Shown in pieces: positions 1 through 64,000 of a stretch of 64,000 nucleotides of DNA. The DNA is taken from the NCBI RefSeq assembly GCF_030813495.1, contig NZ_JAUSUI010000004.1:1-64000 (forward strand). Direction: 5' to 3'. Made by a program: the position numbers and the translations under genes. Positions within the stretch are counted from its first letter, which is position 1. Every line of letters begins with the position of its first letter. This stretch comes from Ancylobacter polymorphus (GTDB taxonomy: Bacteria; Pseudomonadota; Alphaproteobacteria; Rhizobiales; Xanthobacteraceae). The notes beneath the pieces are model-generated. The model was given only the letters and a program-made list of their open reading frames with translations. It was not told where the DNA came from and did not search any database.

Positions 1-151
1 CATACTCCCCGTCGCCAATCCCCGACGCCGCCCCCGCCCCCGACGCGACAAAAACCGCCGCACCCAGACCGATATAGCGCTTCACCGTGTCGGCAGACGC
101 GGCGACCCGTGGCTCCGAAGCAGAGCTCTCTTTGACAATCGCGATACGCAT
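1..151 (-). CDS. pntA: NAD(P) transhydrogenase subunit alpha, N-terminal part
   Basis: Only the first 50 codons lie in the window; the gene continues off the left edge. The protein begins MRIAIVKESSASEPRVAAS, the opening beta strand of the NAD(H)-binding domain I of proton-translocating transhydrogenase alpha, including the early K-E pair typical of this and the related alanine dehydrogenase fold. The enzyme couples hydride transfer from NADH to NADP+ with inward proton movement at the inner membrane. It starts 8 bases after the stop of the oxidase subunit IV gene, so the two are probably cotranscribed, an arrangement that is common in alphaproteobacteria. The family is clear, but only the N-terminus can be judged. 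Confidence 0.82.
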   Translation of the reverse strand, partial: MRIAIVKESSASEPRVAASADTVKRYIGLGAAVFVASGAGAASGIGDGEY

Positions 152-159
152 GGCTGGTC

Positions 160-453
160 TCAGGAGGTGATGATCAGGGCGAGCACGAGAACGCCGAGCA
201 GGCCGAACAGCAGCTTCGGCTTGCCGTCTTCCGAGGCGAGGCCGATGGCGCAGGCGGCGACCGAGGCGAGGGTGCCGATGGTGAAGATGCCCCAATGGCC
301 GTTAGCGCCGCCAATGGCGAAGGACACCATGAAGCTGCACAGGGCCAGCGTGCTGACGAGGGTCATCTTGGTGAAGAAGTGGTACGTGCCCCGGTGCTCG
401 GCATAGTCGTTGCCATCCGCCTTGGCGTATTCGGTCACTCCGTGATCGGCCAT
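160..453 (-). CDS. aa3-type cytochrome c oxidase subunit IV family protein
   Basis: A 97-residue protein with a soluble N-terminus containing the H-x-G-T-Y-x-x-F-x-K segment that precedes the first helix of bacterial aa3 oxidase subunit IV. Two or three hydrophobic helices follow (about residues 30-50, 55-70 and 78-96). The family gives a small accessory helix to aa3 cytochrome c oxidase, the main terminal oxidase of aerobic respiration. I chose the start at MADHGV because GGGAGGGGG lies just upstream; the open frame extends 23 codons further without a better ribosome site. It is longer than the minimal single-helix members. It sits just upstream of pntA and away from the oxidase locus at 44-50 kb, which is the usual unlinked position for this gene. 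Confidence 0.8.
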   Translation of the reverse strand: MADHGVTEYAKADGNDYAEHRGTYHFFTKMTLVSTLALCSFMVSFAIGGANGHWGIFTIGTLASVAACAIGLASEDGKPKLLFGLLGVLVLALIITS

Positions 454-541
454 GTCGACCCCCTCCCAAAGAATAATGATCGCGCGATGCTCCGCTTTAG
501 CGGAAGACTCCGCCTGCGGCAACGGCGCGCGCCGGGGCAGG

Positions 542-1906
542 TCAGCGCAGTCCGGCCTCCACCAGCGCGGCGCCTTGACGCGCCGCCACGCTTTCGGTGG
601 AGAAATCGGCGATCGCTTCCTCGAAAAGCGCGTGGAAATTCAGCTCCGCCTTGAGGTGCAGGAACACCCCGCCAAGGCCGATGGCGGCGCGGTCCATGAA
701 GACGAATTCGCGCGGCACGCGGACCGGGCCCTGTTCCTTCAGCGCCCGGTGCACGGTGAAGGCCTCGCGCCGCCCATAGTCCCCCGGCGCCACGCCGTCG
801 GCGATGGTGCGGACGCGATCGTCGAGCAGCGGGCCATAGATGAAGCGGGCCCAGATGTTGAGCACGTCGATCAGCGCGCGGGAGAGGCCGCGAAAGCCCC
901 AGACCTCATAGGCATGGACGATGCGGGCCTCGTCCCCCGCCTGAAGGCCGCGATAGAGATCGACCACGCCGCCGACGAAGCTGGGCGGGAAGATGCGGAT
1001 GCAGCCATAGTCGAGCAGATTGATTCCCGCCGGCCGCCCCGCCTCCTCGAACACGGTGTAATTGCCGAGATGCGGGTCGCCATGGATGACGCCGAAGCGG
1101 GAAAAGGGCTGCCACCACGCCGCGAACATGGCGCGGGCGATGGCGTTGCGCTCCTCCAGCGGATGGTCGACGAAATCCAGCAGCCGGCGCCCCTCCAGCC
1201 AGTCCAGCGTCAGCAGGCGGCCGGTGGAGAGGTCGGGATGCACGCGCGGCACCCGCACCTGCGGGGCCTGCGCCAGCATCGCGGCGTAGAGCCCGGCATG
1301 GGCGGCCTCGCGCTTATAGTCCAGCTCCTCGCGCACCCTTTCGCCGATCTCCTCGGCGATGTCTGTCGTGTCGATGGCGGGGTCCATCCGCCGGTGGATG
1401 GAAAGCAGCAGGCCGAGCTGCTTGAGGTCCGCTTCCACCGCCGACTGCATGTCGGGATATTGCAGCTTCACCGCCAGGCTGGTGCCATCCAGCGCGCGGG
1501 CGCGGTGGACCTGGCCGAGCGAGGCGGCGGCGGCCGGCTCCTTGTCGAAGGAAAGGAAGCGCGCCTGCCAGTCCGGGCCGAGTTCCGCCATCATCCGCCG
1601 CTTGACGAAGGCCCAGCCCATGGGCGGGGCCTGGTTCTGCAGCGTGGCGAGTTCCTTGGCGTAGTCCGGCGGCAGCGCGTCGGGGATGGTCGCCATCAGC
1701 TGGGCGACCTTCATGATCGGTCCTTTCAGCCCGCCCAGCGCGGCGGCGAGCGCGGCGGCGTCGCCCTGCTTCGCGCCCGTGCCGAACAGCCTGGTGCCGG
1801 CCATGCGCGCGGCGACGCCGCCGACGCTGGTGCCGACGCGGGCATAGCGCAGAGCGCGGGCGGAAAGGCGGTTGGCTTCGCGGTCGGGAGAATCGGGGTC
1901 GGTCAA
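542..1906 (-). CDS. ABC1/UbiB (AarF) family atypical kinase
   Basis: 454 residues with the ABC1 kinase-like fold. Visible motifs: KVAQ at residues 66-69 in the place of the usual KxGQ signature, the alanine-rich nucleotide loop AAAAS at 125-129, VKLQYP with the beta-3 lysine (K147), the catalytic-loop motif HGDPHLGN at 275-282, and the metal-binding triad as DYG (299-301) rather than DFG. Family members such as UbiB and Coq8 are membrane-associated ATPases that help extract or organise ubiquinone precursors. This shorter form lacks the C-terminal transmembrane helices of UbiB, so it is probably a paralogue of unknown substrate. It is followed on the same strand by oxidase subunit IV, consistent with a loose respiratory link. 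The A-for-G change in KxGQ is worth noting. Confidence 0.85.
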   Translation of the reverse strand: MTDPDSPDREANRLSARALRYARVGTSVGGVAARMAGTRLFGTGAKQGDAAALAAALGGLKGPIMKVAQLMATIPDALPPDYAKELATLQNQAPPMGWAFVKRRMMAELGPDWQARFLSFDKEPAAAASLGQVHRARALDGTSLAVKLQYPDMQSAVEADLKQLGLLLSIHRRMDPAIDTTDIAEEIGERVREELDYKREAAHAGLYAAMLAQAPQVRVPRVHPDLSTGRLLTLDWLEGRRLLDFVDHPLEERNAIARAMFAAWWQPFSRFGVIHGDPHLGNYTVFEEAGRPAGINLLDYGCIRIFPPSFVGGVVDLYRGLQAGDEARIVHAYEVWGFRGLSRALIDVLNIWARFIYGPLLDDRVRTIADGVAPGDYGRREAFTVHRALKEQGPVRVPREFVFMDRAAIGLGGVFLHLKAELNFHALFEEAIADFSTESVAARQGAALVEAGLR

Positions 1907-1978
1907 GGCAGCCTCACGGATGGCCCATCAGTTAGGCCGCACCGGACGGGAGGCAAGCGTGCCGGCCCCCGCCGTCCA

Positions 1979-2476
1979 TCACCTTTGCGGTACGGGCCCG
2001 AGCACGCGCTGGATCAGCAACAGGCCGAGCACGGCGAGCGGCGTGAGGAAATCGGTGTAGAAGATCGGCCCGGCATTGCCGCTGGCCATATTGCCGGTCT
2101 CCTCGATCTGGATGGCGTGGCCGATGCCGGCGCCGCCGAGAAAGCCGAGCGCGACGATGCCCACCGCCGCGCGGTAGCCGGGCGAGCCGAGAAAGGCGCC
2201 GATCACCCCGGCGACGCCGATGCCGAGATTGGCCATGCCGACCTCGAACTGGAACGGGCTCGGCGCCCAGCCGATGGAGGCCGCCGCCTGGCCGGGGAAG
2301 AACACATGCCCCAGAAAGGCCCACAGCCCCATGAGGCCGACCGGCAGCAGCAGGATGTAGCGCAGCAGCTGGTCCACCACGAGCGCGAGCGAGAACGGGT
2401 GCGGCCCGCGCCACGACATCAGCAAAGCGAGGCCGATGGCGAGCGCCCAGGCGATCAACGGAACCCAGAAGACCAT
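1979..2476 (-). CDS. DUF6790-type integral membrane protein
   Basis: 165 residues, almost entirely hydrophobic, with about five membrane helices (roughly 2-22, 34-60, 78-98, 102-122 and 138-158). The central segment GWAPSPFQFEVGMANLG and the later GHAIQIEETGN loop are the conserved blocks I associate with DUF6790 membrane proteins, whose function is not established. It is the next gene after the heme-dependent N-demethylase-family gene on the minus strand, with 28 bases between them, so the two could be one transcript. No catalytic residues can be assigned. The family name is from memory of the conserved block and is moderately secure; the membrane topology is seen directly. Confidence 0.7.
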   Translation of the reverse strand: MVFWVPLIAWALAIGLALLMSWRGPHPFSLALVVDQLLRYILLLPVGLMGLWAFLGHVFFPGQAAASIGWAPSPFQFEVGMANLGIGVAGVIGAFLGSPGYRAAVGIVALGFLGGAGIGHAIQIEETGNMASGNAGPIFYTDFLTPLAVLGLLLIQRVLGPVPQR

Positions 2477-2504
2477 CAGCCTTTCCCCCCAATGCGCGGC
2501 CGGT

Positions 2505-3452
2505 TCAGGCGCCCGCCGCGAGCCGTTCCAGCGCCGCCGCCACCGCGTCGCGGTGCTCGGTTAGTCCCTTATACGCGAGCTGATCGGCGTCGAGGCCGAG
2601 AATCTGCTCGCGCAGCGAGGCGGCGAGGGCGCGCCCTTCCGGGTGGCGGCGGAAGGCGAGGAACGGGTCGACATGGATGCGGATGGTGAACAGCATGTCG
2701 CCGCTCTCCGGCAGGCGGCGCAGCGTCTGCCGTTCCACCCGCACGAAGGCTTCCGGGGCGAGATGGGCGGGGTCCTCGAACCAGTGGCGCGGGCGCTCCT
2801 TCGATTCGGGGTGGTGCAGTTCGTCATCGGGATAGATCGACCAGTTCACCCGCCACACCGGCTGGTCGACCTTCAGATTCTCGAAAATGCGGTTCATCAC
2901 CCGGGCGAGCTTGCTCTCATAGCCCGGCACCGCACGGTGAAGTTCGTCGAGCGACTGGCCGAATTTCTCGGTGAGCGACCAGGCGGAGGGGAAGCACAAT
3001 ACGGCGGCGACGAGCCGGTAGCCGGCCTCGCTCTTGCGCAGCAGCACGAGATCGTCGGAGACGATCTGCCCGGCGACGACGAGCGGCGCTTCGCTCTCCT
3101 CGTCGAGATCGAAGGTCCGTCCGGTCGCGGCCACGGTGAGGTGCCGGCCCTCCAGCCGGTACTGCGCGGGAAAGCGCGCGGTGAGATGGGCGACGAGAAG
3201 CTCCAGCGTCTCGCGCTGCGCCGCGCGGGTGTCCGGCTCCTCGCACACCACGATGTCGCGCCTGTCGCGGATCAACGCCGCGCGCTCTGCCAGCGTGGTG
3301 GCGAGATGCGCGTCGGGCTCGATCCACTCCGCGAGGTCGAGCGGGGCGAGGCCGACGGAAAACGCCTTGCGCGACCCGTCATAGGGGGTGTGGGCGAAGG
3401 CGTCGGCAATGGGCTCGGCGGCGGGAGAGGTCGGGGGGGCGGCGATGTTCAT
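2505..3452 (-). CDS. Heme-dependent oxidative N-demethylase family protein (DUF3445)
   Basis: 315 residues matching the DUF3445/HDOD family in length and order. There is an N-terminal HTPYDGSRKAFSVGLAPLD segment, a central CFPSAWSLTEKFG block, the NRIFENLKVDQPVWRVNWS core, and a C-terminal RQTLRRLPESG then FTIRIHVDPF block. The characterised fungal/bacterial-type homologue is a heme protein with a PAS-like fold that removes N-methyl groups oxidatively from dimethylamine-type substrates. I infer a similar amine-oxidising role here. The neighbours (a DUF6790-type membrane protein downstream, YigZ upstream) do not define the substrate. With a Rieske oxygenase, arginine-derivative genes and other amine enzymes nearby, a demethylation role would fit the window, but that link is only suggestive. 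Confidence 0.8.
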   Translation of the reverse strand: MNIAAPPTSPAAEPIADAFAHTPYDGSRKAFSVGLAPLDLAEWIEPDAHLATTLAERAALIRDRRDIVVCEEPDTRAAQRETLELLVAHLTARFPAQYRLEGRHLTVAATGRTFDLDEESEAPLVVAGQIVSDDLVLLRKSEAGYRLVAAVLCFPSAWSLTEKFGQSLDELHRAVPGYESKLARVMNRIFENLKVDQPVWRVNWSIYPDDELHHPESKERPRHWFEDPAHLAPEAFVRVERQTLRRLPESGDMLFTIRIHVDPFLAFRRHPEGRALAASLREQILGLDADQLAYKGLTEHRDAVAAALERLAAGA

Positions 3453-3616
3453 CGAAGCGTGCTCGGCTGGCGGATGCGGGAAGAGGCCCGCGCCGGTCCA
3501 GCTTAGAACCTGTGCAGGGTTTTCGTCAGCCCAAATTGTCGCCAGCCGGCGCCGGATGCCATGCTGAAAACGCAGGGCCCGAGCCGAGGGCGGGGGCGGG
3601 CGTCAGACCTCGCGCG

Positions 3617-4228
3617 TCAGGCGTCGGGCGTCCCGTCCTGCCATCGCAGCCGCGAGCGTCCGCTGGTGAGGTCGGACAGCGCCCGCGCGAGCTGTTCGGC
3701 CTGCGCGGCCGGGGCGGCGAGGGAAAGGATGGCGCCGCTCGCGGTGAAGGACTCGACCGCGACCTCGACGCCGGGCAGGGCGCCGAGCCGAGCCTGCACC
3801 AGAGCGAGATCGCTGAAGCCGCATTCCGCCGTCCCCGCCACGGTCTCCACCACCGCCACCTTGGCGGCCTCGCGCAGGCATTGCGCGGCGGTGCCGCCAT
3901 AGGCGCGCACCAGCCCGCCGCTGCCGAGCAGAATGCCGCCGAACCAGCGCGTGACCACGACGGCGACCCGGTCGAGACCCTGCCCGTCGAGCGCGGCGAG
4001 AATCGGCTTGCCGGCGGTGCCGGAAGGCTCGCCGTCATCGCTGAAGCGGTAGGCGGCGCCGATCCGCCATGCCCAGCAATTGTGATTGGCCCCAGGATCG
4101 GACTGCGCGGCGATGAACGCCTTCGCCGCCGCCTCGTCGGCCACGGGCGCGGCCGCCGCGCGGAAGCGGCTTTTCTTGATCTCCTGCTGGCACAGGGCCA
4201 CGTCAATGAGGGTGAAGCGCTCGACCAT
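3617..4228 (-). CDS. YigZ/IMPACT family protein
   Basis: 203 residues with the UPF0029/IMPACT signature: KKSRF near residue 18, HNCWAWRIG near 49-57, DDGEPSGTAGKPIL near 64-77, then VVVTRWFGGILLGSGGLVRAYGG near 89-111, followed by a C-terminal DUF1949-like ferredoxin fold. Bacterial YigZ and eukaryotic IMPACT relate to translation control and nucleic-acid binding, but the molecular job in bacteria is not settled. The gene stands alone on the minus strand with 117 bases of separation from the AruI-like gene upstream, so it is probably its own unit. Family assignment is strong; function is not. Confidence 0.9.
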   Translation of the reverse strand: MVERFTLIDVALCQQEIKKSRFRAAAAPVADEAAAKAFIAAQSDPGANHNCWAWRIGAAYRFSDDGEPSGTAGKPILAALDGQGLDRVAVVVTRWFGGILLGSGGLVRAYGGTAAQCLREAAKVAVVETVAGTAECGFSDLALVQARLGALPGVEVAVESFTASGAILSLAAPAAQAEQLARALSDLTSGRSRLRWQDGTPDA

Positions 4229-4345
4229 GGCCCCGTCTAGAGCAATTCCGGCGAAAATGCCTAGCTCGGCTGTTGCCGCCGGACCGGAAAGGCCCGCCCG
4301 CCCGCGCCTTTCTCCCGTGCGGGCTGGCTGGAAACCGACGGCGCG

Positions 4346-5947
4346 TCAGGCGGTGGCGCCGCGTGTCCGCGTCTGGTGAATCTCGATTAGGCTCGGCCCG
4401 TTACGCTCCTTCGCGGCGGTGAGTGCCGCGCCGAGCTCGCTCACATCCGAAAGGCGGAGCGCAGGCACGCCATAGGCCCCGGCCATGCCCAGGAAATCCG
4501 GCGGCGACGGCTTCACGCCCTCCGGGGTGATGCCGTTCGCGACCATGTAGGTCTCGATCTCCTGATAGCCGTCATTGTTCCACACGAGAAAGATCACCCG
4601 TGTCCCGGCATCGACCGCCGAGCCGATCTCGGCGAGGGAGAACTGGAACCCGCCATCGCCGGTGAGGCAGACGACCGGACGATCCGGCGCGCCGAGCGCC
4701 GCGCCGATGGCGGCCGGAGGGCCATAGCCCAGCGCGCCGAAGCCGGTCGCGGCATTGAACCAGGCGCGCGGGCGGGCGAGATCGAGATAGAGATTGCCGG
4801 CATAGACGGCCTGGGTGGAATCCCCGACCACGAGCGCGTCCGGCAGCGCGGCGTAGATCGCCTCGATCACGCCGATTTCGGTGCGGATCTTCGGCGTCAG
4901 CTCCTGCCAGGCCGCCTCGCGCGTCGCCGCCGCCCGCGCCGCGCCATCGCCGCTGCGGGCGGCAACAAGCGGGAGGAGGCCATCGACCGCCGCTTCCACC
5001 GTCGACAGCACGGGCAGGTCCGCGTGCGGCGCGCGCGCGAGCTGGAGCGGGTCGATGTCCACGCGCACGAAACGGGCGAGCGGCGGGAACCGGCCATCGT
5101 CATACATGTCGTAATCGGTCTGGCCCATTTCGGTGCCGAGCCCGATGACGAGATCCGCCTCGGCGATGAGCCGGCGGGTGGCCGCAAGGCTCGGGCTCGC
5201 CGGCACGCGCAGGGGATGGCCGGCCATGAGGCCGCGGGCGTTCACCGTCATGACCACGGGTGCGTCGAGCTTTTGCGCCAGCGCTTCGACCGCGCCCGCC
5301 GCCGCGACGGCGCCGCCGCCGCACATCAGCACGATGCGCCGGGCCTCATCGCACAGGGCGGCGAGCTGGCGCAGCGTCGCCGCCGCCGCGCCGGGGCGGG
5401 CCGGCACGGTGGCCCTGGCGACGATCTCGCCGGCCGGCAGGGGCATCACATCGGTGGGGATTTCGATATGCACCGGCCCCGGCCGCACGGACCCCATGAC
5501 CGCGAAGGCCTGCGCCACCACCGAGGCGAGGTCGGCCGGGTCGTTCAGCGTCCAGGACGCGGCGGCGAAACTCTTCATCAGTGCCGCCTGATCCGGCAGC
5601 TCGTGCAGATAGCCGAGGCCCTGGCCGAGCGAGGCGCGCCGGTTGACGCCTGAAATCACCAGCATGGGCACGGAATCCTGCCGCGCCTGCGCCATGGCGG
5701 TGATGGTGTTGGTGAGCCCCGGCCCGGTGATGACCAGCGCCACGCCCGGCTTGCCGGTGACGCGGGCATAGCCATCGGCCATGAAGCCCGCGCCCTGCTC
5801 ATGGCGCGGGGTGATGTGGCGGATTTTCGCGCCGGCGAGGCCGCGATAGAGCTCGACCGTGTGCACGCCGGGAATGCCGAACACCACCTCGACGCCATTG
5901 GCTTCCAGGAGGTCGATCAGCGCCTCCCCAACCGTTTTCGTACCCAT
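4346..5947 (-). CDS. AruI-like thiamine-diphosphate decarboxylase (5-guanidino-2-oxopentanoate type)
   Basis: 533 residues with the three-domain ThDP fold: a Pyr domain carrying the conserved glutamate in TPRHEQG (E50), a central Rossmann-like domain, and a C-terminal PP domain with GDG at 430-432 and the closing NN at 457-458 that bind Mg-diphosphate. The opening IPGVHTVELYRG and GADGYARVTG-like blocks match the acetolactate-synthase-like subgroup annotated as 5-guanidino-2-oxopentanoate decarboxylase. In Pseudomonas AruI turns 2-ketoarginine into 4-guanidinobutyraldehyde and CO2. I chose MGTKTV because GGGAGGAGCG precedes it; an upstream ATG 15 codons earlier has no such site. It lies directly after the AruH-like transaminase, which makes its substrate. 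Acetolactate synthase itself is less likely because there is no regulatory subunit gene. Confidence 0.82.
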   Translation of the reverse strand: MGTKTVGEALIDLLEANGVEVVFGIPGVHTVELYRGLAGAKIRHITPRHEQGAGFMADGYARVTGKPGVALVITGPGLTNTITAMAQARQDSVPMLVISGVNRRASLGQGLGYLHELPDQAALMKSFAAASWTLNDPADLASVVAQAFAVMGSVRPGPVHIEIPTDVMPLPAGEIVARATVPARPGAAAATLRQLAALCDEARRIVLMCGGGAVAAAGAVEALAQKLDAPVVMTVNARGLMAGHPLRVPASPSLAATRRLIAEADLVIGLGTEMGQTDYDMYDDGRFPPLARFVRVDIDPLQLARAPHADLPVLSTVEAAVDGLLPLVAARSGDGAARAAATREAAWQELTPKIRTEIGVIEAIYAALPDALVVGDSTQAVYAGNLYLDLARPRAWFNAATGFGALGYGPPAAIGAALGAPDRPVVCLTGDGGFQFSLAEIGSAVDAGTRVIFLVWNNDGYQEIETYMVANGITPEGVKPSPPDFLGMAGAYGVPALRLSDVSELGAALTAAKERNGPSLIEIHQTRTRGATA

Positions 5948-5998
5948 GACCGCTCCTCCCACCCCGCCTTGCCCGCCAGTGGCCGGCGCCACCGAATT

Positions 5999-7189
5999 CT
6001 AGGCCCGTCTCGCCTTCCGCAGACCCGAGCGCGCGGCCAGCGCCGCCATGCGCCGGCACGCTTCTTCGATCCTGTCGTCCGGTACCGTCAGGCTGATGCG
6101 GATGAAATCCCGGGCCTCGGCACCGAAGGCGGAGCCGGGCATGACCGCGACCTCTTCCTCGTTCAGCAGGGCCCAGGCGAAGGCTTCGCCGTCCATGCCG
6201 GTGCCGCTGACATCGACGACGATGAACATGCCGGCCTCGGGCGGGAATGGCACCAGCCCCGGCGCCTCCGCCAGCATGGTGGCGATGAGGGCGGCGCGCC
6301 GGCGATAGGCGGTGCGCATGAGGGCGGAGGTGCCGATGGGGTTGTCGAGCGCATGCGCGGTCATGTCGGCGATGAAGGGCTGCTGGCCGAACAGCATGGT
6401 TTCCGACACCGCCAGAAGGCGGGCGCAGAATTCGGCCGGCCCGATGGCCCAGCCGCTGCGGAAGCCCGGCGCGGCGTGCGATTTCGAGATGGAGGAACAG
6501 ACGATGGTGCGCTCGGCCAGCGCGGGATCGTCGAAGGGCGAGGCGAAGCGGCCTTCGAGGATCAGTTCCTCATAGACCTCGTCGGAGACGATCCACAGAT
6601 CGTGGCGGCGGCAGACCTCGCCGATGGCGGCGATCTCCTCGGCGGTGAGCACGGCGCCGGTGGGGTTGTGCGGCGTGTTGAGCAGCAGCACGCGGGAATG
6701 CGGGGTGATCGCCCGCTCAAGATCCGCCGCCTGCATGTGGAAGCCCTTTTCCGGGCGCAGCGGCACGGGGATCATCTCGGCGCCGGTGGCGCGGACGACG
6801 CCCTCATAGGTGGCGTAGAGCGGATCGCCCACCAGCACCGCGTCGCCGGTCTCGACCAGGCCGAGCATGACGGCGAACAGCGCGGTCTGGGTGCCGGGAA
6901 AGCACAGCACATTGTCGCCGGTCACGCCCGGCCGGCGCCCGGCGTATTTGCGCACCAGAGCGTCGACCACCACCGGCTCGCCGCGCCCGTTGGAATAGCG
7001 GTGCCGGCCGGCCGCCATGGCGCGCGTCGCTTCCGCGATCAGCCGCTCATGCGGCGGCAGGTCCGGCTCGCCGATGGTCAGCTCGATGATGGACCGGCCG
7101 GCGGCCTTGCGGCGGCGGCCCTCGACATGGACGGCCCATTTCTCGGAGCCGAGGCGGGCGAGCCTGTCGGTGATGGATGCGTAGCGCAT
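5999..7189 (-). CDS. AruH-like arginine:pyruvate transaminase (class I/II, PLP)
   Basis: 396 residues of fold-type I aminotransferase. The PLP lysine is K236 in SSISKSHA, with the partner motifs NTPHNPTG (N175) and D203 in SDEVYEEL. The opening MRYASITDRL with a nearby tryptophan, and the LLDRHGV-like late block, resemble Pseudomonas AruH, which moves the alpha-amino group of arginine to pyruvate to give 2-ketoarginine and alanine. The AruI-like decarboxylase follows after 51 bases, so the two first steps of the arginine transaminase route are paired. The TetR gene ends 4 bases upstream. Other class I aminotransferases (for example aspartate type) look similar, so the arginine assignment rests partly on the neighbouring decarboxylase. 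Confidence 0.82.
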   Translation of the reverse strand: MRYASITDRLARLGSEKWAVHVEGRRRKAAGRSIIELTIGEPDLPPHERLIAEATRAMAAGRHRYSNGRGEPVVVDALVRKYAGRRPGVTGDNVLCFPGTQTALFAVMLGLVETGDAVLVGDPLYATYEGVVRATGAEMIPVPLRPEKGFHMQAADLERAITPHSRVLLLNTPHNPTGAVLTAEEIAAIGEVCRRHDLWIVSDEVYEELILEGRFASPFDDPALAERTIVCSSISKSHAAPGFRSGWAIGPAEFCARLLAVSETMLFGQQPFIADMTAHALDNPIGTSALMRTAYRRRAALIATMLAEAPGLVPFPPEAGMFIVVDVSGTGMDGEAFAWALLNEEEVAVMPGSAFGAEARDFIRISLTVPDDRIEEACRRMAALAARSGLRKARRA

Positions 7190-7193
7190 TGGG

Positions 7194-7835
7194 CTACTCC
7201 CGGTCGCGATCGGTGGGGGTTGGCGCGGCGATCGGGTGGCCGATCAGCGCCTCGACGGAGGAAAAGGCGATCGAGACCAGTTCGCTTTCCTCGAAAAGTT
7301 CGCCGGCGAGGCAGCCTTCCAGCCAGAGGCCGTCCAGAATGCCGTTGATGGCGATGGCGAGCGCGCGGATGCGCGCCGGGGTGACGGGCGCGCCCCGGCC
7401 GGCGAGAAAATCCGCCAGCAATTCTTCCAGTTCGGCGCGGAAGCTCAGATAGCCCTCGCGGTGGATCGCCGCGAGAGCGGGGTCGACGCTGACCCGGCTG
7501 ATGAACGCCGCCCAGAGCGAGAGGCTGCGGCTGTTGGCGACGGGCTCGGTCAGGTTGACGAAGATGAAGTCCGACAGCCGCTGCTCCGGCGTGCCCTCAA
7601 GATTCTTCGCCTTCTCGGTCAGCCGGGCGATGAGGACCTTGTAGGCTTCCTGGAGGATGATGTCCTTGGAGGCGAAATAATGCCGGATCAGCCCCGCCGT
7701 CACCCCGGCCCGTGTCGCGATCTGGCGCACCGTGGCGCCCTGCAGCCCGGCTTCCGAAATGCAGTCGAGCGTCGCCTCGATGAGGTCGTGCCGACGCTCG
7801 GCCTCGGTGCCCCTATGGAAATCCCGGCGGGTCAT
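7194..7835 (-). CDS. TetR family transcriptional regulator (BetI-like)
   Basis: 213 residues. The N-terminal helix-turn-helix reads ATVRQIATRAGVTAGLIRHY (about residues 34-53), followed by FASKDIIL, the standard TetR DNA-binding unit; the rest is an all-helical ligand domain. The GVTAGLIRHYF form resembles the BetI/BetI-like C-terminal-domain group. I placed the start at an ATG whose TGA overlaps the stop of the hydrolase gene (ATGA), because the upstream open frame is only a shadow of that gene. It is cotranscribed with the hydrolase, transaminase and decarboxylase, so it probably senses an arginine-related metabolite and acts at the divergent promoter region around 8711-8949, where two palindromes are found. 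Confidence 0.85.
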   Translation of the reverse strand: MTRRDFHRGTEAERRHDLIEATLDCISEAGLQGATVRQIATRAGVTAGLIRHYFASKDIILQEAYKVLIARLTEKAKNLEGTPEQRLSDFIFVNLTEPVANSRSLSLWAAFISRVSVDPALAAIHREGYLSFRAELEELLADFLAGRGAPVTPARIRALAIAINGILDGLWLEGCLAGELFEESELVSIAFSSVEALIGHPIAAPTPTDRDRE

Positions 7836-8710
7836 GCCGCGCGACGCAGCACGGGCCGCGTCAGGCAGGTGGGGCCGCCCTCGCAGGCGATGCACAGCGC
7901 GTCCGCCGCGAAGGTCGAAACCGTGCAGCCGGCGGCCTCCATCGCCGCTTTGGTGGCGGGGAAGCCCTCGACCATGATCACCTCGTTCGGGCGTGTCGGC
8001 AGCACGTTGAGCGAGAGGCCGTTGCTGGCGTGGAACTCGTCGGCCGGGGCTTCGATCAGGCGGATGCCGCGCGCCTTCAGCAGCTGGTAGAACGCGGCCG
8101 GCAGAAGCGGGGCGAAGACGAGGGCGAGATCGTCGGCCAAGGGGCTGATGACGCTCATGAGATGCAGGCAGGCTTCTTCCCCGTGCCAGAGCGGCAGGTC
8201 GAAGCCCAGCACGGCGATGCCATGAGGGGCGAGGAGGGCGCCGAGCTGGTCGATGCCCGCCTGATTGGTGCGCACGCCGCGCCCGACAATGAGGGTGCGC
8301 GCATCCAGCCACACGCAGTCGCCGCCCTCCACCGTGCCGGGGGCCTCGATGCGCCCGAGGATCGGGATCTGGCGCTCGGCATAGGCCCGCTCATGCAGCG
8401 CAGGCTCTCCGGCGCGCAGCGGCTTGCCCATGCGCAGGATCACCGCGCCATGATCGGACATCAGCGAGGGGTCATGGGTGAACATGGCATCGGCCAGCCC
8501 GTCGCCGGGATCGTCCAGCCAGAGGATCTCGGCGCCGGACTGTTCGACCAGGCGGGCGAAGGCGCCATATTGCTCGACGGCTTTCGCCCCGTTGAAGGTC
8601 GGGCCGTAATGCCACTGCGCCGGGTCCGCCGCGAGGAGGCTCGGGCCCGGGCGCCGCATGAGCACGCGCTGCAGCGGCGCCGACATTTCCTGCGACCCGA
8701 AAGGCGACAT
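7832..8710 (-). CDS. DDAH/arginine-deiminase-fold guanidino-modifying hydrolase
   Basis: 292 residues of the pentein (amidinotransferase/deiminase) superfamily. The expected catalytic set is visible: FTHDPSLM (D80), TVEGGDCVW (E128, D131), CLHLMS with H183, and a near-terminal nucleophile C282 in GGPTCLTRP. Relatives are dimethylarginine dimethylaminohydrolase, which releases methylamines and citrulline from N-omega-methylarginines, and arginine deiminase. The usual HLD is HLM here, so substrate choice may differ. I picked MSPFGSQ because GAGG lies 8 bases upstream. It is the first gene of the minus-strand unit with TetR, AruH-like and AruI-like genes, which points to guanidino compounds. Free arginine, methylarginine or guanidinobutyrate are all possible substrates. 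Confidence 0.8.
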   Translation of the reverse strand: MSPFGSQEMSAPLQRVLMRRPGPSLLAADPAQWHYGPTFNGAKAVEQYGAFARLVEQSGAEILWLDDPGDGLADAMFTHDPSLMSDHGAVILRMGKPLRAGEPALHERAYAERQIPILGRIEAPGTVEGGDCVWLDARTLIVGRGVRTNQAGIDQLGALLAPHGIAVLGFDLPLWHGEEACLHLMSVISPLADDLALVFAPLLPAAFYQLLKARGIRLIEAPADEFHASNGLSLNVLPTRPNEVIMVEGFPATKAAMEAAGCTVSTFAADALCIACEGGPTCLTRPVLRRAA

Positions 8711-8732
8711 ATGATACCTCTTGGCGAGCGGC

Positions 8733-8748
8733 TGCCAAATTTTTGGCA
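8733..8748. promoter_or_regulatory. 16-base perfect palindrome TGCCAAA-TT-TTTGGCA
   Basis: Seven-base arms with a two-base centre, ending 23 bases before the hydrolase start codon on the minus strand. The even symmetry and length suit a dimeric repressor such as the adjacent TetR protein. A further TTGGC half-site lies at 8721-8725. There is no T-run suggesting a terminator in either useful direction. Operator function is inferred. Confidence 0.5.
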
Positions 8749-8774
8749 CTGCACAAAAACGTTGCGGTCCGATT

Positions 8775-8794
8775 AGTTATACGCTTGAATAACT
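8775..8794. promoter_or_regulatory. 20-base palindrome AGTTAT-N8-ATAACT
   Basis: Exact six-base arms around eight bases, in the AT-rich middle of the divergent region, 155 bases before the ATP-binding gene start. It is a second candidate regulator site; TetR or the LysR protein encoded at 13.4 kb could bind it. Seen directly; function inferred. Confidence 0.45.
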
Positions 8795-8949
8795 GCTAAG
8801 GAAAGTGCATCGTTAACCCGTGAAATGACCCGACGCCGGAAAGCGTCGCCCTGGCCGGTCCTGCGGCGGGGCGCGCGAGGGTGTTGGAAGGGAAAGAGGG
8901 ACGGCATGAGCCAGATGCCTTGGTCTCGGCCTGCGGAGGCGCCCATCCG

Positions 8950-9723
8950 ATGACGGAGCGCGCCGAGGCCATCGCCATTCGCGACCTGCACAAGCATTTC
9001 GGTGCGCTGGAGGTCCTCAAGGGCATCTCGCTCACGGCGCATGAAGGCGATGTCATCGCCATCATTGGCGGTTCCGGCTCCGGCAAATCGACGCTGCTGC
9101 GCTGCATCAACATGCTGGAAGTGCCCAGCCGTGGCTCCGTCGCCATTCGCGGCGAGGAAATCGCGCTGAAGCCGAACGGCGTCGGCGGGCTGACCACGGC
9201 GGACCGGCGGCAGGTGCAGCGCCTGCGCTCCCGCCTCGGCATGGTGTTCCAGAGCTTCAACCTCTGGCAGCACATGACCATTCTGCAGAATGTCATCGAG
9301 GCGCCGGTGCATGTGCTCGGCGTGCCGAAGGCCGAGGCGGTGGCGCGCGGCGAGGCGCTGCTGCGGCGTGTCGGCCTGTTCGACAAGCGCGACGCCTATC
9401 CCGCCTTCCTCTCCGGCGGCCAGCAGCAGCGGGCCGCGATCGCCCGCGCCCTCGCCGTCCAGCCGCATGTGATGCTGTTCGACGAACCGACCTCGGCGCT
9501 CGACCCCGAACTGGTCGGCGAGGTGCTGACCGTCATCGGCGATCTCGCCCGCGAGCAGCGCACCATGATCCTGGTGACGCATGAGATGAAGTTCGCCCGC
9601 AATGTCGCCAGCCACATCGTGTTCCTGGCCCATGGCGTGATCGAGGAGCAGGGCCCGCCGGAACAGATCTTCGGCGATCCAAAATCGGAGCGGCTGAAGA
9701 AGTTCATCAGCTCCAGCCACTGA
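8950..9723 (+). CDS. Polar amino-acid ABC importer, ATP-binding protein
   Basis: 257 residues of the HisP/ArtP/GlnQ class. Walker A is GGSGSGKST, the Q-loop region is GMVFQSFNLW, the signature is LSGGQQQR and Walker B is VMLFDEPTSALD, followed by the switch histidine in LVTHEMKFA. The family energises uptake of basic or polar amino acids across the inner membrane. I chose the ATG at MTERAEAI; the open frame upstream begins at a GTG without good support. It heads the plus-strand arm: ATPase, binding protein, two permeases, M20 hydrolase, LysR. Beside the AruH/AruI-like genes, arginine or a derivative is the likely cargo. Confidence 0.9.
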   Translation: MTERAEAIAIRDLHKHFGALEVLKGISLTAHEGDVIAIIGGSGSGKSTLLRCINMLEVPSRGSVAIRGEEIALKPNGVGGLTTADRRQVQRLRSRLGMVFQSFNLWQHMTILQNVIEAPVHVLGVPKAEAVARGEALLRRVGLFDKRDAYPAFLSGGQQQRAAIARALAVQPHVMLFDEPTSALDPELVGEVLTVIGDLAREQRTMILVTHEMKFARNVASHIVFLAHGVIEEQGPPEQIFGDPKSERLKKFISSSH

Positions 9724-9751
9724 AAAAGCCCAAAAACCAGAGGGGACAAGC

Positions 9752-10534
9752 ATGAAACACGCATTCAGGACGATGATCGCCGCTGCCGTCATCGGCATGG
9801 CCGGCATTTGCGGCGCCGCCGCCGAACCGCTCAAGGTCGGCTTTGCCGCCGAGCCCTATCCGCCCTTCGCCTCGCCGGACGCCAGCGGCAAGTGGGAAGG
9901 CTGGGAAGTCGAGTTCATGGAGGCCATGTGCAAGCAGGCCAAGCTCGAATGCGTGATCACGCCCGTTGCCTGGGACGGCATCATCCCGGCGCTGACCTCG
10001 AAGAAGATCGACATGATCGTCGGCTCGATGTCGATCACGCCCGAGCGGCTGAAGACCATCGACTTCTCCGACAAGTACTACAACACGCCGACCGGCGTGA
10101 TCGGCCCCAAGAGCGAGAAATTCACCGCAACGCCCGAGGGGCTGAAGGGCAAGACCATCGGCGTGCAGGTCGCCACCATCCACCAGGACTATGCCAACAA
10201 ATATTTCGGCAAGGCCGGCGCGACCGTGAAGGAATACCAGACGCAGGATGAGGCCAATGCCGACCTCGCGGCCGGGCGCCTCGACGCGGTGCAGGCCGAC
10301 GCCATCGCGCTCGCCGCCTTCCTCAGTACCGACCAGGGCAAGCAGTGCTGCGATCTCAAGGGCAATGTGAAGGATGACCCGGAAATCCTCGGCGCCGGCG
10401 TGGGCGTGGGCCTGCGCAAGGGCGACACCGAGCTGAAGGACAAGATCAACGCCGCCATCAAGGCGATCCGCGCCAACGGCACGTACGACAGCTTCTCCAA
10501 GAAGTATTTCGACTTCGACATCTATGGCGGCTGA
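9752..10534 (+). CDS. Polar amino-acid ABC importer, periplasmic binding protein
   Basis: 260 residues. A Sec signal peptide with a hydrophobic core AAAVIGMAGICG and cleavage near AAA-EP is followed by the SBP family 3 fold: VGFAAEPYPPF, then the segment WEVEFMEAMCKQAKL, and IDMIVGSMSITPERL with the conserved substrate-carboxylate region. Length and motifs match lysine/arginine/ornithine and histidine binding proteins (ArgT/HisJ/ArtJ type). The protein captures the amino acid in the periplasm and delivers it to the two permeases encoded downstream. AGGGG is placed well before the ATG. It sits 28 bases after the ATPase gene. The cargo is inferred from context as arginine-like; sequence alone does not fix it. 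Confidence 0.88.
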   Translation: MKHAFRTMIAAAVIGMAGICGAAAEPLKVGFAAEPYPPFASPDASGKWEGWEVEFMEAMCKQAKLECVITPVAWDGIIPALTSKKIDMIVGSMSITPERLKTIDFSDKYYNTPTGVIGPKSEKFTATPEGLKGKTIGVQVATIHQDYANKYFGKAGATVKEYQTQDEANADLAAGRLDAVQADAIALAAFLSTDQGKQCCDLKGNVKDDPEILGAGVGVGLRKGDTELKDKINAAIKAIRANGTYDSFSKKYFDFDIYGG

Positions 10535-10597
10535 TCCTGTGCGGGCCGGGCCGGCAGGGGATGCCGGCCCGCGCCCGCCGGAGCCCGGGAGGGGCAG

Positions 10598-11317
10598 ATG
10601 GCGGCCGACCTGATCAATTGGGGCCTGCTGGCGCTGGAGCCGCCCGGTTGGGGCGGCGTGCTGCTCGGCGGGCTGATGAACTCGCTCAAGATCGCCTTTG
10701 GCGGCTACGCGCTCGGCCTCGTGCTCGGCACGGGCGGCGCCTTCGGCAAGCTCTATGGCGGGCCGGTGACCAGGGACCTGATGGAGGTCTACACCACGCT
10801 GGTGCGCGCGGTGCCGGAGCTGGTGCTGATCCTGCTGCTCTATTACGCCGGTACGGATTTGCTCAACCGTCTCTCCGCCGCGCTGGGCTATGGGTCGGTG
10901 GACATCAGCGGGCTGGCGGCCGGCATCTTCGTCATCGGCGTGGTGCAGGGGGCCTATTCGACCGAGGTGCTGCGCGGGGCCATTCTCGCCGTGCCGGCCG
11001 GGCAGATCGAGGCGGCGCGCGCCTTCGGCATGTCGCCGCTGATGGTGCTGCGGCGGGTGACGCTGCCGGCCATGCTGCCGCATGCGCTGCCGGGGCTGTC
11101 CAATCTCTGGCTGATCTGCACCAAGGACACGGCGCTGCTCGCGGTGGTCGGCTTCAGCGAACTGACGCTGGTGACGCGGCAGGCGGCGGGCACGACCAAG
11201 GCCTATATGCTGTTCTTCTGCGCGGCGGGCGTGCTGTATCTGCTGCTGACGCTGGCTTCCACCCTCGTCATCCGCTTCATCGAGGCCCGCGCCCGGCGCG
11301 GCTGGGTGGCGCGATGA
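10598..11317 (+). CDS. Polar amino-acid ABC importer, permease 1 (HisQ-type)
   Basis: 239 residues with five or so membrane helices and the His/Glu/Gln permease pattern. A first helix with GGLMNSLKIAFGGYALGLVLG is followed by the loop LVRAVPELVLILLLYY and the EAA motif EAARAFGMSPLMVLRRVTLP that docks the ATPase. A strong GGGAGGGG precedes the ATG. Its stop overlaps the next permease start by four bases (ATGA), so the two are translated together and probably form a heterodimeric pore. The unit sits in the arginine-type locus, where the binding protein gene lies just upstream. Confidence 0.88.
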   Translation: MAADLINWGLLALEPPGWGGVLLGGLMNSLKIAFGGYALGLVLGTGGAFGKLYGGPVTRDLMEVYTTLVRAVPELVLILLLYYAGTDLLNRLSAALGYGSVDISGLAAGIFVIGVVQGAYSTEVLRGAILAVPAGQIEAARAFGMSPLMVLRRVTLPAMLPHALPGLSNLWLICTKDTALLAVVGFSELTLVTRQAAGTTKAYMLFFCAAGVLYLLLTLASTLVIRFIEARARRGWVAR

Positions 11318-12183
11318 CGCCCGAGCGCCGCGCCGGCGCGCCGGAGCCGCTGGTGGAGCTTCCGCCGGAGGAAAGCACGCTCGAGGCGACGGCGCTGACC
11401 CGCCTGCCGAGCGGGCGCGGTTTCCTTGAGCCGCATCGCCTCGCGCTGATGGCGGTGGCGGCGGTGCTGGTGTTCTGCGCCGCGTGGTTCATGCGCTGGG
11501 ACTGGCTGCCAACCTATGCGGGCGCGCTCGTCTCCGGCGTCGGCGTCACGCTGCTGATGCTGGTGAGCACGGCGCTGCTCGGCTTCGTGCTGGCGGTGCC
11601 GATCGGGCTGGTGCAGGTGACGGGGCCGTGGTGGCTGAGCCTGCCGGCGCAGGGCTTTTGCACCATCATCCGCGGCACGCCGCTGCTGCTGCAGCTCTGG
11701 CTGCTCTATTACGGGCTCGGCTCGCTGTTTCCGCAATTCCCGGAAATCCGCCAGTCCTTTCTCTGGCCCTATCTGCGCGAAGCCTGGCCCTATGGCGTGG
11801 CGGCGCTGACCTTTTCCTTCGCGGCCTATGAGGGCGAGGTGATGCGCGGCGCCTTTGCCGGCGTGCCGAGGGGCGAGCTGGAAGCGGCCCGCGCTTACGG
11901 CATGAGCCGCTGGAAACTGTTCTGGCGCATCTGGCTGCCACGCGCCGTGCACCGCGCCTTGCCCACGCTCAATGGCGAGACCGTGCTGCAGCTGAAGGCG
12001 ACCCCGCTCGTCGCCACCATCACGGTGATCGATGTCTATGCCGTCATCTCCAAGATCCGGCAGGTGACCTATCTCACCTATGAACCGCTGCTGCTGCTCG
12101 CGCTGATCTACCTTATCCTCACCGCTTTGCTGGTGGCGGGATTCCGCTATTTCGAGAACAGAATACCCAACCGGAGTGCCTGA
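11314..12183 (+). CDS. Polar amino-acid ABC importer, permease 2 (HisM-type)
   Basis: 289 residues, longer than the usual 230-240 because of an N-terminal cytoplasmic extension of about 45 residues rich in proline and glutamate before the first helix (LALMAVAAVLVFCAAWF). The core holds IIRGTPLLLQLWLLYYG and the EAA loop ELEAARAYGMSRWKLFWRIW. It forms the second half of the transport pore. The start is the ATG overlapping the previous stop (ATGA). The M20 hydrolase gene starts two bases after its stop codon, so the hydrolase is part of the same transcript. The extension could have a regulatory role; nothing shows what. Confidence 0.87.
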   Translation: MTPERRAGAPEPLVELPPEESTLEATALTRLPSGRGFLEPHRLALMAVAAVLVFCAAWFMRWDWLPTYAGALVSGVGVTLLMLVSTALLGFVLAVPIGLVQVTGPWWLSLPAQGFCTIIRGTPLLLQLWLLYYGLGSLFPQFPEIRQSFLWPYLREAWPYGVAALTFSFAAYEGEVMRGAFAGVPRGELEAARAYGMSRWKLFWRIWLPRAVHRALPTLNGETVLQLKATPLVATITVIDVYAVISKIRQVTYLTYEPLLLLALIYLILTALLVAGFRYFENRIPNRSA

Positions 12184-12185
12184 AC

Positions 12186-13355
12186 ATGAACGCGCGCGCC
12201 ACGCTCACCAATGCGATGCCGGAATTGGTCGCGCTGCGCCGGGACCTTCATGCCCATCCCGAACTCGGCCTTGAGGAGGTGCGCACCTCCGACCTCATCG
12301 CCCGCGAACTGACCGCGCTCGGCTATCAGGTCACGCGCGGGCTCGCCAAGACCGGGCTGGTGGCGACGCTGTCCCAGGGCAGCAGCGGGCGCTCGGTCGG
12401 GGTGCGGGCCGATATCGACGCGCTGCCGATCCTTGAGGAAACCGGCCTGCCCTATGCCAGCACGACGCCGGGGCTGATGCATGCCTGCGGCCATGACGGG
12501 CACACCGCCATGCTGATCGGCGCGGCGCGCGCCATCGCCGAGCGGCGCAATTTCGACGGCACGGTGCATCTCATCTTCCAGCCGGCGGAAGAGAATTTCG
12601 GCGGGGCGAAGATCATGGTGGAGGAGGGGCTGTTCGACCGCTTCCCCTGCGACGCGGTGTTCGCCCTGCACAATGACCCCGACGTGCCCTTCGGCACCTT
12701 CGTGTTCCGCGACGGGCCGATCATGGCGGCGGTCGATGAATGCCGCATCACCGTGCATGGCCGCGGCGGGCACGGGGCCGAACCGCAGTCGACGGCCGAT
12801 CCCATCGTCGCCGGGGCGTCCATCGTCATGGCGCTGCAATCCATCGTCGCGCGCAATATCCACCCCATGGACCCGAGCGTGATCACGGTCGGCGCCTTCC
12901 ATGCCGGGGCGGCGAGCAATGTCATTCCCGAGCGCGCCGAACTGGTGGTCGGCATCCGCTCCTTCGATCCGGGCGTGCGCGACGAGCTGGAGCGCCGCAT
13001 TCGGCTGATCGCCGAGGGGCAGGCGGCGAGCTACGGCATGACCGCGACGGTGGACTATCAGCGCAGCTATGACGCCACCATCAACCACGCGGCGGAGACG
13101 GACTTCCTGCGCGCGCTCGCCACCCGTTTCGCCGGGGCGGACAAGGTGCGCGAAATGGCGCGTCCCAGCATGGGCAGCGAGGATTTCGCCTATATGCTGA
13201 AGGAGCGGCCGGGCAGCTATTTCTTCCTCGGCGGAAGGGTGTCGGAAGCCGACCGCCCGCTCCACCATCCCGGCTATAATTTCAACGACGATCTGCTGCC
13301 GATCGGCGCCGCCTTCTGGACCGAACTGGTCGAGTCCTATCTGAAACCGGCGTGA
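12186..13355 (+). CDS. M20 family amidohydrolase (hippurate/N-acyl amino acid hydrolase type)
   Basis: 389 residues of the M20D peptidase family. The metal site is visible as ACGHDGH (C101, H103, H106) and FQPAEEN with the general-base glutamate pair E135/E136; HGRGGHGAEPQ near residue 195 is the lid-domain block. Family members cleave N-acyl amino acids such as hippurate, N-acetyl- or indole-acetyl amino acids. It is cotranscribed with the importer (two-base gap) and followed by a LysR gene. I infer that the imported solute, or one of them, is an N-acylated amino acid, for example N-acylarginine, which this enzyme would release for the transaminase route. The acyl group is unknown. Confidence 0.86.
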   Translation: MNARATLTNAMPELVALRRDLHAHPELGLEEVRTSDLIARELTALGYQVTRGLAKTGLVATLSQGSSGRSVGVRADIDALPILEETGLPYASTTPGLMHACGHDGHTAMLIGAARAIAERRNFDGTVHLIFQPAEENFGGAKIMVEEGLFDRFPCDAVFALHNDPDVPFGTFVFRDGPIMAAVDECRITVHGRGGHGAEPQSTADPIVAGASIVMALQSIVARNIHPMDPSVITVGAFHAGAASNVIPERAELVVGIRSFDPGVRDELERRIRLIAEGQAASYGMTATVDYQRSYDATINHAAETDFLRALATRFAGADKVREMARPSMGSEDFAYMLKERPGSYFFLGGRVSEADRPLHHPGYNFNDDLLPIGAAFWTELVESYLKPA

Positions 13356-13398
13356 GCGGGCACGGGGCGCGGTTGCGGCGGGCGAAAGACGAGGTTTC

Positions 13399-14301
13399 AT
13401 GCGAGTGCCCTCGACACAGGCGCTGCGGGCGCTGGAAGCCTTCGCCCGGCATGGCACGGTCTGGCAGGCGGCGGCGGAGCTGAACATCACCCGCAGCGCG
13501 GTCAGCCACCAGCTGCGCTTCCTCGAACAGGATCTCGGCTTCGCTTTGCTCCAGCGCGCCGGCAAGGGCGTGAGCCTGACGCCGCAGGGCAAGCGCTACG
13601 CCGCCGATGTCCGCACCGCTCTGGCCCTGCTGGCTGACGCGGCGGTGCAATATGGCGATCGCGGCCTGCTGCAGGGGGCGATCACCATCAGCTCGACGCC
13701 GGGCTTCGCCACCTTCTGGCTCTGCACCCATATCGCCGAGTTCCGCCAGCTTCACCCCGGCGTGACGCTGCGCATCGTCACCCCGCCGCGCCTGGAGGAT
13801 GTCGACGCGCCGGGCGTCGACGCCTTCATCGCCTATGGCGACGGCGACTGGCCGCGCCACAGCGTGGAACTGCTGAGCGTCGTCGACTTCATGCCGGTGT
13901 GCAGCCCGGTGCTGCTCAACCAGCTCGGGGGCTTGAGCGAGCCGGTGGACGTGTTCCGCACGGTGCTGCTGCATCTCGACGGGCTCGGCGACTGGTTCAC
14001 CTGGCTGTCGGCGGCCGGTGTCGTGGCGCCGCGCACCGATCAGGGCGTGGTCTTCTCCGACATGAACCTCGTCCTGGCAGCGGCGCTGGCGGGGCAGGGG
14101 ATCGCCATCGGCGACAATTTCGTCTGCCGGCAGGCGGTGGAGACCGGGCGGCTGGTGGTGCCGTTCGATCTCACCATCCGCGCCTCGCGGGCCTATTACT
14201 TCGTCACCCCGCGCGACCGCCCCGGCAATCCCGCGATACAGGCCTTCGCGGACTGGCTGAAATCACGCCTCGTCCAGACCGCGCCTGTCATGCGGATATG
14301 A
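13399..14301 (+). CDS. LysR family regulator (GcvA-like)
   Basis: 300 residues. The N-terminal winged helix-turn-helix contains TQALRALEAFARHGTVWQAA and the recognition part LNITRSAVSHQLRFLEQ, the form used by the GcvA/AmpR subgroup, followed by a periplasmic-binding-like effector domain. It lies 43 bases after the M20 gene on the same strand, so it may be the last gene of the importer unit or be read from its own promoter. It could control the arginine-type locus to the left or the 14.4 kb operon to the right. The effector cannot be told from sequence. Confidence 0.87.
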   Translation: MRVPSTQALRALEAFARHGTVWQAAAELNITRSAVSHQLRFLEQDLGFALLQRAGKGVSLTPQGKRYAADVRTALALLADAAVQYGDRGLLQGAITISSTPGFATFWLCTHIAEFRQLHPGVTLRIVTPPRLEDVDAPGVDAFIAYGDGDWPRHSVELLSVVDFMPVCSPVLLNQLGGLSEPVDVFRTVLLHLDGLGDWFTWLSAAGVVAPRTDQGVVFSDMNLVLAAALAGQGIAIGDNFVCRQAVETGRLVVPFDLTIRASRAYYFVTPRDRPGNPAIQAFADWLKSRLVQTAPVMRI

Positions 14302-14302
14302 G

Positions 14303-14380
14303 TGCCGAATAGATAGGCGGCGCATTATCCGTGCTTAGCACGCCACCAATGGCGTGAATTTATAGCTACAGCATTCGGCA
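14303..14380. promoter_or_regulatory. Nested inverted repeats before the 14.4 kb operon
   Basis: This short gap between the LysR gene and the importer operon is rich in symmetry. TGCCGAAT at 14303-14310 is matched by ATTCGGCA at 14373-14380. Between them are CGTGCT-T-AGCACG (14330-14342) and a hairpin CACGCCA-CCAA-TGGCGTG (14339-14356). The hairpin may end the LysR transcript, and the outer arms may be operator half-sites. The bases are seen directly; roles are inferred. Confidence 0.45.
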
Positions 14381-14450
14381 GTTTTATTCATTTGAGGTGA
14401 GCGGATCACGAGATTAGGATTTCTACATATACAGGGAGCACGCGGCAAAC

Positions 14451-15533
14451 GTGAGCAAGCGCGCGGTCGGGTTGCAGGCGGTCGGGATCGGCAAAACCTT
14501 CGGCCACTTCACGGCGCTGGAGGACATCACGCTCGACATCGCGGCGGGTGAGTTCCTGACCCTGCTCGGTCCTTCGGGGTCCGGCAAGACCACCTTCCTC
14601 ATGGTGCTCGCCGGTTTCCAGGCCGCGAGCACGGGCCGGCTGTTCAGCGACGGCACCGACATCACCCGCAGCCGGGCGGAGGACCGTTCCTTCGGCATGG
14701 TGTTTCAGGGCTATGCGCTGTTTCCGCACAAGAGCGTCGCGCAGAACATCGCCTTTCCGCTGCAGGTGAGGGGCGTGGCGCGCGAGGACATCGCCCGCCG
14801 GGTCGACGCCATCATCGCCCGCGTCGGGCTGGTGGGGCACGCGAACAAGCGCCCCGCCCAGCTGTCGGGCGGGCAGCAGCAGCGCGTGGCGCTGGCCCGC
14901 GCGCTGGTGTTCGAGCCGCCGGTGCTGCTGCTCGACGAGCCGTTTTCCGCTCTCGATAAGCATTTGCGCGGCCGTATGCAGGACGAGGTGGCGCGGCTGC
15001 ATGGCGAGTTCGGCACCACCTTCGTCTTCGTCACCCATGACCAGAGCGAGGCGCTGTCGCTGTCCTCGCGCATCGCCATCTTCAACCATGGCCGGCTGCT
15101 TCAGGTCGGCGCGCCGCGCGACATCTATGAGCGCCCGTCGAGCCGCTTCGTCGCCGAGTTCCTCGGCGAGATCAACCTGCTGCCGGTGGGCGGCATCGGC
15201 CATTGCGCGCGCGGCACCAGCGGCCTGTTCGAGGAGGTGCGCCTCACCGCGCCACGGCATGAAAACCTTAACGGCAGTGCCGTGCTGGCGGTGCGGCCCG
15301 AGCACATGTCGGTCAGCCCCGAGCCGCCGGCAGAGGGCAATGGCGTGCCCGCCCGGCTCGCCGGCACCACCTATCTCGGCTCGGCGATGCGCCTTGCCTT
15401 CGCCACACGCAGCGGCACCCCGCTGACCGTGACCCTGCCGAGCGAGGCCGCCGGCCGCATCCTCGCCCATGGGCCGGATGTCTGGGTGACCTGGTCCTTC
15501 GAGAATGGCTTCCTTCTTCCAGAGCAAAGCTGA
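14451..15533 (+). CDS. Polyamine-type ABC importer, ATP-binding protein (PotA-like)
   Basis: 360 residues. Walker A LGPSGSGKTT, Q-loop MVFQGYALFPHKSV, signature LSGGQQQR and Walker B LLLDEPFSALD give a complete ABC ATPase. A C-terminal TOBE-like domain (after about residue 235, with LAVRPEHM) is typical of PotA, UgpC and CysA relatives. Start: a GTG with GGGAG upstream; no ATG lies nearby in frame. It begins a run of nine same-strand genes to 23.8 kb. Family: spermidine/putrescine/2-aminoethylphosphonate-type uptake. The actual cargo is probably the substrate of the enzymes that follow. Confidence 0.88.
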   Translation: MSKRAVGLQAVGIGKTFGHFTALEDITLDIAAGEFLTLLGPSGSGKTTFLMVLAGFQAASTGRLFSDGTDITRSRAEDRSFGMVFQGYALFPHKSVAQNIAFPLQVRGVAREDIARRVDAIIARVGLVGHANKRPAQLSGGQQQRVALARALVFEPPVLLLDEPFSALDKHLRGRMQDEVARLHGEFGTTFVFVTHDQSEALSLSSRIAIFNHGRLLQVGAPRDIYERPSSRFVAEFLGEINLLPVGGIGHCARGTSGLFEEVRLTAPRHENLNGSAVLAVRPEHMSVSPEPPAEGNGVPARLAGTTYLGSAMRLAFATRSGTPLTVTLPSEAAGRILAHGPDVWVTWSFENGFLLPEQS

Positions 15534-15551
15534 AAACAGCAGGAGCACGCC

Positions 15552-16667
15552 GTGAACGACGCATTCCAGAAAGACTGCCTCGACATTCTCGCGGCGAAGG
15601 CCGCGCGTGGCGAGATCGACCGCCGCCGCTTCACCCAGCTCGCCGCGATGGTCTTCGGCGGCGCGACCCTGCTCCTGCGCACGCCCGAGGCGCTGGCGCA
15701 GGTGCGCCAGCTCGTGCTGGTCAATTGGGGCGGCGACGCGCTGAAGGCCTATGACAAGGCCTATGGCCAGCCCTTCGAGAAGGCGACGGGCATCGTCGTC
15801 AAGGAGGACGGCACCGGCCCGACCGAGGGCGCCATCGCCGCCCAGTTCAAGAGCGGCAAGCCGACCTGGGATATCGTCGATGCCGACCCGTTCTCGGCCA
15901 TCTCGCTCGGCAAGCAGGGGATGATCGAGCCGATCGACTATACGATCGTCGACAAGACGAAGATGCGGCCCGGCTTCGACTGGGAATATGCCGCCTCGAC
16001 CTATTTCTTCTCCTATGTCCTTGCCTATGACGCGGAGAAATACGGCGCCAATCCGCCCAAGACCATGGCCGACTTCTTCGATGTGAAGACGTTCCCGGGC
16101 AAGCGCACCATGTATAAATGGGGCGCGGGCATGTGGGAGGCGGCGCTGCTGGCCGATGGCGTCGCTCCCGACAAGCTCTACCCGCTCGATCTCAAGCGCG
16201 CCCATGCCAAGATCGCCGCGCTGAAGCCGGATGTCGCGGCCTATTGGGGCGGCGGCGCGGAGAGCCAGCAGCTGATGCTGAGCGGCGATGCCTCGATGGG
16301 GCTGATCTGGTCGACCCGCGCCTCGCTGATCGAGAAGGATTCCGGCGGCCAGATCAAGTTCACCTGGAACCAGGGCCTGCTGTCGCCGGGCGCGCTGGCG
16401 GTAATCAAGAACAATCCCGGCGGCAAGGAGAACGCGATGAAGTTCATCGCCTCCACCTCCGTGCCCGAGCGCCAGCTGGTCATGTTCGAGATGCTGGGGC
16501 AGGGACCGGCCAATCCGGCGACCGATGCGCTGATCCCCGCCGACCAGCGCCGCTACAACCCGGTCGATCCCGCCAATATGAAGGGCCAGGCCGTGCTCGA
16601 CATGCCCTGGTACGCCGACAATTACGGCGCCGCGCTCGACGAGTTCACCAAGGTCATCTCGGCCTGA
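15552..16667 (+). CDS. Polyamine-type ABC importer, periplasmic binding protein (PotD-like)
   Basis: 371 residues. A GTG start with AGGAG upstream gives an N-terminus that contains DRRRFTQLAA before a hydrophobic stretch, a twin-arginine-like export signal, with cleavage near ALAQ (about residue 50). The mature part has the extracellular solute-binding family 1/PotD pattern: VLVNWGGDALKAYDKAYG, the WDIVDADPFSAI loop, and the LMLSGDASMGLIW region. It would capture a cationic or zwitterionic organic solute. A strong stem-loop follows the stop (16675-16705), which may raise the level of this protein over the permeases. Cargo not determined. Confidence 0.86.
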   Translation: MNDAFQKDCLDILAAKAARGEIDRRRFTQLAAMVFGGATLLLRTPEALAQVRQLVLVNWGGDALKAYDKAYGQPFEKATGIVVKEDGTGPTEGAIAAQFKSGKPTWDIVDADPFSAISLGKQGMIEPIDYTIVDKTKMRPGFDWEYAASTYFFSYVLAYDAEKYGANPPKTMADFFDVKTFPGKRTMYKWGAGMWEAALLADGVAPDKLYPLDLKRAHAKIAALKPDVAAYWGGGAESQQLMLSGDASMGLIWSTRASLIEKDSGGQIKFTWNQGLLSPGALAVIKNNPGGKENAMKFIASTSVPERQLVMFEMLGQGPANPATDALIPADQRRYNPVDPANMKGQAVLDMPWYADNYGAALDEFTKVISA

Positions 16668-16674
16668 GGCCCGC

Positions 16675-16705
16675 GCCCTCCCGCGTGGCGCGCGGGAGGG
16701 CTTTT
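16675..16705 (+). terminator. Stem-loop with T-run between binding-protein and permease genes
   Basis: GCCCTCCCGCG at 16675-16685, a five-base loop, the exact complement CGCGGGAGGGC at 16691-16701 and then TTTT. It looks like an intrinsic terminator, but the operon clearly goes on 19 bases later with the first permease. It is therefore probably a leaky terminator or an mRNA-stabilising stem that favours the binding protein, as known in other binding-protein operons. Confidence 0.7.
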
Positions 16706-16723
16706 CCTCCGACGGATTCCCCC

Positions 16724-17563
16724 ATGCGCCCGCGCTCCGCCTTCTGGCCCGCACTCGCCCTGACAGCGCCTCTGGTGCTGTTCCTGGCGTTTGCCTATGC
16801 GCTGCCCTTCCTTGGCGTCGCGCTGTGGAGCGTGACCCTGCCGGAGCCGGGAGTGGGCCAGTATGAGCGGCTGGTGAGCGATCCGCTGGTGCTGTCGGTG
16901 TTCCTGCGCACCTTCCGCATCTGTTTCCTCGTCACGCTGATCGCGGTGGCCTGCGCCTATGCCGTCACCTATGTCTGGGTGCGGGGCTCAAGGATGCAGC
17001 GCCGGCTCATCGAGATCTGCATCTTTGTCCCGTTCTGGATTTCGCTGCTGACGCGCGCCTTTGGCTGGCTGGCGCTGCTGTCCAATCGCGGCATCGTCAA
17101 TAGCTGGCTGCAGGCGCTCGGCCTCATCGACGCGCCGCTGGCGCTGGTGCGCAACGAGCCGAGCGTGATCGCCGGCATGGTGCATGTGCTCATTCCCTTC
17201 GCCGTGCTGCCGCTCGCCTCCGCGATGCGGGCGGTGGACGAGCGGGTGCTGCTCGCGGCCCGTGGCATGGGCGCCTCGCGCCTGCGCATCTTCTGGTCGG
17301 TGTTCTTTCCCATGACGCTGCCCGGCGTGATCGGCGCGACGCTGATCGTCTTCGTGTTCAGCCTCGGCTTTTTCGTCACCCCGGCCATTCTCGGCGGCGG
17401 CCGTTCGATCATGGTGGCCGAACTGGTGTATCTGCGCATGTTCCAGAGCCCCGACTGGGGGCTGGGCGCAGCGATCAGCGTGGCGCTGGTCGTTCTCGTC
17501 GCCGCGCTGATGGGCCTGCTCGCGCGCTTCGCCCGGCTCGGGCTGATGGGGAGCGGGCGATGA
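16724..17563 (+). CDS. Polyamine-type ABC importer, permease 1 (PotB-like)
   Basis: 279 residues with six predicted helices. Recognisable parts are the N-terminal helix LALTAPLVLFLAFAYALPF, the FWISLLTRAFGWLALL block, and the EAA-type loop AARGMGASRLRIFWSVFFP that contacts the ATPase. The open frame extends far upstream as a shadow of the binding-protein gene; I chose the ATG at 16724 because the first helix follows it directly and it lies after the stem-loop. The stop overlaps the next permease start (ATGA). Together the two permeases form the transport channel of the operon's importer. Confidence 0.87.
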   Translation: MRPRSAFWPALALTAPLVLFLAFAYALPFLGVALWSVTLPEPGVGQYERLVSDPLVLSVFLRTFRICFLVTLIAVACAYAVTYVWVRGSRMQRRLIEICIFVPFWISLLTRAFGWLALLSNRGIVNSWLQALGLIDAPLALVRNEPSVIAGMVHVLIPFAVLPLASAMRAVDERVLLAARGMGASRLRIFWSVFFPMTLPGVIGATLIVFVFSLGFFVTPAILGGGRSIMVAELVYLRMFQSPDWGLGAAISVALVVLVAALMGLLARFARLGLMGSGR

Positions 17564-18372
17564 AAATCCAGCGTCCCGGACCCGTCGCGGTCGTGCTTGC
17601 GCTGTTGGTGGGGGTGTTCCTGCTGCTGCCGCTGCTGGCGGTGGTGCCGATTTCCTTCACCCCCGGCCGGCTGCTGACCCTGCCCAAGGGCAGCCTGTCG
17701 CTGACCCATTACCGCACGCTGTTCGAGAATCCGGACTGGCTCGCCAGCATCCTGCTGAGCGCGCGCATCGCGCTGTTCACCAGCGTGATCGCGACCGGGC
17801 TGGCGACCAGCTTCGCGCTCGGCATCTGGATGCTGCAGCCGCGCTTTTCCCAGCTGCTGGTCGGCTTCGTGCTGCTGCCGATGATCGTGCCGCCGGTGGT
17901 TTCCGCGATGACGCTGTATTTCCTGCTCACCGGCATGTCGCAGGTCTCGCACGCCATCGGCTTCGACAGCGTGATCGGCGTCACCCTCGCCCATGTGGTG
18001 ATGACGGTGCCTTTCGCGGTGGTGATGGTGCTGGTGGCGCTGGCGCAGGTCGACCGGCGCATCGACCTCGCCGCGCGCGGCATGGGGGCGGGAATCGTCC
18101 AGCGCATCGTGCATGTCATCCTGCCCAATATCGGCTTCGGCGTGGCGACGGCGGCGCTGCTGGTCTTCGTCCTGTCCTGGGAGGAGATCGGCGTCACGCT
18201 GTTCATCACCAGCGTCGACGCGATCACCCTGCCGCGCCTGATGTGGATGGGGCTGCGCGACAATGTCGATCCCGCCGTCGCCGCCATTTCCGTCGTGCTG
18301 ATCGTGGTCACGACGCTGATCCTGCTGGCCCGCATGGCGCTGCAGCGCCGCCCCGATTTCGAGGAGGAATGA
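17560..18372 (+). CDS. Polyamine-type ABC importer, permease 2 (PotC-like)
   Basis: 270 residues with six helices. The N-terminal helix VVLALLVGVFLLLPLLAVVPI, the LLPMIVPPVVSAMTLYF block and the EAA loop DLAARGMGAGIVQRIVHVILP match PotC-type permeases. Translation is coupled to permease 1 through an ATGA overlap, and the desaturase-like gene starts one base after its stop (…TGAGATG). That tight join is the main reason to treat transporter and enzymes as one operon. No unusual feature in the protein itself. Confidence 0.87.
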   Translation: MKIQRPGPVAVVLALLVGVFLLLPLLAVVPISFTPGRLLTLPKGSLSLTHYRTLFENPDWLASILLSARIALFTSVIATGLATSFALGIWMLQPRFSQLLVGFVLLPMIVPPVVSAMTLYFLLTGMSQVSHAIGFDSVIGVTLAHVVMTVPFAVVMVLVALAQVDRRIDLAARGMGAGIVQRIVHVILPNIGFGVATAALLVFVLSWEEIGVTLFITSVDAITLPRLMWMGLRDNVDPAVAAISVVLIVVTTLILLARMALQRRPDFEEE

Positions 18373-18373
18373 G

Positions 18374-19372
18374 ATGGACGAGGTATTCGGCCGCAAGGAC
18401 ATGATCAGTCCCTCCCGGCTCAAGGAACTGAGCGCGAAATCGGATGTGTCGGGCTTCATCCAGCTCGGCAGCCATCTCGGCGCGCTGGCGATCACCGGCG
18501 CGGCGCTGTGGTTCAGCTGGGGCACGTGGTGGATGGTGCCGGTGTTCATGCTGCACGGCACGCTGATCAACTTCCTCTATGCCGGCCAGCATGAGATGAG
18601 CCATTCCACGGTGTTCAGGACCAAGGGGCTGAACGAGTTCTTCGGCCGGCTGTTCGGCTTCGTGCTGATCTATCCGCGCGATTTCGACCAGATCCAGCAT
18701 TTCGCCCATCACCGCTACACCCAGGACTGGGAGGGCGATGGCGAGCTGGGGCGCGAGCGCTATTCGATGCTGTCCTATCTGCTCTGGGTGCTGGGGCCGA
18801 CCTATTGGTACAGCCGCATCCGCCGGGTGCTGCGCTTCGCCTTCGGCATCGTCAGCGAGCATTACATTCCGCAGGACCAGCACGCGAAGGTGATCCGCGA
18901 GGCACGCTGGCATCTAGCGGGCTATGCGCTGATCGCGCTCCTGTCGGTGGCGACGGGCAGCTGGCTCGCGGTGAAGCTCTGGCTGCTGCCGATGCTTGTC
19001 ATGAAGCCGGTGCACCAGCTGCAGAACACGATCGAGCATCTCGGCCTGCCGCATGTCGACCAGATCACCGAGAATACCCGCACCACGCGCACCAATGCGC
19101 TGATGCGCTGGATGTGCTGGAACATGCAGTTCCACACCGCGCACCACGCCTTCCCCGGCGTGCCGTTCCACCGGCTGCCGGATCTTCACCGCACCATCTT
19201 CGTGGAGAAGGGCCGCAAGCCGCATTCCATGACCTATCTCGGCTTCCAGCTGGCGGTGATCAAGGCGTTCTGGAACGGGCGGACCGAGGCGGACTATCCC
19301 GACGACAAGATCTGGATCATGGACGACACCGACCTCGAACCGGTCGGCCCGCGCGCCGCCAAGCGGGTCTGA
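18374..19372 (+). CDS. Membrane diiron fatty-acid-desaturase-family protein
   Basis: 332 residues. The three histidine boxes of the FA_desaturase/AlkB superfamily are intact: HEMSH (73-77), HFAHH (109-113, with H109, H112, H113) and HTAHH (254-258), plus H222 in NTIEHLG. Four or so membrane helices lie between them. Such enzymes use a diiron centre and O2 to desaturate or hydroxylate a substrate at the membrane. Because the gene is translationally packed between an importer and aldolase/Rieske genes, I infer that it hydroxylates or desaturates a small imported molecule or an acyl derivative of it, rather than doing general lipid synthesis. That is inference; a lipid role remains possible. Confidence 0.82.
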   Translation: MDEVFGRKDMISPSRLKELSAKSDVSGFIQLGSHLGALAITGAALWFSWGTWWMVPVFMLHGTLINFLYAGQHEMSHSTVFRTKGLNEFFGRLFGFVLIYPRDFDQIQHFAHHRYTQDWEGDGELGRERYSMLSYLLWVLGPTYWYSRIRRVLRFAFGIVSEHYIPQDQHAKVIREARWHLAGYALIALLSVATGSWLAVKLWLLPMLVMKPVHQLQNTIEHLGLPHVDQITENTRTTRTNALMRWMCWNMQFHTAHHAFPGVPFHRLPDLHRTIFVEKGRKPHSMTYLGFQLAVIKAFWNGRTEADYPDDKIWIMDDTDLEPVGPRAAKRV

Positions 19373-19375
19373 GCC

Positions 19376-20230
19376 ATGCCGCTCAAGGTCTACCAGTCGC
19401 TCTGGGCCACGGAACAGCGCCGCCCCGGCACGCCGGAGCGGCCGGTGGCCGAGCGCTTCGATGCGGTGAAGGCGGCGGGCTTCGACGGCATGGCCATCGA
19501 CCTCGGCGCCATGGATATCGACGCGGCGCGGGGCACGGTGGCCGAGTTCGCCCGCACCGGCCTTGGCGGGCTGCTGACCGCCTTTCCCCGCTCGATCGAG
19601 GAACTGCGCCCGGCGCTGCACCTCGCCAAGGAGATCGGTTCGCCCTTCGTCATCGTCATCGGCCAGGTGATGCCGCTCTCCGTGGCGGAGATGGTGCCGG
19701 TCATCGAGGCGTGGATGCGGATCGGGCGGGAGGAGGGCGTCCCGCTGCAGTTCGAGACGCACCGCAACTGCATCACCAACGACATGTTCGCGACGCTGCT
19801 GCTCATGGACGCCATCCCCGAGATGCGGCTCGCCGCCGACCTGTCGCATTATGTGGTCGACCGCGAGATGATGCTGCCGATCAGCGCCGATTATCAGGCG
19901 CAGGTCGGCCGGCTGCTGGAGCGTTCGGACAGCTTCCAGGGCCGGGTCGCCAATCGCTGCCAGGTGCAGCTGCCGCTGCATTTCCCGCAGCACCAGCCCT
20001 GGGTCGCCGTGTTCCGCGACTGGTGGCGGCGTGGATTCACCTCATGGCAGGCGCGCCACGGCACGGACGCCGACTGCCTGTTCCTGTGCGAACTCGGCCC
20101 CCGCGACTACGCCATCACCGACGCGCAGGGCGAGGAATTGTCGGACCGCGCGCAGGAGGCCCTGCACCTGCGCCAATGGGCGCTTGAGGACTGGGCCGCC
20201 GCCGCGCGCCCCGTCGCCGAACCGAACTGA
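19376..20230 (+). CDS. Xylose-isomerase-like TIM-barrel protein
   Basis: 284 residues with the alternating pattern of the AP_endonuc_2/sugar-phosphate isomerase-epimerase superfamily: VKAAGFDGMAIDLG early, IGSPFVIVIG in the middle, LQFETHRNCITND (a metal-glutamate strand) and MRLAADLSHYVV (acidic/histidine strand). Members isomerise, epimerise or dehydrate small sugars and hydroxy acids using a divalent metal. It starts three bases after the desaturase-like gene and is followed after 12 bases by a class II aldolase gene. An isomerase next to an aldolase suggests that the pathway ends in cleavage of a hydroxylated or keto intermediate. The substrate is unknown. Confidence 0.75.
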   Translation: MPLKVYQSLWATEQRRPGTPERPVAERFDAVKAAGFDGMAIDLGAMDIDAARGTVAEFARTGLGGLLTAFPRSIEELRPALHLAKEIGSPFVIVIGQVMPLSVAEMVPVIEAWMRIGREEGVPLQFETHRNCITNDMFATLLLMDAIPEMRLAADLSHYVVDREMMLPISADYQAQVGRLLERSDSFQGRVANRCQVQLPLHFPQHQPWVAVFRDWWRRGFTSWQARHGTDADCLFLCELGPRDYAITDAQGEELSDRAQEALHLRQWALEDWAAAARPVAEPN

Positions 20231-20242
20231 GGAGAAGCCGTC

Positions 20243-21004
20243 ATGACTGTGGCCTGCCTGAGTTCCGAGATGAGCGCCGCCGAATGGCAGCAGCGGGTCG
20301 ACCTCGCCGCCTGTTACCGGCTGCTCGCACATTACCGGATGACCGACCTCATCTACACCCATTGCACCGTGCGGGTGCCGGGCGAGCCGGGGCGGTTTCT
20401 CATCAACCCCTATGGGCACCGCTGGGAGGAGATCACCGCCTCCTCGCTGGTGAAGATCGATGTCGACGGCAACAAGGTGGGCGACAACCCGCACCGGGTG
20501 AATCCCGCCGGCTTCACCATTCACTCCGCCGTGCATATGAGCCGGCACGACGCGGCCTGCGTCATCCACACCCATACCCGCGCCGGCATGGCGGTGGCCT
20601 CGCTGAAGGAAGGGCTGCTGCCGCTCAACCAGATTGCGCTGCAATTCTATGGCCGGCTCGGCCTGCATGACTATGAGGGCATCGCGCTCGACCTCGACGA
20701 GCGCGAACGCATCATCGCCGACCTCGGCACCCATTGCGGCCTGCTGCTGCGCAATCACGGCCTGCTCACCGTCGGGCGGAGCGTCGCCGAGGCGTTCAAC
20801 CTGATGTTCTATCTGGAGCGCGCCTGCGAGGTGCAGGTGGCGACCCTTTCCATGGGCCGCGAGATCGTGCTGCCGCCGCCGGACGTCTGCGAGAAGGTCG
20901 GCGCGCAATACGACCAGATGAATTTCGACGACGGCGACCTGCAACTCGAATGGGACGCGCATCTGCGGATGCTCGACGCGCTCGATCCGTCCTACCGCAC
21001 CTGA
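20243..21004 (+). CDS. Class II aldolase/adducin family protein
   Basis: 253 residues with the aldolase II fold: the phosphate/acid region LINPYGHRWEEITASSLVKI, zinc ligands H109 and H111 in VIHTHTRAG, and H171 in LLRNHGLLTVG. Members such as fuculose-1-phosphate aldolase cut C-C bonds through a zinc enediolate; others decarboxylate or hydrolyse. GAGGAG lies well before the ATG. Within this operon it probably cleaves a product of the oxygenase and isomerase steps, feeding a two- or three-carbon unit into central metabolism. Some family members are not aldolases, so the reaction is inferred. Confidence 0.82.
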   Translation: MTVACLSSEMSAAEWQQRVDLAACYRLLAHYRMTDLIYTHCTVRVPGEPGRFLINPYGHRWEEITASSLVKIDVDGNKVGDNPHRVNPAGFTIHSAVHMSRHDAACVIHTHTRAGMAVASLKEGLLPLNQIALQFYGRLGLHDYEGIALDLDERERIIADLGTHCGLLLRNHGLLTVGRSVAEAFNLMFYLERACEVQVATLSMGREIVLPPPDVCEKVGAQYDQMNFDDGDLQLEWDAHLRMLDALDPSYRT

Positions 21005-21048
21005 ACATTCAAGGGATCAGCAAGATCCGAACGCCTGGGAGCACGCAC

Positions 21049-22131
21049 ATGACCACCGAGACGAGTGCCGCCGCTGGCGGCTTTGACTGGACCCTACCGG
21101 CCAGCGACTATTGCGATCCCGCGCTTTACGAGCGCGAGCGCAGGGAAATCTTCGCCCGCAACTGGATGCTGTTCACCTGGTCGGAGCGGCTGCAGAAGCC
21201 GGGCGACTATGTGACCGGCACGCTGGCGGGCTACCCCGTCTTCGTCATCCGCGACGATGACGGTGTGGTGCGCGCCTTCCACAATGTCTGCCGCCATCGC
21301 GGCGCGCAGCTCCTGGAAAAGGAGGAGGGCCATTGCGGCAAGCTGGTGGTCTGCCCCTATCACAGCTGGAGCTTCACCCGTGACGGCGCCCTGAACAAGG
21401 CGGTGGATTTCGGCGAGGGCATTACGTTCGACCCGAAGGCGTGGGGCCTTTACGCCATCGACGCCGAGGAATGGCGCGGCCTCGTCTTCCTGCGCATCGC
21501 GCGCGGCGGCGAGAGCCTCATCGACTGGCTCGGTCCGATCCACGCCATGGCGGCGGATTATCCGCTGGAGCAGCAGCACTATTTCATGTCGAAAGACCGC
21601 GACTGCGCCGTCGACTGGAAAGTCTATGGCGAGAACTATCTCGAATGCTACCACTGCCGGACCATGCATCCGGGCCTGTGCCAGTCGATGGATATCGACA
21701 ATTACCGGATCGACACCTATCCGAAGGACAAGTTCTTCCACCTGCACGCGCCCAAGCGCGATGGCGGGCTGACGCGGGGACTTTATTTCTATCGCTTCCC
21801 CTTCCTCATGCTGAACCTCTACGACTGGGGCTCCTCCATCGCCACCATCGAGCCGCTGGGGCCGGGGCGCATCCGCCACATCAACTGGTACTTCTTCACC
21901 GATGTCTCGCCTGAAAAGGCGGAAGAGAACCGCCGTTCGGCCGAGTGGTCGGCGCAGATCGTGACCGAGGATCTCGACATCATCACCGGCGTGCAGCGCA
22001 ACCTCGCGGCGGGAATCTATACGCGCGGGCCGCTGTCGCCCAAAAATGAGCATTCGGTCAAAGCCTTCCAGGACATGTGCCGCGAAGGACTTGAGCCCAA
22101 GGCCCCGCTGCGCGGCGTCGCCGCGGAATAA
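21049..22131 (+). CDS. Rieske non-heme iron oxygenase, alpha subunit (choline/betaine/carnitine type)
   Basis: 360 residues. The Rieske [2Fe-2S] site is C81-x-H83 in NVCRHRGA and C102-x2-H105 in VCPYHSW. The mononuclear iron site is H202 and H207 in NYLECYHCRTMHPG, with a downstream aspartate near 308. The bridging acid before the first iron histidine is glutamate (E199), as I recall for carnitine oxygenase CntA, not the aspartate of naphthalene dioxygenase. The block DGALNKA also resembles choline monooxygenase. This suggests oxidative N-demethylation or C-N cleavage of a quaternary or tertiary amine. No separate reductase gene is seen nearby. The start is the ATG with GGGAG upstream; the longer open frame is a shadow. 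Confidence 0.88.
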   Translation: MTTETSAAAGGFDWTLPASDYCDPALYERERREIFARNWMLFTWSERLQKPGDYVTGTLAGYPVFVIRDDDGVVRAFHNVCRHRGAQLLEKEEGHCGKLVVCPYHSWSFTRDGALNKAVDFGEGITFDPKAWGLYAIDAEEWRGLVFLRIARGGESLIDWLGPIHAMAADYPLEQQHYFMSKDRDCAVDWKVYGENYLECYHCRTMHPGLCQSMDIDNYRIDTYPKDKFFHLHAPKRDGGLTRGLYFYRFPFLMLNLYDWGSSIATIEPLGPGRIRHINWYFFTDVSPEKAEENRRSAEWSAQIVTEDLDIITGVQRNLAAGIYTRGPLSPKNEHSVKAFQDMCREGLEPKAPLRGVAAE

Positions 22132-22178
22132 ATCGTGCCGTCCTTGGGAATGCGATCCGTCAGCGTGGGGTTAAAGCG

Positions 22179-23804
22179 ATGAATGCCGACGTTACCGTGG
22201 GCAAGGTTTACGACGCCATCATTATCGGCGCCGGGCATAATGGCTTGGTCTGCGCCAACTATCTCGCCAAGGCGGGGCAGAAGGTGCTGGTGCTGGAGCG
22301 CCGCGATGTCGTCGGCGGGGCGGCGGTGACGGAGGAGATCGCGCCCGGCTTCCGGGCGTCGATCTTCTCCTACCTCATGAGCCTGCTGCACCCGCGCATC
22401 ATTCGCGAGCTGGAGCTGAAGAAGCACGGGCTGGAAGTGCTGCCCTGCTCGGACATGGTCTCCCCGCTGGACGGGGAGGACTACATCCTGTTCTCCGACA
22501 ACATCGCCAAGTCGCAGGCGAGTTTCGCCCGCTTCTCCAAGCATGATGCGGACATGTATCCCGAGTTCGACCGCTATCTGAACGAGGCGGCCAACATCGT
22601 GCGCAAGCTTTTGTGGGAGACGCCGGTCGACCCGACGAAGCGCGACTGGCGCACCTTCAAGGACGGGGCGTCGCTGCTGTGGCGCCACCGCAAGATCGGG
22701 CGGAAGATGTACCGCATCGTCGATATGCTGACGATGAGCGCCTATGACTTCCTGCGCGAATGGTTCGAGGATGAGCGCGTGATGGCCGTGCTGGCCTATT
22801 ACGCCTCGATCGGCACCTTTGCCGGGCCGAAATCGCCGGGTTCGGCCTATGTCATCATGCACCACATCATGGGCGAGCATGAGGGTGCCGGCGGCTGGGG
22901 CTTCATCAAGGGCGGCATGGGGTCGATCACGCAGGCGCTGGCCTCTTCCGCGCGCGAGAAGGGCGTCGACATCGTCACCGGCGCGCCGATCCGGGAAGTG
23001 CGCGTGCAGAATGGCCGCGCCACGGCGGTCTCGACCACGACGGGCGAGACCTATGCGGCCAGGACCATCATCTCCAATGCCAGCGCCAAGACGCTCTATC
23101 TCGACCTCGTCGGCGAGACGCATCTGCCGGAGGAGGTGGTGCGGGAGATCAAGGGCTATCGCACCTTCTCCACCGCCTTCAAGATGAACATCGCCTGCGA
23201 GCGCCCGCCGCAATACCGCATCCTCGACCGCGTGCGGCGCGAAGGGACGCTGGGGAATTTCGACTACCCCACCTACATGCACATCGCGCCCGACATCGAC
23301 TATCTGGAGCGCGCCTATGACGATGCCAAGCATGGCTGGTACTCGTCGCGCCCCTTCATCACCCCCGTGGTGCCGACCATGGTGGACACCACGCTGGCCC
23401 CGCCCGGCAAGCATGTGGTCAATCTGTTCGGCGGCCACGCGCCCTACACGCTGAAGGGCGGCGACTGGGCGAGCGAGAAAGAGAACTTCCGCAAGACGGT
23501 GTTCGACACGATCGAGGAATACGCCCCCGGCTTCCGCGACGATGTGATCGAGGCGCAGCTGCTCGTCGCGCCCGATATCGAGAACATCGTCAACCTGCCG
23601 CAGGGCCACATCTTCCATGGCGAGCTGTCGACCGACCAGCTGTTCTTCCAGCGGCCGGTCTCGGGCTATGCGGATTACCGCACGCCGGTGAAGGGCCTCT
23701 ACATCTGCGGCTCGTCCATGCATCCCGGCGGCGGCGTTTCCGGCATTCCCGGCTTCAACGCCGCCCGCGAGGTGATGCGCGACATCAAGGCGAAGCGGAA
23801 CTGA
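22179..23804 (+). CDS. CrtI/PYROXD2-type FAD-dependent oxidoreductase
   Basis: 541 residues. The N-terminal dinucleotide-binding motif IIIGAGHNGL (G17, G19, G22) with E40 at the end of beta 2 binds FAD ADP; the C-terminal FAD block is LYICGSSMHPGGGVSGIPG near 505-525. Overall length and pattern match the phytoene-desaturase-related group that includes PYROXD2. Such flavoproteins dehydrogenate C-C or C-N bonds. In this operon it could oxidise an amine or unsaturated intermediate, or supply electrons. It is the last gene of the run, 47 bases after the Rieske gene, and is followed by a GC hairpin between convergent genes. Carotenoid synthesis is unlikely because no other crt genes are present. 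Confidence 0.84.
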   Translation: MNADVTVGKVYDAIIIGAGHNGLVCANYLAKAGQKVLVLERRDVVGGAAVTEEIAPGFRASIFSYLMSLLHPRIIRELELKKHGLEVLPCSDMVSPLDGEDYILFSDNIAKSQASFARFSKHDADMYPEFDRYLNEAANIVRKLLWETPVDPTKRDWRTFKDGASLLWRHRKIGRKMYRIVDMLTMSAYDFLREWFEDERVMAVLAYYASIGTFAGPKSPGSAYVIMHHIMGEHEGAGGWGFIKGGMGSITQALASSAREKGVDIVTGAPIREVRVQNGRATAVSTTTGETYAARTIISNASAKTLYLDLVGETHLPEEVVREIKGYRTFSTAFKMNIACERPPQYRILDRVRREGTLGNFDYPTYMHIAPDIDYLERAYDDAKHGWYSSRPFITPVVPTMVDTTLAPPGKHVVNLFGGHAPYTLKGGDWASEKENFRKTVFDTIEEYAPGFRDDVIEAQLLVAPDIENIVNLPQGHIFHGELSTDQLFFQRPVSGYADYRTPVKGLYICGSSMHPGGGVSGIPGFNAAREVMRDIKAKRN

Positions 23805-23812
23805 CCCGCCCA

Positions 23813-23839
23813 ACGGGGTCCCGCGCCGCGGGGCCCCGT
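23813..23839. terminator. GC-rich hairpin between convergent operons
   Basis: ACGGGG at 23813-23818 pairs with CCCCGT at 23834-23839, and the stem continues inwards through a T-G wobble and CCCG/CGGG to a five-base loop. It lies just past the flavoprotein stop and faces the aconitase operon. There is no T-run, so it may act as a weak or Rho-assisted bidirectional end. Confidence 0.5.
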
Positions 23840-23876
23840 CTCGGTTCACGTCTGAGCGGCGGTTTCCGCCTTGGAG

Positions 23877-23909
23877 CCTGATCCGATCAGGTTGGAGCAA
23901 CCTGATCGG
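23877..23909. repeat. Inverted repeat CCGATCAGGTT-GGAGC-AACCTGATCGG overlapping the aconitase stop
   Basis: An exact 11-base stem (23883-23893 and 23899-23909) with a five-base loop; a third CCTGATC arm lies at 23877-23883. The aconitase stop codon TGA is inside the right arm, so the last codons are encoded by the repeat. Its form resembles short dispersed palindromes common in Hyphomicrobiales intergenic DNA. It could also act as a 3' end stem for the minus-strand operon. Confidence 0.6.
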
Positions 23910-26550
23910 AACGTGCTCTGGCCCACAGGCGCTCGGCCACATAGGGCAGGATGCCGCCGGCCCGCAGATAGTCCATCTCGACCGAGGTATCGACGCGCAG
24001 AAGGGCGGCGAAGTCGGTGGTCGTCCCGTCGGCGCGGTGCAACAGGAGTGGCACCTGCTGGCGCGGGGCGAGAGCGGTCGGCTCCAGCGCCAGCGACAGG
24101 CGGTCCGCGCCGCCAATGCCGAGGCTGAGCCGGTTCGCGCCGCCCGCGAATTCCAGCGGCAGCACGCCCATGCGCACCAGATTGGCCCGGTGGATGCGCT
24201 CGAAGCTCTCGGCCAGCACCGCCTTGATGCCGAGCAGGCGCGTGCCCTTCGAGGCCCAGTCCCGCGCCGAGCCGGCGCCGTACATCTTGCCGGCGACGAC
24301 GATCAACTCTTCCCCCCGCGCCTGGCAGTCGCGGCTCGCGGCGTGGATGTCGAGCGTGCGGTCTTCCGGCAGCAGCCGGGTGATGCCGCCGGGGCGGTCG
24401 ACCAGTTCGTTGCGCAGCCTTGTGCCGGCGAAGGTGCCGCGCACCATCACCTCATGCGCCCCGCGCCGCGCGCCATAAGCGTTGAACTGCGCGGGCGCGA
24501 TGCCGAGTGCGCCGAGATAGGCGGCGGCGGGGCTGCCGGCGGCGATCGGCCCGACCGGGGAGATGTGATCGGTCGTCACCATGTCGCCGAGCACCAGCAG
24601 CGGGCGCGCCCGGTGCAGGGCCGGCTCCCCCGGCGCGAACATCGGCGGCAGATCGAAGAAGGGCGGGGAGCGCAGGAAGGTGCTGGCGGGATCCCAGGGG
24701 AAGCAGGCGCCCCGCGTCGTCGCGAGGGCCTGCCAGTCCGGCGGGCCGTCGTCGATGCGGCTGTAGCGGTGGAGGAAAGGCGCGCGCGTGACATGGGCGG
24801 CCAGGGCGGCGTCGATCTCCTCCGCGCCTGGCCAGAGGTCGTCGAGAAACACCGGGCGCCCGTCGCGGTCATGGCCGAGAGGATCGCGGGTGAGGTCGAG
24901 GCACACCGTGCCGGCAAGCGCGTAGGCCACCACCAGCGGCGGCGAGGCGAGGAAATTCGAGCGCAGCTTGGCGTGGATGCGGCCCTCGAAATTGCGGTTG
25001 CCCGAGAGCACGGAAACGAGATGCGCCGGTGCCGCGTCATAGGCGGCCTCGATCTCCGGCTTCAGCCCGCCGCCATTACCGACGCAGGTGGCGCAGGCAT
25101 AACCCACCACGTCGAAGCCCAGCGCCGCGAGCGCGTCCAGGCAGCCGGCGCTGGCGAGATAGTCCGTCACCACCTGCGAGCCGGGCGCGAGCGAGGTTTT
25201 CACATGCGCCGGCACGGTGAGCCCGCGCGCCACGGCCCGGCGCGCGAGAAGGCCGGCGGCGAGCAGGGCGGCGGGGTTGGAGGTGTTGGTGCAGCTGGTG
25301 ATGGCGGCGATGGCGACATCGCCGTCCTTCAGCACCGGCGAGGCGGTGCGCGCCGTGCCGATCGCCGCCGCGGCGACGGCCGGGAGATCGGCGAGATCGC
25401 GCGCCTGCTCCGGCCGGCTGGGACCGGAGACGACGCGGCGAAGCCCATCGAGGCGAAAGGTGAGATGATCGTCCGCCGCCGGCACGAAGCCGGGGTCGAA
25501 CCACAGGCGGTTGCGGCGCAGATAGGCCTCGATGAGGGCGATGCGCCCCTCGTCGCGGCCGGTGAGGCGCAGATAGTCGAGGGTGCGCGCATCGGTCGGG
25601 AAGAAGGAGCAGGTGGCCCCGAACTCCGGCGTCATATTGGCGATGGTCGCCCGATCGGCGACCGCGAGCGCGGCGACGCCGGGGCCGTAGAATTCCAGCA
25701 TGGCGCCAACCACCCCGTGGCGGCGCAGGCGTTCGGCGAGGGCGAGAACAACGTCGGTGGCGAGGAGGCCGGCGGGCACGTCGCCTTCCAGCCTTATGCC
25801 GAGGACGGGCGGCAATTGCATCGACACCGCCTCGCCCAGCAGCACGGCCTCGGCCTCGATGCCGCCGACCCCCCAGCCGAGGACGCCGAGGCCGTTGACC
25901 ATCGGCGTGTGGCTGTCGGTGCCGATCACCGTGTCCGGGTGCAGCCAGGCGCCGTCGGCCTCGGTCCGCTCGCTGACCACCTCGGCCAGATGCTCGATAT
26001 GGACCTGATGCACGATTCCCTTGCCGGGCGGCACGACGCGCAGGCGGTCAAAGGCGCGCTGCGCCCATTTGAGAAAGGCGAAGCGCTCGGCATTGGCCTC
26101 GAATTCCCGCGCCAGATTCAGCGTGGCCGCATCGGCCCGCCCGGCGGTCTCGGCGATCAGCGAATGGTCGATCACCAGGGCGGAGGGGACAGCCGGATGC
26201 AGCCGCGCCGGATCGAGGCCGCGCGCGGCGGCGGCGTCGCGCAGCCCGGCAAGGTCGAGCAGGACGGGAAGCCCGGCATAGTCCTGCATCACCACGCGGC
26301 CGGGATGAAAGGCGATCTCGACCTCGGCGCCCGCCTTGGGACCCGTCTGGCCGCCCGTCTGGCCGCGCGCGACGGCCTCGATATCGGCGCTGGTGACGCT
26401 GGTGCCGTTCTCGTGGCGCAGCAGATTCTCCAGCAGGATGCGGGTGGCGATGGGGAGTGTCGCCATGCCGGGAAAGCGGCGCTCCAACTTCCCGAGATCG
26501 ACGATGTGGCGGCCCTCGAAAGAGGCGCGCGTCCCGAAACTGTCCAGCAT
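23887..26550 (-). CDS. Aconitase family hydratase (AcnA/IRP type)
   Basis: 887 residues, the normal size of AcnA-type monomeric aconitase. The [4Fe-4S] cysteines are C420 in ITSCTNTS and C486/C489 in YACATCVGNGG. Other blocks include VIGTDSHTPMVNGLGVLGWGVGG near 208-230 and the swivelling-domain block MVRGTFAGTRLRNEL. It interconverts citrate-like tricarboxylates through a dehydrated intermediate. I set the start at MLDSFG because the upstream open frame overlaps the citrate-synthase-like gene. It closes an operon that also makes a citrate-synthase-like lyase, two dehydrogenases and a CoA-transferase, so it may be dedicated to a substituted citrate rather than the TCA cycle. The variant YACATC in place of the common YGCTTC fits a divergent paralogue. 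Confidence 0.87.
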   Translation of the reverse strand: MLDSFGTRASFEGRHIVDLGKLERRFPGMATLPIATRILLENLLRHENGTSVTSADIEAVARGQTGGQTGPKAGAEVEIAFHPGRVVMQDYAGLPVLLDLAGLRDAAAARGLDPARLHPAVPSALVIDHSLIAETAGRADAATLNLAREFEANAERFAFLKWAQRAFDRLRVVPPGKGIVHQVHIEHLAEVVSERTEADGAWLHPDTVIGTDSHTPMVNGLGVLGWGVGGIEAEAVLLGEAVSMQLPPVLGIRLEGDVPAGLLATDVVLALAERLRRHGVVGAMLEFYGPGVAALAVADRATIANMTPEFGATCSFFPTDARTLDYLRLTGRDEGRIALIEAYLRRNRLWFDPGFVPAADDHLTFRLDGLRRVVSGPSRPEQARDLADLPAVAAAAIGTARTASPVLKDGDVAIAAITSCTNTSNPAALLAAGLLARRAVARGLTVPAHVKTSLAPGSQVVTDYLASAGCLDALAALGFDVVGYACATCVGNGGGLKPEIEAAYDAAPAHLVSVLSGNRNFEGRIHAKLRSNFLASPPLVVAYALAGTVCLDLTRDPLGHDRDGRPVFLDDLWPGAEEIDAALAAHVTRAPFLHRYSRIDDGPPDWQALATTRGACFPWDPASTFLRSPPFFDLPPMFAPGEPALHRARPLLVLGDMVTTDHISPVGPIAAGSPAAAYLGALGIAPAQFNAYGARRGAHEVMVRGTFAGTRLRNELVDRPGGITRLLPEDRTLDIHAASRDCQARGEELIVVAGKMYGAGSARDWASKGTRLLGIKAVLAESFERIHRANLVRMGVLPLEFAGGANRLSLGIGGADRLSLALEPTALAPRQQVPLLLHRADGTTTDFAALLRVDTSVEMDYLRAGGILPYVAERLWARARSDQVAPT

Positions 26551-26566
26551 CCTGATGCCTCGCCGC

Positions 26567-27424
26567 TCAGTCCGGCTCGGTAAGCGAACGGCGCCCGGGG
26601 CCGGCATAGCGATAGCCGAAGGCCGGGGGCGTCGGCCCCTTGATGCGCCCGCCCTGCTGCGCCTGCTCATGCGCGTGCGCCATGATGCCGACCGAGCGCG
26701 AGAGGATGAACAGGCCGCGGGCCAGCATGGGGGAGAAGCCGAGTTCGGCGAAGATGACGGCGGTAACGCCGTCAATGTTCACGGTCAGGCGCTTGTTCTT
26801 TGCCGCCGCCAGCCAGTCCTCGACGCCGAGGCCGATGGTGACGAAAGCGCCGCCGATCGTGCCTGCCGCCACCGCCTCGCGCGCCAGCGCGATGAGCCGG
26901 GGCGCGCGCGGATCGACGGGGTGAAAGCGGTGGCCGAAACCGGGGAGGGGTTGGCGCGCCGCGATCAGCGGCCGCAGCACCGCCTCCAGCGCTTCCGCCA
27001 GCGGGGCGCCGGCGCGCTGGCGCGCGTCGATGGCGAGATAGAGTTCCAGCGCCGCCTGTCCGGCGCCGCCATGCACGTCGCCGAGCACATTGGTGGCGGA
27101 AGCCATGGCGTTGTTGATGTCGACGCCGCAGGTCATCGCCATGCGCGCAATGGCGATGGACGGCGCCTGCGGGCCGTGATCGACGCCGGCGACGAGGCAG
27201 GCTTCCAGCAGGGCCGCCTGTGCGGGGGAGGGAAGCTCGCCGCGCACCATGAGCCAGACCATTTCGGCGAAACCGATGCGGCCGATCAACTGCTCGATCG
27301 GATAGCCGCGAAAGGCGATCCTGCCGGGCTCGATATCGACAATGGAGGTCGACCACCAGTCCTTGAGGCGGTCTTCCGGCGAGGCCGGTGCGGCGGTGGT
27401 AATCTCGGCGGTGGTTGTAGTCAT
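26567..27424 (-). CDS. Short citrate-synthase superfamily protein (citryl-CoA lyase type)
   Basis: 285 residues, much shorter than true citrate synthase (about 430). The active-site trio is kept: H118 in GDVHGGAGQ, H165 in GFGHRFHPVDPRA and D218 in VNIDGVTA. The missing N-terminal region and the GFGHRFHPVDPRAPRL form match the citryl-CoA-lyase annotated group. Such proteins cleave or form a citryl-CoA-like C-C bond. Sixteen bases separate it from the aconitase gene downstream, and the iron alcohol dehydrogenase gene lies 17 bases upstream. I infer condensation or cleavage of an acyl-CoA with an oxo acid to give a substituted citrate acted on by the aconitase. The direction and substrate are unknown. 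Confidence 0.8.
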   Translation of the reverse strand: MTTTTAEITTAAPASPEDRLKDWWSTSIVDIEPGRIAFRGYPIEQLIGRIGFAEMVWLMVRGELPSPAQAALLEACLVAGVDHGPQAPSIAIARMAMTCGVDINNAMASATNVLGDVHGGAGQAALELYLAIDARQRAGAPLAEALEAVLRPLIAARQPLPGFGHRFHPVDPRAPRLIALAREAVAAGTIGGAFVTIGLGVEDWLAAAKNKRLTVNIDGVTAVIFAELGFSPMLARGLFILSRSVGIMAHAHEQAQQGGRIKGPTPPAFGYRYAGPGRRSLTEPD

Positions 27425-27441
27425 GGGCGCGTGTCCTCGGC

Positions 27442-28590
27442 TCAGAACGCCTGATCGAGCAGGAGCCGATAGTCGGCAGCGTGCAGCGGGCGGGGATTGG
27501 TCTTGTGCGCGTTGTCCTCAAGCGCCTTTTCCGGGATCGCGGCGAGATCGTCCCGCGTCAGGCCCAGTTCGGAGAGACGCCGGGGCACGCCGAGGCGGGC
27601 GTTGAGCGTGTCGAACGCCTCGGCCACGTCGGCATCCGGCGCCAGCGCCATGGCGCCGCGCATGGCGTCGAGCTTGGCGCCGAGGGCTTGCGCGTTGTGG
27701 CGCAGCACATGGGGCAGGAAAATGCCGTTCAGCGTGCCATGGTGATGGCCCAGCGCGCCGATGGGATGGGACAGCGCGTGCACCGCGCCCATGCCTTTCT
27801 GGAAGCAGACCGCGCCTTCCAGCGAGGCCATCATCATCTGCCAGCGCGCGCCGATATCCCCGCCGCCCCGTGTGGCCGGCTCCAGCGCGCCGAAGGCACG
27901 GGACAGCCCGTCGAGCGCGATGGCGTCGGCCGGCGGATTGACCGTCGGCGAGCAGAAGGTCTCGACACAGTGCGAGAGCGCGTCGAGGCCGGTGACGGCG
28001 GTGATGCGGCCGGGCAGGCCGGCGGTGAGTTCCGGGTCGTCAATGGCGGCGGTGACGATGGAAGGGCAGCCGACACCGGCCTTGATGCCATTGTCGAAGA
28101 CGATCACGGCGGAGCGTCCGACCTCGCTGCCCGAACCGGAGGTGGTCGGCATCAGGATCAGCGGCGCGGGGCCGACAATGGGACGCGGCCGGGCGTGGCG
28201 GTTGCAGAAATCCCACAGCGGGGCGTCGTCGGTGGCGAGAATGGCAATGGCCTTGGCGAGATCGAGCGCCGCGCCGCCGCCGACACCGATAACGCCATCG
28301 CAGCCCTCGCGCCGGTAGAGCGCCGCGCCGTCGCGCGAGGCCGCCTCGGTCGGGTTGGGCGGGGTGTCGAGAAAGCGCGGTGCCCGCGCCGCCACCGGCG
28401 CGGCGGCCAGCGCTCTGTCGAGCACCCCGGCCGCCGCCACGCCGGCGTCCGAGACGACCAGCGGGCGGCGCAGGCCGGCACGGGCGGCAAGATCGGCCAG
28501 CCGGGCCCGCGCGCCGCAGCCGAAATGCACCTGGGTATTGAACTGAAGAACCGTGATGGCGGAGAGGTCGGGCGGGGTGAGGGGGCTCAT
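27442..28590 (-). CDS. Iron-containing alcohol dehydrogenase family protein
   Basis: 382 residues of the group III ADH family. The nucleotide site GVGGGAALDLAKAIA lies near residue 96, with PTTSGSGSEV further on. Metal ligands are visible in the block GLDALSHCVE and in HALSHPIGALGHHHG. Relatives include 4-hydroxybutyrate dehydrogenase, maleylacetate reductase and phosphonopyruvate-linked enzymes; they oxidise small alcohols or hydroxy acids with NAD(P). The start ATG overlaps the stop of the aldehyde dehydrogenase gene by four bases, so alcohol and aldehyde steps are translated together. That pairing suggests an alcohol is taken through an aldehyde to an acid. The substrate cannot be read from sequence. 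Confidence 0.85.
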   Translation of the reverse strand: MSPLTPPDLSAITVLQFNTQVHFGCGARARLADLAARAGLRRPLVVSDAGVAAAGVLDRALAAAPVAARAPRFLDTPPNPTEAASRDGAALYRREGCDGVIGVGGGAALDLAKAIAILATDDAPLWDFCNRHARPRPIVGPAPLILMPTTSGSGSEVGRSAVIVFDNGIKAGVGCPSIVTAAIDDPELTAGLPGRITAVTGLDALSHCVETFCSPTVNPPADAIALDGLSRAFGALEPATRGGGDIGARWQMMMASLEGAVCFQKGMGAVHALSHPIGALGHHHGTLNGIFLPHVLRHNAQALGAKLDAMRGAMALAPDADVAEAFDTLNARLGVPRRLSELGLTRDDLAAIPEKALEDNAHKTNPRPLHAADYRLLLDQAF

Positions 28591-30026
28591 GGCTGCAGAT
28601 CCTCGCCGGCGAGGCGCATCGTGACCGATTTGGTGACGAGATAGGCGTCGAGGCCCTCAATGCCGCCTTCCGAGCCGTAGCCGCTCTCCTTGACCCCGCC
28701 GAAGGGCGAGGCGGGCGTCGAGACGGTGAAGTGGTTCACCACCACCATGCCGGCCTCGATGGCGCGGGAGAGCCGGTCCGCGCGCGACAGCGAGCGCGTC
28801 ATCACATAGGAGGCGAGGCCGAAGGGCAGGGCGTTGGCCTTCGCCACCGCCTCGTCGAGGCTCGCCACCTTCTGGATCGGTGCCACGGGGCCGAAGGGCT
28901 CCTCGGACATCATCCGCGCCGTGTCCGGCACGTCGGCCAGCACGGTCGGCGCGTAGAACAGGCCGTCATTGCCGAGGCGGTGGCCGCCGGTGGTAAGACG
29001 CGCGCCCTGCGCGCGCGCATCGCCGACCAGCGCCTCGATGCTGGCGAGCTGGCGCGCATTGGCGAGCGGGCCCATCTCCACGCCGGCCTCCAGCCCGTTG
29101 CCGACCACGATCTTGCGCGTCGCGGCGGTGAAGGCGTCGACGAAGGCGTCGTAGACGCCTTGCTGCACGAAGAAGCGGGTGGGGCAGGTGCAGACCTGCC
29201 CGGCATTGCGGAACTTGGCCTTGACCGCCAGCGCGGCGGCCGCGGGCACGTCGACATCGTCGCAGACGATGACGGGCGCATGGCCGCCGAGTTCCATCGT
29301 CGCCCGCTTCGCCCCCTGCGCGGCGAGGCCGAGCAGGTGCTTGCCGACGGGCGTGGAGCCGGTGAAGGTGACCTTGCGGATCACCGGCGAGGCGATGAGA
29401 TGGGCGGATATCTCCGCCGACCGTCCGAAGACCAGATTCAGCACGCCCGGCGGCAGCCCGGCATCGTGGAAGGCGCGCACCAGCTCGAAAGCGGTGAGCG
29501 GCGTTTCCTCGGACGGCTTGAGGATCAGCGAGCAGCCGGCCGCCAGCGCGCCGCCGATCTTGCGCAACGGGGTCAGCGCCGGGAAGTTCCACGGCGTGAA
29601 CGCCGCCACCGGGCCGATCGGCTCGCGGTGGACGAATTGCTGGATGCCGGGGGTGCGTGGCACCAGGATGCGGCCATAGGCGCGGGTGGCTTCCTCCGCC
29701 ATCCATTCGAGATTGTCGACCGAAGTGGCGATCTCGCCTTTGGCTTCCGCCAGAGGCTTGCCCTGTTCCAGCGTCATCACCCGGGCGATGGCGTCGATAC
29801 GCTCGCGGATCAGCCGGCAGCCGTCGATGAGGCGGCGGCCGCGTTCATGGGCGAGTGTCTGGCTCCAGACGCGGAAGCCGGCGGCAGCCGTGGCCAGCGC
29901 GTCATCGAGATCGGCCGGTTCGGCGCCGGCGACGGTGCCGACGCTCTCGCCCGTCGCTGGGTTGATGACGGGCTTGGCGACGGAGGTGGGACGCCATTCG
30001 CCGCCGACATAGAGGCTTGCATGCAT
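28587..30026 (-). CDS. NAD(P)-dependent aldehyde dehydrogenase (succinate-semialdehyde-type)
   Basis: 479 residues. The ALDH blocks are complete: FTPWNFPAL near 140, KPSEETPL near 170, FTGSTPVGK near 222, the general-base glutamate in MELGGHAP, and the nucleophile cysteine in GQVCTCPTRF. The C-terminal SPFGGVKESGYGSEGG is typical of the GabD/succinate-semialdehyde subgroup. It oxidises an aldehyde to an acid. In this operon it is coupled (ATGA) to the iron alcohol dehydrogenase and follows an MDR reductase gene. It is the only aldehyde dehydrogenase in the window; a role for the 4-guanidinobutyraldehyde made by the AruI-like enzyme is possible but unlikely given the distance. Confidence 0.88.
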   Translation of the reverse strand: MHASLYVGGEWRPTSVAKPVINPATGESVGTVAGAEPADLDDALATAAAGFRVWSQTLAHERGRRLIDGCRLIRERIDAIARVMTLEQGKPLAEAKGEIATSVDNLEWMAEEATRAYGRILVPRTPGIQQFVHREPIGPVAAFTPWNFPALTPLRKIGGALAAGCSLILKPSEETPLTAFELVRAFHDAGLPPGVLNLVFGRSAEISAHLIASPVIRKVTFTGSTPVGKHLLGLAAQGAKRATMELGGHAPVIVCDDVDVPAAAALAVKAKFRNAGQVCTCPTRFFVQQGVYDAFVDAFTAATRKIVVGNGLEAGVEMGPLANARQLASIEALVGDARAQGARLTTGGHRLGNDGLFYAPTVLADVPDTARMMSEEPFGPVAPIQKVASLDEAVAKANALPFGLASYVMTRSLSRADRLSRAIEAGMVVVNHFTVSTPASPFGGVKESGYGSEGGIEGLDAYLVTKSVTMRLAGEDLQP

Positions 30027-30058
30027 GGGGGTGATCCTCGGGGAGCCGCGCGGCCGGC

Positions 30059-31084
30059 TCAGGCGGTCTTGATGCGGACGAGCTGCTTGCCGATGTTCCC
30101 GCCCTGCAGCATGCCGATGAAGGCGTCGGGCGCGTTTTCGAGACCGTCGATGACGGTCTCCTCATAGACCAGCCGGCCCTCGGCATAGGCGCGTTCGAGC
30201 TCCTGCGTGGCCATGTCCCACACGTCGCGATGGTCGGAGATCACGAAGCCGCGGATCGTCAGCCGCTTGTTGAACACCTCGCGCAGGTTGCGCACGCCAT
30301 AGGGCTCGGCGGCGTTGTACTGCGAGACGAGGCCGCAGAGCGGAATGCGGCCGAACAGGCGCATCAGCGGCAGCGTCGCGTCGAAGATGGGACCGCCGAC
30401 ATTGTCGAAATAGATGTCGAAGCCCGGGCCGGCGGCCTGCGCCAGGCGCTCGGTGAAGTCGGGCGCCTTGTAGTCGACGCAGTCGTCGAAGCCGAAGCGC
30501 TCGCGCACGACGCCGCATTTGCGCGCCCCGCCGGCAATGCCGACGACGCGGCAGCCGCGCGCCCTGGCGAGCTGCCCGACCACGCTGCCCACCGCGCCGG
30601 AGGCGGCGGAGACGAGGACGCTCTCGCCCTCCTTCACCCCGGCAATATGCACGAGACCGATCCAGGCGGTGATGCCGGTGGAGCCGAGCGAGCCGAGATA
30701 GGCGGAGAGGGGCGCGCGGTCGGGATGGATGAACTGCACATCCGCCTTCGTGCCGACGGAATAGTCCTGCCAGCCGAGGCGCCCGACCACCCACGATCCC
30801 TCCGGGATCGCCGCGTCGCGGCTTTCGATCACCTGCCCCACGGTGCGGCCGACCATGGTTTCGCCAAGCGCCATGACCGGGGCGTAGGAGTCCTTCGCCT
30901 CCATCCGCATGCGGATATAGGGGTCGAGCGAGAGATAGTGGTTCTCGACCAGCACCTGCCCCTCGGCCAGCGCCGGCAGCGGCCGGCTTTCCAGCGCGAA
31001 ACAGGTGGCGTCCGGCAGGCCCTCCGGGCGGCGGGCGAAGGTGACGACGCGGTTGCTGATGGGACGGCTGATGGGGCGGCTCAT
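30059..31084 (-). CDS. NADP-dependent MDR reductase (CurA/prostaglandin-reductase type)
   Basis: 341 residues of zinc-free medium-chain dehydrogenase/reductase. Visible blocks: LSLDPYIRMRM near 48, GLVHIAGVKEGESVLVSAASGAVGSVVGQLA with the NADP-binding AASGAVG near 155, and YFDNVGG near 240. Members reduce alpha,beta-unsaturated ketones or aldehydes with NADPH. Start ATG overlaps the permease stop by four bases, which ties it to the importer. The longer open frame upstream is a shadow. In the pathway it may reduce an enone/enoyl intermediate; the exact step is unknown. Confidence 0.86.
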   Translation of the reverse strand: MSRPISRPISNRVVTFARRPEGLPDATCFALESRPLPALAEGQVLVENHYLSLDPYIRMRMEAKDSYAPVMALGETMVGRTVGQVIESRDAAIPEGSWVVGRLGWQDYSVGTKADVQFIHPDRAPLSAYLGSLGSTGITAWIGLVHIAGVKEGESVLVSAASGAVGSVVGQLARARGCRVVGIAGGARKCGVVRERFGFDDCVDYKAPDFTERLAQAAGPGFDIYFDNVGGPIFDATLPLMRLFGRIPLCGLVSQYNAAEPYGVRNLREVFNKRLTIRGFVISDHRDVWDMATQELERAYAEGRLVYEETVIDGLENAPDAFIGMLQGGNIGKQLVRIKTA

Positions 31085-31872
31085 GCCGGGGCTCCGACGG
31101 TAGCGGCCTCGCGCGGCTGCCAGTGCAGCAGGCGGGCTTCGACCACGCCGACAATGGCGTCGAGGATCAGGGCGAAGAAGGTGAGGAGGATGACGCCGGC
31201 GAAGACGCCGTTGATATCGAACAGGCCTTCCGCTTCCAGGATCAGGTAGCCGACCCCGGCGGCGGAGCCCATATACTCGCCGATCACCGCGCCGACGAAG
31301 GCCATGCCGACCGCCGCATGCAGGCTGGAGAACACCCAGCTGGTGGCGGAGGGGATGTAGACGCTGCGCAGAAGCTGCGTGCGGGAGGCGCCGAGCATGC
31401 GCGCATTGGCGAGCGTCACCGGGCTCACCTCGCGCACGCCCTGATAGACGTTGAAGAACACCACGAAGAAGACGAGCGTGATCCCGAGGGCGATCTTCGA
31501 GGTGACGCCGAGCCCGAACCACACCGCGAAGATCGGGGCGAGGATGACGCGCGGCATGGCGTTGAAGCCCTTCAGATAGGGCGAGGCGAGCTGCGAGGCA
31601 GTGGGGCTGAGCGCCAGCCACAACCCGACCAGCAGCCCGAGCACCGAGCCGAGAATGAAGGCGACGACGGTCTCGAACAGCGTGACGCCGAGATGCTTGA
31701 AGATCATCCCGGTGGCGAACCACTCATAGAGCCGGCCGGCGACGATGAAGGGGTCGCCGACGAAGAATTTCGACATGATGCCGAAGGTCGTCAGCGCCTT
31801 CCAGCCGGCGATGAAGAGGATGAAGATCAGGATCTGGGCGAGGAGGATCCTCGTATTCTGGGAGCGGAACAT
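31081..31872 (-). CDS. ABC importer permease (SsuC/TauC type)
   Basis: 263 residues with six helices and the nitrate/sulfonate/taurine permease pattern: LLAQILIFILFIAGWKALTTF at the start, then MPRVILAPIFAVWFGLG, and the EAA region LANARMLGASRTQLLRSVYIP. It pairs with the ATPase and binding protein encoded upstream on the same strand. AAGGAG lies about ten bases before the ATG. A 116-base gap with a notable hairpin (31890-31926) separates it from the ATPase gene, so its expression may be adjusted separately. The next gene (MDR reductase) overlaps its end by four bases. Confidence 0.87.
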   Translation of the reverse strand: MFRSQNTRILLAQILIFILFIAGWKALTTFGIMSKFFVGDPFIVAGRLYEWFATGMIFKHLGVTLFETVVAFILGSVLGLLVGLWLALSPTASQLASPYLKGFNAMPRVILAPIFAVWFGLGVTSKIALGITLVFFVVFFNVYQGVREVSPVTLANARMLGASRTQLLRSVYIPSATSWVFSSLHAAVGMAFVGAVIGEYMGSAAGVGYLILEAEGLFDINGVFAGVILLTFFALILDAIVGVVEARLLHWQPREAATVGAPA

Positions 31873-31889
31873 GCCGTGGCTCTCCTTCA

Positions 31890-31926
31890 GATCATGTCAC
31901 TGTTTCAAGGCATCAGTGGAATGATC
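31890..31926. promoter_or_regulatory. 37-base imperfect inverted repeat upstream of the permease gene
   Basis: GATCATGTCACTG, an 11-base loop, then CAGTGGAATGATC: 11 of 13 positions pair, with outer GATCAT/ATGATC and inner CACTG/CAGTG exact. It lies inside the operon in an AT-rich gap, 17 bases before the permease start on the minus strand. It could be an mRNA processing or stabilising stem, or an internal operator. The nearby 31950-31961 CTGCGCGCGCAG is a separate 12-base palindrome. Confidence 0.5.
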
Positions 31927-31988
31927 TAACTATCTGTTTCATCGCGTTTTCTGCGCGCGCAGCGGTATCGGCTTCGCTCGAAGACGCG

Positions 31989-32855
31989 CTAGCGCTTGCC
32001 CTGGGCGTAACCCTTGAGGACCTCCTCCTTGAGGGCCTCCCAGATCTGCGCGTGCAGGCGGCTGAATTCCTCGAGATGCCGGATCTCGGCCACGTCGCGC
32101 GGGCGCGGAAGGTCGATCGCGAACTCGCCGATGGGGTGGGTGCCCGGGCCGGCGGCGAGGGCGATCACGCGGTCGGAGAGGGCGATGGCCTCTTCGAGAT
32201 CGTGGGTGATGAACATCACCGACTTGCGGTCGGCCTGCCACAGATCCAGCAGCTCGTTCTCCATGAGCTGCCGGGTCTGCACGTCGAGCGCGCTGAACGG
32301 CTCGTCCATCAGGATCACTTTCGGGTCCATGATGAGCATCTGCGCCAGCGCCACGCGCTTGCGCATGCCGCCGGAGAGGTGGTGCGGATAGGCCTTCTCG
32401 AAGCCGGCGAGACCGACGCGGGCCATCCAGTCGCGCCCGAGGCGATCGGCCTGCGCGCGGTCCATGCCGGCAAATTCGGGGCCGACCACGACGTTTTCCA
32501 GCGCCGTGCGCCACGGCATCAGCGCATCGGCCTGAAACATGTAGCCGGCCTGCCGGTTGATGCCGGTCAGCTTCTGGCCGAACACCTCGACCGTGCCCTG
32601 GCTCGGCTTGAGCAGGCCCGACGCGACGTTGAGCAGGGTCGACTTGCCGCAGCCCGTAGGGCCGACGATCGAGACGAATTCCCCGGGCGCGATGGTGATG
32701 GTCGAATCCCGGACGGCGGTATAGGTGCCGCCGGGATTGCCGCGCGCGGGAAAGTGGCAGGCGATGTCGCGAAGCGCGAGGGCCGGAACCGCGCTGTCCA
32801 TGCCGGGCATCGTCCGGGCCTCCCGATCATCCACACGAAGGGCTGCGGCGCTCAT
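31989..32855 (-). CDS. ABC importer ATP-binding protein (SsuB/TauB type)
   Basis: 288 residues. Walker A is GPTGCGKST, the Q-loop is YMFQADALMPWRTALENV, the signature is LSGGMRKRVALAQ and Walker B is VILMDEPFSALD, the typical set of nitrate/sulfonate/taurine ATPases. It powers uptake by the permease at 31.1-31.9 kb. I chose the ATG at MSAAAL, four bases after the binding-protein stop, over an in-frame upstream start that would overlap that gene. The C-terminal portion continues about 60 residues past the switch histidine (ITHDLEEA), normal for the family. Confidence 0.87.
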   Translation of the reverse strand: MSAAALRVDDREARTMPGMDSAVPALALRDIACHFPARGNPGGTYTAVRDSTITIAPGEFVSIVGPTGCGKSTLLNVASGLLKPSQGTVEVFGQKLTGINRQAGYMFQADALMPWRTALENVVVGPEFAGMDRAQADRLGRDWMARVGLAGFEKAYPHHLSGGMRKRVALAQMLIMDPKVILMDEPFSALDVQTRQLMENELLDLWQADRKSVMFITHDLEEAIALSDRVIALAAGPGTHPIGEFAIDLPRPRDVAEIRHLEEFSRLHAQIWEALKEEVLKGYAQGKR

Positions 32856-32859
32856 AAGC

Positions 32860-33915
32860 TCAGCCCCCCGCCCCGGCCTTGTCGACGAAGGCGTTGGTAT
32901 AGGTGGCATCGAGGTCGACGTTCTTGGCGTCGCGGACCTTCGGGTTGTAGATCTTCAGCGCCTCATAGGTCGTCTCCACCGCTTCCTTCGACAGCCGCCC
33001 GTCGGGCGAGAAGGCGGGGCGGACGCGGTCGAGCATCTGGGCGTAGAGCTTGCGATCGCCGCCCACCATCATGTCGGCCGGCAGCACGTCGAGGATTTCG
33101 TCATTCGAGGCGGTCTGGATGAAATGCAGCGCCTTCACCATGGCGTTGGTGAGCGCCTGCACGGTCTTCGGATTGGCCGCGATGAAGGCGTCCGTCGCCG
33201 AGAGCGAGGCGGCGGGCATCGGGCCGCCATAGACCTCTTTGGTGCCTTCGAGCGTCCGGGTGTCGACCTTCGGCTCGGCGAGGCCCTCGCTGGCCAGCAG
33301 CGTGCTGGCGGGGTCGGCCTGGACGGTGGCCTGAATCTGCCCGTTGCGGAAGGCGGCGAGCACGCTCGGGCCGGCGCCGACGCCGATGATGGACACGTCG
33401 CTCGGCTTCAGGCCGGCACGGATCATCAGCAGGTCGATCATCTTGTTGGTGCTGGAGCCGGGCGCGGTGACGCCGACATTCTTGCCGACGAGCGACTGCA
33501 CGCCCTTCCAGTCTTTCGCCAGTTCCGGCGTGACGCTGAGCACGAAGCCGGGATAGCGGCCCTGCAGCACGAAGCTCTTCAGCGGCTGGTCGAGCACCTG
33601 CAGGTTGATCATGTGCTCATAGGCCGAGGACAGCACATCGGCGCTGCCGCCGACGACGGCCTGCACCGATTTCGACCCGCCCTGGAAGTCGGCGATGGTG
33701 ACGTTGAGGCCTTCTTCCTTGAAGAAGCCCTTGAGGTCCGCGATGTTGAGCGGAAGGTAGTACAGCGCCAGCTTTCCGCCGACGGCGATGGTCACATTGG
33801 GCTTTTCCGGCTGAGACTTTTCCGGCTGAGACTTGGCCGTTTGGGCCAGCGCCGGGGTCGCAAGGCCGAAGCCGAGGGCCAGCGTGGCGGCGAGCAGGTG
33901 ACGCCTTTTCATCAT
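32860..33915 (-). CDS. ABC importer substrate-binding protein (SsuA/TauA/NMT1 type)
   Basis: 351 residues. Sec signal peptide MMKRRHLLAATLALGFGLA with cleavage near ALAQ. The mature domain shows the NMT1/SsuA-like pattern: LALYYLPLNIADLKGFFKEEGL, the FQGGSKSVQAVVGGSADV block, and a GRYPGFVLSV segment, used for sulfonates, taurine, thiamine precursors or aromatic acids. A 15-base tandem duplication encodes SQPEK twice right after the signal peptide. GGGAGG precedes the ATG. It sits between the CoA-transferase gene and the ATPase. Cargo is probably an organic acid to be activated by that transferase, but the sequence does not say which. Confidence 0.86.
   Translation of the reverse strand: MMKRRHLLAATLALGFGLATPALAQTAKSQPEKSQPEKPNVTIAVGGKLALYYLPLNIADLKGFFKEEGLNVTIADFQGGSKSVQAVVGGSADVLSSAYEHMINLQVLDQPLKSFVLQGRYPGFVLSVTPELAKDWKGVQSLVGKNVGVTAPGSSTNKMIDLLMIRAGLKPSDVSIIGVGAGPSVLAAFRNGQIQATVQADPASTLLASEGLAEPKVDTRTLEGTKEVYGGPMPAASLSATDAFIAANPKTVQALTNAMVKALHFIQTASNDEILDVLPADMMVGGDRKLYAQMLDRVRPAFSPDGRLSKEAVETTYEALKIYNPKVRDAKNVDLDATYTNAFVDKAGAGG
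33802..33831. repeat. 15-base tandem duplication inside the binding-protein gene
   Basis: Two exact copies of CTTTTCCGGCTGAGA in a row. On the coding strand they give SQPEK-SQPEK in the linker after the signal peptide. Being a multiple of three it keeps the frame and only lengthens a flexible linker. It looks like a recent slippage event. Confidence 0.75.
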
Positions 33916-33993
33916 TTCCCTCCCAGGAACCTGTTTGGCTGAATGTCGCCCCGTTGGCCGGTGCGTCTGCTTGTGGAACGCGGCGGTGCCGCC

Positions 33994-35232
33994 TCAGGCG
34001 GCTCCGTTATGAGCCGCGCGCGTGGCGTTCGGCGGCGGGCGGGTGTCGGCGCGCACGATGCCGGCGCCGATCAGCGCTTCGATCTCCTGCGCGCCATAGC
34101 CGATGCCCGCCAGCACGGCGCGCGCGTCCTCGCCCACCAGTGGCGGGTCCGAGAGCACCCGCTCGGGCAGGCCCTGCATCTGGATGGGGGTGCGCGGCAG
34201 CGCGGTGACGGTCCCGTCCGGCAGCTCGGTCTCCATCAGGCCGCCCGTCGCCGCGAGATGGGGATCGGTGAACAGGTCTTCCGGGCGGGCGATGGGCGAG
34301 AAGGGGATATGGGCGCTCTCGCACAGGGCGGTCGCCGCCGGCAGGTCGAGATTGGCGAACATCTCCACCAGCAGCGCCATCAGCCGCGGGCGCGCGGCGA
34401 TGCGCTGGTTATTGGTGGCGAGTTCGGCATCGTCCAGCAGCTCCGGCCGCCCCATGGCGCGGCAGAAGCGCTGCCAGTGATTGTCGCTGGTGATGCCGAC
34501 AAAGAGCTGCTTGCCGTCCCGGAGCTGGAACACGTCATAGACCGCCCAGGCGGATACGCGTTCCGGCATGGGCGGGATGGCGACGCCGGTGCGGGCGGCG
34601 TAGCACAGGTGCTGGCCCATGAGGAACACGGCGGTTTCGAACAGGGCGGTGCGTACTTCCTCGCCCTCGCCGGTGGCGTCGCGGCGGCGCAGGGCGAGCA
34701 GGATGCCGATCACCCCGAACAGGCCGCCGGTGATGTCGACCACCGAGGTGCCGGCCCGCAGCGGCCGGCCGGTGGGGCCGGTCATGAAGGCGAGGCCGCT
34801 CATCATCTGCACCACCTCGTCCAGCGCCAGGCGCTGGCTGTAGGGGCCGTCGAGGAAGCCCTTGAGGCTGGCATAGATGAGGCGCGGGTTGCGGGCATGC
34901 AGGGCCGCAAAGCCGAGGCCGAGGCGGTCCATCGTGCCCGGGCCGAAATTCTCGATCAGCACATCCGCGCTGTCGCACAGGCGCAGGATGATCGCGCGCC
35001 CTTCCTCCGTCTTCGCGTCGACGGCGATCGAGCGCTTGTTGCGGTTGAGATAGCCGAAATAGCCCATGCCGAAGCCGCGCAGGTCGCGGGTCGGGTCGCC
35101 CTTCGGCGCCGGCTCGACCTTGATCACCTCCGCGCCCATATCGGCGAGGATGAGCCCGCAGGACGGGCCCATGACGGTGTGGCCGAAATCCAGGACGCGA
35201 ACGCCCGACAGGGGCGCGGAAGGCAGTGGCAT
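33994..35232 (-). CDS. CaiB/BaiF family (class III) CoA-transferase
   Basis: 412 residues. Family blocks: VRVLDFGHTVMGPSCG and LADMGAEVIKVEP at the N-terminus, RNKRSIAVD near 68, the segment ADVLIENFGPGTMDRLGLG near 90, and PLRAGTSVVDITGGLFG near 162 where the catalytic aspartate of formyl-CoA transferase relatives lies. Such enzymes move CoA between carboxylic acids through an aspartyl-CoA anhydride. GAGGAG sits six bases before the ATG. It is the first gene of the long minus-strand operon and is divergent from IclR, so CoA activation of the imported acid is probably the first enzymatic step. Donor and acceptor acids are not known. Confidence 0.87.
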   Translation of the reverse strand: MPLPSAPLSGVRVLDFGHTVMGPSCGLILADMGAEVIKVEPAPKGDPTRDLRGFGMGYFGYLNRNKRSIAVDAKTEEGRAIILRLCDSADVLIENFGPGTMDRLGLGFAALHARNPRLIYASLKGFLDGPYSQRLALDEVVQMMSGLAFMTGPTGRPLRAGTSVVDITGGLFGVIGILLALRRRDATGEGEEVRTALFETAVFLMGQHLCYAARTGVAIPPMPERVSAWAVYDVFQLRDGKQLFVGITSDNHWQRFCRAMGRPELLDDAELATNNQRIAARPRLMALLVEMFANLDLPAATALCESAHIPFSPIARPEDLFTDPHLAATGGLMETELPDGTVTALPRTPIQMQGLPERVLSDPPLVGEDARAVLAGIGYGAQEIEALIGAGIVRADTRPPPNATRAAHNGAA

Positions 35233-35360
35233 GGGCGCTCCTCGCGCACCGGATCGAGCCGGTGCATTTCTCTTAAGTTCTGTCTAGCAGAACGTCATTG
35301 CATCTGTTAGAACATGTCAGGCGTGGCAAGGTCAAGCCGAAACCTGCCGGAGGAGGGCGC
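35233..35360. promoter_or_regulatory. Divergent CoA-transferase/IclR promoter region
   Basis: A 128-base gap, AT-richer than its surroundings at 35265-35325. It carries the palindrome at 35277-35293 and a further half-site TTAGAAC at 35307-35313. Promoters for both directions must lie here; I do not assign boxes. Confidence 0.55.
35277..35293. promoter_or_regulatory. Candidate IclR operator GTTCTG-TCTAG-CAGAAC
   Basis: Exact six-base arms with a five-base centre, between divergent CoA-transferase and iclR-type genes. The length and symmetry match the 15-17 base palindromes bound by IclR-family regulators, and a repeated AGAAC half lies 14 bases away. Position between regulator and target operon supports the role; binding is inferred. 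Confidence 0.6.
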
Positions 35361-36119
35361 ATGACCCGCAATAAGGTATCCCAGGAAGGTGTGTCGCCGG
35401 CCAAGGAGGCGGGCGGCGTGGAGGCCGTGGACCGGGCGCTGGCCATTCTCACCGCCTTCGCGAGCCATGACGGCCAGATGTCGCTGGCGCAGATTTCCGA
35501 ACAGACCGGGCTCTACAAGAGCACGGTGCTGCGCATCGCCGCCTCGCTGGAGCGCGGGGGCTTCCTGTCGCGGCAGGAGAACAAGCTGTACCGGCTGGGG
35601 CCGCAGCTGTTCCGGCTCGGGCTGCTGTATCAGCGCGCGTTCAAGATCGAGGACATGGTGCGCCCCATCCTGCGCCGCCTCGTCGAGGTGACCGGCGAAA
35701 GCGCGTCGTTCTTCGTGCGCCAGGGCGATGTGCGGCTCTGCCTGTTCCGCGAGGAATCCCAGCACGCCGTGCGCGATCATGTGATGGAGGGCGCGACGCT
35801 GACGCTGGACCGCGGCGCCGCCGGCCATGTGCTCGTCGGCTATGACAACCGGGCGCTGCCGGCGGAAACCTTTCGCAGCCGGCTGGCGCTTCTGCCCATC
35901 GTCAGCATTGGCGAGCGCAGCGCCGAGGTGGCGGCGGTCGCCGTGCCGGTCTATCGGCGGGGGACGGCCGGCGTCGAACTCGCCGGCGCGCTCACCGTCT
36001 CGGGCCCGCGCACCCGGCTGGAGGACAGGGAGACGCTCGCCCGCATCGGCGCGACGCTGCTGGAGCAGACGCGCCTCCTGTCGCGGCAATTGGGGGCGGA
36101 CGAGGTCTGGCGGGCCTGA
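35361..36119 (+). CDS. IclR family transcriptional regulator
   Basis: 252 residues. The winged helix-turn-helix contains MSLAQISEQTGLYKSTVLRI (about 42-61), followed by the effector domain with ESASFFVRQGDVRLCLFREE, RGAAGHVLV and a late AALTVSGPRTR-like block (here GALTVSGPR). The start at MTRNKV has GGAGGAGG seven bases upstream; the open frame extends 21 codons more into the promoter region. Divergent to the CoA-transferase operon with a palindrome between, it is very likely that operon's regulator, responding to the imported acid or its CoA ester. Confidence 0.9.
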   Translation: MTRNKVSQEGVSPAKEAGGVEAVDRALAILTAFASHDGQMSLAQISEQTGLYKSTVLRIAASLERGGFLSRQENKLYRLGPQLFRLGLLYQRAFKIEDMVRPILRRLVEVTGESASFFVRQGDVRLCLFREESQHAVRDHVMEGATLTLDRGAAGHVLVGYDNRALPAETFRSRLALLPIVSIGERSAEVAAVAVPVYRRGTAGVELAGALTVSGPRTRLEDRETLARIGATLLEQTRLLSRQLGADEVWRA

Positions 36120-36140
36120 GCCGGGCCGCCCGCGCGCCGC

Positions 36141-36920
36141 TCATTCCGGCCCGAAGGCCGTGCGCAGGCTCGCCGCGATGTCCGGCACCACCTGCGCCAG
36201 CACGGTCGCGCCCTTTTCCGCCGAGGATGATTTGGCGGAGGACAGAACGCCGGTGGGCGGGATCGGGCGGGTGTCGAAGGGATACACGTCGTAAGGCGGG
36301 AACACGGCGGCGGGGTCGTCGGGAATCTTGTCGTCGCGCACCAGATCGGGCCGCAGATGCAGCATGATCGAGGTTTCCATGACGGCGGCGTGTTCGAGTT
36401 CCCAGCTGGGAAAGCCATCGGGAAACAGCACGGCCTCGGTCGCCTTGTTGATGAAGTCCCAATAGCCGAGCTTGACGATTTTCACGTCGCTGCGGCCGAG
36501 CATGGCCTGGTCGCGCAGCGCGAGGTCGGCGGCTTCGACCAGAAACCACGCATTTTCCATATGCCCGTCGAACAGCACGATCTTGCGCGCGCCGTGGCGG
36601 ACCAGCTCGTTGACGATGTTGCGCACCAGGGCGATGAACACGCTGGCGTCGAGGCTCAGCGTGCCGGGAAAGTGGTTGCCGCCGCCGGATTTCGGCTGCG
36701 ACTTGTAGCCATAGCTCACGGCCGGCGCGACCATGCCGCCGACCTCCGCCGCCACCGCCTCCGCCACGCTGACGGGGAGGATCACATCGGTCAGCAGCGG
36801 CAGATGCGGGCCGTGCTGCTCCACCGAGCCGGTGGGCAGGAAGACGATGGGGTCTTCCTTCATCCGGTCGGCGAATTCGTACCAGGTCATGTCGGCGATG
36901 CGGACAGCGTGTGTGCTCAT
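36141..36920 (-). CDS. Creatininase family amidohydrolase
   Basis: 259 residues. Metal ligands of the creatininase fold are visible: E34, H36 and D45 in SVEQHGPHLPLLTD, H120 and E122 in FDGHMEN, and H177/E182 in HAAVMETS. The family opens cyclic amides such as creatinine or acts on formamidopyrimidines in flavin and deazaflavin synthesis. I took the ATG at MSTHAV with GGAG upstream. It is the last gene of a seven-gene minus-strand unit with a deaminase, an amidohydrolase and an importer, so it probably opens or hydrolyses an amide in a nitrogen heterocycle. Creatinine itself is possible but not proven. Confidence 0.87.
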   Translation of the reverse strand: MSTHAVRIADMTWYEFADRMKEDPIVFLPTGSVEQHGPHLPLLTDVILPVSVAEAVAAEVGGMVAPAVSYGYKSQPKSGGGNHFPGTLSLDASVFIALVRNIVNELVRHGARKIVLFDGHMENAWFLVEAADLALRDQAMLGRSDVKIVKLGYWDFINKATEAVLFPDGFPSWELEHAAVMETSIMLHLRPDLVRDDKIPDDPAAVFPPYDVYPFDTRPIPPTGVLSSAKSSSAEKGATVLAQVVPDIAASLRTAFGPE

Positions 36921-36940
36921 GGCGGGGGCTCCGTCGGGGG

Positions 36941-38458
36941 TCAGGCGGGCCACATGTCGCTGGTGCCGACCAGGCGGTGAATGCCGAGATCGACCTGGTT
37001 GCAGCGGCGGTGGATGGCGTCAAAAGCCGGGGCGAAGGCGCGGTTCGCCGCCTCGACGCCGGAATGATAATCGTTGAACGCCGGCATCAGCGACCGCAGC
37101 TCGGCCAGCAGCGCCTTTTCGTCGATCTTTGTCAGCCGGCCGTTGTCGACCACGATTTCGCCATTCACCATCACCTTCTCGATGGAGGAACCGTTCTCGC
37201 TGTAGACGAGGTGGTTGAGGATGTCGTGGCGCGGGGTGAAGCACACCGTGTCGAGATTGATGACCAGCAGGTCCGCCTTCTTGCCCGCTTCCAGCGAGCC
37301 GGTCTCATGGCCGATCAGCGCGCTCCTGGCGCCGGCGAGGGTGCAGGCGTGCAGCACCTCGGCGGAACTGAGCCACTGGCTGTAGTCAGGCGTCGTCACC
37401 TTGTGGATCAGGCCGCAGGCATGCATCACGTCGAACATGCGCGGCGTGTCGTTGGTGGAAATGCCGTCCGAGCCGAGCGCGACATTGACCCCGGCGCTGA
37501 GCAGCTGCCGCACCGGGGCGACGCCGGCGCCGAGCTTCTGGTTGGAGATGGTGTTGTGCACCACCGAGACGCCGGCCTCGCCCATCAGCGCGATGTCGTC
37601 GGGGCTCACCCAGATCGAGTGGGCGATGGTGGTGCCGGGATGCATCAGGCCGAGATCGGCCATGTAGCGCATCAATGACTTGCCATACATCGCCGGGCCG
37701 GTGACGCCCTGCACCTTGGTCTCGACGATATGGGTATGAAACGGCACCTGCCATTCGAGCGCCAGCGCGTTCACCGCCTGCATCAGCTCCGGCGTGCAGC
37801 GCTGCGGGGCGGAGGGGGCGAGCATGAAGCGGATGCGCCCCGAACGGCCATGGAACTGCGCATAGGCCTCTTTGGCGAAAGCGAGATATTCCTCCGTGGT
37901 CGGCGGGGTGAGCTTGGCGACTTCCGCCTGAAGCTCGGCCGAGACATGCTCGCGCGAGAACGGGATGGAATCGAGAAAGTCGCGGTCCATCACATGGCCG
38001 GAGACGGTGGCGCGGATGCCGGCATCGTCATAGGCCGATACCGCCGCGCCGAGCTGGGCCAACGACTGGCGCGGGGCTTCGAAGATGTCGTCGGTCAGGC
38101 AGGTGACGCCGGTTTTCAGCGACTCGATGGCCACCACCATGCTGCGCAGATAGATCATGCGCTCGCTCAGCGCCTTGGCGCCGAGGATGGGGTAGGCGTA
38201 GAGCATCCACAGTTCGAGCGGCAGGTTGTCGTAGCGGCTCTTGAACAGCGCCTCGCCGGAATGCAGATGCGCGTTGATGAGGCCCGGCATCACCAGCTTG
38301 CCGCTGCCGTCGATGACCGTGGCGCCTTCCGGCAGCGGCAGGTCCGCGCCGATGGCCTTGATGCGGTCGCCCTCGACATGGACATCGCCGAGGAAAGGGG
38401 TGCTGCCGTTCGGGCCGCCCATGGCGAGTACGGTGGCGCCGCGGATGACGATGGACAT
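36941..38458 (-). CDS. Amidohydrolase of the TRZ/ATZ/SsnA type
   Basis: 505 residues. The TIM-barrel metal site is complete: H64/H66 in NAHLHSG, H241/H243 in FHTHIVET, H280 in TIAHSIW and D331 in ALGSDGIS. Composite beta-sandwich ends with AGKKADLLVINLD are typical. The group removes amino or chloro groups from ring compounds (s-triazines, guanine, 8-oxoguanine, pterins, methylhydantoin-like amidines). It lies between the importer ATPase gene and the creatininase gene. With the CDA-fold deaminase in the same unit, two different deaminations or a deamination and a ring opening are likely. Exact substrate unknown. Confidence 0.87.
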   Translation of the reverse strand: MSIVIRGATVLAMGGPNGSTPFLGDVHVEGDRIKAIGADLPLPEGATVIDGSGKLVMPGLINAHLHSGEALFKSRYDNLPLELWMLYAYPILGAKALSERMIYLRSMVVAIESLKTGVTCLTDDIFEAPRQSLAQLGAAVSAYDDAGIRATVSGHVMDRDFLDSIPFSREHVSAELQAEVAKLTPPTTEEYLAFAKEAYAQFHGRSGRIRFMLAPSAPQRCTPELMQAVNALALEWQVPFHTHIVETKVQGVTGPAMYGKSLMRYMADLGLMHPGTTIAHSIWVSPDDIALMGEAGVSVVHNTISNQKLGAGVAPVRQLLSAGVNVALGSDGISTNDTPRMFDVMHACGLIHKVTTPDYSQWLSSAEVLHACTLAGARSALIGHETGSLEAGKKADLLVINLDTVCFTPRHDILNHLVYSENGSSIEKVMVNGEIVVDNGRLTKIDEKALLAELRSLMPAFNDYHSGVEAANRAFAPAFDAIHRRCNQVDLGIHRLVGTSDMWPA

Positions 38459-38494
38459 TGGCGAAGCTCCAGAGGTTCGCGCGGAAAGGGGGTG

Positions 38495-39589
38495 TCAGCC
38501 CGGCAGGAAGAAGCCCTGGCTGGGGGACCAGCGGGCGACGACCGGCTGGCCGACGGCGAGCGGCGTGTTCTCGATCTCGTGCAGCGAGCGCTGGGCGCGC
38601 AATTCGCCGCCGCCTTCGGTCTCCAGGAAGACGGTGACGGTGGTGCCGACGAATTCCACGGTGACGACGCGCGCCGTCACCTCATTGCCTGTGCCGGTGC
38701 CCGCGCTCGCCAGTTCGATGCGGTCGGCCGGCACCACCAGCGTGGCGGTCGTGCCGGAGGCGGGGCCGCCCTCACTGGGGGCGGGGGCGTGGACCGTGCC
38801 CACCGGGCTTTCGAGCGCGATGGCGCCGTTCGCCTCAACCCGCGCCGTGCCGGTGAAAAGGTTGTTGCCGCCGACGAATTCGGCGACGAAGCGGTTGGCG
38901 GCGCGGCGGTGGATCTCGCGCGGTGCGCCGATCTGCTGGATGCGCCCCTCATTCATGATCACCACCCGGTCGGCCATGGCGAAGGCCTCGGAATGGCTGT
39001 GGGTGACACAGATGAAGGTGATGCCGAGTTCGCGGTGCAGCCGCACCAGCTCCGACTGCATGCGCACCCGCAGATGCGGGTCGAGGGCGGAGAGCGGCTC
39101 GTCGAGCAGCAGCATTTCGGGTTCGAGGGCGAGGGCGCGGGCGAGGGCCACGCGCTGGCGCTGGCCGCCGGAAAGCTGGTCGATGCCGCGCTCGGCAAAG
39201 CCGGCGATGCCGAGCCGTTCCATCCACTCCTCCGCCTTCTTGCGGCGCTCGGGCGCCGGCAGGCGGCGCTGCTTGAGGCCGAATTCGACGTTCTTGCGCA
39301 CGGAGAGGAAGGGGAACAGCGCGTAGCTCTGCCACACCAGCGGCGCGTCGCGCTCCCAGGGCGCGTCCTCGTTGAGGCGCCGGCCCCACAGGCGGATTTC
39401 GCCCGAGCTCGGCTGGTCCAGCCCGGCGATCATGCGCAGCGTGGTGGTCTTGCCGCAGCCGGAAGGGCCCATCAGCGCGATGAACTCGCCCTTGTCGATG
39501 GTGAAGGAGACATCGGCGACGGCGGCCTGGCCGCCATAATGCTTGGCGACGCGGTCGAGTTCGATCATGGGGGTGGCCATGCGCGTCAT
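38495..39589 (-). CDS. Polyamine-type ABC importer, ATP-binding protein (second system)
   Basis: 364 residues. Walker A GPSGCGKTT, signature LSGGQRQRVALARA, Walker B LLLDEPLSALD and a C-terminal TOBE domain (after about 240, with ADRIELA) make a PotA-like ATPase. Start: ATG overlapping the stop of permease 2 by four bases (ATGA); an alternative in-frame ATG lies three codons on. The large upstream open frame is a shadow of the permease. It powers uptake for the deaminase/creatininase locus. Confidence 0.87.
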   Translation of the reverse strand: MTRMATPMIELDRVAKHYGGQAAVADVSFTIDKGEFIALMGPSGCGKTTTLRMIAGLDQPSSGEIRLWGRRLNEDAPWERDAPLVWQSYALFPFLSVRKNVEFGLKQRRLPAPERRKKAEEWMERLGIAGFAERGIDQLSGGQRQRVALARALALEPEMLLLDEPLSALDPHLRVRMQSELVRLHRELGITFICVTHSHSEAFAMADRVVIMNEGRIQQIGAPREIHRRAANRFVAEFVGGNNLFTGTARVEANGAIALESPVGTVHAPAPSEGGPASGTTATLVVPADRIELASAGTGTGNEVTARVVTVEFVGTTVTVFLETEGGGELRAQRSLHEIENTPLAVGQPVVARWSPSQGFFLPG

Positions 39590-40392
39590 CCTTTCCTGCG
39601 GGCCGCGCGGCCGGAGAGGCGGCCGAGCAGCAATTGGGCGAGCACGATGAGGGTGATGCTGACGCCGAAGACGATGGCGCCGATGGCGTTGATGCGCGGG
39701 CTGACCTGCCCCTGCAGCATGGCGAGCACGCGCACCGGCAGCGTCTCGTTCACCCCCGAGACGAACCAGGCGATCATGAACTCGTCGAAGGAGACGGCGG
39801 CGGTCAGGAACAGCGCCGCGAGGATCGCCGGCAGGCAGAACGGCACGATGACGCCGAACATGGTCGCCCAGGGCGAGGCGCCGAGATTCCACGCGGCGCG
39901 CTCGATGTCGGGGTCGAGATCGGCAAGACGCATCCGCACCAGCGCCATGGCGAAGGGCGTGCTGAGCACGACATGGCCGACGATGATGCCCTGGAGCGTC
40001 CCCGACAGGCCGACCCGCCCCTCGAAGGTGAGCAGCGCCACGCCGAGAATGACCACCGGCACGGTCGGCGGCAGGGCGGCGAGGGCGAGATAGACCGACT
40101 TGCCGAGGAAGCGGTAGCGGTAATCGACATAGGCGGCGGAGAAGCCGAGGAAGGTGGCGATGATGCAGGTGGCGCCGGCGACCACGAGGCTGTTCGTCAG
40201 CCCGCGCTGGATCGTCGCGTCGGCGAAGATCGCCTCGTACCATTGCAGGCTGAACCCGCCCCAGGGCAGGCTGGGGAAGCGGTCGGCGTTGAACGAGAAC
40301 ACGATGGTCGAGACGATGGGCGCGAAGATGAACGCGAACACCAGCGCCGTATAGGCGAGGAGAAGAAGGCGGCGAAGCGCGGCCATGCTCAT
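39586..40392 (-). CDS. Polyamine-type ABC importer, permease 2 (second system)
   Basis: 268 residues with six helices in PotC style: LLLLAYTALVFAFIFAPIVST at the start, then LALAALPPTVPVVILGVALL, and the EAA loop IERAAWNLGASPWATMFGVI. It is translationally coupled at both ends by ATGA overlaps, with permease 1 before and the ATPase after. It forms half of the channel. Nothing unusual in the protein. Confidence 0.87.
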   Translation of the reverse strand: MSMAALRRLLLLAYTALVFAFIFAPIVSTIVFSFNADRFPSLPWGGFSLQWYEAIFADATIQRGLTNSLVVAGATCIIATFLGFSAAYVDYRYRFLGKSVYLALAALPPTVPVVILGVALLTFEGRVGLSGTLQGIIVGHVVLSTPFAMALVRMRLADLDPDIERAAWNLGASPWATMFGVIVPFCLPAILAALFLTAAVSFDEFMIAWFVSGVNETLPVRVLAMLQGQVSPRINAIGAIVFGVSITLIVLAQLLLGRLSGRAARRKG

Positions 40393-41300
40393 GCCCTGCC
40401 TTTCCGCCGGCCATAGGCGAGGCCGATCATGACCAGCATCACCACCATCAGCGTCACGATCATCATCACCGCGACCACAGAGGCGCGCGGCCAGTTGTTG
40501 CCGGATTTCACCTGATCGGCGATGAGGATGCTGAGCGTGGGCGGCTTGGAGCCGCCGAGATAGGTCGGCGCCACATAATCGCCGAAGGCCAGCACGAAGG
40601 CGAAGGTGCCGGCGACGATGAGACCGATGCGGGCCGACGGGATGATGACCGTCGCGATGGTGCGAAAGCGGCCGCAGCCGAGATTATGCGCCGCCTCGAT
40701 GAGGGTGCGCGGCACATTGGCGAGGGCGAAGGTCTGCAGCAGCACGACGAGCGGCAAAGTGAGCACGAGATAGCCCACCACCGTGCCGGTCGGCGTGTTC
40801 AGCACGTGCAGCGGGCCGAGGCCGAGCGGCGCGAGGGCGGAATTGATGATGCCCTGCGGGCTGAAGAAGATCTGGGTGGAATAGATGCGCACGGGGTAGC
40901 TGGTGAAGAACGGCACCACCAGCATGAAGATCATGAAGCGTCGCGCCGCCGGGCTCACCTTGTAGGCGAGCGTATAGGCCGCCGGAAACGCCGCCACGCT
41001 GGCAATCAACGCGGTGAACACCGAGAGCCAGAAGGTGTAGACATAGGCGTTGCGGAAGAAGCTGGCGTTGAGGATGAACACCCAGTTGGCCAGCGTCGAA
41101 TCCGGCGTCAGGCGGAAATTCTTCACCGACCAGAAGGTCATGGCGACGAGGAAGCCGAGCGGCACGAGGAAGAACGCGGCCTGCCACAGCGCCGGCGGCG
41201 CGCCCCAGAACAGGGCGAAGCGCGCGCCGGTGGCACGGCGCGACGGGACCGTCGCAGGCGGGGCCGTTGAGGATGCAGGGGCGGGTGCTGTTTCGCTCAT
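40389..41300 (-). CDS. Polyamine-type ABC importer, permease 1 (second system)
   Basis: 303 residues. An N-terminal extension of about 28 residues rich in alanine, proline and threonine precedes the first helix (WQAAFFLVPLGFLVAMTFW). The PotB-type block FFTSYPVRIYSTQIFF and the EAA loop LIEAAHNLGCGRFRTIATVI follow. I set the start at MSETAP, since the upstream open frame is a shadow of the binding-protein gene. The stop overlaps permease 2 (ATGA). Together they form the membrane part of the importer of this locus. Confidence 0.86.
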   Translation of the reverse strand: MSETAPAPASSTAPPATVPSRRATGARFALFWGAPPALWQAAFFLVPLGFLVAMTFWSVKNFRLTPDSTLANWVFILNASFFRNAYVYTFWLSVFTALIASVAAFPAAYTLAYKVSPAARRFMIFMLVVPFFTSYPVRIYSTQIFFSPQGIINSALAPLGLGPLHVLNTPTGTVVGYLVLTLPLVVLLQTFALANVPRTLIEAAHNLGCGRFRTIATVIIPSARIGLIVAGTFAFVLAFGDYVAPTYLGGSKPPTLSILIADQVKSGNNWPRASVVAVMMIVTLMVVMLVMIGLAYGRRKGRA

Positions 41301-41371
41301 GAAGCCTTCGGGGCTCGTGCCGGGCAAAGCAAGGCCGGCAGGCGGCGCGCGGCCGCCCGCCGGGGCGCGCG

Positions 41372-42535
41372 TCACATCGCCTTGAATTCCGACCAGACGT
41401 CGTTCCACTGCTCGATGCTCTGCTGCACCGGCGTCTTGCGGATGAAGATCTTGCCCTCCTTGTACTCGTCCATGACGTTGCGGGCGTCGAAGGTGTGGCG
41501 CAGCGCCTTGGCCTCGGCGAGGTGCTGCTTGTTGAGCAGTTCCCAGCCCTTCTTGTTGGGGATCGAGGCCCAATAGGCCGGCATGATCGAGGAGCGCACC
41601 TGGCCTTCCGGCGAGGACATGTACTGGATGAAGGCCTTGGCGAGGTCCTTCTTGGTGGAGGAGGAGACGATGGACATCGATTCCGTCCACTGGATGCCGC
41701 CCTCGTCCGGCACGGTGGCCGAGACCGGCACGCCGTTCTTCTGCAGGAGCAGCACCACCCAGTCGCCGACGCCGGGAATGGCGGCGGCGGTGCCGTTGGT
41801 CAGCATGGAGAACTGGTCGGCCATGGAATAGAAGCCGGCGGTCTGCGGCTTCAGCGAGAACAGCGTCTCCTTCAGCTTGCCGAAGGCGGCATCGGAAATG
41901 TCGAAGGGCGGTTTGTTGCCGTCATAGAGGCTGAGGCAGCCCATGGTCGGCAGGTACCAGTCGAAGAAGCCGAGCTTGCCCTTGATCTTCGGGTCCCACA
42001 GCACCTTGTAGGACTTCACGTCGGCTTCCGAGAGCACGTCGGTGCGGTAGGCGATGCCGAGATAGCCAAAGCGGATCAGCACCGAATAGAGATCGTCGCC
42101 GACCCAGTGCGGCTCGAATTTCTGGAACTCCGGCCAGTAATCGGCGAGCGGGTAATCGGCCGGGTTCATCTTGTCGATGAAGCCGCCCTCTTTCAGCATG
42201 TGGATATATTCGGCATCGGCCAGCACCACGTCGAAGGAGCCGGGGGGCGACTGGTTCATCAGCGCCAGCATCGGCTCGCCGCCGACATATTCCTTGGCGA
42301 CGACCTTGACGCCGTATTTGTCCTCGAAGGGCTTCACGACAGCCGGATCGGCATGGCCGGGCCAGGACAGCAGGTTCAGCACCTTGTCCTGCGCATAAGC
42401 GGGCTCCGGCGCCGTGGCGGTGACGCCGAGCGCGGCGGCGCCGGCCAGCGCGCCCGCGCCCTGCAGCAGGCGGCGGCGGTTCATCGGGTGCAGCAGCGCC
42501 CGGAAATCGGTGATCGGACCGTCGAACTCTTTCAT
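41372..42535 (-). CDS. Polyamine-type ABC importer, periplasmic binding protein (second system)
   Basis: 387 residues. A long N-terminus with NRRRLLQGAGALAGAAALGV is a clear twin-arginine export signal, cleaved near AYAQ (about 48). The mature protein begins LNLLSWPGHADPAVVKPFEDKYGVKV in split form typical of PotD/extracellular family 1 proteins and has FDVVLADAEYIHML. I chose the ATG at MKEFDG with GGAG upstream. A Tat signal implies folding before export. It is the second gene of the unit, after the deaminase. The cargo is likely the nitrogenous compound broken down by the amidohydrolase set. Confidence 0.86.
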   Translation of the reverse strand: MKEFDGPITDFRALLHPMNRRRLLQGAGALAGAAALGVTATAPEPAYAQDKVLNLLSWPGHADPAVVKPFEDKYGVKVVAKEYVGGEPMLALMNQSPPGSFDVVLADAEYIHMLKEGGFIDKMNPADYPLADYWPEFQKFEPHWVGDDLYSVLIRFGYLGIAYRTDVLSEADVKSYKVLWDPKIKGKLGFFDWYLPTMGCLSLYDGNKPPFDISDAAFGKLKETLFSLKPQTAGFYSMADQFSMLTNGTAAAIPGVGDWVVLLLQKNGVPVSATVPDEGGIQWTESMSIVSSSTKKDLAKAFIQYMSSPEGQVRSSIMPAYWASIPNKKGWELLNKQHLAEAKALRHTFDARNVMDEYKEGKIFIRKTPVQQSIEQWNDVWSEFKAM

Positions 42536-42579
42536 GTCGTCGTCTCCATCGGGAAGGGCGTTCGTGATTGGGCCGGCAC

Positions 42580-43074
42580 TCACTGGAAGGGGCTGAAACC
42601 GGGCGAGGCCGCCCATTCGTCGAGCACCTCGCGGGCCTCGGTGGGGAGCAGGCGTTCGGCGGGGAGGGTGCGCTCATGCAGATCGCTGCGGACCATGTTC
42701 GTCAGCGGTTCCAGCTTGAAGCCGATGTCGGCGCAGTCCTTCAGCGTGTTGGCGTAGTAGAGCCGGCGGATCTTCGCCCAGAACATGGAGGCGACGCACA
42801 TCTCGCAGGGCTCGCAGGTGGTGTAGAGGTCGCAGCCCGAGAGGTCCCACGTCTTGAGGTTCCGCCCGGCATCGCGGATCGCCTCGACCTCGCCATGCGA
42901 GGTGGCGTCGTGGTTGTTGATGACGTTGTTCACACCCTCGCCGACGATCACCCCGTCCTTGACGATGACGCAGCCGAACGGCGCCGAGCCGTCCGCCCGC
43001 ATCTTGTCGCGGCTGATCTCGATGGCGCGGCGCATGAAGGTGTCGTGGGGGCTCGGATCGACGACGCGGGACAT
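42580..43074 (-). CDS. CDA-fold nucleoside/guanine-type deaminase
   Basis: 164 residues. The zinc and proton-relay site is visible: H60 and E62 in TSHGEVEA, C87 and C90 in TTCEPCEMC. The AFGCVIV-like block (APFGCVIVKDG) and length match the guanine deaminase/TadA-like group, but RNA-editing features cannot be judged. It removes an amino group from a base or similar heterocycle. AAGGAG precedes the ATG. It is the first gene of the seven-gene unit, just downstream of the LysR-linked promoter region, so it is probably the entry or a central step of that pathway. Confidence 0.87.
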   Translation of the reverse strand: MSRVVDPSPHDTFMRRAIEISRDKMRADGSAPFGCVIVKDGVIVGEGVNNVINNHDATSHGEVEAIRDAGRNLKTWDLSGCDLYTTCEPCEMCVASMFWAKIRRLYYANTLKDCADIGFKLEPLTNMVRSDLHERTLPAERLLPTEAREVLDEWAASPGFSPFQ

Positions 43075-43460
43075 GGGCGCTCCTTAAACGCTGGGGAGAG
43101 TGCCGGCGCACAGCCGAACGTCGCCGTCGCCGCCAGAGGCTGGCAGCGCTGGGATGGTGCGGAAGGCAGTGGCGTATCTCCCGAAGCCACGGGTTGCGGG
43201 GGGCTTTGCGTGGCTCGACGAGGCAGAGGCTAGAGACAAGCAGCCGCCATCGGCAAAGACGATTTTCCGATCACATATATAGGTTCAGCCTATGGTTTTT
43301 ATTTATAGGCAGCAATGATCAATCCCCTGTTTGCGTAACGTATTGTTTGAAAACGAGTATTGGAAAAATCCTGCCTATAGATCATGCAAATGATGATTTG
43401 TTAGTCAGTTTGACAATTGGGCGATGGCGCGCAGAGTTGCCCTGTGAGCCGGGGCGATCC
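43075..43460. promoter_or_regulatory. 386-base divergent control region (deaminase operon / LysR)
   Basis: The only gene-free stretch over 300 bases. The first 170 bases (43075-43250) are GC-rich without a clear motif. From 43260 to 43420 it turns AT-rich, the most AT-rich DNA in the window. It holds an ATA-N9-TAT site (43279-43293) and TATAGGCAG/CTGCCTATA arms (43304-43312 and 43371-43379). Promoters for both directions are expected here. Confidence 0.6.
43279..43293. promoter_or_regulatory. LysR/Nac-type site ATAGG-TTCAG-CCTAT
   Basis: A 15-base palindrome that fits both the general LysR T-N11-A rule and the ATA-N9-TAT form known for the nitrogen regulator Nac. A related pair of arms lies just to the right. 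The adjacent LysR protein opens like Nac-type proteins. Binding is inferred. Confidence 0.55.
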
Positions 43461-44423
43461 ATGGATCTTCGTCAGCTGAAATACTTCGTGCAGATCACCG
43501 AAAGCGGCAATTTCTCCCGCGCCGCCGAAATGCTCCGCATCGCCCAGCCTTCGCTGAGCCAGCAGGTGAAGAACCTGGAGGACGAGTTGGGCGTCGAGCT
43601 GCTGCTGCGTCATGCGCGCGGCGTGACGCCGACCGAGATGGGCCAGCAGCTCTACGACCATGCCCGCCGCATCCTCGAAGAGGTGGAGCGGGTGAAGGAC
43701 GTGGTGCGCTCGCAATCGGTCAACCCGTCCGGCCGCGTCGCCGTCGGCCTGCCGACCTCGGCCTGCCGTGGCCTCTCCATCCCGCTGATCACCGCCATGG
43801 CGGAGCGCCAGCCCAACATCACCCTGCGCGTGGTGGAGGCGATGACCGGCTATCTCGACGAGTTCCTGCAGGTGGGCCGGCTCGATGTCGCGCTGCTTTA
43901 TGACCGGCGGGCCTTCGAGACCGTCGCCTGGACCGAGCTGATGGTCGAGGAGCTGATGCTGTTCGTGCCGCCGGGCCATGCGCTGGCGGCGAGCGCCGGG
44001 GTGACGCTGCGCGCCCTGTTCGAGCATCCCATCGTGCTGCCGGGCGCGCCCAATGTGCTGCGCACCGTCATCGAGCAGGTCGCCGCCCGCCACGACATCA
44101 AGCCGGTGGCGATGGACTGCGACAGCCTGCCGGCCATCGCTCAGCTGGTGCAGCAGGGCCGGGCGCTGGCCGTCATGCCGCATTTCGCCTTTGTCGAGGA
44201 GATGCGGCGCGGCGAGATGGTGGCCGTGCCCATTCTTGACCCGACGCCGTCCTGGCGCCTGTCGGTGGTGGTGTCGCCGCGCACCATGAACCCGCGCGGC
44301 AGCGACGCGGTAGCGAAAGTGATGGCGGATGTGATCGCCGGCCTGGTCGAGGCCGGCGTCTGGCGGGCGCGGCTGCGCGGCGACAAGGTTCGGGGCGAGG
44401 GCGCGCGCGCCGCCACGCGCTGA
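43461..44423 (+). CDS. LysR family regulator (Nac/CbbR-like N-terminus)
   Basis: 320 residues. The DNA-binding domain MDLRQLKYFVQITESGNFSR then AAEMLRIAQPSLSQQVKNLE is close to the Nac and related LysR group; the effector domain follows from about residue 90. It is divergent from the deaminase/creatininase operon with a Nac-form palindrome between them. I infer that it activates that operon in response to a nitrogen compound or nitrogen status. The upstream open frame to 43194 was not used because the ATG chosen begins exactly at the conserved MDLRQL. Confidence 0.88.
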   Translation: MDLRQLKYFVQITESGNFSRAAEMLRIAQPSLSQQVKNLEDELGVELLLRHARGVTPTEMGQQLYDHARRILEEVERVKDVVRSQSVNPSGRVAVGLPTSACRGLSIPLITAMAERQPNITLRVVEAMTGYLDEFLQVGRLDVALLYDRRAFETVAWTELMVEELMLFVPPGHALAASAGVTLRALFEHPIVLPGAPNVLRTVIEQVAARHDIKPVAMDCDSLPAIAQLVQQGRALAVMPHFAFVEEMRRGEMVAVPILDPTPSWRLSVVVSPRTMNPRGSDAVAKVMADVIAGLVEAGVWRARLRGDKVRGEGARAATR

Positions 44424-44441
44424 CGCCGGCGCGGCGACCGC

Positions 44442-44780
44442 TCAGCCGAGGCCGGGCCCGCAACTCGTCGCCACCAGCACCGGCGCCAGGCTGAACAGGG
44501 TGGCGACCAGCCCGATCCACAGGCCGAGCCGGGGGAGGTCCGCCTCCGGCCCGAGCGCGGTCTTCACCCGCGCCAGCAGGCCGAGGCAGATCAGCGCCCC
44601 GGCGAGGGCAGGGAGGGCGATGGCGAGACGGTGCAGGCTGACCGGCCCGACCGCGACCGCCGGCCAGCCGAACTCGCACCCCATGCCGTGCAGCCCATAG
44701 GCGAGCGAGAACGCCACTGCCCACACGGTCGGCCCGGCGATCAGCCAGCCGAGCCAGAGCACGCCGCCCGCCGGCCTCAC
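44442..44780 (-). CDS. Small membrane protein of the heme-copper oxidase locus
   Basis: 112 residues, three hydrophobic helices (about 6-28, 43-66 and 75-100), with the first helix motif WLIAGPTVWAVAFSLAYGLHG. I cannot name the family; small membrane proteins of this kind often follow fused oxidase subunit I/III genes. The start is a GTG that overlaps the previous stop (GTGA), which couples its translation to the oxidase gene; the ATG 23 codons upstream would overlap that gene. No metal-binding motif is evident apart from one histidine in the HG pair. Role probably structural or assembly, uncertain. Confidence 0.7.
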   Translation of the reverse strand: MRPAGGVLWLGWLIAGPTVWAVAFSLAYGLHGMGCEFGWPAVAVGPVSLHRLAIALPALAGALICLGLLARVKTALGPEADLPRLGLWIGLVATLFSLAPVLVATSCGPGLG

Positions 44781-47341
44781 GACGCCGCCTCCTGCGCCCA
44801 CAGCGCCGCCAGCGTCACCGCCGCAGCGGCGAGGGTGTAGCTCTGCCACAGGCCCGCATTGCGCAGCGCGCCGGCGCGGCCCGGAGCCAGTTCGCCCCGC
44901 CTTGCCTGGTCGAGCGCGAAGGCGGTGAACAGGGTGGCGATGGCGGCATGCAGGCCGACATAGGCCACCAGCGCGGCGCGCACCGCGTCCGCGGCGTGGC
45001 GCGTGGGGTCGGGCAGCTGACCGAGGCCGAGCGCGAGGAGGAGGGCGAGCGCCAGCAGATTGGCGGCGAAGGCGACCGGCAGTCCCGCCCCGGCGCGGCG
45101 CCCGGTTTCAATATGGCTGAGCGCCCGGGGCAGGCCGAGCGCCGCCATGGCGAGCAAAGCGAGCACCGCCCCGGTGGCCAACAGCACCGTTCTGTCCGCG
45201 GGCCAGAGCGGCCGGGGCGGGCCGGGCGAGACCAGCGAGATAAACGCCAGCCCGAACAGCAGCGAGGCGAAGAAGGTGCCATTGGCGAACAGCAGGCTGA
45301 CGAGGCCGCTGCGCGTCAGCGTCCCACCATCGCCCGGCTGGACCGGAAGGACCAGCCCCGGCGCCACCTCGATCGGCGTGGCGTCGAGAGGCGCCATCGC
45401 GCGCCGCGCCCAGATCCAGATCAGCGTCACGACCGGGATCAGCGCCAGCGGCGCCAGCGTGTAGAGCCCCGCCAGCATCAGCAGCACGAAGGCTGAGATG
45501 GCGAGCGCCAGAAGCAGAGGCAGGCCGGTGTTGACGGGCAGGATCGCCACATGTTCCGGCCGCGCCGTGCCCACCGAGGTGACGAGGATTTCGCGCCGGC
45601 CGCGCGGGGCGCCGGGCAGCAGGCCCTCGCCCTTCGCCAGCGCCAGCATGGCGGCCTCGGCCCCGGCCTGTTGCAGCGCCGGCCCCGGCAGCGAGGCGAA
45701 ATTATAGTTGGGCGGCGGCAGCGCCATCGCCCAGTCGAGCGACGGCGCCTTCCACGGGTTGCGCACGCTGCGCTTGCCGAAGCCCGCCTGCAGGATCAGG
45801 TCGATGGCGAACAGCGCGAAGCCGATGGTCATGACGAAGCCGAAGAAGGACGAGGAGAGGTTCAGCGCCGTCCATTCCGGGTTTTCGGGATAGGAGGGGA
45901 TGCGGCGCGCCATCCCCATCAGCCCGGTGAGGTGCATGAGGAAGAAGGTGCCGTGGAAGCCGACGAGGATGAACCAGAACGCGGCCTCGCCCAGCCCGCG
46001 CACCCGCCGGCGCCCGCTCATCAGCGGCATCCACCAGGCGACGCCGGCCAGCATGGGGAAGACGAAGCCGCCGATCAGCACATAATGCAGATGCGCGGTG
46101 ACGAAAGCGGTGTCATGCGCCTGCCAGTTGAACGGCACCACCGCCAGCATGACGCCGGTGAGCCCGCCCATGACGAAGGTGAAGAAGAAGCCGAGAATAT
46201 AGAGCATCGGCAGCTTCAGTTCCGGCCGGCCGCGCCACAGCGTGGCGATCCAGGCGAAGATCTGCACGGCGGTGGGCACCGCCACCAGCATCGAGGCGGC
46301 GGAGAAGAAGGCCAGCGCCAGATGCGGGATGCCGACCGCGAACATGTGGTGCACCCACAGGCCGAAGCTGAGGAACACCATGCCGAGAATGGCGGCGACG
46401 ATGGCTCCATAGCCGACGATCTGCGTGCGGCACAGCACCGGAATGACGGTGGAGAGCACGCCCGCCGCCGGCAGGAAGATGATGTAGACCTCGGGGTGGC
46501 CGAACAGCCAGAACAGATGCTGCCACAAGAGCGGGTCGCCGCCGCGTTCGGGGTCGAAGAACGGCCAGCCGAAGGCGCGCTCCATTTCCAGCAGCACCGA
46601 GCCAAGGATGAGCGGGGGGAAGCCCGCGAGCATCATCGCCGCCGTGCCCAGCATGTACCAGGCGAAAAGCGGCATCTGCGTCAGCTTCATCCCCGGCGCC
46701 CGCAGGCGCAGGATGGAGACCATCAGCTCGATCGCCGCCGACAGCGCCGAGATTTCGACGAAAGTGACGCCGAGCAGCCAGACATCGGCATTGATGCCGG
46801 GCGAATAGGTCTTGCCGGACAGCGGCGTATACATGAACCAGCCCTCGCCCGGGGCGACGCCGGCGAGCAGGGCGGCGATAAGGATCAGGCCGCCGAGCAG
46901 ATAGCACCAATAGCCCAGCGCCGAGAGCCGGGGAAAGGCGAGGTCGCGCGTGCCGAGCATTTTCGGCAAGAGATACATCGCCAGCCCTTCCAGCATGGGA
47001 ATGGCGAACAGAAACATCATGATGCTGCCATGCATCGTGAAGATCTGGTTGTAGAGCGCGGTGTCGAGAAAGGCGCCATTAGGGGTCGCCAGCTGCGCCC
47101 GGATCAGCATGGCCAGCAGCCCGCCAATGCCGAAGAACAGGAAGGCCGTCACCATGAAGCGCAGGCCGAGCGTGGTGTGGCTGACGGCGGTGATCTGTCC
47201 CCGCAGGCCCGGCGCGTTGCGCCAGACGCGGTCCAACTCCCGGTGCAGGCCGAGCGCGCGCTGTGGCGGATTGGCGGGGATGGAGGCGGGGTCGTGGGGC
47301 GTGAGAGGCGTGTTGGCTGGCGTATTCATGGGCGTGTTCAT
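44777..47341 (-). CDS. Cytochrome c oxidase fused subunits I and III
   Basis: 854 residues. Subunit I part: heme a ligand H104 (TMHGS), the CuB-tyrosine pair H282 and Y286 in GHPEVY, CuB histidines H331/H332 (WVHHMF), and heme a3 and a ligands H417 and H419 in TAHLHYVLIGG. The XGHPEV form is that of A1-type heme-copper oxidases. From about residue 630 a C-terminal part with five or so helices resembles subunit III, as in caa3-type CoxAC fusions. It reduces O2 to water and pumps protons. The start overlaps the subunit II stop (ATGA) and begins with a small MNTP repeat. The next gene is coupled by GTGA. Confidence 0.9.
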   Translation of the reverse strand: MNTPMNTPANTPLTPHDPASIPANPPQRALGLHRELDRVWRNAPGLRGQITAVSHTTLGLRFMVTAFLFFGIGGLLAMLIRAQLATPNGAFLDTALYNQIFTMHGSIMMFLFAIPMLEGLAMYLLPKMLGTRDLAFPRLSALGYWCYLLGGLILIAALLAGVAPGEGWFMYTPLSGKTYSPGINADVWLLGVTFVEISALSAAIELMVSILRLRAPGMKLTQMPLFAWYMLGTAAMMLAGFPPLILGSVLLEMERAFGWPFFDPERGGDPLLWQHLFWLFGHPEVYIIFLPAAGVLSTVIPVLCRTQIVGYGAIVAAILGMVFLSFGLWVHHMFAVGIPHLALAFFSAASMLVAVPTAVQIFAWIATLWRGRPELKLPMLYILGFFFTFVMGGLTGVMLAVVPFNWQAHDTAFVTAHLHYVLIGGFVFPMLAGVAWWMPLMSGRRRVRGLGEAAFWFILVGFHGTFFLMHLTGLMGMARRIPSYPENPEWTALNLSSSFFGFVMTIGFALFAIDLILQAGFGKRSVRNPWKAPSLDWAMALPPPNYNFASLPGPALQQAGAEAAMLALAKGEGLLPGAPRGRREILVTSVGTARPEHVAILPVNTGLPLLLALAISAFVLLMLAGLYTLAPLALIPVVTLIWIWARRAMAPLDATPIEVAPGLVLPVQPGDGGTLTRSGLVSLLFANGTFFASLLFGLAFISLVSPGPPRPLWPADRTVLLATGAVLALLAMAALGLPRALSHIETGRRAGAGLPVAFAANLLALALLLALGLGQLPDPTRHAADAVRAALVAYVGLHAAIATLFTAFALDQARRGELAPGRAGALRNAGLWQSYTLAAAAVTLAALWAQEAAS

Positions 47342-48117
47342 GGGCGCGGGCCCTCCGGCGACACGGGCGGCCATTGGGCGGGATCATGCGCGATCACCTC
47401 GAAGCGCATGGCCGCGTGTTCCAGCCCGCAGAACTCGGCGCACAGGCCCTCATAGGTGCCGGGCCGCGCGGCTTCGAGGCGCAGCCGGTTCTCGCGGCCG
47501 GGGATGGCGTCCATCTTGCCGCCGAGCTGCGGTACCCAGAAGGAATGGATCACGTCGGTCGAGGTGATGAGCACATCCACCGGCCGGCCGGCGGGGATGT
47601 GCAGCACGCCCTCGGACGTGACCGGACCTTCCGCGCCGGGATGGCTGAAGCTCCACGCCCATTGCCGCGCATGGGCGCGCACTTCCAGCGCCGGCCCGTG
47701 CGGCAGGATGCGCTCGCCCACCCAGAGCGCGGCGATGAGGATGAGGCTGAGCACGCCGAGGGAGAACCACACCCCCATGCCGAACACCCAGCGCCCTTCC
47801 GTGATGGCGCGCGGACGGCCGAAGCCGAGGGCGACGAGCACGAACACCATCAGCGCCAGCGCCATCGCCCCGGCCAGCAGCCCCCACCATAGTGAGGCGA
47901 TGTCCTGCGCGATCGGCCCCGCCGGGCTCAGCGCCGAGAGCGGGCCCTTGCATCCCGCGAGGACAAGGGGAACCAGCGCGAGGGCTGCGCACTTGCCCGG
48001 AGAGACCGACCGCCACGCGAAGGAGGCCCGATGGACGCCCGCCCCGATCTGTTCGACCCGCTGGAGGAGCGGCGCGCCCTTGAGGACACGGAATCGAAGA
48101 TCGCGATCTCCGGCCAT
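47338..48117 (-). CDS. Cytochrome c oxidase subunit II (lipoprotein)
   Basis: The mature protein starts at a lipobox LVLAGC (Cys codon near 47950-47952), then has two membrane helices and the CuA domain. The CuA ligands are in HSFWVPQLGG and CAEFCGLEHAAM. There is no fused cytochrome c domain. It accepts electrons from a cytochrome c and passes them to subunit I. Start is uncertain: the nearest in-frame ATG (48117) gives a 55-residue leader that overlaps the divergent DUF2231 gene by 87 bases, and no ATG, GTG or TTG lies closer to the signal peptide. The true start may be a rare codon nearer 48020. Product confidence is high, start confidence low. Confidence 0.8.
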   Translation of the reverse strand: MAGDRDLRFRVLKGAPLLQRVEQIGAGVHRASFAWRSVSPGKCAALALVPLVLAGCKGPLSALSPAGPIAQDIASLWWGLLAGAMALALMVFVLVALGFGRPRAITEGRWVFGMGVWFSLGVLSLILIAALWVGERILPHGPALEVRAHARQWAWSFSHPGAEGPVTSEGVLHIPAGRPVDVLITSTDVIHSFWVPQLGGKMDAIPGRENRLRLEAARPGTYEGLCAEFCGLEHAAMRFEVIAHDPAQWPPVSPEGPRP

Positions 48118-48540
48118 CCCCTGCACGCCATGCTGGTGACCTTTCCGATCGCGCTGTCCTTCAGCACGCTGGGCGGCGATCTGCTCTATCTCTGGACCGG
48201 CAGCAGCTTCTGGTCGCATGTCTCGGCCTATGCCGTGTTCGGCGCCTTCGCCATGGGCGTGCTGGCGGGGATCACCGGCACCGCCGAACTGCTGATGGTG
48301 CGTGGCATCCGCAACCGCTCCGCCAGCTGGACGCATTTCATCCTCGCGGTGATGCTGCTCTCGCTCATCGGCATGAACTGGATCATCCGCATCGGCGACC
48401 CCGACGGCGCGGTGCTCCCCGTTGGGCTGGCGCTGTCGCTGGTCATGGCCGGAATGACCGCCCTGACCGGCTGGCATGGCGGAAAACTCGTCTTCGACTA
48501 TCAAATCGGCACCAGAACATCGGGGAGCGAACGCCCCTGA
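48031..48540 (+). CDS. DUF2231 domain membrane protein
   Basis: 169 residues. The DUF2231 opening ISGHPLHAMLVTFPIALSF (about 26-44) is followed by four membrane helices. The family is often near respiratory or cytochrome genes; function is not known, although the conserved histidine in GHPLH suggests metal or heme contact. AAGGAGG lies just before the ATG, a strong start. It is divergent from subunit II and convergent with the CopD-like gene, with a 40-base overlap of the 3' ends. It interrupts an otherwise minus-strand oxidase locus. Confidence 0.85.
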   Translation: MDARPDLFDPLEERRALEDTESKIAISGHPLHAMLVTFPIALSFSTLGGDLLYLWTGSSFWSHVSAYAVFGAFAMGVLAGITGTAELLMVRGIRNRSASWTHFILAVMLLSLIGMNWIIRIGDPDGAVLPVGLALSLVMAGMTALTGWHGGKLVFDYQIGTRTSGSERP

Positions 48541-49007
48541 GGGGTGGTCAGCGCCGCCGGCAGCGCCTCGATCAGCGGCTGCAGGTCCGGCTTGGCGAGG
48601 ACGAGATAGAGCACCGCGCTCATGCAGATGAGGCTAGCGGGGAGGGCGGCGATGGCGTGCGGCATCTGGTACGAGCCGCGCCCTTCGGAGGCCTCGACAT
48701 TGAGATGGCCGAGCCAGGCATGGGCCAGCACCATGCCCGCCACCGCCACCAGCTTCGCCACCAGCCAGGGCTGGGTGACGTCGGCGGCGAAGATCAGCGC
48801 CGTGCCGGCGGCGATGGCGACGATGGCGGCCGGGGTGACGATGCGCGTATAGGCGGCGTGCATCAGCAGGCGGAATTCGGTGAAGCCGGCCTGGGTACGC
48901 ACTTCCTCGCGCCGGCCATAGATCTGCAACACCAGCGGCATCGCCACCAGCCCGGCGCACCACAGGCTGAGGGCGGCGATGTGCAGCGCTTTCAGCAGCG
49001 CGATCAT
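48501..49007 (-). CDS. CopD-like membrane protein of the oxidase locus
   Basis: 168 residues with four helices. The opening LLKALHIAALSLWCAGLVAMP holds a histidine and tryptophan in the first helix, and later HAAYTRIVTPAAIVAIAAG and AHAWLGHLNVEASEGRG carry further histidines. The pattern is that of CopD-family or HemJ-like proteins. In oxidase loci such proteins may help deliver copper or heme. The ATG chosen overlaps the CtaG stop by four bases (ATGA); the longer open frame is a shadow of CtaG. Its 3' end overlaps that of the DUF2231 gene on the other strand. HemJ is a possible alternative identity. Confidence 0.75.
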   Translation of the reverse strand: MIALLKALHIAALSLWCAGLVAMPLVLQIYGRREEVRTQAGFTEFRLLMHAAYTRIVTPAAIVAIAAGTALIFAADVTQPWLVAKLVAVAGMVLAHAWLGHLNVEASEGRGSYQMPHAIAALPASLICMSAVLYLVLAKPDLQPLIEALPAALTTPQGRSLPDVLVPI

Positions 49008-49717
49008 GCCACGCTCGCCTCGCGCCAGCCGCGCCGCAGCAGCAGCGCGCCGATGAGGGCGAGGGGCAGCATGCCCGGCACCCACATGATGAGGCCGGCC
49101 AGCTGCTGGTCGGCGAGGGCGCTTACTCCATAGGCGTCGGTGGCGCCGAGATGCTGGAGATAGAGCAGGCGCGGGGAGAAGGTGAGGATGGCGCCGATCA
49201 GCCCCATCTGCCCGGCCAGCGCCAGTACGAGCCCGACGGAGGCGACGCGTTCGACCGGACGCTCCACCCGGAACACCGACGACCAGAAGGCGAATCCCGA
49301 GCCGAGGAGGCCGGCCTGCATCAGCCAATAGGCGGCATGGCTGTTCCAGGCCAGCGTATAGGCCGCCGGCAGGTGCCAGAGCCAGAGCAACAGCGACAGG
49401 CCGAGAAAGCCGCCCATGCGGGCGAAGGGCAGGCGGAGCGGGAAGGCCAGCGCCAGCGCCGGCGCGGCAACCAGCACCAGCACGAGATGATGCAGCCCGC
49501 GCGCGGAAAACAGCGCGACGGTGAGCGCGCAGAGCGGCGAGACGAAAGCGACAAACAGCGCCGCCGCCGCCAGCGCCGCCGGCCCGCGCGGCACATCCCG
49601 GCGCAGGAAGGCGAGCCCAAGCGCCACCGCGCACAGGGCGAGCGGCAGAGGGGCGAGGTTCCACGCCGTCAGCAGGCGTTCAGGCGCGGGACCGCAATAG
49701 GGAACGACCGGGTCCAG
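49004..49717 (-). CDS. ctaG: Cytochrome c oxidase assembly factor CtaG (caa3 type)
   Basis: 237 residues if begun at a CTG codon. The N-terminus then reads (M)DPVVPYCGPAPERLLTAWNL, the form usual for caa3-type CtaG, followed by seven or so helices with ARGLHHLVLVLVAAP, WLWHLPAAYTLAW and QQLAGLIMWVPGMLPL. The family is needed for CuB/oxidase assembly. No ATG, GTG or TTG occurs in frame between the upstream stop region and this point; GGAGGT lies five bases before the CTG. An ATG at 49730 is out of frame and stops after 16 codons. The next gene (CopD-like) is coupled by ATGA. Product is secure; the start is unusual. Confidence 0.82.
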   Translation of the reverse strand: MDPVVPYCGPAPERLLTAWNLAPLPLALCAVALGLAFLRRDVPRGPAALAAAALFVAFVSPLCALTVALFSARGLHHLVLVLVAAPALALAFPLRLPFARMGGFLGLSLLLWLWHLPAAYTLAWNSHAAYWLMQAGLLGSGFAFWSSVFRVERPVERVASVGLVLALAGQMGLIGAILTFSPRLLYLQHLGATDAYGVSALADQQLAGLIMWVPGMLPLALIGALLLRRGWREASVA

Positions 49718-49847
49718 TTGCGACCTCCATGGGTTGTCGTGGCGCCGAGCCTCCCGCCACGGCGCGCGGTAGCGGGAAACGCCTTCGCCTAACGCGCCGC
49801 CGCGGCAGGGGTTCCGGCCGGGGCCCGGCGTGTTCCCTGACGGCAGA

Positions 49848-52130
49848 TCATTCCGGCCGGACCCGGATCGGCACCGATTTCGCCGCCGGGGTCTTGCTGC
49901 CTTCGGCATGGTGCCAGAGCGGGATCAGCGCGTTGCATTCGGGGAAATAGGCGGCGCAGGTGCCGGGTGGCAGGTCGTAGTCGATGACCTGAAAGCCGCC
50001 CATGGCGCGGTGGATGCCGTCATCCACCGCCGTCACCAGCCGCGCCCGTCCGTCTTCGGTGAGCCCGAGGCGGATGCGGTCGTCGCGGTTCATCATCACC
50101 ACCATCCGCGAGCCGTGAATGCCGCGCAGCCGGTCGGCATAGCCATAGACCGTGGTGTTGAACTGGTCGTTGGAGCGCAGCGTGATGAGGCGCAGCACAT
50201 CGGCATCGCGGCCATCGTCGAAGCTGGCGGAAAGCGCCTTCGGCCGGGTGAAGGTCGCCTTGCCCGATTCCGTCTCCCACCGCCGCTCGCGCGCCGCCAC
50301 CGGCCGGGGAAAGCCGCCGGGCGTGTCGAGCCGGGCGTTGAAGGCGCGGAAATCGTCGGGGAAGGTCGCCTCGATGGCCTCGCGCACCCGTGCATAATCC
50401 TCCACCCAGCGGTCCCACGGCACGCACGGATTGGGCGGCAGCGTCGCCTTGGCGATTTCGGCGACGATGCGCGGCTCGGAGAGCAGCGTGTCGGCGGCCG
50501 GCTCGAACTTGCCACGCGAGGCATGGATGCAGGTGGTGGAATCCTCCATCGTCACCACCTGCGGCCCGGTGGCCTGCCGGTCGATCTCCGAGCGTACCAG
50601 CGTCGGCAGCAGATAGCTGGTTTTCGCCGCGATGAGATGGGTGCGGTTCAGCTTGGTGGCGATCTGCACGGAGAGGTCGAGCTCGCGCCACTTTTCCTCC
50701 ATCAGCTCGCGCTCGGGAATGGCGCGGACGAAGTTGCCGCCGAGGCCGATAAGGGCGCGGACCTTGCCGGCGATCACCGCCTCGCAGGCTTCCACCGTGT
50801 TCATCCCGTCCGCGCGCGGCGGCTCGAAACCGAACTGCGCGGCGAGCCGGTCGAGCGGCACCAGTTCCGCCTTTTCCGCGATGCCCACCGTGCGCTGGCC
50901 CTGCACATTGGAATGGCCGCGCACCGGGCAGATGCCGGCGCCGGGCCGGCCGATATGGCCGCCCATGAGCAGAAGATTGACCAGCATCTGCACGGTATCG
51001 ACACCCAGCCGGTGCTGGGTGAGGCCCATGCCATAGATGGCGATCACCGCCCGGGCATTGGCGAAGGTGTGGGCGGCGGCCTCGATTTCCGCCTGCGCGA
51101 GACCGGATTCATGCTCGATCTCCGCCCATTCCGTCGCCCGCACCATGGCCTCGAAGGCGGGGAAGCCATGCGTGTGGGCGGCGATGAAGTCGGCGTCCAG
51201 CACCCGCGCGTCACCCAGCGCCTGCGCCTTGTCGTCCAGCGCCAGCAGCGTCTTGGCCATGCCGGTCATGGCGGCGATGTCGCCGCCGGCGCGCACCTGA
51301 TAATATTGCGTGGCGATGGTGGTCGGCTCATTGGTCAACATCTGGCCGGGCCGCTGCGGATTGACGAATGCCTCCCAGCCTTTTTCGCGCAGCGGATTGA
51401 ACACCACGACGGGCACGTCGCGTTCCCGCGCCTCCTGCAACGGGTGCAGCATGCGCGGCGAATTGGTGCCGACATTCTGGCCGAAGGAGAAGATGCAGTC
51501 CGTCTCCCGGAAGTCGTCCAGAAGGACCGTGCCCACCGGCGTGCCCAGCGTCGGCGGCAGGGCGACCGACGTGGTCTCGTGGCACATGTTGGAACTGTCG
51601 GGCAGGTTGTTGGTGCCGTAGAGCCGGGCGAGAAGCTGGTACATGTAGGAGGTTTCCAGCGAGGCGCGGCCGGAGGCGTAGAACACCGCCTCATCGGGCT
51701 GGTAGCCGCGCAGCTTGGTGCCGATATCGGCGAAGGCGTCCTCCCACGCCACTTCGACATAGCGGTCGAGGCGGGCGTCGTAGCGCAGCGGATGGGTGAG
51801 CCGGCCCTCGTTCTCCAGGTCGTAATCCGACCAGCCGAGCAGTTCGGAGACGGTGTGCCGGGCGAAGAAGTCCGGCGTGGTGCGCCGGGAGGTCACGTCC
51901 CAGAAGGTGGCCTTGGCGCCGTTCTCGCAGAATTCGGCCGCATGCGGCTGGGCGGGCTTCGCCCAGGCGCAGCTGGTGCACATATAGCCGCCGGTCTTGT
52001 TGTGGTCCTTCACCAGCGCCGCCACGGCGGAAACCGCGTGCTGCTCGGTGGAATGTTTGAGCAGGGACTTTGCCGACCCCCAGCCGCCAACGGGTTGATC
52101 ATAGGTGGCGTGCCGGGCGCGCTCGGTCAT
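49848..52130 (-). CDS. FdhF/YdeP family molybdopterin oxidoreductase
   Basis: 760 residues. The N-terminus carries YMCTSCAWAKPAQPH (about 49-63) with two cysteines, fewer than the four-cysteine [4Fe-4S] motif of formate dehydrogenase. Then come ASGRASLETSYMYQLLARLYG, the SSNMCHETT block near a Mo/W ligand position, GQNVGTNSPRML, and GHSNVQGQRT, as in YdeP and related FdhF-like proteins. The C-terminus has the dinucleotide-binding TLRSNDQFNTTVYGYADR. Function of YdeP-type enzymes is poorly known (acid resistance in E. coli). GGAG precedes the ATG. No FdhD or electron-transfer subunit lies beside it; CtaG follows on the same strand after 130 bases. Confidence 0.85.
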   Translation of the reverse strand: MTERARHATYDQPVGGWGSAKSLLKHSTEQHAVSAVAALVKDHNKTGGYMCTSCAWAKPAQPHAAEFCENGAKATFWDVTSRRTTPDFFARHTVSELLGWSDYDLENEGRLTHPLRYDARLDRYVEVAWEDAFADIGTKLRGYQPDEAVFYASGRASLETSYMYQLLARLYGTNNLPDSSNMCHETTSVALPPTLGTPVGTVLLDDFRETDCIFSFGQNVGTNSPRMLHPLQEARERDVPVVVFNPLREKGWEAFVNPQRPGQMLTNEPTTIATQYYQVRAGGDIAAMTGMAKTLLALDDKAQALGDARVLDADFIAAHTHGFPAFEAMVRATEWAEIEHESGLAQAEIEAAAHTFANARAVIAIYGMGLTQHRLGVDTVQMLVNLLLMGGHIGRPGAGICPVRGHSNVQGQRTVGIAEKAELVPLDRLAAQFGFEPPRADGMNTVEACEAVIAGKVRALIGLGGNFVRAIPERELMEEKWRELDLSVQIATKLNRTHLIAAKTSYLLPTLVRSEIDRQATGPQVVTMEDSTTCIHASRGKFEPAADTLLSEPRIVAEIAKATLPPNPCVPWDRWVEDYARVREAIEATFPDDFRAFNARLDTPGGFPRPVAARERRWETESGKATFTRPKALSASFDDGRDADVLRLITLRSNDQFNTTVYGYADRLRGIHGSRMVVMMNRDDRIRLGLTEDGRARLVTAVDDGIHRAMGGFQVIDYDLPPGTCAAYFPECNALIPLWHHAEGSKTPAAKSVPIRVRPE

Positions 52131-52237
52131 CTCGGTCTCCTTGGCTGTGAGACGCTAATGGCCTGGCGACGCTTCCGTTCCGGCGATGCCCATGCGCCGG
52201 CCGGACACTTCGATGTGAGGGGCCGGCGGAAGCCGGT

Positions 52238-52876
52238 TCAGCCCTCGGCCGGCGCTTCCCCGGCGGCGAGGCGGGCGCGCAGCGCGGCATTCTCCGCCTC
52301 CAGCTCCGCCAGCCGGTCGCGCAGCGGGCGGACGGCCTCGGTGATCTCGGCCTCGGTGAAGCGCGGGGTGATGTGCTGCGGGCAGTTCCAGTCAAAGGCG
52401 TCGAGCCGCAGACGATAAATGCGCTCGGGGCGGGCACGGTAGCCCTGCGGGCTTACCTTCGCGGTGAGTTCCGCGTCGGCGCCGAGGGCGAGAACCTCGG
52501 CATGGGCATAGATCTTGAGCCGGGTGCGCCTGGGATAGTCGATCAGGAACAGGCAGGTGCGGCTGTTGGCGGCGACATTGCCGGTGCTGATATATTGCCT
52601 ATTTCCACCGTAATCGGCGAAGGCGAGGGTGCGCTCGTCGATGACTTTGAGAAAGCCGCGCGGCCCGCCGCGATGTTGCACATAGGGCCAGCCGGTCTCG
52701 GACACGCTGGCGATGTAGAAGCTGTCGCGCTGGGCGATGAAGGCTTCCTCGCTGCGCGAGAAGCGGTCGGAGGTGCGGTCGCCGCGAAAGTCCTCCCAGA
52801 GATGGGCGACGCCCATCTCCTCCTGCGCCGCCCGCACGCTGGGGGTGATGGCGATATCGAGAAAGCCGTAGGACAT
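52238..52876 (-). CDS. Pyridoxamine-5'-phosphate-oxidase-like FMN-binding protein
   Basis: 212 residues. The split-barrel region has SFYIASVSETGWPYVQHRGG, FADYGGNRQYISTGNVAANS and LFLIDYPRRTRLKIYAHA, the pattern of PNPOx-like proteins that bind FMN or F420. The C-terminal 35 residues (RLAELEAENAALRARL) look like a short coiled coil added for dimerisation. Start ATG has GGAGGT upstream; the longer open frame was rejected because it runs through the neighbouring promoter. It lies 107 bases upstream of the FdhF-like gene on the same strand, perhaps cotranscribed. Substrate unknown. Confidence 0.82.
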   Translation of the reverse strand: MSYGFLDIAITPSVRAAQEEMGVAHLWEDFRGDRTSDRFSRSEEAFIAQRDSFYIASVSETGWPYVQHRGGPRGFLKVIDERTLAFADYGGNRQYISTGNVAANSRTCLFLIDYPRRTRLKIYAHAEVLALGADAELTAKVSPQGYRARPERIYRLRLDAFDWNCPQHITPRFTEAEITEAVRPLRDRLAELEAENAALRARLAAGEAPAEG

Positions 52877-53039
52877 GGCGAACCTCCGGGCGCTGTGCCG
52901 GCGGGCGCGCCCTTGCTCTGGCGGCAAGAGTGGGGGCGGGGGCGCGGGGACGCAAGGCTCCGATTGGTCACGGCCGGTCCGCGTGGCTGGCCGCGCGGCG
53001 CGAATGAGTTGTAAGCTGCGGCCGATTCGAGGATCCCCG

Positions 53040-53294
53040 ATGGCAATGACCCCCACACGACGCGGCAGCGGTTCGGCCCGCGACATCGCCGAAGCCGCCT
53101 TCAAAAGCGCGACGGCCAAGCCGGCGCCCGTGACGGAGAAGCCCGCGCCGGCGCGGGCCACCCTGTCGCTGCCCAATGCCAAGGAGATGGTGTCGCTGCG
53201 TCTCGACCGGGATGTGCTGGAGCACTTCCAGCAGGACGGCCCCGGCTGGCAGGAGCGGATGAACGCCGCGCTGCGCAAGGCGGCAGGGCTCTAG
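53040..53294 (+). CDS. BrnA-like antitoxin-type DNA-binding protein (orphan)
   Basis: 84 residues. The C-terminal half MVSLRLDRDVLEHFQQDGPG followed by WQERMNAALRK is the ribbon-helix-helix form of BrnA antitoxins; the N-terminal half is a basic, alanine/proline-rich tail. BrnA normally neutralises and represses the BrnT RNase-type toxin encoded just upstream. No BrnT-like frame is found next to it here: upstream is the divergent PNPOx-like gene and downstream the small secreted protein gene on the opposite strand. It may be a stray regulator or a remnant. GAGG precedes the ATG. Confidence 0.7.
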   Translation: MAMTPTRRGSGSARDIAEAAFKSATAKPAPVTEKPAPARATLSLPNAKEMVSLRLDRDVLEHFQQDGPGWQERMNAALRKAAGL

Positions 53295-53338
53295 GCTCCG
53301 GTCTTCAGGAGGCGTGGCGAGACACGCCGGCCTCTGGC

Positions 53339-53605
53339 TCAGGAAGCCGGTTTCCGGATCACCGGCGGCGCGTTGCAGGGCAGGGTGACGCAACCTGGAT
53401 TGGGATTGAGCTGACGCGCGGCCGGGGTGGGCTGCGCCGCGGGCTCCCAGGTCTGCGGCGGCTTGCCGGCCTGCTTCGGCACCGGCGTCGTCGCGCCCGG
53501 ATTGCGCAGGCCGGGATTGCCCGCATATTGCGCCGAGGCGACGACCGCGCTGGCCGGAAGGGCCAGGGCGACGAGAAGGACCGTAAGCGGCATGCGGTGT
53601 TTCAT
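53339..53605 (-). CDS. Small secreted proline-rich protein, unknown
   Basis: 88 residues with a Sec signal peptide (MKHRMPLTVLLVALALPASA, cleavage near ASA-QY) and a short mature part rich in proline, asparagine and alanine. Two cysteines in PGCVTLPCNAPP could form a disulfide. I recognise no family. Start at MKHRMP with AAGGA upstream; a GTG five codons earlier was not chosen. It is divergent from the PepSY-like gene, 156 bases away, and convergent with the BrnA-like gene. Probably periplasmic; function unknown. Confidence 0.65.
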   Translation of the reverse strand: MKHRMPLTVLLVALALPASAVVASAQYAGNPGLRNPGATTPVPKQAGKPPQTWEPAAQPTPAARQLNPNPGCVTLPCNAPPVIRKPAS

Positions 53606-53761
53606 GGCGTTTCCTTGCACGCGCCCCGGTTCCTAATCAAGCGCATCCTGCATCGGCGTCAAGGGAAGCGTCGCTCTGTTGCGTTCCGGTCATGCGCCGC
53701 GCGGAACTGTTCTGCCTAAATGGCGTTCACTCCTCACAATTTGTGATTGGAGGGCCATCAG

Positions 53762-54073
53762 ATGAAGCGCATTCTGCCTATTCTTGCTGCAATGGCGATC
53801 GCCGCGCCGGCCTGGGCGCAGACCCCGCCGGCGGCGCAGGACCCCAACACTCCCGCGGTGACCACCGAAAGCGCGCCCCAGCCGGCCATGCCTGCCAAGG
53901 GCGCCAACAGCTTCACCGAAGCGCAGGCGAAGGAGCGCATCGAGGCGCGCGGCTTTTCCGACGTGACCGGTCTCGCCAAGGACCAGGACGGCGTCTGGCG
54001 CGGCAAGGCGATGAAGGGCGGCGCCTCGCATGACGTGGCGCTCGACTATCAGGGCAACGTCTTTCCGAACTGA
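53762..54073 (+). CDS. Secreted PepSY-like domain protein
   Basis: 103 residues. Sec signal peptide MKRILPILAAMAIAAPAWA, cleaved before QTPP, then a low-complexity linker and a C-terminal domain SFTEAQAKERIEARGFSDVT with the block DGVWRGKAMKGG, a single PepSY-like fold. PepSY proteins may inhibit peptidases or sense envelope state. GGAGGG lies seven bases before the ATG. The YflT-domain gene follows after 31 bases on the same strand, so both may belong to an envelope or general stress response. The domain call is by pattern and moderately secure. Confidence 0.72.
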   Translation: MKRILPILAAMAIAAPAWAQTPPAAQDPNTPAVTTESAPQPAMPAKGANSFTEAQAKERIEARGFSDVTGLAKDQDGVWRGKAMKGGASHDVALDYQGNVFPN

Positions 54074-54104
54074 TCTCACGCTGGCCCCTTAGGGAGGATC
54101 TATC

Positions 54105-54758
54105 ATGGCGACCGTTTCCGGACTTTTCGACAATTATGACGACGCGCTCACCGCGGTGAACAAGCTGCAGGCTCTGGGCATCGACCGCGCGCAGATCAGC
54201 CTCGTGGCCAATAATTCCGACGACTGGTATGGCCGCGACAGCGCCACCACCACGTCCACCACTTCCCATGCCGATGGGCGCACCCATGAGCACCATGAGA
54301 GCCATGCCGGCGAGGGCGCGGCCACGGGGGCCGGCATCGGCGCCGTGCTCGGCGGTGCTGGCGGCCTGCTCACCGGCCTCGGCCTGATGGCGATCCCCGG
54401 CGTCGGCCCGGTGGTGGCGGCGGGCTGGCTGGTGGCGACCGGCGCCGGCGCGGTGGCCGGCGCGGCGGCGGGCGGCGCGGTCGGCGGCCTCGTCGGCGCG
54501 ATGACCTCGGAAGGCGTGCCCGAGGAGAGGGCGCATATCTATGCCGAGGGCGTGCGCCGTGGCGGCACCGTCGTTTCCGCCCGCGTGCCGGACGAGCGCG
54601 AGGCGGAGGCGCAGGCCATTCTCGACGCGGAGTCGGCGGTGGATGTGACCGCGCGCGAGCGTGTGTACCGTGACGAGGGCTGGACCCGCTTCGACCCGGA
54701 GGCGCCGGCCTATACCGCCCCGGAAGTGCAGCGCGAGCGCGCCCGCTATCGCGCGTGA
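54105..54758 (+). CDS. YflT-domain general stress protein
   Basis: 217 residues. The N-terminal YflT/general-stress-17M-like domain begins VSGLFDNYDDALTAVNKLQA. The middle is a glycine/alanine-rich hydrophobic stretch (about 72-140, GAGIGAVLGGAGGLLTGLG and GAVAGAAAGGAVGGLVGAM) that could enter membranes. The last part, GGTVVSARVPDEREAEAQAI, resembles the second half of the domain. Proteins of this kind are induced by heat, salt or ethanol in several bacteria. An intrinsic terminator follows 39 bases after the stop. Role in this organism is inferred. Confidence 0.8.
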   Translation: MATVSGLFDNYDDALTAVNKLQALGIDRAQISLVANNSDDWYGRDSATTTSTTSHADGRTHEHHESHAGEGAATGAGIGAVLGGAGGLLTGLGLMAIPGVGPVVAAGWLVATGAGAVAGAAAGGAVGGLVGAMTSEGVPEERAHIYAEGVRRGGTVVSARVPDEREAEAQAILDAESAVDVTARERVYRDEGWTRFDPEAPAYTAPEVQRERARYRA

Positions 54759-54796
54759 CCGGCACACGCTGCGGCGCATGATGCGTGAATGACCAG

Positions 54797-54830
54797 AATG
54801 CCGGGCCCTCGGAGCCCGGCATTTCCTTTT
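54797..54830 (+). terminator. Intrinsic terminator after the stress-protein gene
   Basis: AATGCCGGGC (54797-54806), a seven-base loop, the exact complement GCCCGGCATT (54814-54823), then TCCTTTT. Classic stem and T-rich tail. It ends the PepSY/YflT transcript and isolates it from the monooxygenase locus. Confidence 0.85.
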
Positions 54831-54995
54831 GTCCGACGGGTCGGAGGCACCATATGCCGGCTTCTTGGGCAGGATTAATTCACAAGCAGACGATCAAGCT
54901 TCGCCTCTTCACGATACTCCCCCCGGGTGTTGCGCCCTTAACCTCTCCTGCGTGCTGGCGGAAGCCGGCGTGCGGATCAGGACAAAGGTGCGTGC

Positions 54996-56315
54996 ATGAC
55001 GGCGAATCCCTTCCATCTCGCCTGGTTTCTCCAGGGTTCCAGCGTTCAGGCCTGGGGAGAGCCGTGGACCGGCAATATCGGCCAGGACTGGATGAGCGCC
55101 GATCTCTTCGTCGATCTCGTGCGCTCGATGGAGCGCGCCTGCTTCGATTATCTGCTGATCGAGGATTCGATCTATGTCGGCGAGAACTGGCAGGCCTCGC
55201 GCGACATTTTCCTGAAAGGCGGCATCTGCGTGCCCCGGCAGGAGCCGAGCGTGGTGGCGACGCTGCTCGCCGCTTCCACCCGCAAGCTCGGCATCGTGCC
55301 GACACTCTCCACCTTCGCCTATCACCCCTATCTCACCGCCCGCATCGTCTCCTCGCTCGACCAGATTTCGGGCGGGCGCGCGGGCTGGAACATGGTGACC
55401 GGCTCGTCGGACTTCTCCGCCCAGAATTTCGGCAAGGAGAAGCTGCCCGAGCACGATGAACGCTATCTGATGGCGGAAGAATATATCGACATCGTCAAGG
55501 GGCTGTGGGGTTCATGGGAGCCGGGCGCCTTTCTCGACGACCGCGAGAACGGCGTGCTGATCGACCCCGCCAAGGTCCACACCATCGACTATGCCGGCAA
55601 ATACTACGCCTCGCGCGGGCCGCTGAATTCCGGGCCATGCCCGCAGGGCCAGCCAGTCATCGCGCAGGCGGGCGGCTCCAAGAGCGGGCGCAAGATTGCC
55701 GCCACCCATGCCGACACCATCGTCGCCGCGCCGAATGGCGTCGCCGCGATGAAACAGTACCGCGACGACATCCGCGCGCAGATGGCCGGGCTCGGCCGCA
55801 ACCCGGACGACTGCAAGGTGCTGTTCCTGCTCTCGCCCATCGTCGCCGAGACCGAGGAACAGGCGAAATGGGCCGCCGACCAGCGCCGCGTCTCCGCCGC
55901 GCAGAATCTCGACGCGCGCATGGCCCGTTTCGGCTGGAGCACCAATCTCGACCTCTCCGGCCTCGACCTCGACACGCCGGTGAGCCAGCTCACGCTCACG
56001 ACCAACGGCCACCAGTCCAGCCTCTCGCAATTCCTCACACGCGCCGGCGACAAGCCGCTGCGCCAGGCGATGATCGACCATGTGAGCTGCGGCTATTGCG
56101 TCGATGTCGTCGGCACGCCGGACAGCGTCGCCAGCCAGATGGACGAGATCATGCAGGAAGTGGGCGGCGACGGCTTCCTCATCGCCCTGCCGGATGTCTC
56201 GCGCCGCTCGGTGGCGACGATCACCGACGGGCTCGTGCCGGTGCTGCAGCGCCGTGGCCTGACCCGCGCCGCCTACACCCATCAGCACCTGCGCGACACG
56301 CTGACCGAATTCTGA
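54996..56315 (+). CDS. NtaA/SnaA/DszA-type flavin-dependent monooxygenase (first copy)
   Basis: 439 residues of the bacterial luciferase-like superfamily, NtaA/SnaA/DszA/SoxA branch: HLAWFLQGSSVQAWGEPWTG at the start, SMERACFDYLLIEDSIYVGE, SSLDQISGGRAGWNMVTGSS, and ERYLMAEEYIDIVKGLW. Such enzymes use reduced FMN and O2 to cleave C-N or C-S bonds in chelators (nitrilotriacetate), sulfones or dibenzothiophene products. They need a flavin reductase, which is not seen nearby. It heads a unit with a polar-amino-acid-type importer, so the substrate is probably a zwitterionic or S/N-containing small acid. A second homologue lies at 59.6-60.9 kb. Confidence 0.87.
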   Translation: MTANPFHLAWFLQGSSVQAWGEPWTGNIGQDWMSADLFVDLVRSMERACFDYLLIEDSIYVGENWQASRDIFLKGGICVPRQEPSVVATLLAASTRKLGIVPTLSTFAYHPYLTARIVSSLDQISGGRAGWNMVTGSSDFSAQNFGKEKLPEHDERYLMAEEYIDIVKGLWGSWEPGAFLDDRENGVLIDPAKVHTIDYAGKYYASRGPLNSGPCPQGQPVIAQAGGSKSGRKIAATHADTIVAAPNGVAAMKQYRDDIRAQMAGLGRNPDDCKVLFLLSPIVAETEEQAKWAADQRRVSAAQNLDARMARFGWSTNLDLSGLDLDTPVSQLTLTTNGHQSSLSQFLTRAGDKPLRQAMIDHVSCGYCVDVVGTPDSVASQMDEIMQEVGGDGFLIALPDVSRRSVATITDGLVPVLQRRGLTRAAYTHQHLRDTLTEF

Positions 56316-56349
56316 CCCCCCAGCATCGAACCCCGCCCCCCACCAGGAC

Positions 56350-57204
56350 ATGACGCCGATGATCTCCCGCCTTCCGCATCATCCTCTCCGCCGGGCCGGT
56401 ACTCTCGCGCTCGGCCTGTTCCTGGCGACGGCCGGCCTCTCGGCCGCCTCCGCCGAGAAGCTCAAGCTTGGCAATGAGGGCGTCTACCCGCCCTTCTCCA
56501 TGGTGGATTCCTCCGGCAACCTCACCGGCATGGAGCCGGAGCTGGCGCGCGAGATGTGCAAGCGCATCGGCGCGGACTGCGAAATCGTGGTGATGGATTT
56601 CAAGGCGCTCATCCCGTCCATGCTGCAGGGCAAGTTCGACGGCATCGTCACCCAGATTTCGCCGACCCCGGAGCGGATGGAAAAGGCGCTGTTCGCCACG
56701 CCCATCGTCTATAATCCCGCGACCTTTGTGGTGAAGAAGGGCAGCAACTACACGCTGACCAAGGAAGGTGTCACCGGCAAGGGCCTGCGCATCGCGCTGC
56801 AGCGCGGCGCCTCCATGGTGCCCTACATCCACAAGCATTTCGGCAAGGATACCTTCGTCGAGGTCTATTACGACAATCCCGACCAGATGAAGCTCGATCT
56901 GCTCGCCGGCCGGCTGGACCTCGTCTTCGATTCCAAGATCAACTGGACGCTGGAACTGATCGCCAAGCCCGAGGGCAAGGATTACGAGCTGGCCGGCGGC
57001 GACCACTGGCTGGGCGACCCGTCCATCCCCGAGGCCGAGCGCGGCTATAGCTGGATCTTCCCGAAGAAGAGCGAGGCGCTCGTCAAGCGCGTCAACACCG
57101 CGCTCGCCGAGATGATCAAGGACTGCACCTACACCACCATCCGCAAGAAATACGTGCCGGTGGCGACGCTCTCGGCGGAAGCCGCCTGCGAGAAGACCAA
57201 CTGA
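56350..57204 (+). CDS. Polar amino-acid-type ABC importer, binding protein (monooxygenase locus)
   Basis: 284 residues. Sec signal peptide with hydrophobic core TLALGLFLATAGLSAASA, then an SBP family 3 domain: LGNEGVYPPFSMVDSSGNLT, GMEPELAREMCKRIGADCEI, FDGIVTQISPTPERM. Related to cystine, glutamine and arginine binding proteins. Start ATG is preceded by only a weak AGGA; another ATG three codons on is equally possible. It lies 34 bases after the monooxygenase gene and 25 before permease 1. The cargo is likely the monooxygenase substrate. Confidence 0.86.
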   Translation: MTPMISRLPHHPLRRAGTLALGLFLATAGLSAASAEKLKLGNEGVYPPFSMVDSSGNLTGMEPELAREMCKRIGADCEIVVMDFKALIPSMLQGKFDGIVTQISPTPERMEKALFATPIVYNPATFVVKKGSNYTLTKEGVTGKGLRIALQRGASMVPYIHKHFGKDTFVEVYYDNPDQMKLDLLAGRLDLVFDSKINWTLELIAKPEGKDYELAGGDHWLGDPSIPEAERGYSWIFPKKSEALVKRVNTALAEMIKDCTYTTIRKKYVPVATLSAEAACEKTN

Positions 57205-57229
57205 CCGCGCGCCCCTTGGAGCCCGGCCG

Positions 57230-57955
57230 ATGACCAACCTCTCCCCCGCCGACCTCGCAGGCTATCTGCGCCAGCTCGGCGAGGGAGCGCTGATCACGCT
57301 GGAGCTGTTCCTCACCAGTTTCGCGCTCGCCTTCACGCTGGGCGTAGCGATCGGTGTCGCCACGCTCTCGCGCAACAGGATCATCCGCGCGGCTTGGCGG
57401 GTCTATGCCTCCATCTTCATGGGCGTGCCGTCGCTGCTGGTGATCTTCCTCATTTTCTATGGCGGCAGCGCCATGCTGGGCGCGGTGCTGGGCGAATTCG
57501 GCTCCCGCATCGACATCTCGCCCTTCGGCGCCGGCGTGGCGGCGCTCGGCATCGTCTACGCCGCCTATATCGCCGAACTGGTGCGCGGGGCGATCGAGAA
57601 CCTGCCCAGGGGCCAGTTCGAGGGCGCGCGGGCGCTTGCCATTCCCCCGCTCATCATGTGGGGGCGGGTGATCCTGCCGCAGGTGATGCGGCTCGCGCTT
57701 CCCGGCCTCGTCAATGTGTGGAGCTTCATGCTGAAGGAGACGCCGCTGGTGTCGCTGGCCGGGCTGCAGGACCTCGTCGCCGCCGCCAAGATCGCCGCCG
57801 GGGCGACCAAGGAGCCCTTCGTCTTCTTCATCGCCACCGCGCTGGTGTTCATCGCCTTCAGCGCCGCGAGCCTCTGGGTCGCGAACCGGCTGGAGGCCCG
57901 TCTCGACCGCGGCCAGCGCCGCGCGCCCCGTTCACCGAGCCGGGCCGAGGCATGA
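57230..57955 (+). CDS. Polar amino-acid-type ABC importer, permease 1 (monooxygenase locus)
   Basis: 241 residues with five helices: LITLELFLTSFALAFTLGVAI at the start, MGVPSLLVIFLIFYGGSAML, and the EAA loop EGARALAIPPLIMWGRVILP. HisQ/ArtQ type. The stop overlaps the start of permease 2 by four bases (ATGA). Part of the transport unit that serves the flavin monooxygenase. No unusual residues. Confidence 0.87.
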   Translation: MTNLSPADLAGYLRQLGEGALITLELFLTSFALAFTLGVAIGVATLSRNRIIRAAWRVYASIFMGVPSLLVIFLIFYGGSAMLGAVLGEFGSRIDISPFGAGVAALGIVYAAYIAELVRGAIENLPRGQFEGARALAIPPLIMWGRVILPQVMRLALPGLVNVWSFMLKETPLVSLAGLQDLVAAAKIAAGATKEPFVFFIATALVFIAFSAASLWVANRLEARLDRGQRRAPRSPSRAEA

Positions 57956-58689
57956 GCGCGCTGCCCATCGATGTCGCCCTCGCCTGGGAAAGCCTGCCGG
58001 CGCTGTTCGCCGGACTCAGGGTGACGGTGTTCCTCACCGTGCTGCCGCTGATGATCGGGCTCATGCTGGCCTTTCCCATCTGCTTCGCCCGCATGTCGCC
58101 CCGCCGCGTCCTGTCGCTGCCGGCGGAGATCTTCGTCGTGTTCTTTCGCGGCGCGCCGCTGCTGATCCTGCTCTATCTCGTCTATTACGGCCTCGGCCAG
58201 ATCGAGGCGCTGCGCGAGGGGCCGTTCTGGGTGCTGTTCGGCTCGCCTTTCGGCTGCGCCATCGTGGCGCTGAGCCTCAACCATGCCGCCTATATGGTCG
58301 AGGTGCTGCGCGGCAGCCTGCTCGCCGTGCCGCACGGGCTGGTCGAGGCCAGCGAGGCGCTCGGTATCACAAGGCGCAACATCTTTCTCTGGGTGCGGAT
58401 GCCGCTCGCCCTGCGCTATGGGCTCAAAGCCTACCAAAACGAGGTGGTGAGCTTCGTCAAGGGCACGGCCATCGTCTCCGTGGTGACGATCACCGACCTG
58501 ATGGCGGTGGCCAATGCGATCTTCGAGCAGACCTATGATCCGTTCACGCCGATCCTGTGCGCGGCGACCTTCTACTGGGCCTTCGTCAATGTGCTGCGCA
58601 TCGGCTTCCAGTTCTGGGGACGCTGGCTCAACCGCCACAGCGCCGAGGACGCCGTCGCCGCACCAGCCGGGAGGACGGTGACGCCATGA
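57952..58689 (+). CDS. Polar amino-acid-type ABC importer, permease 2 (monooxygenase locus)
   Basis: 245 residues. The first helix LFAGLRVTVFLTVLPLMIGL, the FFRGAPLLILLYLVYYGLG block and the EAA loop EASEALGITRRNIFLWVRMP mark a HisM-type permease. The ATG overlaps the previous stop, and its own stop overlaps the ATPase start (ATGA). The upstream open frame is a shadow of permease 1. It completes the channel. Confidence 0.87.
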   Translation: MSALPIDVALAWESLPALFAGLRVTVFLTVLPLMIGLMLAFPICFARMSPRRVLSLPAEIFVVFFRGAPLLILLYLVYYGLGQIEALREGPFWVLFGSPFGCAIVALSLNHAAYMVEVLRGSLLAVPHGLVEASEALGITRRNIFLWVRMPLALRYGLKAYQNEVVSFVKGTAIVSVVTITDLMAVANAIFEQTYDPFTPILCAATFYWAFVNVLRIGFQFWGRWLNRHSAEDAVAAPAGRTVTP

Positions 58690-59453
58690 GCCCGCGCACG
58701 CTCCCCGCCGACCTTGCCGCCGTGCCGGCGATCCATCTCGCCGGGGTGGTGAAGCGCTACGGCACGCATCGCGCCCTGGCGGGGGTCGATCTCGATGTGC
58801 GGCGCGGCGAGAGGGTGGTGATCTGCGGCCCCTCGGGTTCGGGCAAGTCGACGCTGATCCGCTGCATCAACGCGCTGGAACGCCATGATGGCGGGCGGAT
58901 CGTGGTCAATGGCGTCGAACTGACGGGCGATGAGGGCACGGTGCAGGACATCCGCCAGGAAGTCGGCATGGTGTTCCAGCACTTCAACCTGTTTCCGCAC
59001 CTCACCGCGCTGGAGAACTGCATGCTGGCACCCCGGCTCAATCGCGGGCTGTCGAAGGCGCAGGCGGTAAAGCTCGCCATGGCGCATCTGGAGCGGGTGC
59101 ATCTGGCCGATCAGGCGCGCAAATACCCGGCGCGGCTTTCCGGCGGCCAGCAGCAGCGCGTCGCCATCGCCCGCGCGCTGTGCATGGAGCCGCGCATCCT
59201 GCTGTTCGACGAGCCGACCTCGGCGCTCGACCCGGAAATGGTGAAGGAGGTGCTCGGCGTCATGGAGGAACTCGCCGCCAGCGGCGTCACCATGGTCTGC
59301 GTCACCCATGAAATGGGCTTCGCCCGGCGCGTGGCGGATCGCTGTGTGTTCATGGACCGGGGCGAGATCGTGGAAGAGGGCGACGCCGCCCGCTTCTTCG
59401 AGGCGCCGGAAAGCGAGCGCCTGCGCCATTTCCTGGCGCAGATCCTGCGGTGA
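58686..59453 (+). CDS. Polar amino-acid-type ABC importer, ATP-binding protein (monooxygenase locus)
   Basis: 255 residues. Walker A GPSGSGKST, Q-loop MVFQHFNLFPHLTA, signature LSGGQQQRVAIA, Walker B ILLFDEPTSALD and switch region VTHEMGFAR: a complete GlnQ/HisP ATPase. The ATGA overlap with permease 2 couples their translation. It ends the plus-strand unit; a palindromic repeat (59460-59555) follows between it and the convergent second monooxygenase gene. Confidence 0.89.
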   Translation: MSPRTLPADLAAVPAIHLAGVVKRYGTHRALAGVDLDVRRGERVVICGPSGSGKSTLIRCINALERHDGGRIVVNGVELTGDEGTVQDIRQEVGMVFQHFNLFPHLTALENCMLAPRLNRGLSKAQAVKLAMAHLERVHLADQARKYPARLSGGQQQRVAIARALCMEPRILLFDEPTSALDPEMVKEVLGVMEELAASGVTMVCVTHEMGFARRVADRCVFMDRGEIVEEGDAARFFEAPESERLRHFLAQILR

Positions 59454-59459
59454 TCGAGA

Positions 59460-59555
59460 CGTCATCCCGGACGAAGCCGAAGGCGGAGAGCCGGGACCGT
59501 TCACAACTCCATGGACGCGATCCCGGACAGGACCTGCGGTCCTTCCGGGATGACG
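59460..59555. repeat. 96-base palindromic intergenic element with 12-base terminal repeats
   Basis: CGTCATCCCGGA at 59460-59471 is the exact inverse complement of TCCGGGATGACG at 59544-59555. Inside are further CCCGGA/CCGGGA segments (for example 59522-59526 and 59544-59549) that allow nested folding. The GTCATCCCGGACGAAG opening is one I associate with dispersed palindromic elements of Rhizobiales. It fills almost the whole gap between two convergent genes and may work as a bidirectional terminator. Confidence 0.75.
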
Positions 59556-59580
59556 CTTCTGAGGCGGCGCCGCCGCGCTC

Positions 59581-60894
59581 TCAGAACTCCCGCAGCATCT
59601 GCCGCAGCGTGGCGCCTTCGGTGTAGCTTGTGCGGGCGAGGCCCCGCCGTTGCAGGGCGGGCACCAGCCCCTCGCAGATATCGGTGATGTATTGCCGGCT
59701 GATATTGGCGGTGAAAGGCCGGGTGATGAGGAAGCCGTCGCCGCCCACTTCCGCCATCACCTCGCCCATGCGCTCGGCCACCTGGTCGGGCGTGCCGATG
59801 AGGCCGTCGAGCCCGCGCGAGAGCTGGTCGGCGCAGAGCTGGCGCAGCGTCTTGCCCGAGCCCGCCTGCTGGAAGGCGTCGAGCGAGCCCTGCTCGCCAT
59901 TGGTGGTGAGGTGGGGCAGGGGAGCGTCGAGGTCGAATTTCGAGAAATCGATATCGGTGATGGCGGCGATCATCGCCAGAGCCTTCTCGCAATAATCCGG
60001 CGCCTCGATGATGCGCGCGGCCTTGGCCTTAGCTTCCTCTTCGGTCTCTCCCAGGATCGGGGCGACGACGAACAGCACCTTGATCTCGTCCGGGTCGCGC
60101 CCGCCGGCCTGCGCCCGCGCCCGCACATCGTCGCGATAGGCTTTGAGCCCGGCGACGCCCATGGAGGGGGCGATGATACTGTCGGCGGTCATCGCCGCGA
60201 ATTGCCGCCCGCGCGGCGAGCCGCCGGCCTGCACGAAGGCCGGGCGCTGCTGCGGCGAGGGCACGCAGTTGAGCGGGCCGCGGCTCTTGAAATACTTGCC
60301 CTCGAAATGGATCGGCCGGACCTTGGAGGCGTCGGCATAGGTGCCGGTGGCGCGGTCGCGCACCACAGCATCGGCCTCCCAGCTGCCCCAGAGCTGCTTG
60401 ACGAGCTCCACATACTCGTCCGCCATGTCGTAGCGCTCCTGGCGCGGCGGCAGCTTGTCCATGCCGAAATTCTCGGCGGCGAGGTCCTCGCCCGTGGTGA
60501 CGATGTTCCAGCCGAAGCGGCCCTTGCAGATGCTGTCGAGCGTCGAGCACAGGCGCGCCAGCATGAAGGGCGGATAGGCCATGGTGGAGAAGGTCGCCAC
60601 CACGCCGAGATGGGTGGTGTTCGCCCCGATCAGCGCCGCCATGGGCGAGGGGTCGGCCTTCGGGCCCATGATGTTGTGCTTGAGATAGACCGCGTTGGAG
60701 CCGCCATAGGCCTCGGAGATCATCAGCGTGTCTTCGAGCATGATGTAGTCGAAGCAGGCGCGCTCCATGGCTTTCGCCATGTCGATGTAGAACCCGCCAT
60801 CCCAGGGGTCGCCACCGCCGCCGGTGAACGGCTTCGTCCATTCGTCGACCGCGAAATTGGTGAACCAGCCGAGATGGAGTGGCCGTGGCGCCAT
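59581..60894 (-). CDS. NtaA/SnaA/DszA-type flavin-dependent monooxygenase (second copy)
   Basis: 437 residues of the same branch as the first copy: HLGWFTNFAVDEWTKPFTGG at the start, AMERACFDYIMLEDTLMISE, the STLDSICKGRFGWNIVTTG block, and ERYDMADEYVELVKQLWGSW. It differs clearly from the first copy in many positions, so the two are old paralogues or act on different substrates. I chose the start at MAPRPL, 22 codons inside the open frame, because the conserved N-terminal strand follows at once. Convergent with the importer unit and divergent from a LysR gene. The needed flavin reductase is not encoded nearby. Confidence 0.86.
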   Translation of the reverse strand: MAPRPLHLGWFTNFAVDEWTKPFTGGGGDPWDGGFYIDMAKAMERACFDYIMLEDTLMISEAYGGSNAVYLKHNIMGPKADPSPMAALIGANTTHLGVVATFSTMAYPPFMLARLCSTLDSICKGRFGWNIVTTGEDLAAENFGMDKLPPRQERYDMADEYVELVKQLWGSWEADAVVRDRATGTYADASKVRPIHFEGKYFKSRGPLNCVPSPQQRPAFVQAGGSPRGRQFAAMTADSIIAPSMGVAGLKAYRDDVRARAQAGGRDPDEIKVLFVVAPILGETEEEAKAKAARIIEAPDYCEKALAMIAAITDIDFSKFDLDAPLPHLTTNGEQGSLDAFQQAGSGKTLRQLCADQLSRGLDGLIGTPDQVAERMGEVMAEVGGDGFLITRPFTANISRQYITDICEGLVPALQRRGLARTSYTEGATLRQMLREF

Positions 60895-61156
60895 GATACC
60901 TGCCCTGTCTGCCCGTGATGGAGAGGCCAAGGCTAGGGCGGGGCTCCGTGTTCGTACCATCGCGAAAAAGCCAAGCGATGTTCGCGCTGCGGCGGCTCAT
61001 CCTTGGGCAGCGGGGCAAAGGATGGCCAATCGCTGGGCAATTACCTCCATCGCGATGGTGCGCCGCACGCGGACAGATCGCGCGCGATCATGCGGCGCAC
61101 AATTTGCTAGCGGAGTGGCGGGGGGAAGAGGTGTCGCTGACCGGAGAGGCCGAACC
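60895..61156. promoter_or_regulatory. Divergent region between monooxygenase and LysR genes, with repeated CCATCGCGA
   Basis: A 262-base gap. CCATCGCGATGG at 61047-61058 is a 12-base perfect palindrome. Its left half recurs at 60957-60965 as CCATCGCGA, and the longer arms ACCATCGCGA (60956-60965) and TCGCGATGGT (61050-61059) are exact inverse complements. Two related sites about 90 bases apart suit a LysR-type regulator. Function inferred. Confidence 0.5.
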
Positions 61157-62188
61157 ATGTCGTCTATCAGCCAGATCTACGATATCGACCTGAAGCTTCT
61201 GCGCTGCTTCTGCACCATTGTGGAGGAGCAGAGCTTCACCGCCGCGCAGGCCGCGCTGAACCTCTCCCAGTCCACCCTCAGCGAGAACCTCAAATCGCTG
61301 GAGATCCGCCTCGGCACGCGGCTGTGCCGGCGCGGGCCGAAGGGGTTCAAGCTCTTCCGCGAGGGCGAGGTGGTCTACAAGGCGGCGAAGGAACTTTTCG
61401 CCTCGGTCGAAGCCTTCAAGCAGAAGGCCGCCAACATCAACCAGAATGCCGGCTATGAGCTCTCCATCGGCATACAGGACGGCATTGTCGAAAATCCGTG
61501 CGCCCGCATCCACGACGCCATTCACCGCTTCAGCGACTATTATCCCAATATCCGCTTCCGCATGGAGGTGATGCTCGGCTTCCAGCTGGCGGGAAGGGTC
61601 GCCGACGGCATGCTGCATGTCGGCATCGGGCTGGTGAACGAGCATTATACGCAGCTGTCCTATGAGCACCTGTTCGATGAGCAGGGCTTCATGTGCTGCA
61701 GCCACCGGCATCCGCTGTTCGCGGTTCCCGAAGAGGAGCTGACGCTGGCGGAGATCGAATCCGCCGCCTATTGCAACCGCGGGCACCTCGAATACTACCA
61801 CCCCGAGCGCACGCGGCGCAGCGACACCTGCGGCGATGTCGGGCTCGGCATCCAGTCGCAGCTGGCGCTCATCCTGTCCGGGCGCAATATCGGCTATGTG
61901 CTCGACCACACCGCCCAGCCGCTCATCGCCAGCGGCGCGCTCCGGGCGCTGCGGCCGGACCGGGTGCGCATCGTCAACCCGATCACCGCCATGACCGGAC
62001 CCGCCGCCGCCGATTTCAAGCTCGCCCGTCAGTTCGTCGACTGCCTGGTCGATGTGCATATGGAGCTGGGCCAGAGCCGTCTTCTGCCTCGCCCGGACTA
62101 TGTGACGAGTTGCGGCACGGTGGTGGACCGCGACGGTGTGTTCAGCGTGCTTTCCACGGCGCGAACCCCGGTCTTCGCCGGCGCGTGA
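61157..62188 (+). CDS. LysR family regulator of the monooxygenase locus
   Basis: 343 residues, longer than most LysR proteins (about 300) with a C-terminal tail of some 40 residues. The DNA-binding domain is DLKLLRCFCTIVEEQSFTAA then LNLSQSTLSENLKSLEIRLG. The effector domain contains several cysteine and histidine residues (GFMCCSHRHPLF), which might sense a metal, oxidant or ligand. GGAGAGG precedes the ATG; the longer open frame upstream crosses the promoter. Divergent from the second monooxygenase gene, so probably its regulator and perhaps that of the importer unit. Confidence 0.86.
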   Translation: MSSISQIYDIDLKLLRCFCTIVEEQSFTAAQAALNLSQSTLSENLKSLEIRLGTRLCRRGPKGFKLFREGEVVYKAAKELFASVEAFKQKAANINQNAGYELSIGIQDGIVENPCARIHDAIHRFSDYYPNIRFRMEVMLGFQLAGRVADGMLHVGIGLVNEHYTQLSYEHLFDEQGFMCCSHRHPLFAVPEEELTLAEIESAAYCNRGHLEYYHPERTRRSDTCGDVGLGIQSQLALILSGRNIGYVLDHTAQPLIASGALRALRPDRVRIVNPITAMTGPAAADFKLARQFVDCLVDVHMELGQSRLLPRPDYVTSCGTVVDRDGVFSVLSTARTPVFAGA

Positions 62189-62461
62189 GAGGCGGCGACA
62201 TGCCGGGCTGGCCCTGAGGCCGCCCGCTTCGATGAGGCTTCGTTTCTCGTAAGGGTTGTATTTCTCTGGTGGCGCTTTGGTCCGTTCCTAGCGCGGCGAC
62301 CGGAGTGAGATGCAAGATGAGCGTTGAAGTTCAATGGCTTACGGTGACGCGCGCGCCGTCAGCGGGGCGGCGTCCGGCCAAAAATCTTTGATTGCATTTA
62401 TTGACGATACAACTATGAGGCGTCAATCTACCCTTCGCGGCTGGAGCGCGGAGGGCGGTGG
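62189..62461. promoter_or_regulatory. Control region before the right-edge gene pair
   Basis: A 273-base gap. It is notably AT-rich from 62380 to 62430 and contains an inverted repeat ATTGACG-N14-CGTCAAT at 62400-62427, 35 bases before the start of the next gene. A TTGACG-like -35 element lies within the left arm. The rest shows no clear feature. Confidence 0.5.
62400..62427. promoter_or_regulatory. Inverted repeat ATTGACG-N14-CGTCAAT
   Basis: Exact seven-base arms with a 14-base spacer, placed just before an unrecognised gene pair. The left arm holds TTGACG, a good -35 match, so a bound protein could block or direct RNA polymerase. Seen directly; role inferred. Confidence 0.5.
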
Positions 62462-62845
62462 ATGGCGCGGCAGAATGTGAGCCCTGCGAACACGAACGGT
62501 CTGCTGGCCGTCCCCGCGCCAGCCGCTCCCGCGCAACCCGCCACGGCCCCTCTCATTCACCGGGATTGTCATGGCTTCGACGACACGCACCTTCCGCCAC
62601 CGAACGACAAGTACAGGTACGTGCCCGTATTGCTGCCGCCGTTTGGGCACCTGGCCCCGGTGCCGGGTCTGAAGAACCTCCCCGAAAACGCCCTCAAGAT
62701 CCTGGAACTGCAGGGGCAGGGACTGAAGATCCAGGTCGTCCAATGGCAGGCCCGCGCATCGCAGCAGGTGCGCCGGAGCGCCGCCTTCCCCGTCGAACTC
62801 TCCGACATCACCAGGTTCTTCGATCAGGTCCAACTCGGCATCTGA
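62462..62845 (+). CDS. Uncharacterised 127-residue protein
   Basis: I do not recognise a family. The first 30 residues are rich in alanine, proline and threonine (a flexible linker-like tail). The rest includes CHGFDDTHLPPPNDKYRYV, VLLPPFGHLAPVPGLKNLP and LKIQVVQWQARASQQVRRS, mixed alpha/beta without a signal peptide or membrane helix. GGAGGG lies 8 bases before the ATG. It is followed after 42 bases by a large open frame that leaves the window, so the two probably form one unit. The AT-rich upstream region with an inverted repeat suggests specific regulation. Function unknown. Confidence 0.65.
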   Translation: MARQNVSPANTNGLLAVPAPAAPAQPATAPLIHRDCHGFDDTHLPPPNDKYRYVPVLLPPFGHLAPVPGLKNLPENALKILELQGQGLKIQVVQWQARASQQVRRSAAFPVELSDITRFFDQVQLGI

Positions 62846-62887
62846 GCGGCTTTTCGCAATGTGACGTGTTCAGCAAAGGGCGAGGCC

Positions 62888-64000
62888 ATGGCCGGCGGCA
62901 ATGAGGGGGTGAAGGCGGACAACGTCATTCCCCTGTCGAAGATCGACCCGGACCGGTTCGAGGCGCTGGGGTTGACGGATCATGGCTGCGCGCAGCTCGA
63001 TCTCTGGCTGGCCGCGCTGGGCGAGAGCGGTGGCGCCGTCTCCGCGCTGCAATTCGAGCTGCCGGTCTATGCCGAGGGCGGGTCGCGCACCACCGCCACG
63101 CGCGTGGTCGTCGCCTCCCGCGAAACGCGCGAGGTGTGGCGTCCGGGCGATGCCTATGCCGCGCTGAAGCCGGCACAGCTTGCCATCGACAAGGCGCTGG
63201 GGCTGCGGGCGGCGCGGCTGTCCTATTGCTCCTTTGATTTCGCCGTGCCCGCCGCCGGCACGGCCAGCGCCGACGACATCGCGCTCATCACCTCCACGGC
63301 GCGGGCCCTGCTGCCGGACTGGCCTCACCAGCTGGCGCCGTTGCGCGCCGGCATGAATTTCACCGGCGAAGCGACCCTGCTGCCCGAGGTCGACGCGGCG
63401 CTGCGCGAGCGCTTCGGGCTCGACGGCAGCGTGCGTGTCGCCGGCAGCGTCGGCAGGTTGCCGCAGGCGGGGCAGCAAGCGCAGGGCTACCGGATCGAGG
63501 CGAGCACCGCCCTCAATGTGCCACCGCTGGAACTGCTGGGCGGGCGCCTGTCGGTCGCCCTCCAGCGCGCCCGCGTGGCGGCGGAAGGGGCGGGGTCCGG
63601 GGCTGGCGGCGACGCGCCCTTCTCCTTGAGGCTGTTCGGCGCCCTTTCGCTCGACCAGCAGCGGCTGGCCGCGTCGATCGAGCTCAATCTGGCGAGCCGC
63701 GAGCTCAACCTCATCGCCGACGCACCGGAGCTGCTCAAGGCCGGGGCGCTGGTCCGCAGCCTGGCGCCGGAACTCGACGCGGCGCTGTCCGACGCGCTGG
63801 GCACGGTGGACAAGGTGGTGCCGTGGCTGCGGCGGCTGGATATGACCGCGCCGCTCGACGGCTTCGACGGTGCCAAGCTGGAGCTGTGGCTCACCTATGC
63901 CGAGCCCTTTGTCCTGTTCGACCTGATCCGCGTCACCCCCAGCCTGTTCGCCGCCGGCACCTATGGCGGCGGCGCCTTCGCCTTCGAGGCGGAGATCACC
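62888..64000 (+). CDS. Large uncharacterised protein, N-terminal 371 codons
   Basis: An open frame from ATG 62888 to the window edge without a stop, so the protein is larger than 371 residues. I recognise no family. It has no signal peptide and no membrane helix in this part. The visible sequence is built of amphipathic beta-like strands that recur at intervals: SALQFELPVYAEGG, LSYCSFDFAVPAAG, LNVPPLELLGGRLSVALQ, FSLRLFGALSLDQQ, IELNLASRELNLIADAP and LELWLTYAEPFVLFDL, separated by alanine-rich helices. This suggests repeated domains in a big soluble or secreted structural, binding or toxin-like protein. The opening NVIPLSKIDPDRFEALGL fits a cytoplasmic start. Confidence 0.65.
   Translation, partial: MAGGNEGVKADNVIPLSKIDPDRFEALGLTDHGCAQLDLWLAALGESGGAVSALQFELPVYAEGGSRTTATRVVVASRETREVWRPGDAYAALKPAQLAIDKALGLRAARLSYCSFDFAVPAAGTASADDIALITSTARALLPDWPHQLAPLRAGMNFTGEATLLPEVDAALRERFGLDGSVRVAGSVGRLPQAGQQAQGYRIEASTALNVPPLELLGGRLSVALQRARVAAEGAGSGAGGDAPFSLRLFGALSLDQQRLAASIELNLASRELNLIADAPELLKAGALVRSLAPELDAALSDALGTVDKVVPWLRRLDMTAPLDGFDGAKLELWLTYAEPFVLFDLIRVTPSLFAAGTYGGGAFAFEAEIT

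What the first reader, a model, noticed from the sequence alone, without database searches (positions are those of the whole stretch)
14451..23804. Importer-linked operon joining a diiron membrane oxygenase, a Rieske oxygenase, a TIM-barrel isomerase-like protein, a class II aldolase and a CrtI/PYROXD2 flavoprotein
Nine plus-strand genes with gaps of one to about 50 bases and one ATGA overlap run from a polyamine-type ABC importer into five enzymes. Two oxygen-using enzymes of unrelated type (three-histidine-box diiron and Rieske) in one small-molecule operon is uncommon. The Rieske iron site with E199 before H202 resembles carnitine/choline/betaine oxygenases, which suggests that a quaternary or tertiary amine is imported, oxidised twice and then split by the aldolase. 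I know of no described pathway with this set.
Basis: partly seen in the sequence, partly recalled or inferred. Interest (0 to 1): 0.8.

Follow-up and report, generated by a model that had tools for sequence, protein, structure and literature searches.

The report
Import-and-oxidise operon for cationic nitrogen compounds
Bacteria of the Ancylobacter type carry a conserved set of genes that appears to import a positively charged nitrogen-containing acid, probably a guanidino acid or a betaine, and take it apart with two different oxygen-using enzymes; the enzyme families are known, but the pathway was not found described.

Summary
The nine-gene operon is real, with a LysR gene just upstream, and keeps its order in 8 of 8 Ancylobacter-type relatives found. 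Of 15 relatives' genomes searched, 9 hold the Rieske orthologue (66-91%), in 5 on another contig than the diiron gene; a 385-genome class sample has 4, the window's own included. One MAG has all five enzymes near a non-homologous importer. The Rieske protein has group V marks (E199, C200/C203) and the group Va tyrosine Y197, so a cationic-nitrogen substrate is likely. I favour oxidative catabolism of an omega-guanidino, perhaps N-methylated, acid; a betaine such as gamma-butyrobetaine is the main rival. The aldolase-family protein shows no Glu where fuculose aldolase has its catalytic one, so cleavage is unproven. Known families in a combination my searches did not find described; substrate unknown.

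The parts
13399..14301 (+). LysR-type regulator (GcvA-like), probable regulator of the operon
   Evidence: PF03466/PF00126; NF008352 262.5 bits, below cut-off 288; precedes the importer in 13 of 24 related loci
14451..15533 (+). ABC importer ATPase (PotA/PhnT-like)
   Evidence: PF00005, PF08402; TIGR01187 potA 322 bits, below cut-off 355.6
15552..16667 (+). substrate-binding protein (SBP_bac_8); nearest solved relatives are GABA-sensor proteins; W59, W253, R256 match their site, the ammonium-binding Asp does not
16675..16701 (+). terminator-like hairpin between SBP and permease genes, possible attenuator
   Evidence: 12-pair stem, TTTTCC tail; 64-base stretch folds at -32.6 kcal/mol, z -2.08; perfect hairpins of 9-13 pairs somewhere in the same gap in L002, L024, L004, L006, L007, L015, not in L003 and L005 (7 and 5 pairs); T-starting tails only in L024, L004, L007; no control made
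16724..17563 (+). ABC importer permease 1
   Evidence: PF00528
17560..18372 (+). ABC importer permease 2 (ATGA overlap with permease 1)
   Evidence: PF00528
18374..19372 (+). membrane diiron hydroxylase of the PF00487 superfamily; boxes H73-ExxH77, H109-xxHH113, H254-xxHH258
19376..20230 (+). xylose-isomerase-like TIM-barrel protein, constant partner of the diiron protein; putative metal site E127, D155, Q196, E239
   Evidence: follows the diiron gene in 24 of 24 loci, directly in 23 and about 1.1 kb away in L022; E127/D155/H158/Q196 in 59 of 59 rows, E239 in 57 (2 gaps); fold; metal-site reading inferred
20243..21004 (+). class II aldolase/adducin family protein (PRK07044 type); His H109, H111, H172 kept, no Glu between residues 87 and 108
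   Evidence: NF005451 371 bits over cut-off 207
21049..22131 (+). group Va-like Rieske oxygenase
   Evidence: PF00355, PF00848; carnitine monooxygenase 146 bits best solved relative; E199, C200/C203, Y197, H202, H207, D308
22179..23804 (+). CrtI/PYROXD2-like FAD oxidoreductase
   Evidence: PF01593 79 bits; CrtO model 280 bits, below cut-off 1000
4346..5947 (-). linked block: 2-ketoarginine (5-guanidino-2-oxopentanoate) decarboxylase, AruI type
   Evidence: NF005712 754 bits over cut-off 500
5999..7189 (-). linked block: class I/II aminotransferase, AruH/GntC-like
   Evidence: PF00155; best NCBIfam GntC 247.5 bits, below cut-off 415
7194..7835 (-). linked block: BetI-like TetR regulator
   Evidence: TIGR03384 99 bits, below cut-off 201
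7832..8686 (-). linked block: dimethylargininase/arginine-deiminase-family protein
   Evidence: PF02274 57 bits; NF045660 87.5 bits, below cut-off 340
8950..12183 (+). linked block: basic-amino-acid-type ABC importer (ATPase, SBP_bac_3, two permeases)
   Evidence: SBP TIGR01096 lysine/arginine/ornithine 236 bits, below cut-off 256; gene calls

Best explanation
A LysR-controlled uptake-and-oxidation operon for a small carboxylic acid with a cationic nitrogen at the far end, most likely an omega-guanidino acid of the arginine family, free or N-methylated (for example 4-guanidinobutyrate or its N-methyl forms). Proposed order, all inferred: (1) the GABA-protein-like importer brings the acid in; (2) the diiron protein, with electrons from a ferredoxin/reductase encoded elsewhere, hydroxylates the carbon chain; (3) the Rieske enzyme hydroxylates the carbon next to the cationic nitrogen, as CntA does with carnitine, so that the unstable product falls apart into guanidine (or an amine) and a hydroxy-aldehyde acid; (4) the TIM-barrel protein isomerises that product as sugar isomerases do; (5) the class II aldolase-family protein decarboxylates or cleaves it; the flavoprotein removes further hydrogens. 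Several lineages without the Rieske gene carry a guanidino-hydrolase-family gene beside the diiron/TIM pair instead, perhaps as an alternative way to remove the guanidine nitrogen. Shown: gene content, conservation, co-occurrence and active-site residues. Inferred: substrate and every reaction.
For: Gene order kept in 8 of 8 Ancylobacter-type loci. Of 15 genomes tested (of the 24 loci), 9 have the Rieske orthologue (66-91%): all 8 tested members of the 15-row branch of the diiron tree that holds the window, plus L014; in 5 it is on a different contig from the diiron gene (contigs and lengths). Class sample: 4 of 385, own included. In the same 9 genomes the flavoprotein (61-96%) is in 8 and the aldolase (72-95%) in 7. 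L013 has all five enzymes with a Dpp-type importer, in two plus-strand runs parted by a minus-strand gene. Group V Rieske marks and pi-cation Tyr. Guanidine side: PF00491-family gene in 9 of 40 diiron/TIM loci, the immediate neighbour of TIM in 8; that of L025 is closest to 3-guanidinopropionase and guanidinobutyrase (280 and 237 bits); DDAH/ADI-family gene at 11 other places; AruI-type gene upstream in the window and L002, downstream in L004, L007, L015; DDAH-like gene and arginine-type importer beside aldolase and Rieske in Aureimonas L141. Binding-protein site keeps two Trp and an Arg but not the ammonium Asp. Controls: TIM genes without a diiron neighbour 1 of 15 with ureohydrolase family, 0 of 15 with DDAH family; mocD-type loci 0 of 4 for both.
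Against: No substrate is known. Group V Rieske enzymes described so far act on quaternary ammonium compounds, and CntA rejects non-quaternary analogues (PMC10952381, PMC7948474 passages). In the Rieske branch no ureohydrolase-family gene was found beside the pair. The guanidine genes are not constant: DDAH-like orthologue (74% or more) in 2 of 15 genomes, AruI at 80% or more in 2 of 15; L004 lacks AruH and DDAH calls, L006 the AruI call; 8 of the 11 DDAH places are Ancylobacter-type. The tree tool, which ignores the 23 rows in neither group, needs only one change between the ureohydrolase and Rieske labels, so a single origin of each is not excluded and 'alternatives' may just follow ancestry. 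The link to GntB arginine hydroxylase is weak and unspecific (41.6 bits, cut-off 380; 21 of 21 aligned proteins, MocD kin included, match). Three class genomes carry the Rieske gene (54-60%) with no TIM match at 1e-40, and 26 other class genomes with a TIM match lack the Rieske gene at 1e-90; L081, the diiron neighbour of L014 in the tree, is one of them. No reductase or ferredoxin is in the operon.
Confidence: 0.42

Rival explanations
1. The substrate is a quaternary ammonium acid, such as gamma-butyrobetaine or a related betaine. The diiron protein makes the 3-hydroxy compound (the carnitine step), the group Va Rieske enzyme cleaves it to trimethylamine and malic semialdehyde, and the TIM and aldolase-family proteins process the semialdehyde. 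The guanidine genes nearby belong to separate arginine catabolism.
For: Rieske closest to carnitine monooxygenase CntA, with Y197/E199/C200/C203/Y219/N256 matching CntA Y203/E205/C206/C209/Y225/N270. Binding-protein site is aromatic and lacks the ammonium Asp. BCCT-family carrier beside the pair in L092, MTTB-family gene in the L016 cluster (same cluster family in L018 and L019), BetI-like regulator in the linked block.
Against: CntA residues Y295, Y315, F319 are not kept (I278, S301, V305, weakly aligned region). It does not explain guanidino-hydrolase-family genes right beside the diiron/TIM pair in 8 of 40 loci.
Confidence: 0.32
2. Several pathways share one locus: an importer/diiron/TIM module, an aldolase/Rieske module and the flavoprotein, brought together in Ancylobacter by chance or for co-regulation.
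For: The modules separate in other genomes: TIM without the Rieske gene in 26 class genomes, aldolase next to Rieske away from the pair in L139, L140, L141, a 54-60% Rieske gene followed by its own importer in L189 and L191.
Against: Rieske, and mostly flavoprotein and aldolase, are retained together with the pair in 9 genomes (six named genera and a MAG) even when unlinked, and stand near each other with another importer in L013.
Confidence: 0.16
3. The substrate is something else with a cationic nitrogen, such as an arginine-derived opine or a methylated polyamine acid.
For: The binding protein is also related to agropine and mannopine (MotA) binding proteins (134 and 128 bits), and to an entry named polyamine-binding (201 bits).
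Against: The best matches are GABA-sensor proteins (210 and 207 bits); no opine oxidase was recognised among the neighbours that were annotated, which were only some of all neighbours.
Confidence: 0.1

Closest known systems
CntA, Rieske carnitine monooxygenase (group Va)
   Same: Fe ligands, bridging Glu, Cys pair, pi-cation Tyr, Y225 and N270 positions
   Different: Three further pocket residues differ (weakly aligned part); no reductase gene in the operon; 146 bits only
Stc2, stachydrine demethylase (group Vb)
   Same: Group V with a Cys pair; the PDB entries I recall as Stc2 (3vca, 4qup) match at 127 and 126 bits
   Different: The window protein has the tyrosine that PMC7948474 gives as the pi-cation residue of group Va
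MocDEF rhizopine oxygenase system
   Same: PF00487 oxygenase; TIM-barrel proteins of the same family follow mocDEF-like triples in L107-L110
   Different: No MocE/MocF genes in the operon (a MocF-like reductase, 42%, lies elsewhere in the genome); 30% identity to the R. leguminosarum protein
GntB, L-arginine gamma-hydroxylase of guanitoxin biosynthesis
   Same: Best NCBIfam match of the diiron protein
   Different: 41.6 bits against a cut-off of 380; 21 of 21 proteins of the alignment match the model
Arginine transaminase pathway (AruH/AruI, guanidinobutyrase)
   Same: An AruI-model decarboxylase and related genes are linked; guanidino-hydrolase-family genes adjoin the core pair in other lineages
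   Different: The known pathway, as I recall it, has no oxygenases

Membership tests
Group V Rieske oxygenases | Rieske cluster ligands CxH and CxxH plus 2-His-1-Asp mononuclear iron site | tested here: met
   C81, H83, C102, H105, H202, H207, D308; invariant in 19 of 19 rows
Group V Rieske oxygenases | Cys-X-X-Cys pair beside the iron site (some members) and bridging Glu as in CntA | tested here: met
   C200/C203 in 16 of 19 rows, E199 in 19 of 19; PMC10952381 passages
Group V Rieske oxygenases | oxidises a quaternary ammonium substrate | not testable with these tools
   needs enzyme assay
CntA carnitine monooxygenase | pi-cation Tyr203 and pocket residues Y225, N270, Y295, Y315, F319 | tested here: inconclusive
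   first three match (Y197, Y219, N256), last three do not (I278, S301, V305); alignment weak in that part
CntA carnitine monooxygenase | CntB reductase encoded alongside | tested here: not met
   no reductase among the nine genes; that CntB is usually encoded alongside is recalled
Glycine betaine monooxygenase GbcA | NF058607 curated cut-off 670 bits | tested here: not met
   139.9 bits
Membrane diiron PF00487 superfamily | Pfam cut-off, three His boxes, desaturase/AlkB fold | tested here: met
GntB arginine hydroxylase | NF041365 cut-off 380 bits | tested here: not met
   41.6 bits
MocD rhizopine oxygenase | adjacent MocE ferredoxin and MocF reductase | tested here: not met
   absent from the operon
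Class II aldolases (FucA type) | Zn-binding His triad plus catalytic Glu | tested here: inconclusive
   His kept; no Glu at the six positions 17-22 residues before the first His in any of 17 rows; the place of the Glu is recalled from FucA and no structural alignment was made
Xylose-isomerase-like TIM barrels | fold and metal-site residues | tested here: met
Polyamine importer PotABCD | TIGR01187 cut-off 355.6 bits for the ATPase | tested here: not met
   322.2 bits
CrtI/CrtO carotenoid enzymes | TIGR02734 cut-off 238, NF045689 cut-off 1000 | tested here: not met
   115 and 280 bits
5-guanidino-2-oxopentanoate decarboxylase (linked gene 4346-5947) | NF005712 cut-off 500 bits | tested here: met
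   754 bits
Dimethylargininase (linked gene 7832-8686) | NF045660 cut-off 340 bits | tested here: not met
   87.5 bits

The most novel reading that the evidence does not exclude
An unrecognised oxidative route for guanidino acids: a membrane diiron hydroxylase and a dedicated TIM-barrel partner form the core, and a group Va Rieske enzyme cleaves the carbon-nitrogen bond to release guanidine or a methylated guanidine. As far as I know (recall, not a search) this would be the first Rieske enzyme that removes a guanidine group, and a new biological source of free guanidine; the SxtT-type Rieske enzymes hydroxylate guanidine-bearing molecules without doing so.
Probability: 0.2. Interest if true: 0.78.

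Novelty: new variant of a known kind. Interest (0 to 1): 0.52.

Why it matters
It defines a conserved catabolic module (diiron hydroxylase plus TIM-barrel partner) found in a minority of Alphaproteobacteria (TIM match in 27 of 385 class genomes), with different importers and different nitrogen-removing enzymes beside it. If the substrate is a guanidino acid it would link oxygenases to guanidine chemistry and give a source of free guanidine; if it is a betaine it would suggest a way to hydroxylate such compounds with a membrane diiron enzyme instead of a 2-oxoglutarate enzyme. Either way it makes a short list of substrates testable and suggests that a 'fatty acid desaturase' label is misleading in this setting.

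Tried and rejected
Fatty-acid or carotenoid function: set aside because the diiron and flavoprotein genes sit in an import operon and score far below the carotenoid and desaturase cut-offs. GntB-like arginine hydroxylase as an identification: dropped, since 21 of 21 proteins of the alignment, MocD kin included, match that model. Membership in CntA, GbcA, PotABCD, CrtI: not claimed, see membership table. A strict Rieske-needs-TIM rule: contradicted by three class genomes with a 54-60% Rieske gene and no TIM match. The AruI/DDAH block as a constant partner: not held up outside Ancylobacter and, for the DDAH-like gene and importer, Aureimonas. Downstream minus-strand aconitase, citrate-synthase-like, Fe-ADH and ALDH genes: genes of similar size and strand follow the operon only in L002 of the eight Ancylobacter-type relatives, so not included.

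Literature: ten searches used. I read passages only of PMC5789663, PMC12999171, PMC10952381, PMC7948474 and PMC11018352, and otherwise search listings. Five searches aimed at this pathway listed nothing that describes it; two searches showed only 10 of 140 and 12 of 3,287 papers, and subscription journals are largely outside that library.

Errors and limits: the Rieske query was one base out of frame; corrected, and onwards uses the right frame. The gene calls were trained with that one wrong frame among the genes used; they were not redone. Gene calls in the loci are my own codon-usage calls, not curated. I fetched flanks for 34 of the 45 non-own places listed, and tested 15 of the 24 genomes behind the loci. 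The 40 diiron/TIM loci are therefore not a random sample, include one place twice (L011 and L146) and many close relatives; the ureohydrolase and DDAH profiles used there were built partly from these same proteins. No structural alignment was made for the aldolase.

Full report
Observation. Spacing runs from an ATGA overlap of 4 bases to a gap of 56 bases. A LysR gene ends 149 bases upstream. Between the binding-protein and first permease genes is a 12-pair hairpin with a T-rich tail (16675-16701), the longest stem among 7 terminator-like sites of the region (5.5 expected, sd 2.4). Perfect hairpins of 9-13 pairs lie somewhere in the same gap in six of the eight Ancylobacter-type relatives, but only three have a tail that starts with T, the gaps are longer there, and no control was made. 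Such a site may only lower downstream expression; a single full transcript is not shown.

Where the window comes from. The diiron protein is 93-94% identical to proteins of Ancylobacter vacuolatus, A. rudongensis, A. aquaticus and a Xanthobacteraceae strain; the own genome has 4.71 Mb in 22 contigs.

Conservation. A scan of one genome for each of 84,980 species with the diiron protein gave 24 related loci. The TIM-barrel gene follows the diiron gene in 24 of 24, directly in 23 and about 1.1 kb away in L022. The same type of importer precedes the pair in 15 of 24 (14 complete, L017 cut by a contig end), with the LysR gene in 13. The full order from LysR to flavoprotein is kept in 8 of 8 Ancylobacter-type loci (L002-L007, L015, L024). 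Outside these, L009 has aldolase and Rieske upstream of the LysR gene. L013 has aldolase, Rieske, diiron and TIM in one plus-strand run and, past one minus-strand gene, a Dpp-type importer and the flavoprotein in another.

Co-occurrence of unlinked genes. In whole-genome searches of 15 of the genomes behind these 24 loci, nine (Ancylobacter x2, Lichenifustis, Aureimonas x2, Methylocapsa, Oceanicella, Chthonobacter, one MAG) have the Rieske orthologue at 66-91%. In five of them (G744, G746, G747, G748, G750) it is on a different contig from the diiron gene (contigs and contig lengths). The flavoprotein orthologue (61-96%) is in 8 of these 9 (43% in the ninth), the aldolase (72-95%) in 7 of 9 (57% in one, none at 1e-40 in one). 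The other six genomes have no Rieske match above 36%; their best flavoprotein matches are 44% (two genomes), and their best aldolase matches 57, 50, 45 and 35% (four genomes). In a sample of 385 genomes of the class 4 have the Rieske gene at E 1e-90 or better, the window's own included. Against a strict dependence: the three others had no TIM match at 1e-40, and 26 further genomes with a TIM match had no Rieske match. Retention of unlinked genes is good evidence for one pathway, but shared ancestry is a confounder: on the diiron tree the Rieske-bearing rows are one 15-row branch (support 88/55) plus L014, whose nearest row, L081, comes from a genome without the Rieske match.

The Rieske enzyme. 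Its nearest solved relative is carnitine monooxygenase (146 bits), then entries that I recall as stachydrine demethylase Stc2 (127 and 126 bits). Passages of PMC10952381 and PMC7948474 give the marks of group V: a Cys-X-X-Cys pair beside the iron in some members, in CntA a bridging Glu205, and in group Va Tyr203 holding the trimethylammonium group. The window protein has C200/C203, E199 and Y197 at these places, and Y219 and N256 for CntA Y225 and N270. CntA Y295, Y315 and F319 are not kept. Y197, E199, H202, H207, Y219 and D308 occur in 19 of 19 rows, the Cys pair in 16 of 19. It is therefore a group Va-like enzyme for a probably cationic substrate, but not shown to be CntA.

The guanidine link. 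In 40 diiron/TIM loci (39 places), a PF00491-family (ureohydrolase) gene is present in 9 and is the immediate neighbour of the TIM gene in 8. In L086 it is on the opposite strand; in L087 it is a divergent family member (84 bits in Pfam, no NCBIfam match), and L088 has its close kin. If rows without one are counted as lacking it, these loci lie on five branches of the diiron tree; the tree tool's own count, which ignores rows in neither group, needs one change only. The L025 protein is closest to 3-guanidinopropionase and guanidinobutyrase (280 and 237 bits). For scale, the window's genome has 7 homologues of that protein in 4.71 Mb, so adjacency by chance should be well under 1 in 100 loci (estimate). 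DDAH/arginine-deiminase-family genes lie 7 to 12 genes away at 11 other places: the window, seven Ancylobacter-type loci, two Aureimonas and one Methylocapsa. Controls: TIM genes without a diiron neighbour, 1 of 15 and 0 of 15; mocD-type loci, 0 of 4 and 0 of 4. In the window the minus-strand block at 4346-8686 holds an AruI-type 2-ketoarginine decarboxylase (754 bits over a cut-off of 500), an AruH/GntC-like aminotransferase, a BetI-like regulator and a DDAH-like protein, next to a basic-amino-acid-type importer. L002 has the AruI gene upstream as well. In four Ancylobacter-type relatives parts of the same block stand directly after the flavoprotein gene instead (L004, L006, L007, L015), so the two blocks have stayed together through a rearrangement, though L004 lacks AruH and DDAH calls and L006 the AruI call. 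In Aureimonas L141 the DDAH-like gene and that importer adjoin aldolase and Rieske. Across the 15 genomes the window-type DDAH gene (74% or more) and AruI gene (80% or more) are each in only 2.

The importer. The binding protein is nearest to GABA-sensor proteins (210 and 207 bits), then an entry named polyamine-binding (4eq7, 201 bits, which I recall as the GABA-binding Atu4243), and less near to agropine and mannopine binders. From the site residues given in PMC12999171 and the alignment, W9, W202 and R205 are kept (W59, W253, R256), while D228, which binds the GABA amino group, is G280; T13 and Y264 are A63 and Q317. None of 20 rows has Asp at the D228 place, and all 20 keep W253 and R256. 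That R205 faces the carboxylate is my inference. This fits a carboxylic acid with a different cation, guanidinium or methylated ammonium.

Mechanism and verdict. I commit to a guanidino acid at moderate confidence because the enzymes next to the constant diiron/TIM core belong to families that act on guanidino groups; the betaine reading rests on the Rieske enzyme and is nearly as good. The cleavage role of the aldolase-family protein is uncertain: the metal His are kept, but no Glu stands in the stretch where fuculose aldolase has its catalytic one (recalled). Electron donors must come from elsewhere; a MocF-like reductase (42%) is encoded on another contig. The families are all known; the combination and pathway were not found in the listings. 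I therefore call it a new variant of a known kind, of moderate interest, with a clear experimental path.

Noticed in passing
window 2505-3452, minus strand: Haem-dependent oxidative N-demethylase family gene (PF11927, 238 bits) a few genes from the AruI/DDAH-like block; it could oxidise dimethylamine if methylarginines are broken down here.
   Followed up: no
window 12186-13355: M20-family amidohydrolase (TIGR01891 378 bits over cut-off 154) between the basic-amino-acid importer and the LysR gene; kept in L002, L003, L005, L024 but not in the flanks of L004, L006, L007, L015.
   Followed up: partly
L143 7963-10050: In Oceanicella the Rieske orthologue (66%) sits directly behind a different PF00487 protein (43% to a Cupriavidus plasmid protein): a second diiron/Rieske pairing.
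   Followed up: partly
L028, L030: Ruegeria plasmids hold a PF00487 gene with a ferredoxin gene, a Rieske gene, sarcosine-oxidase-like genes and an MTTB-family gene: another diiron/Rieske cluster.
   Followed up: partly
L016, L018, L019: Kiloniellaceae MAGs: Dpp-type binding protein, diiron, TIM, ureohydrolase, class V PLP enzyme and MTTB-family methyltransferase in one run, with a TauD gene upstream in L016 and L019.
   Followed up: partly
L104 572-11457: A distant genome with TIM, AruI-like (47%), a Rieske protein (30%) and a MocF-like reductase (35%) in one minus-strand run, next to a sulfotransferase-family gene.
   Followed up: partly
L154, L155 (own genome): Two ureohydrolases 66% and 65% identical to the one beside the TIM gene in L025 lie elsewhere in the window's genome, one next to a CN-hydrolase, one next to a gamma-glutamyltranspeptidase.
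   Followed up: partly
window 23887-31084, minus strand: Aconitase, short citrate-synthase-like, Fe-ADH, ALDH and ADH genes downstream of the operon; genes of similar size and strand follow only in L002 among the eight Ancylobacter-type relatives.
   Followed up: no
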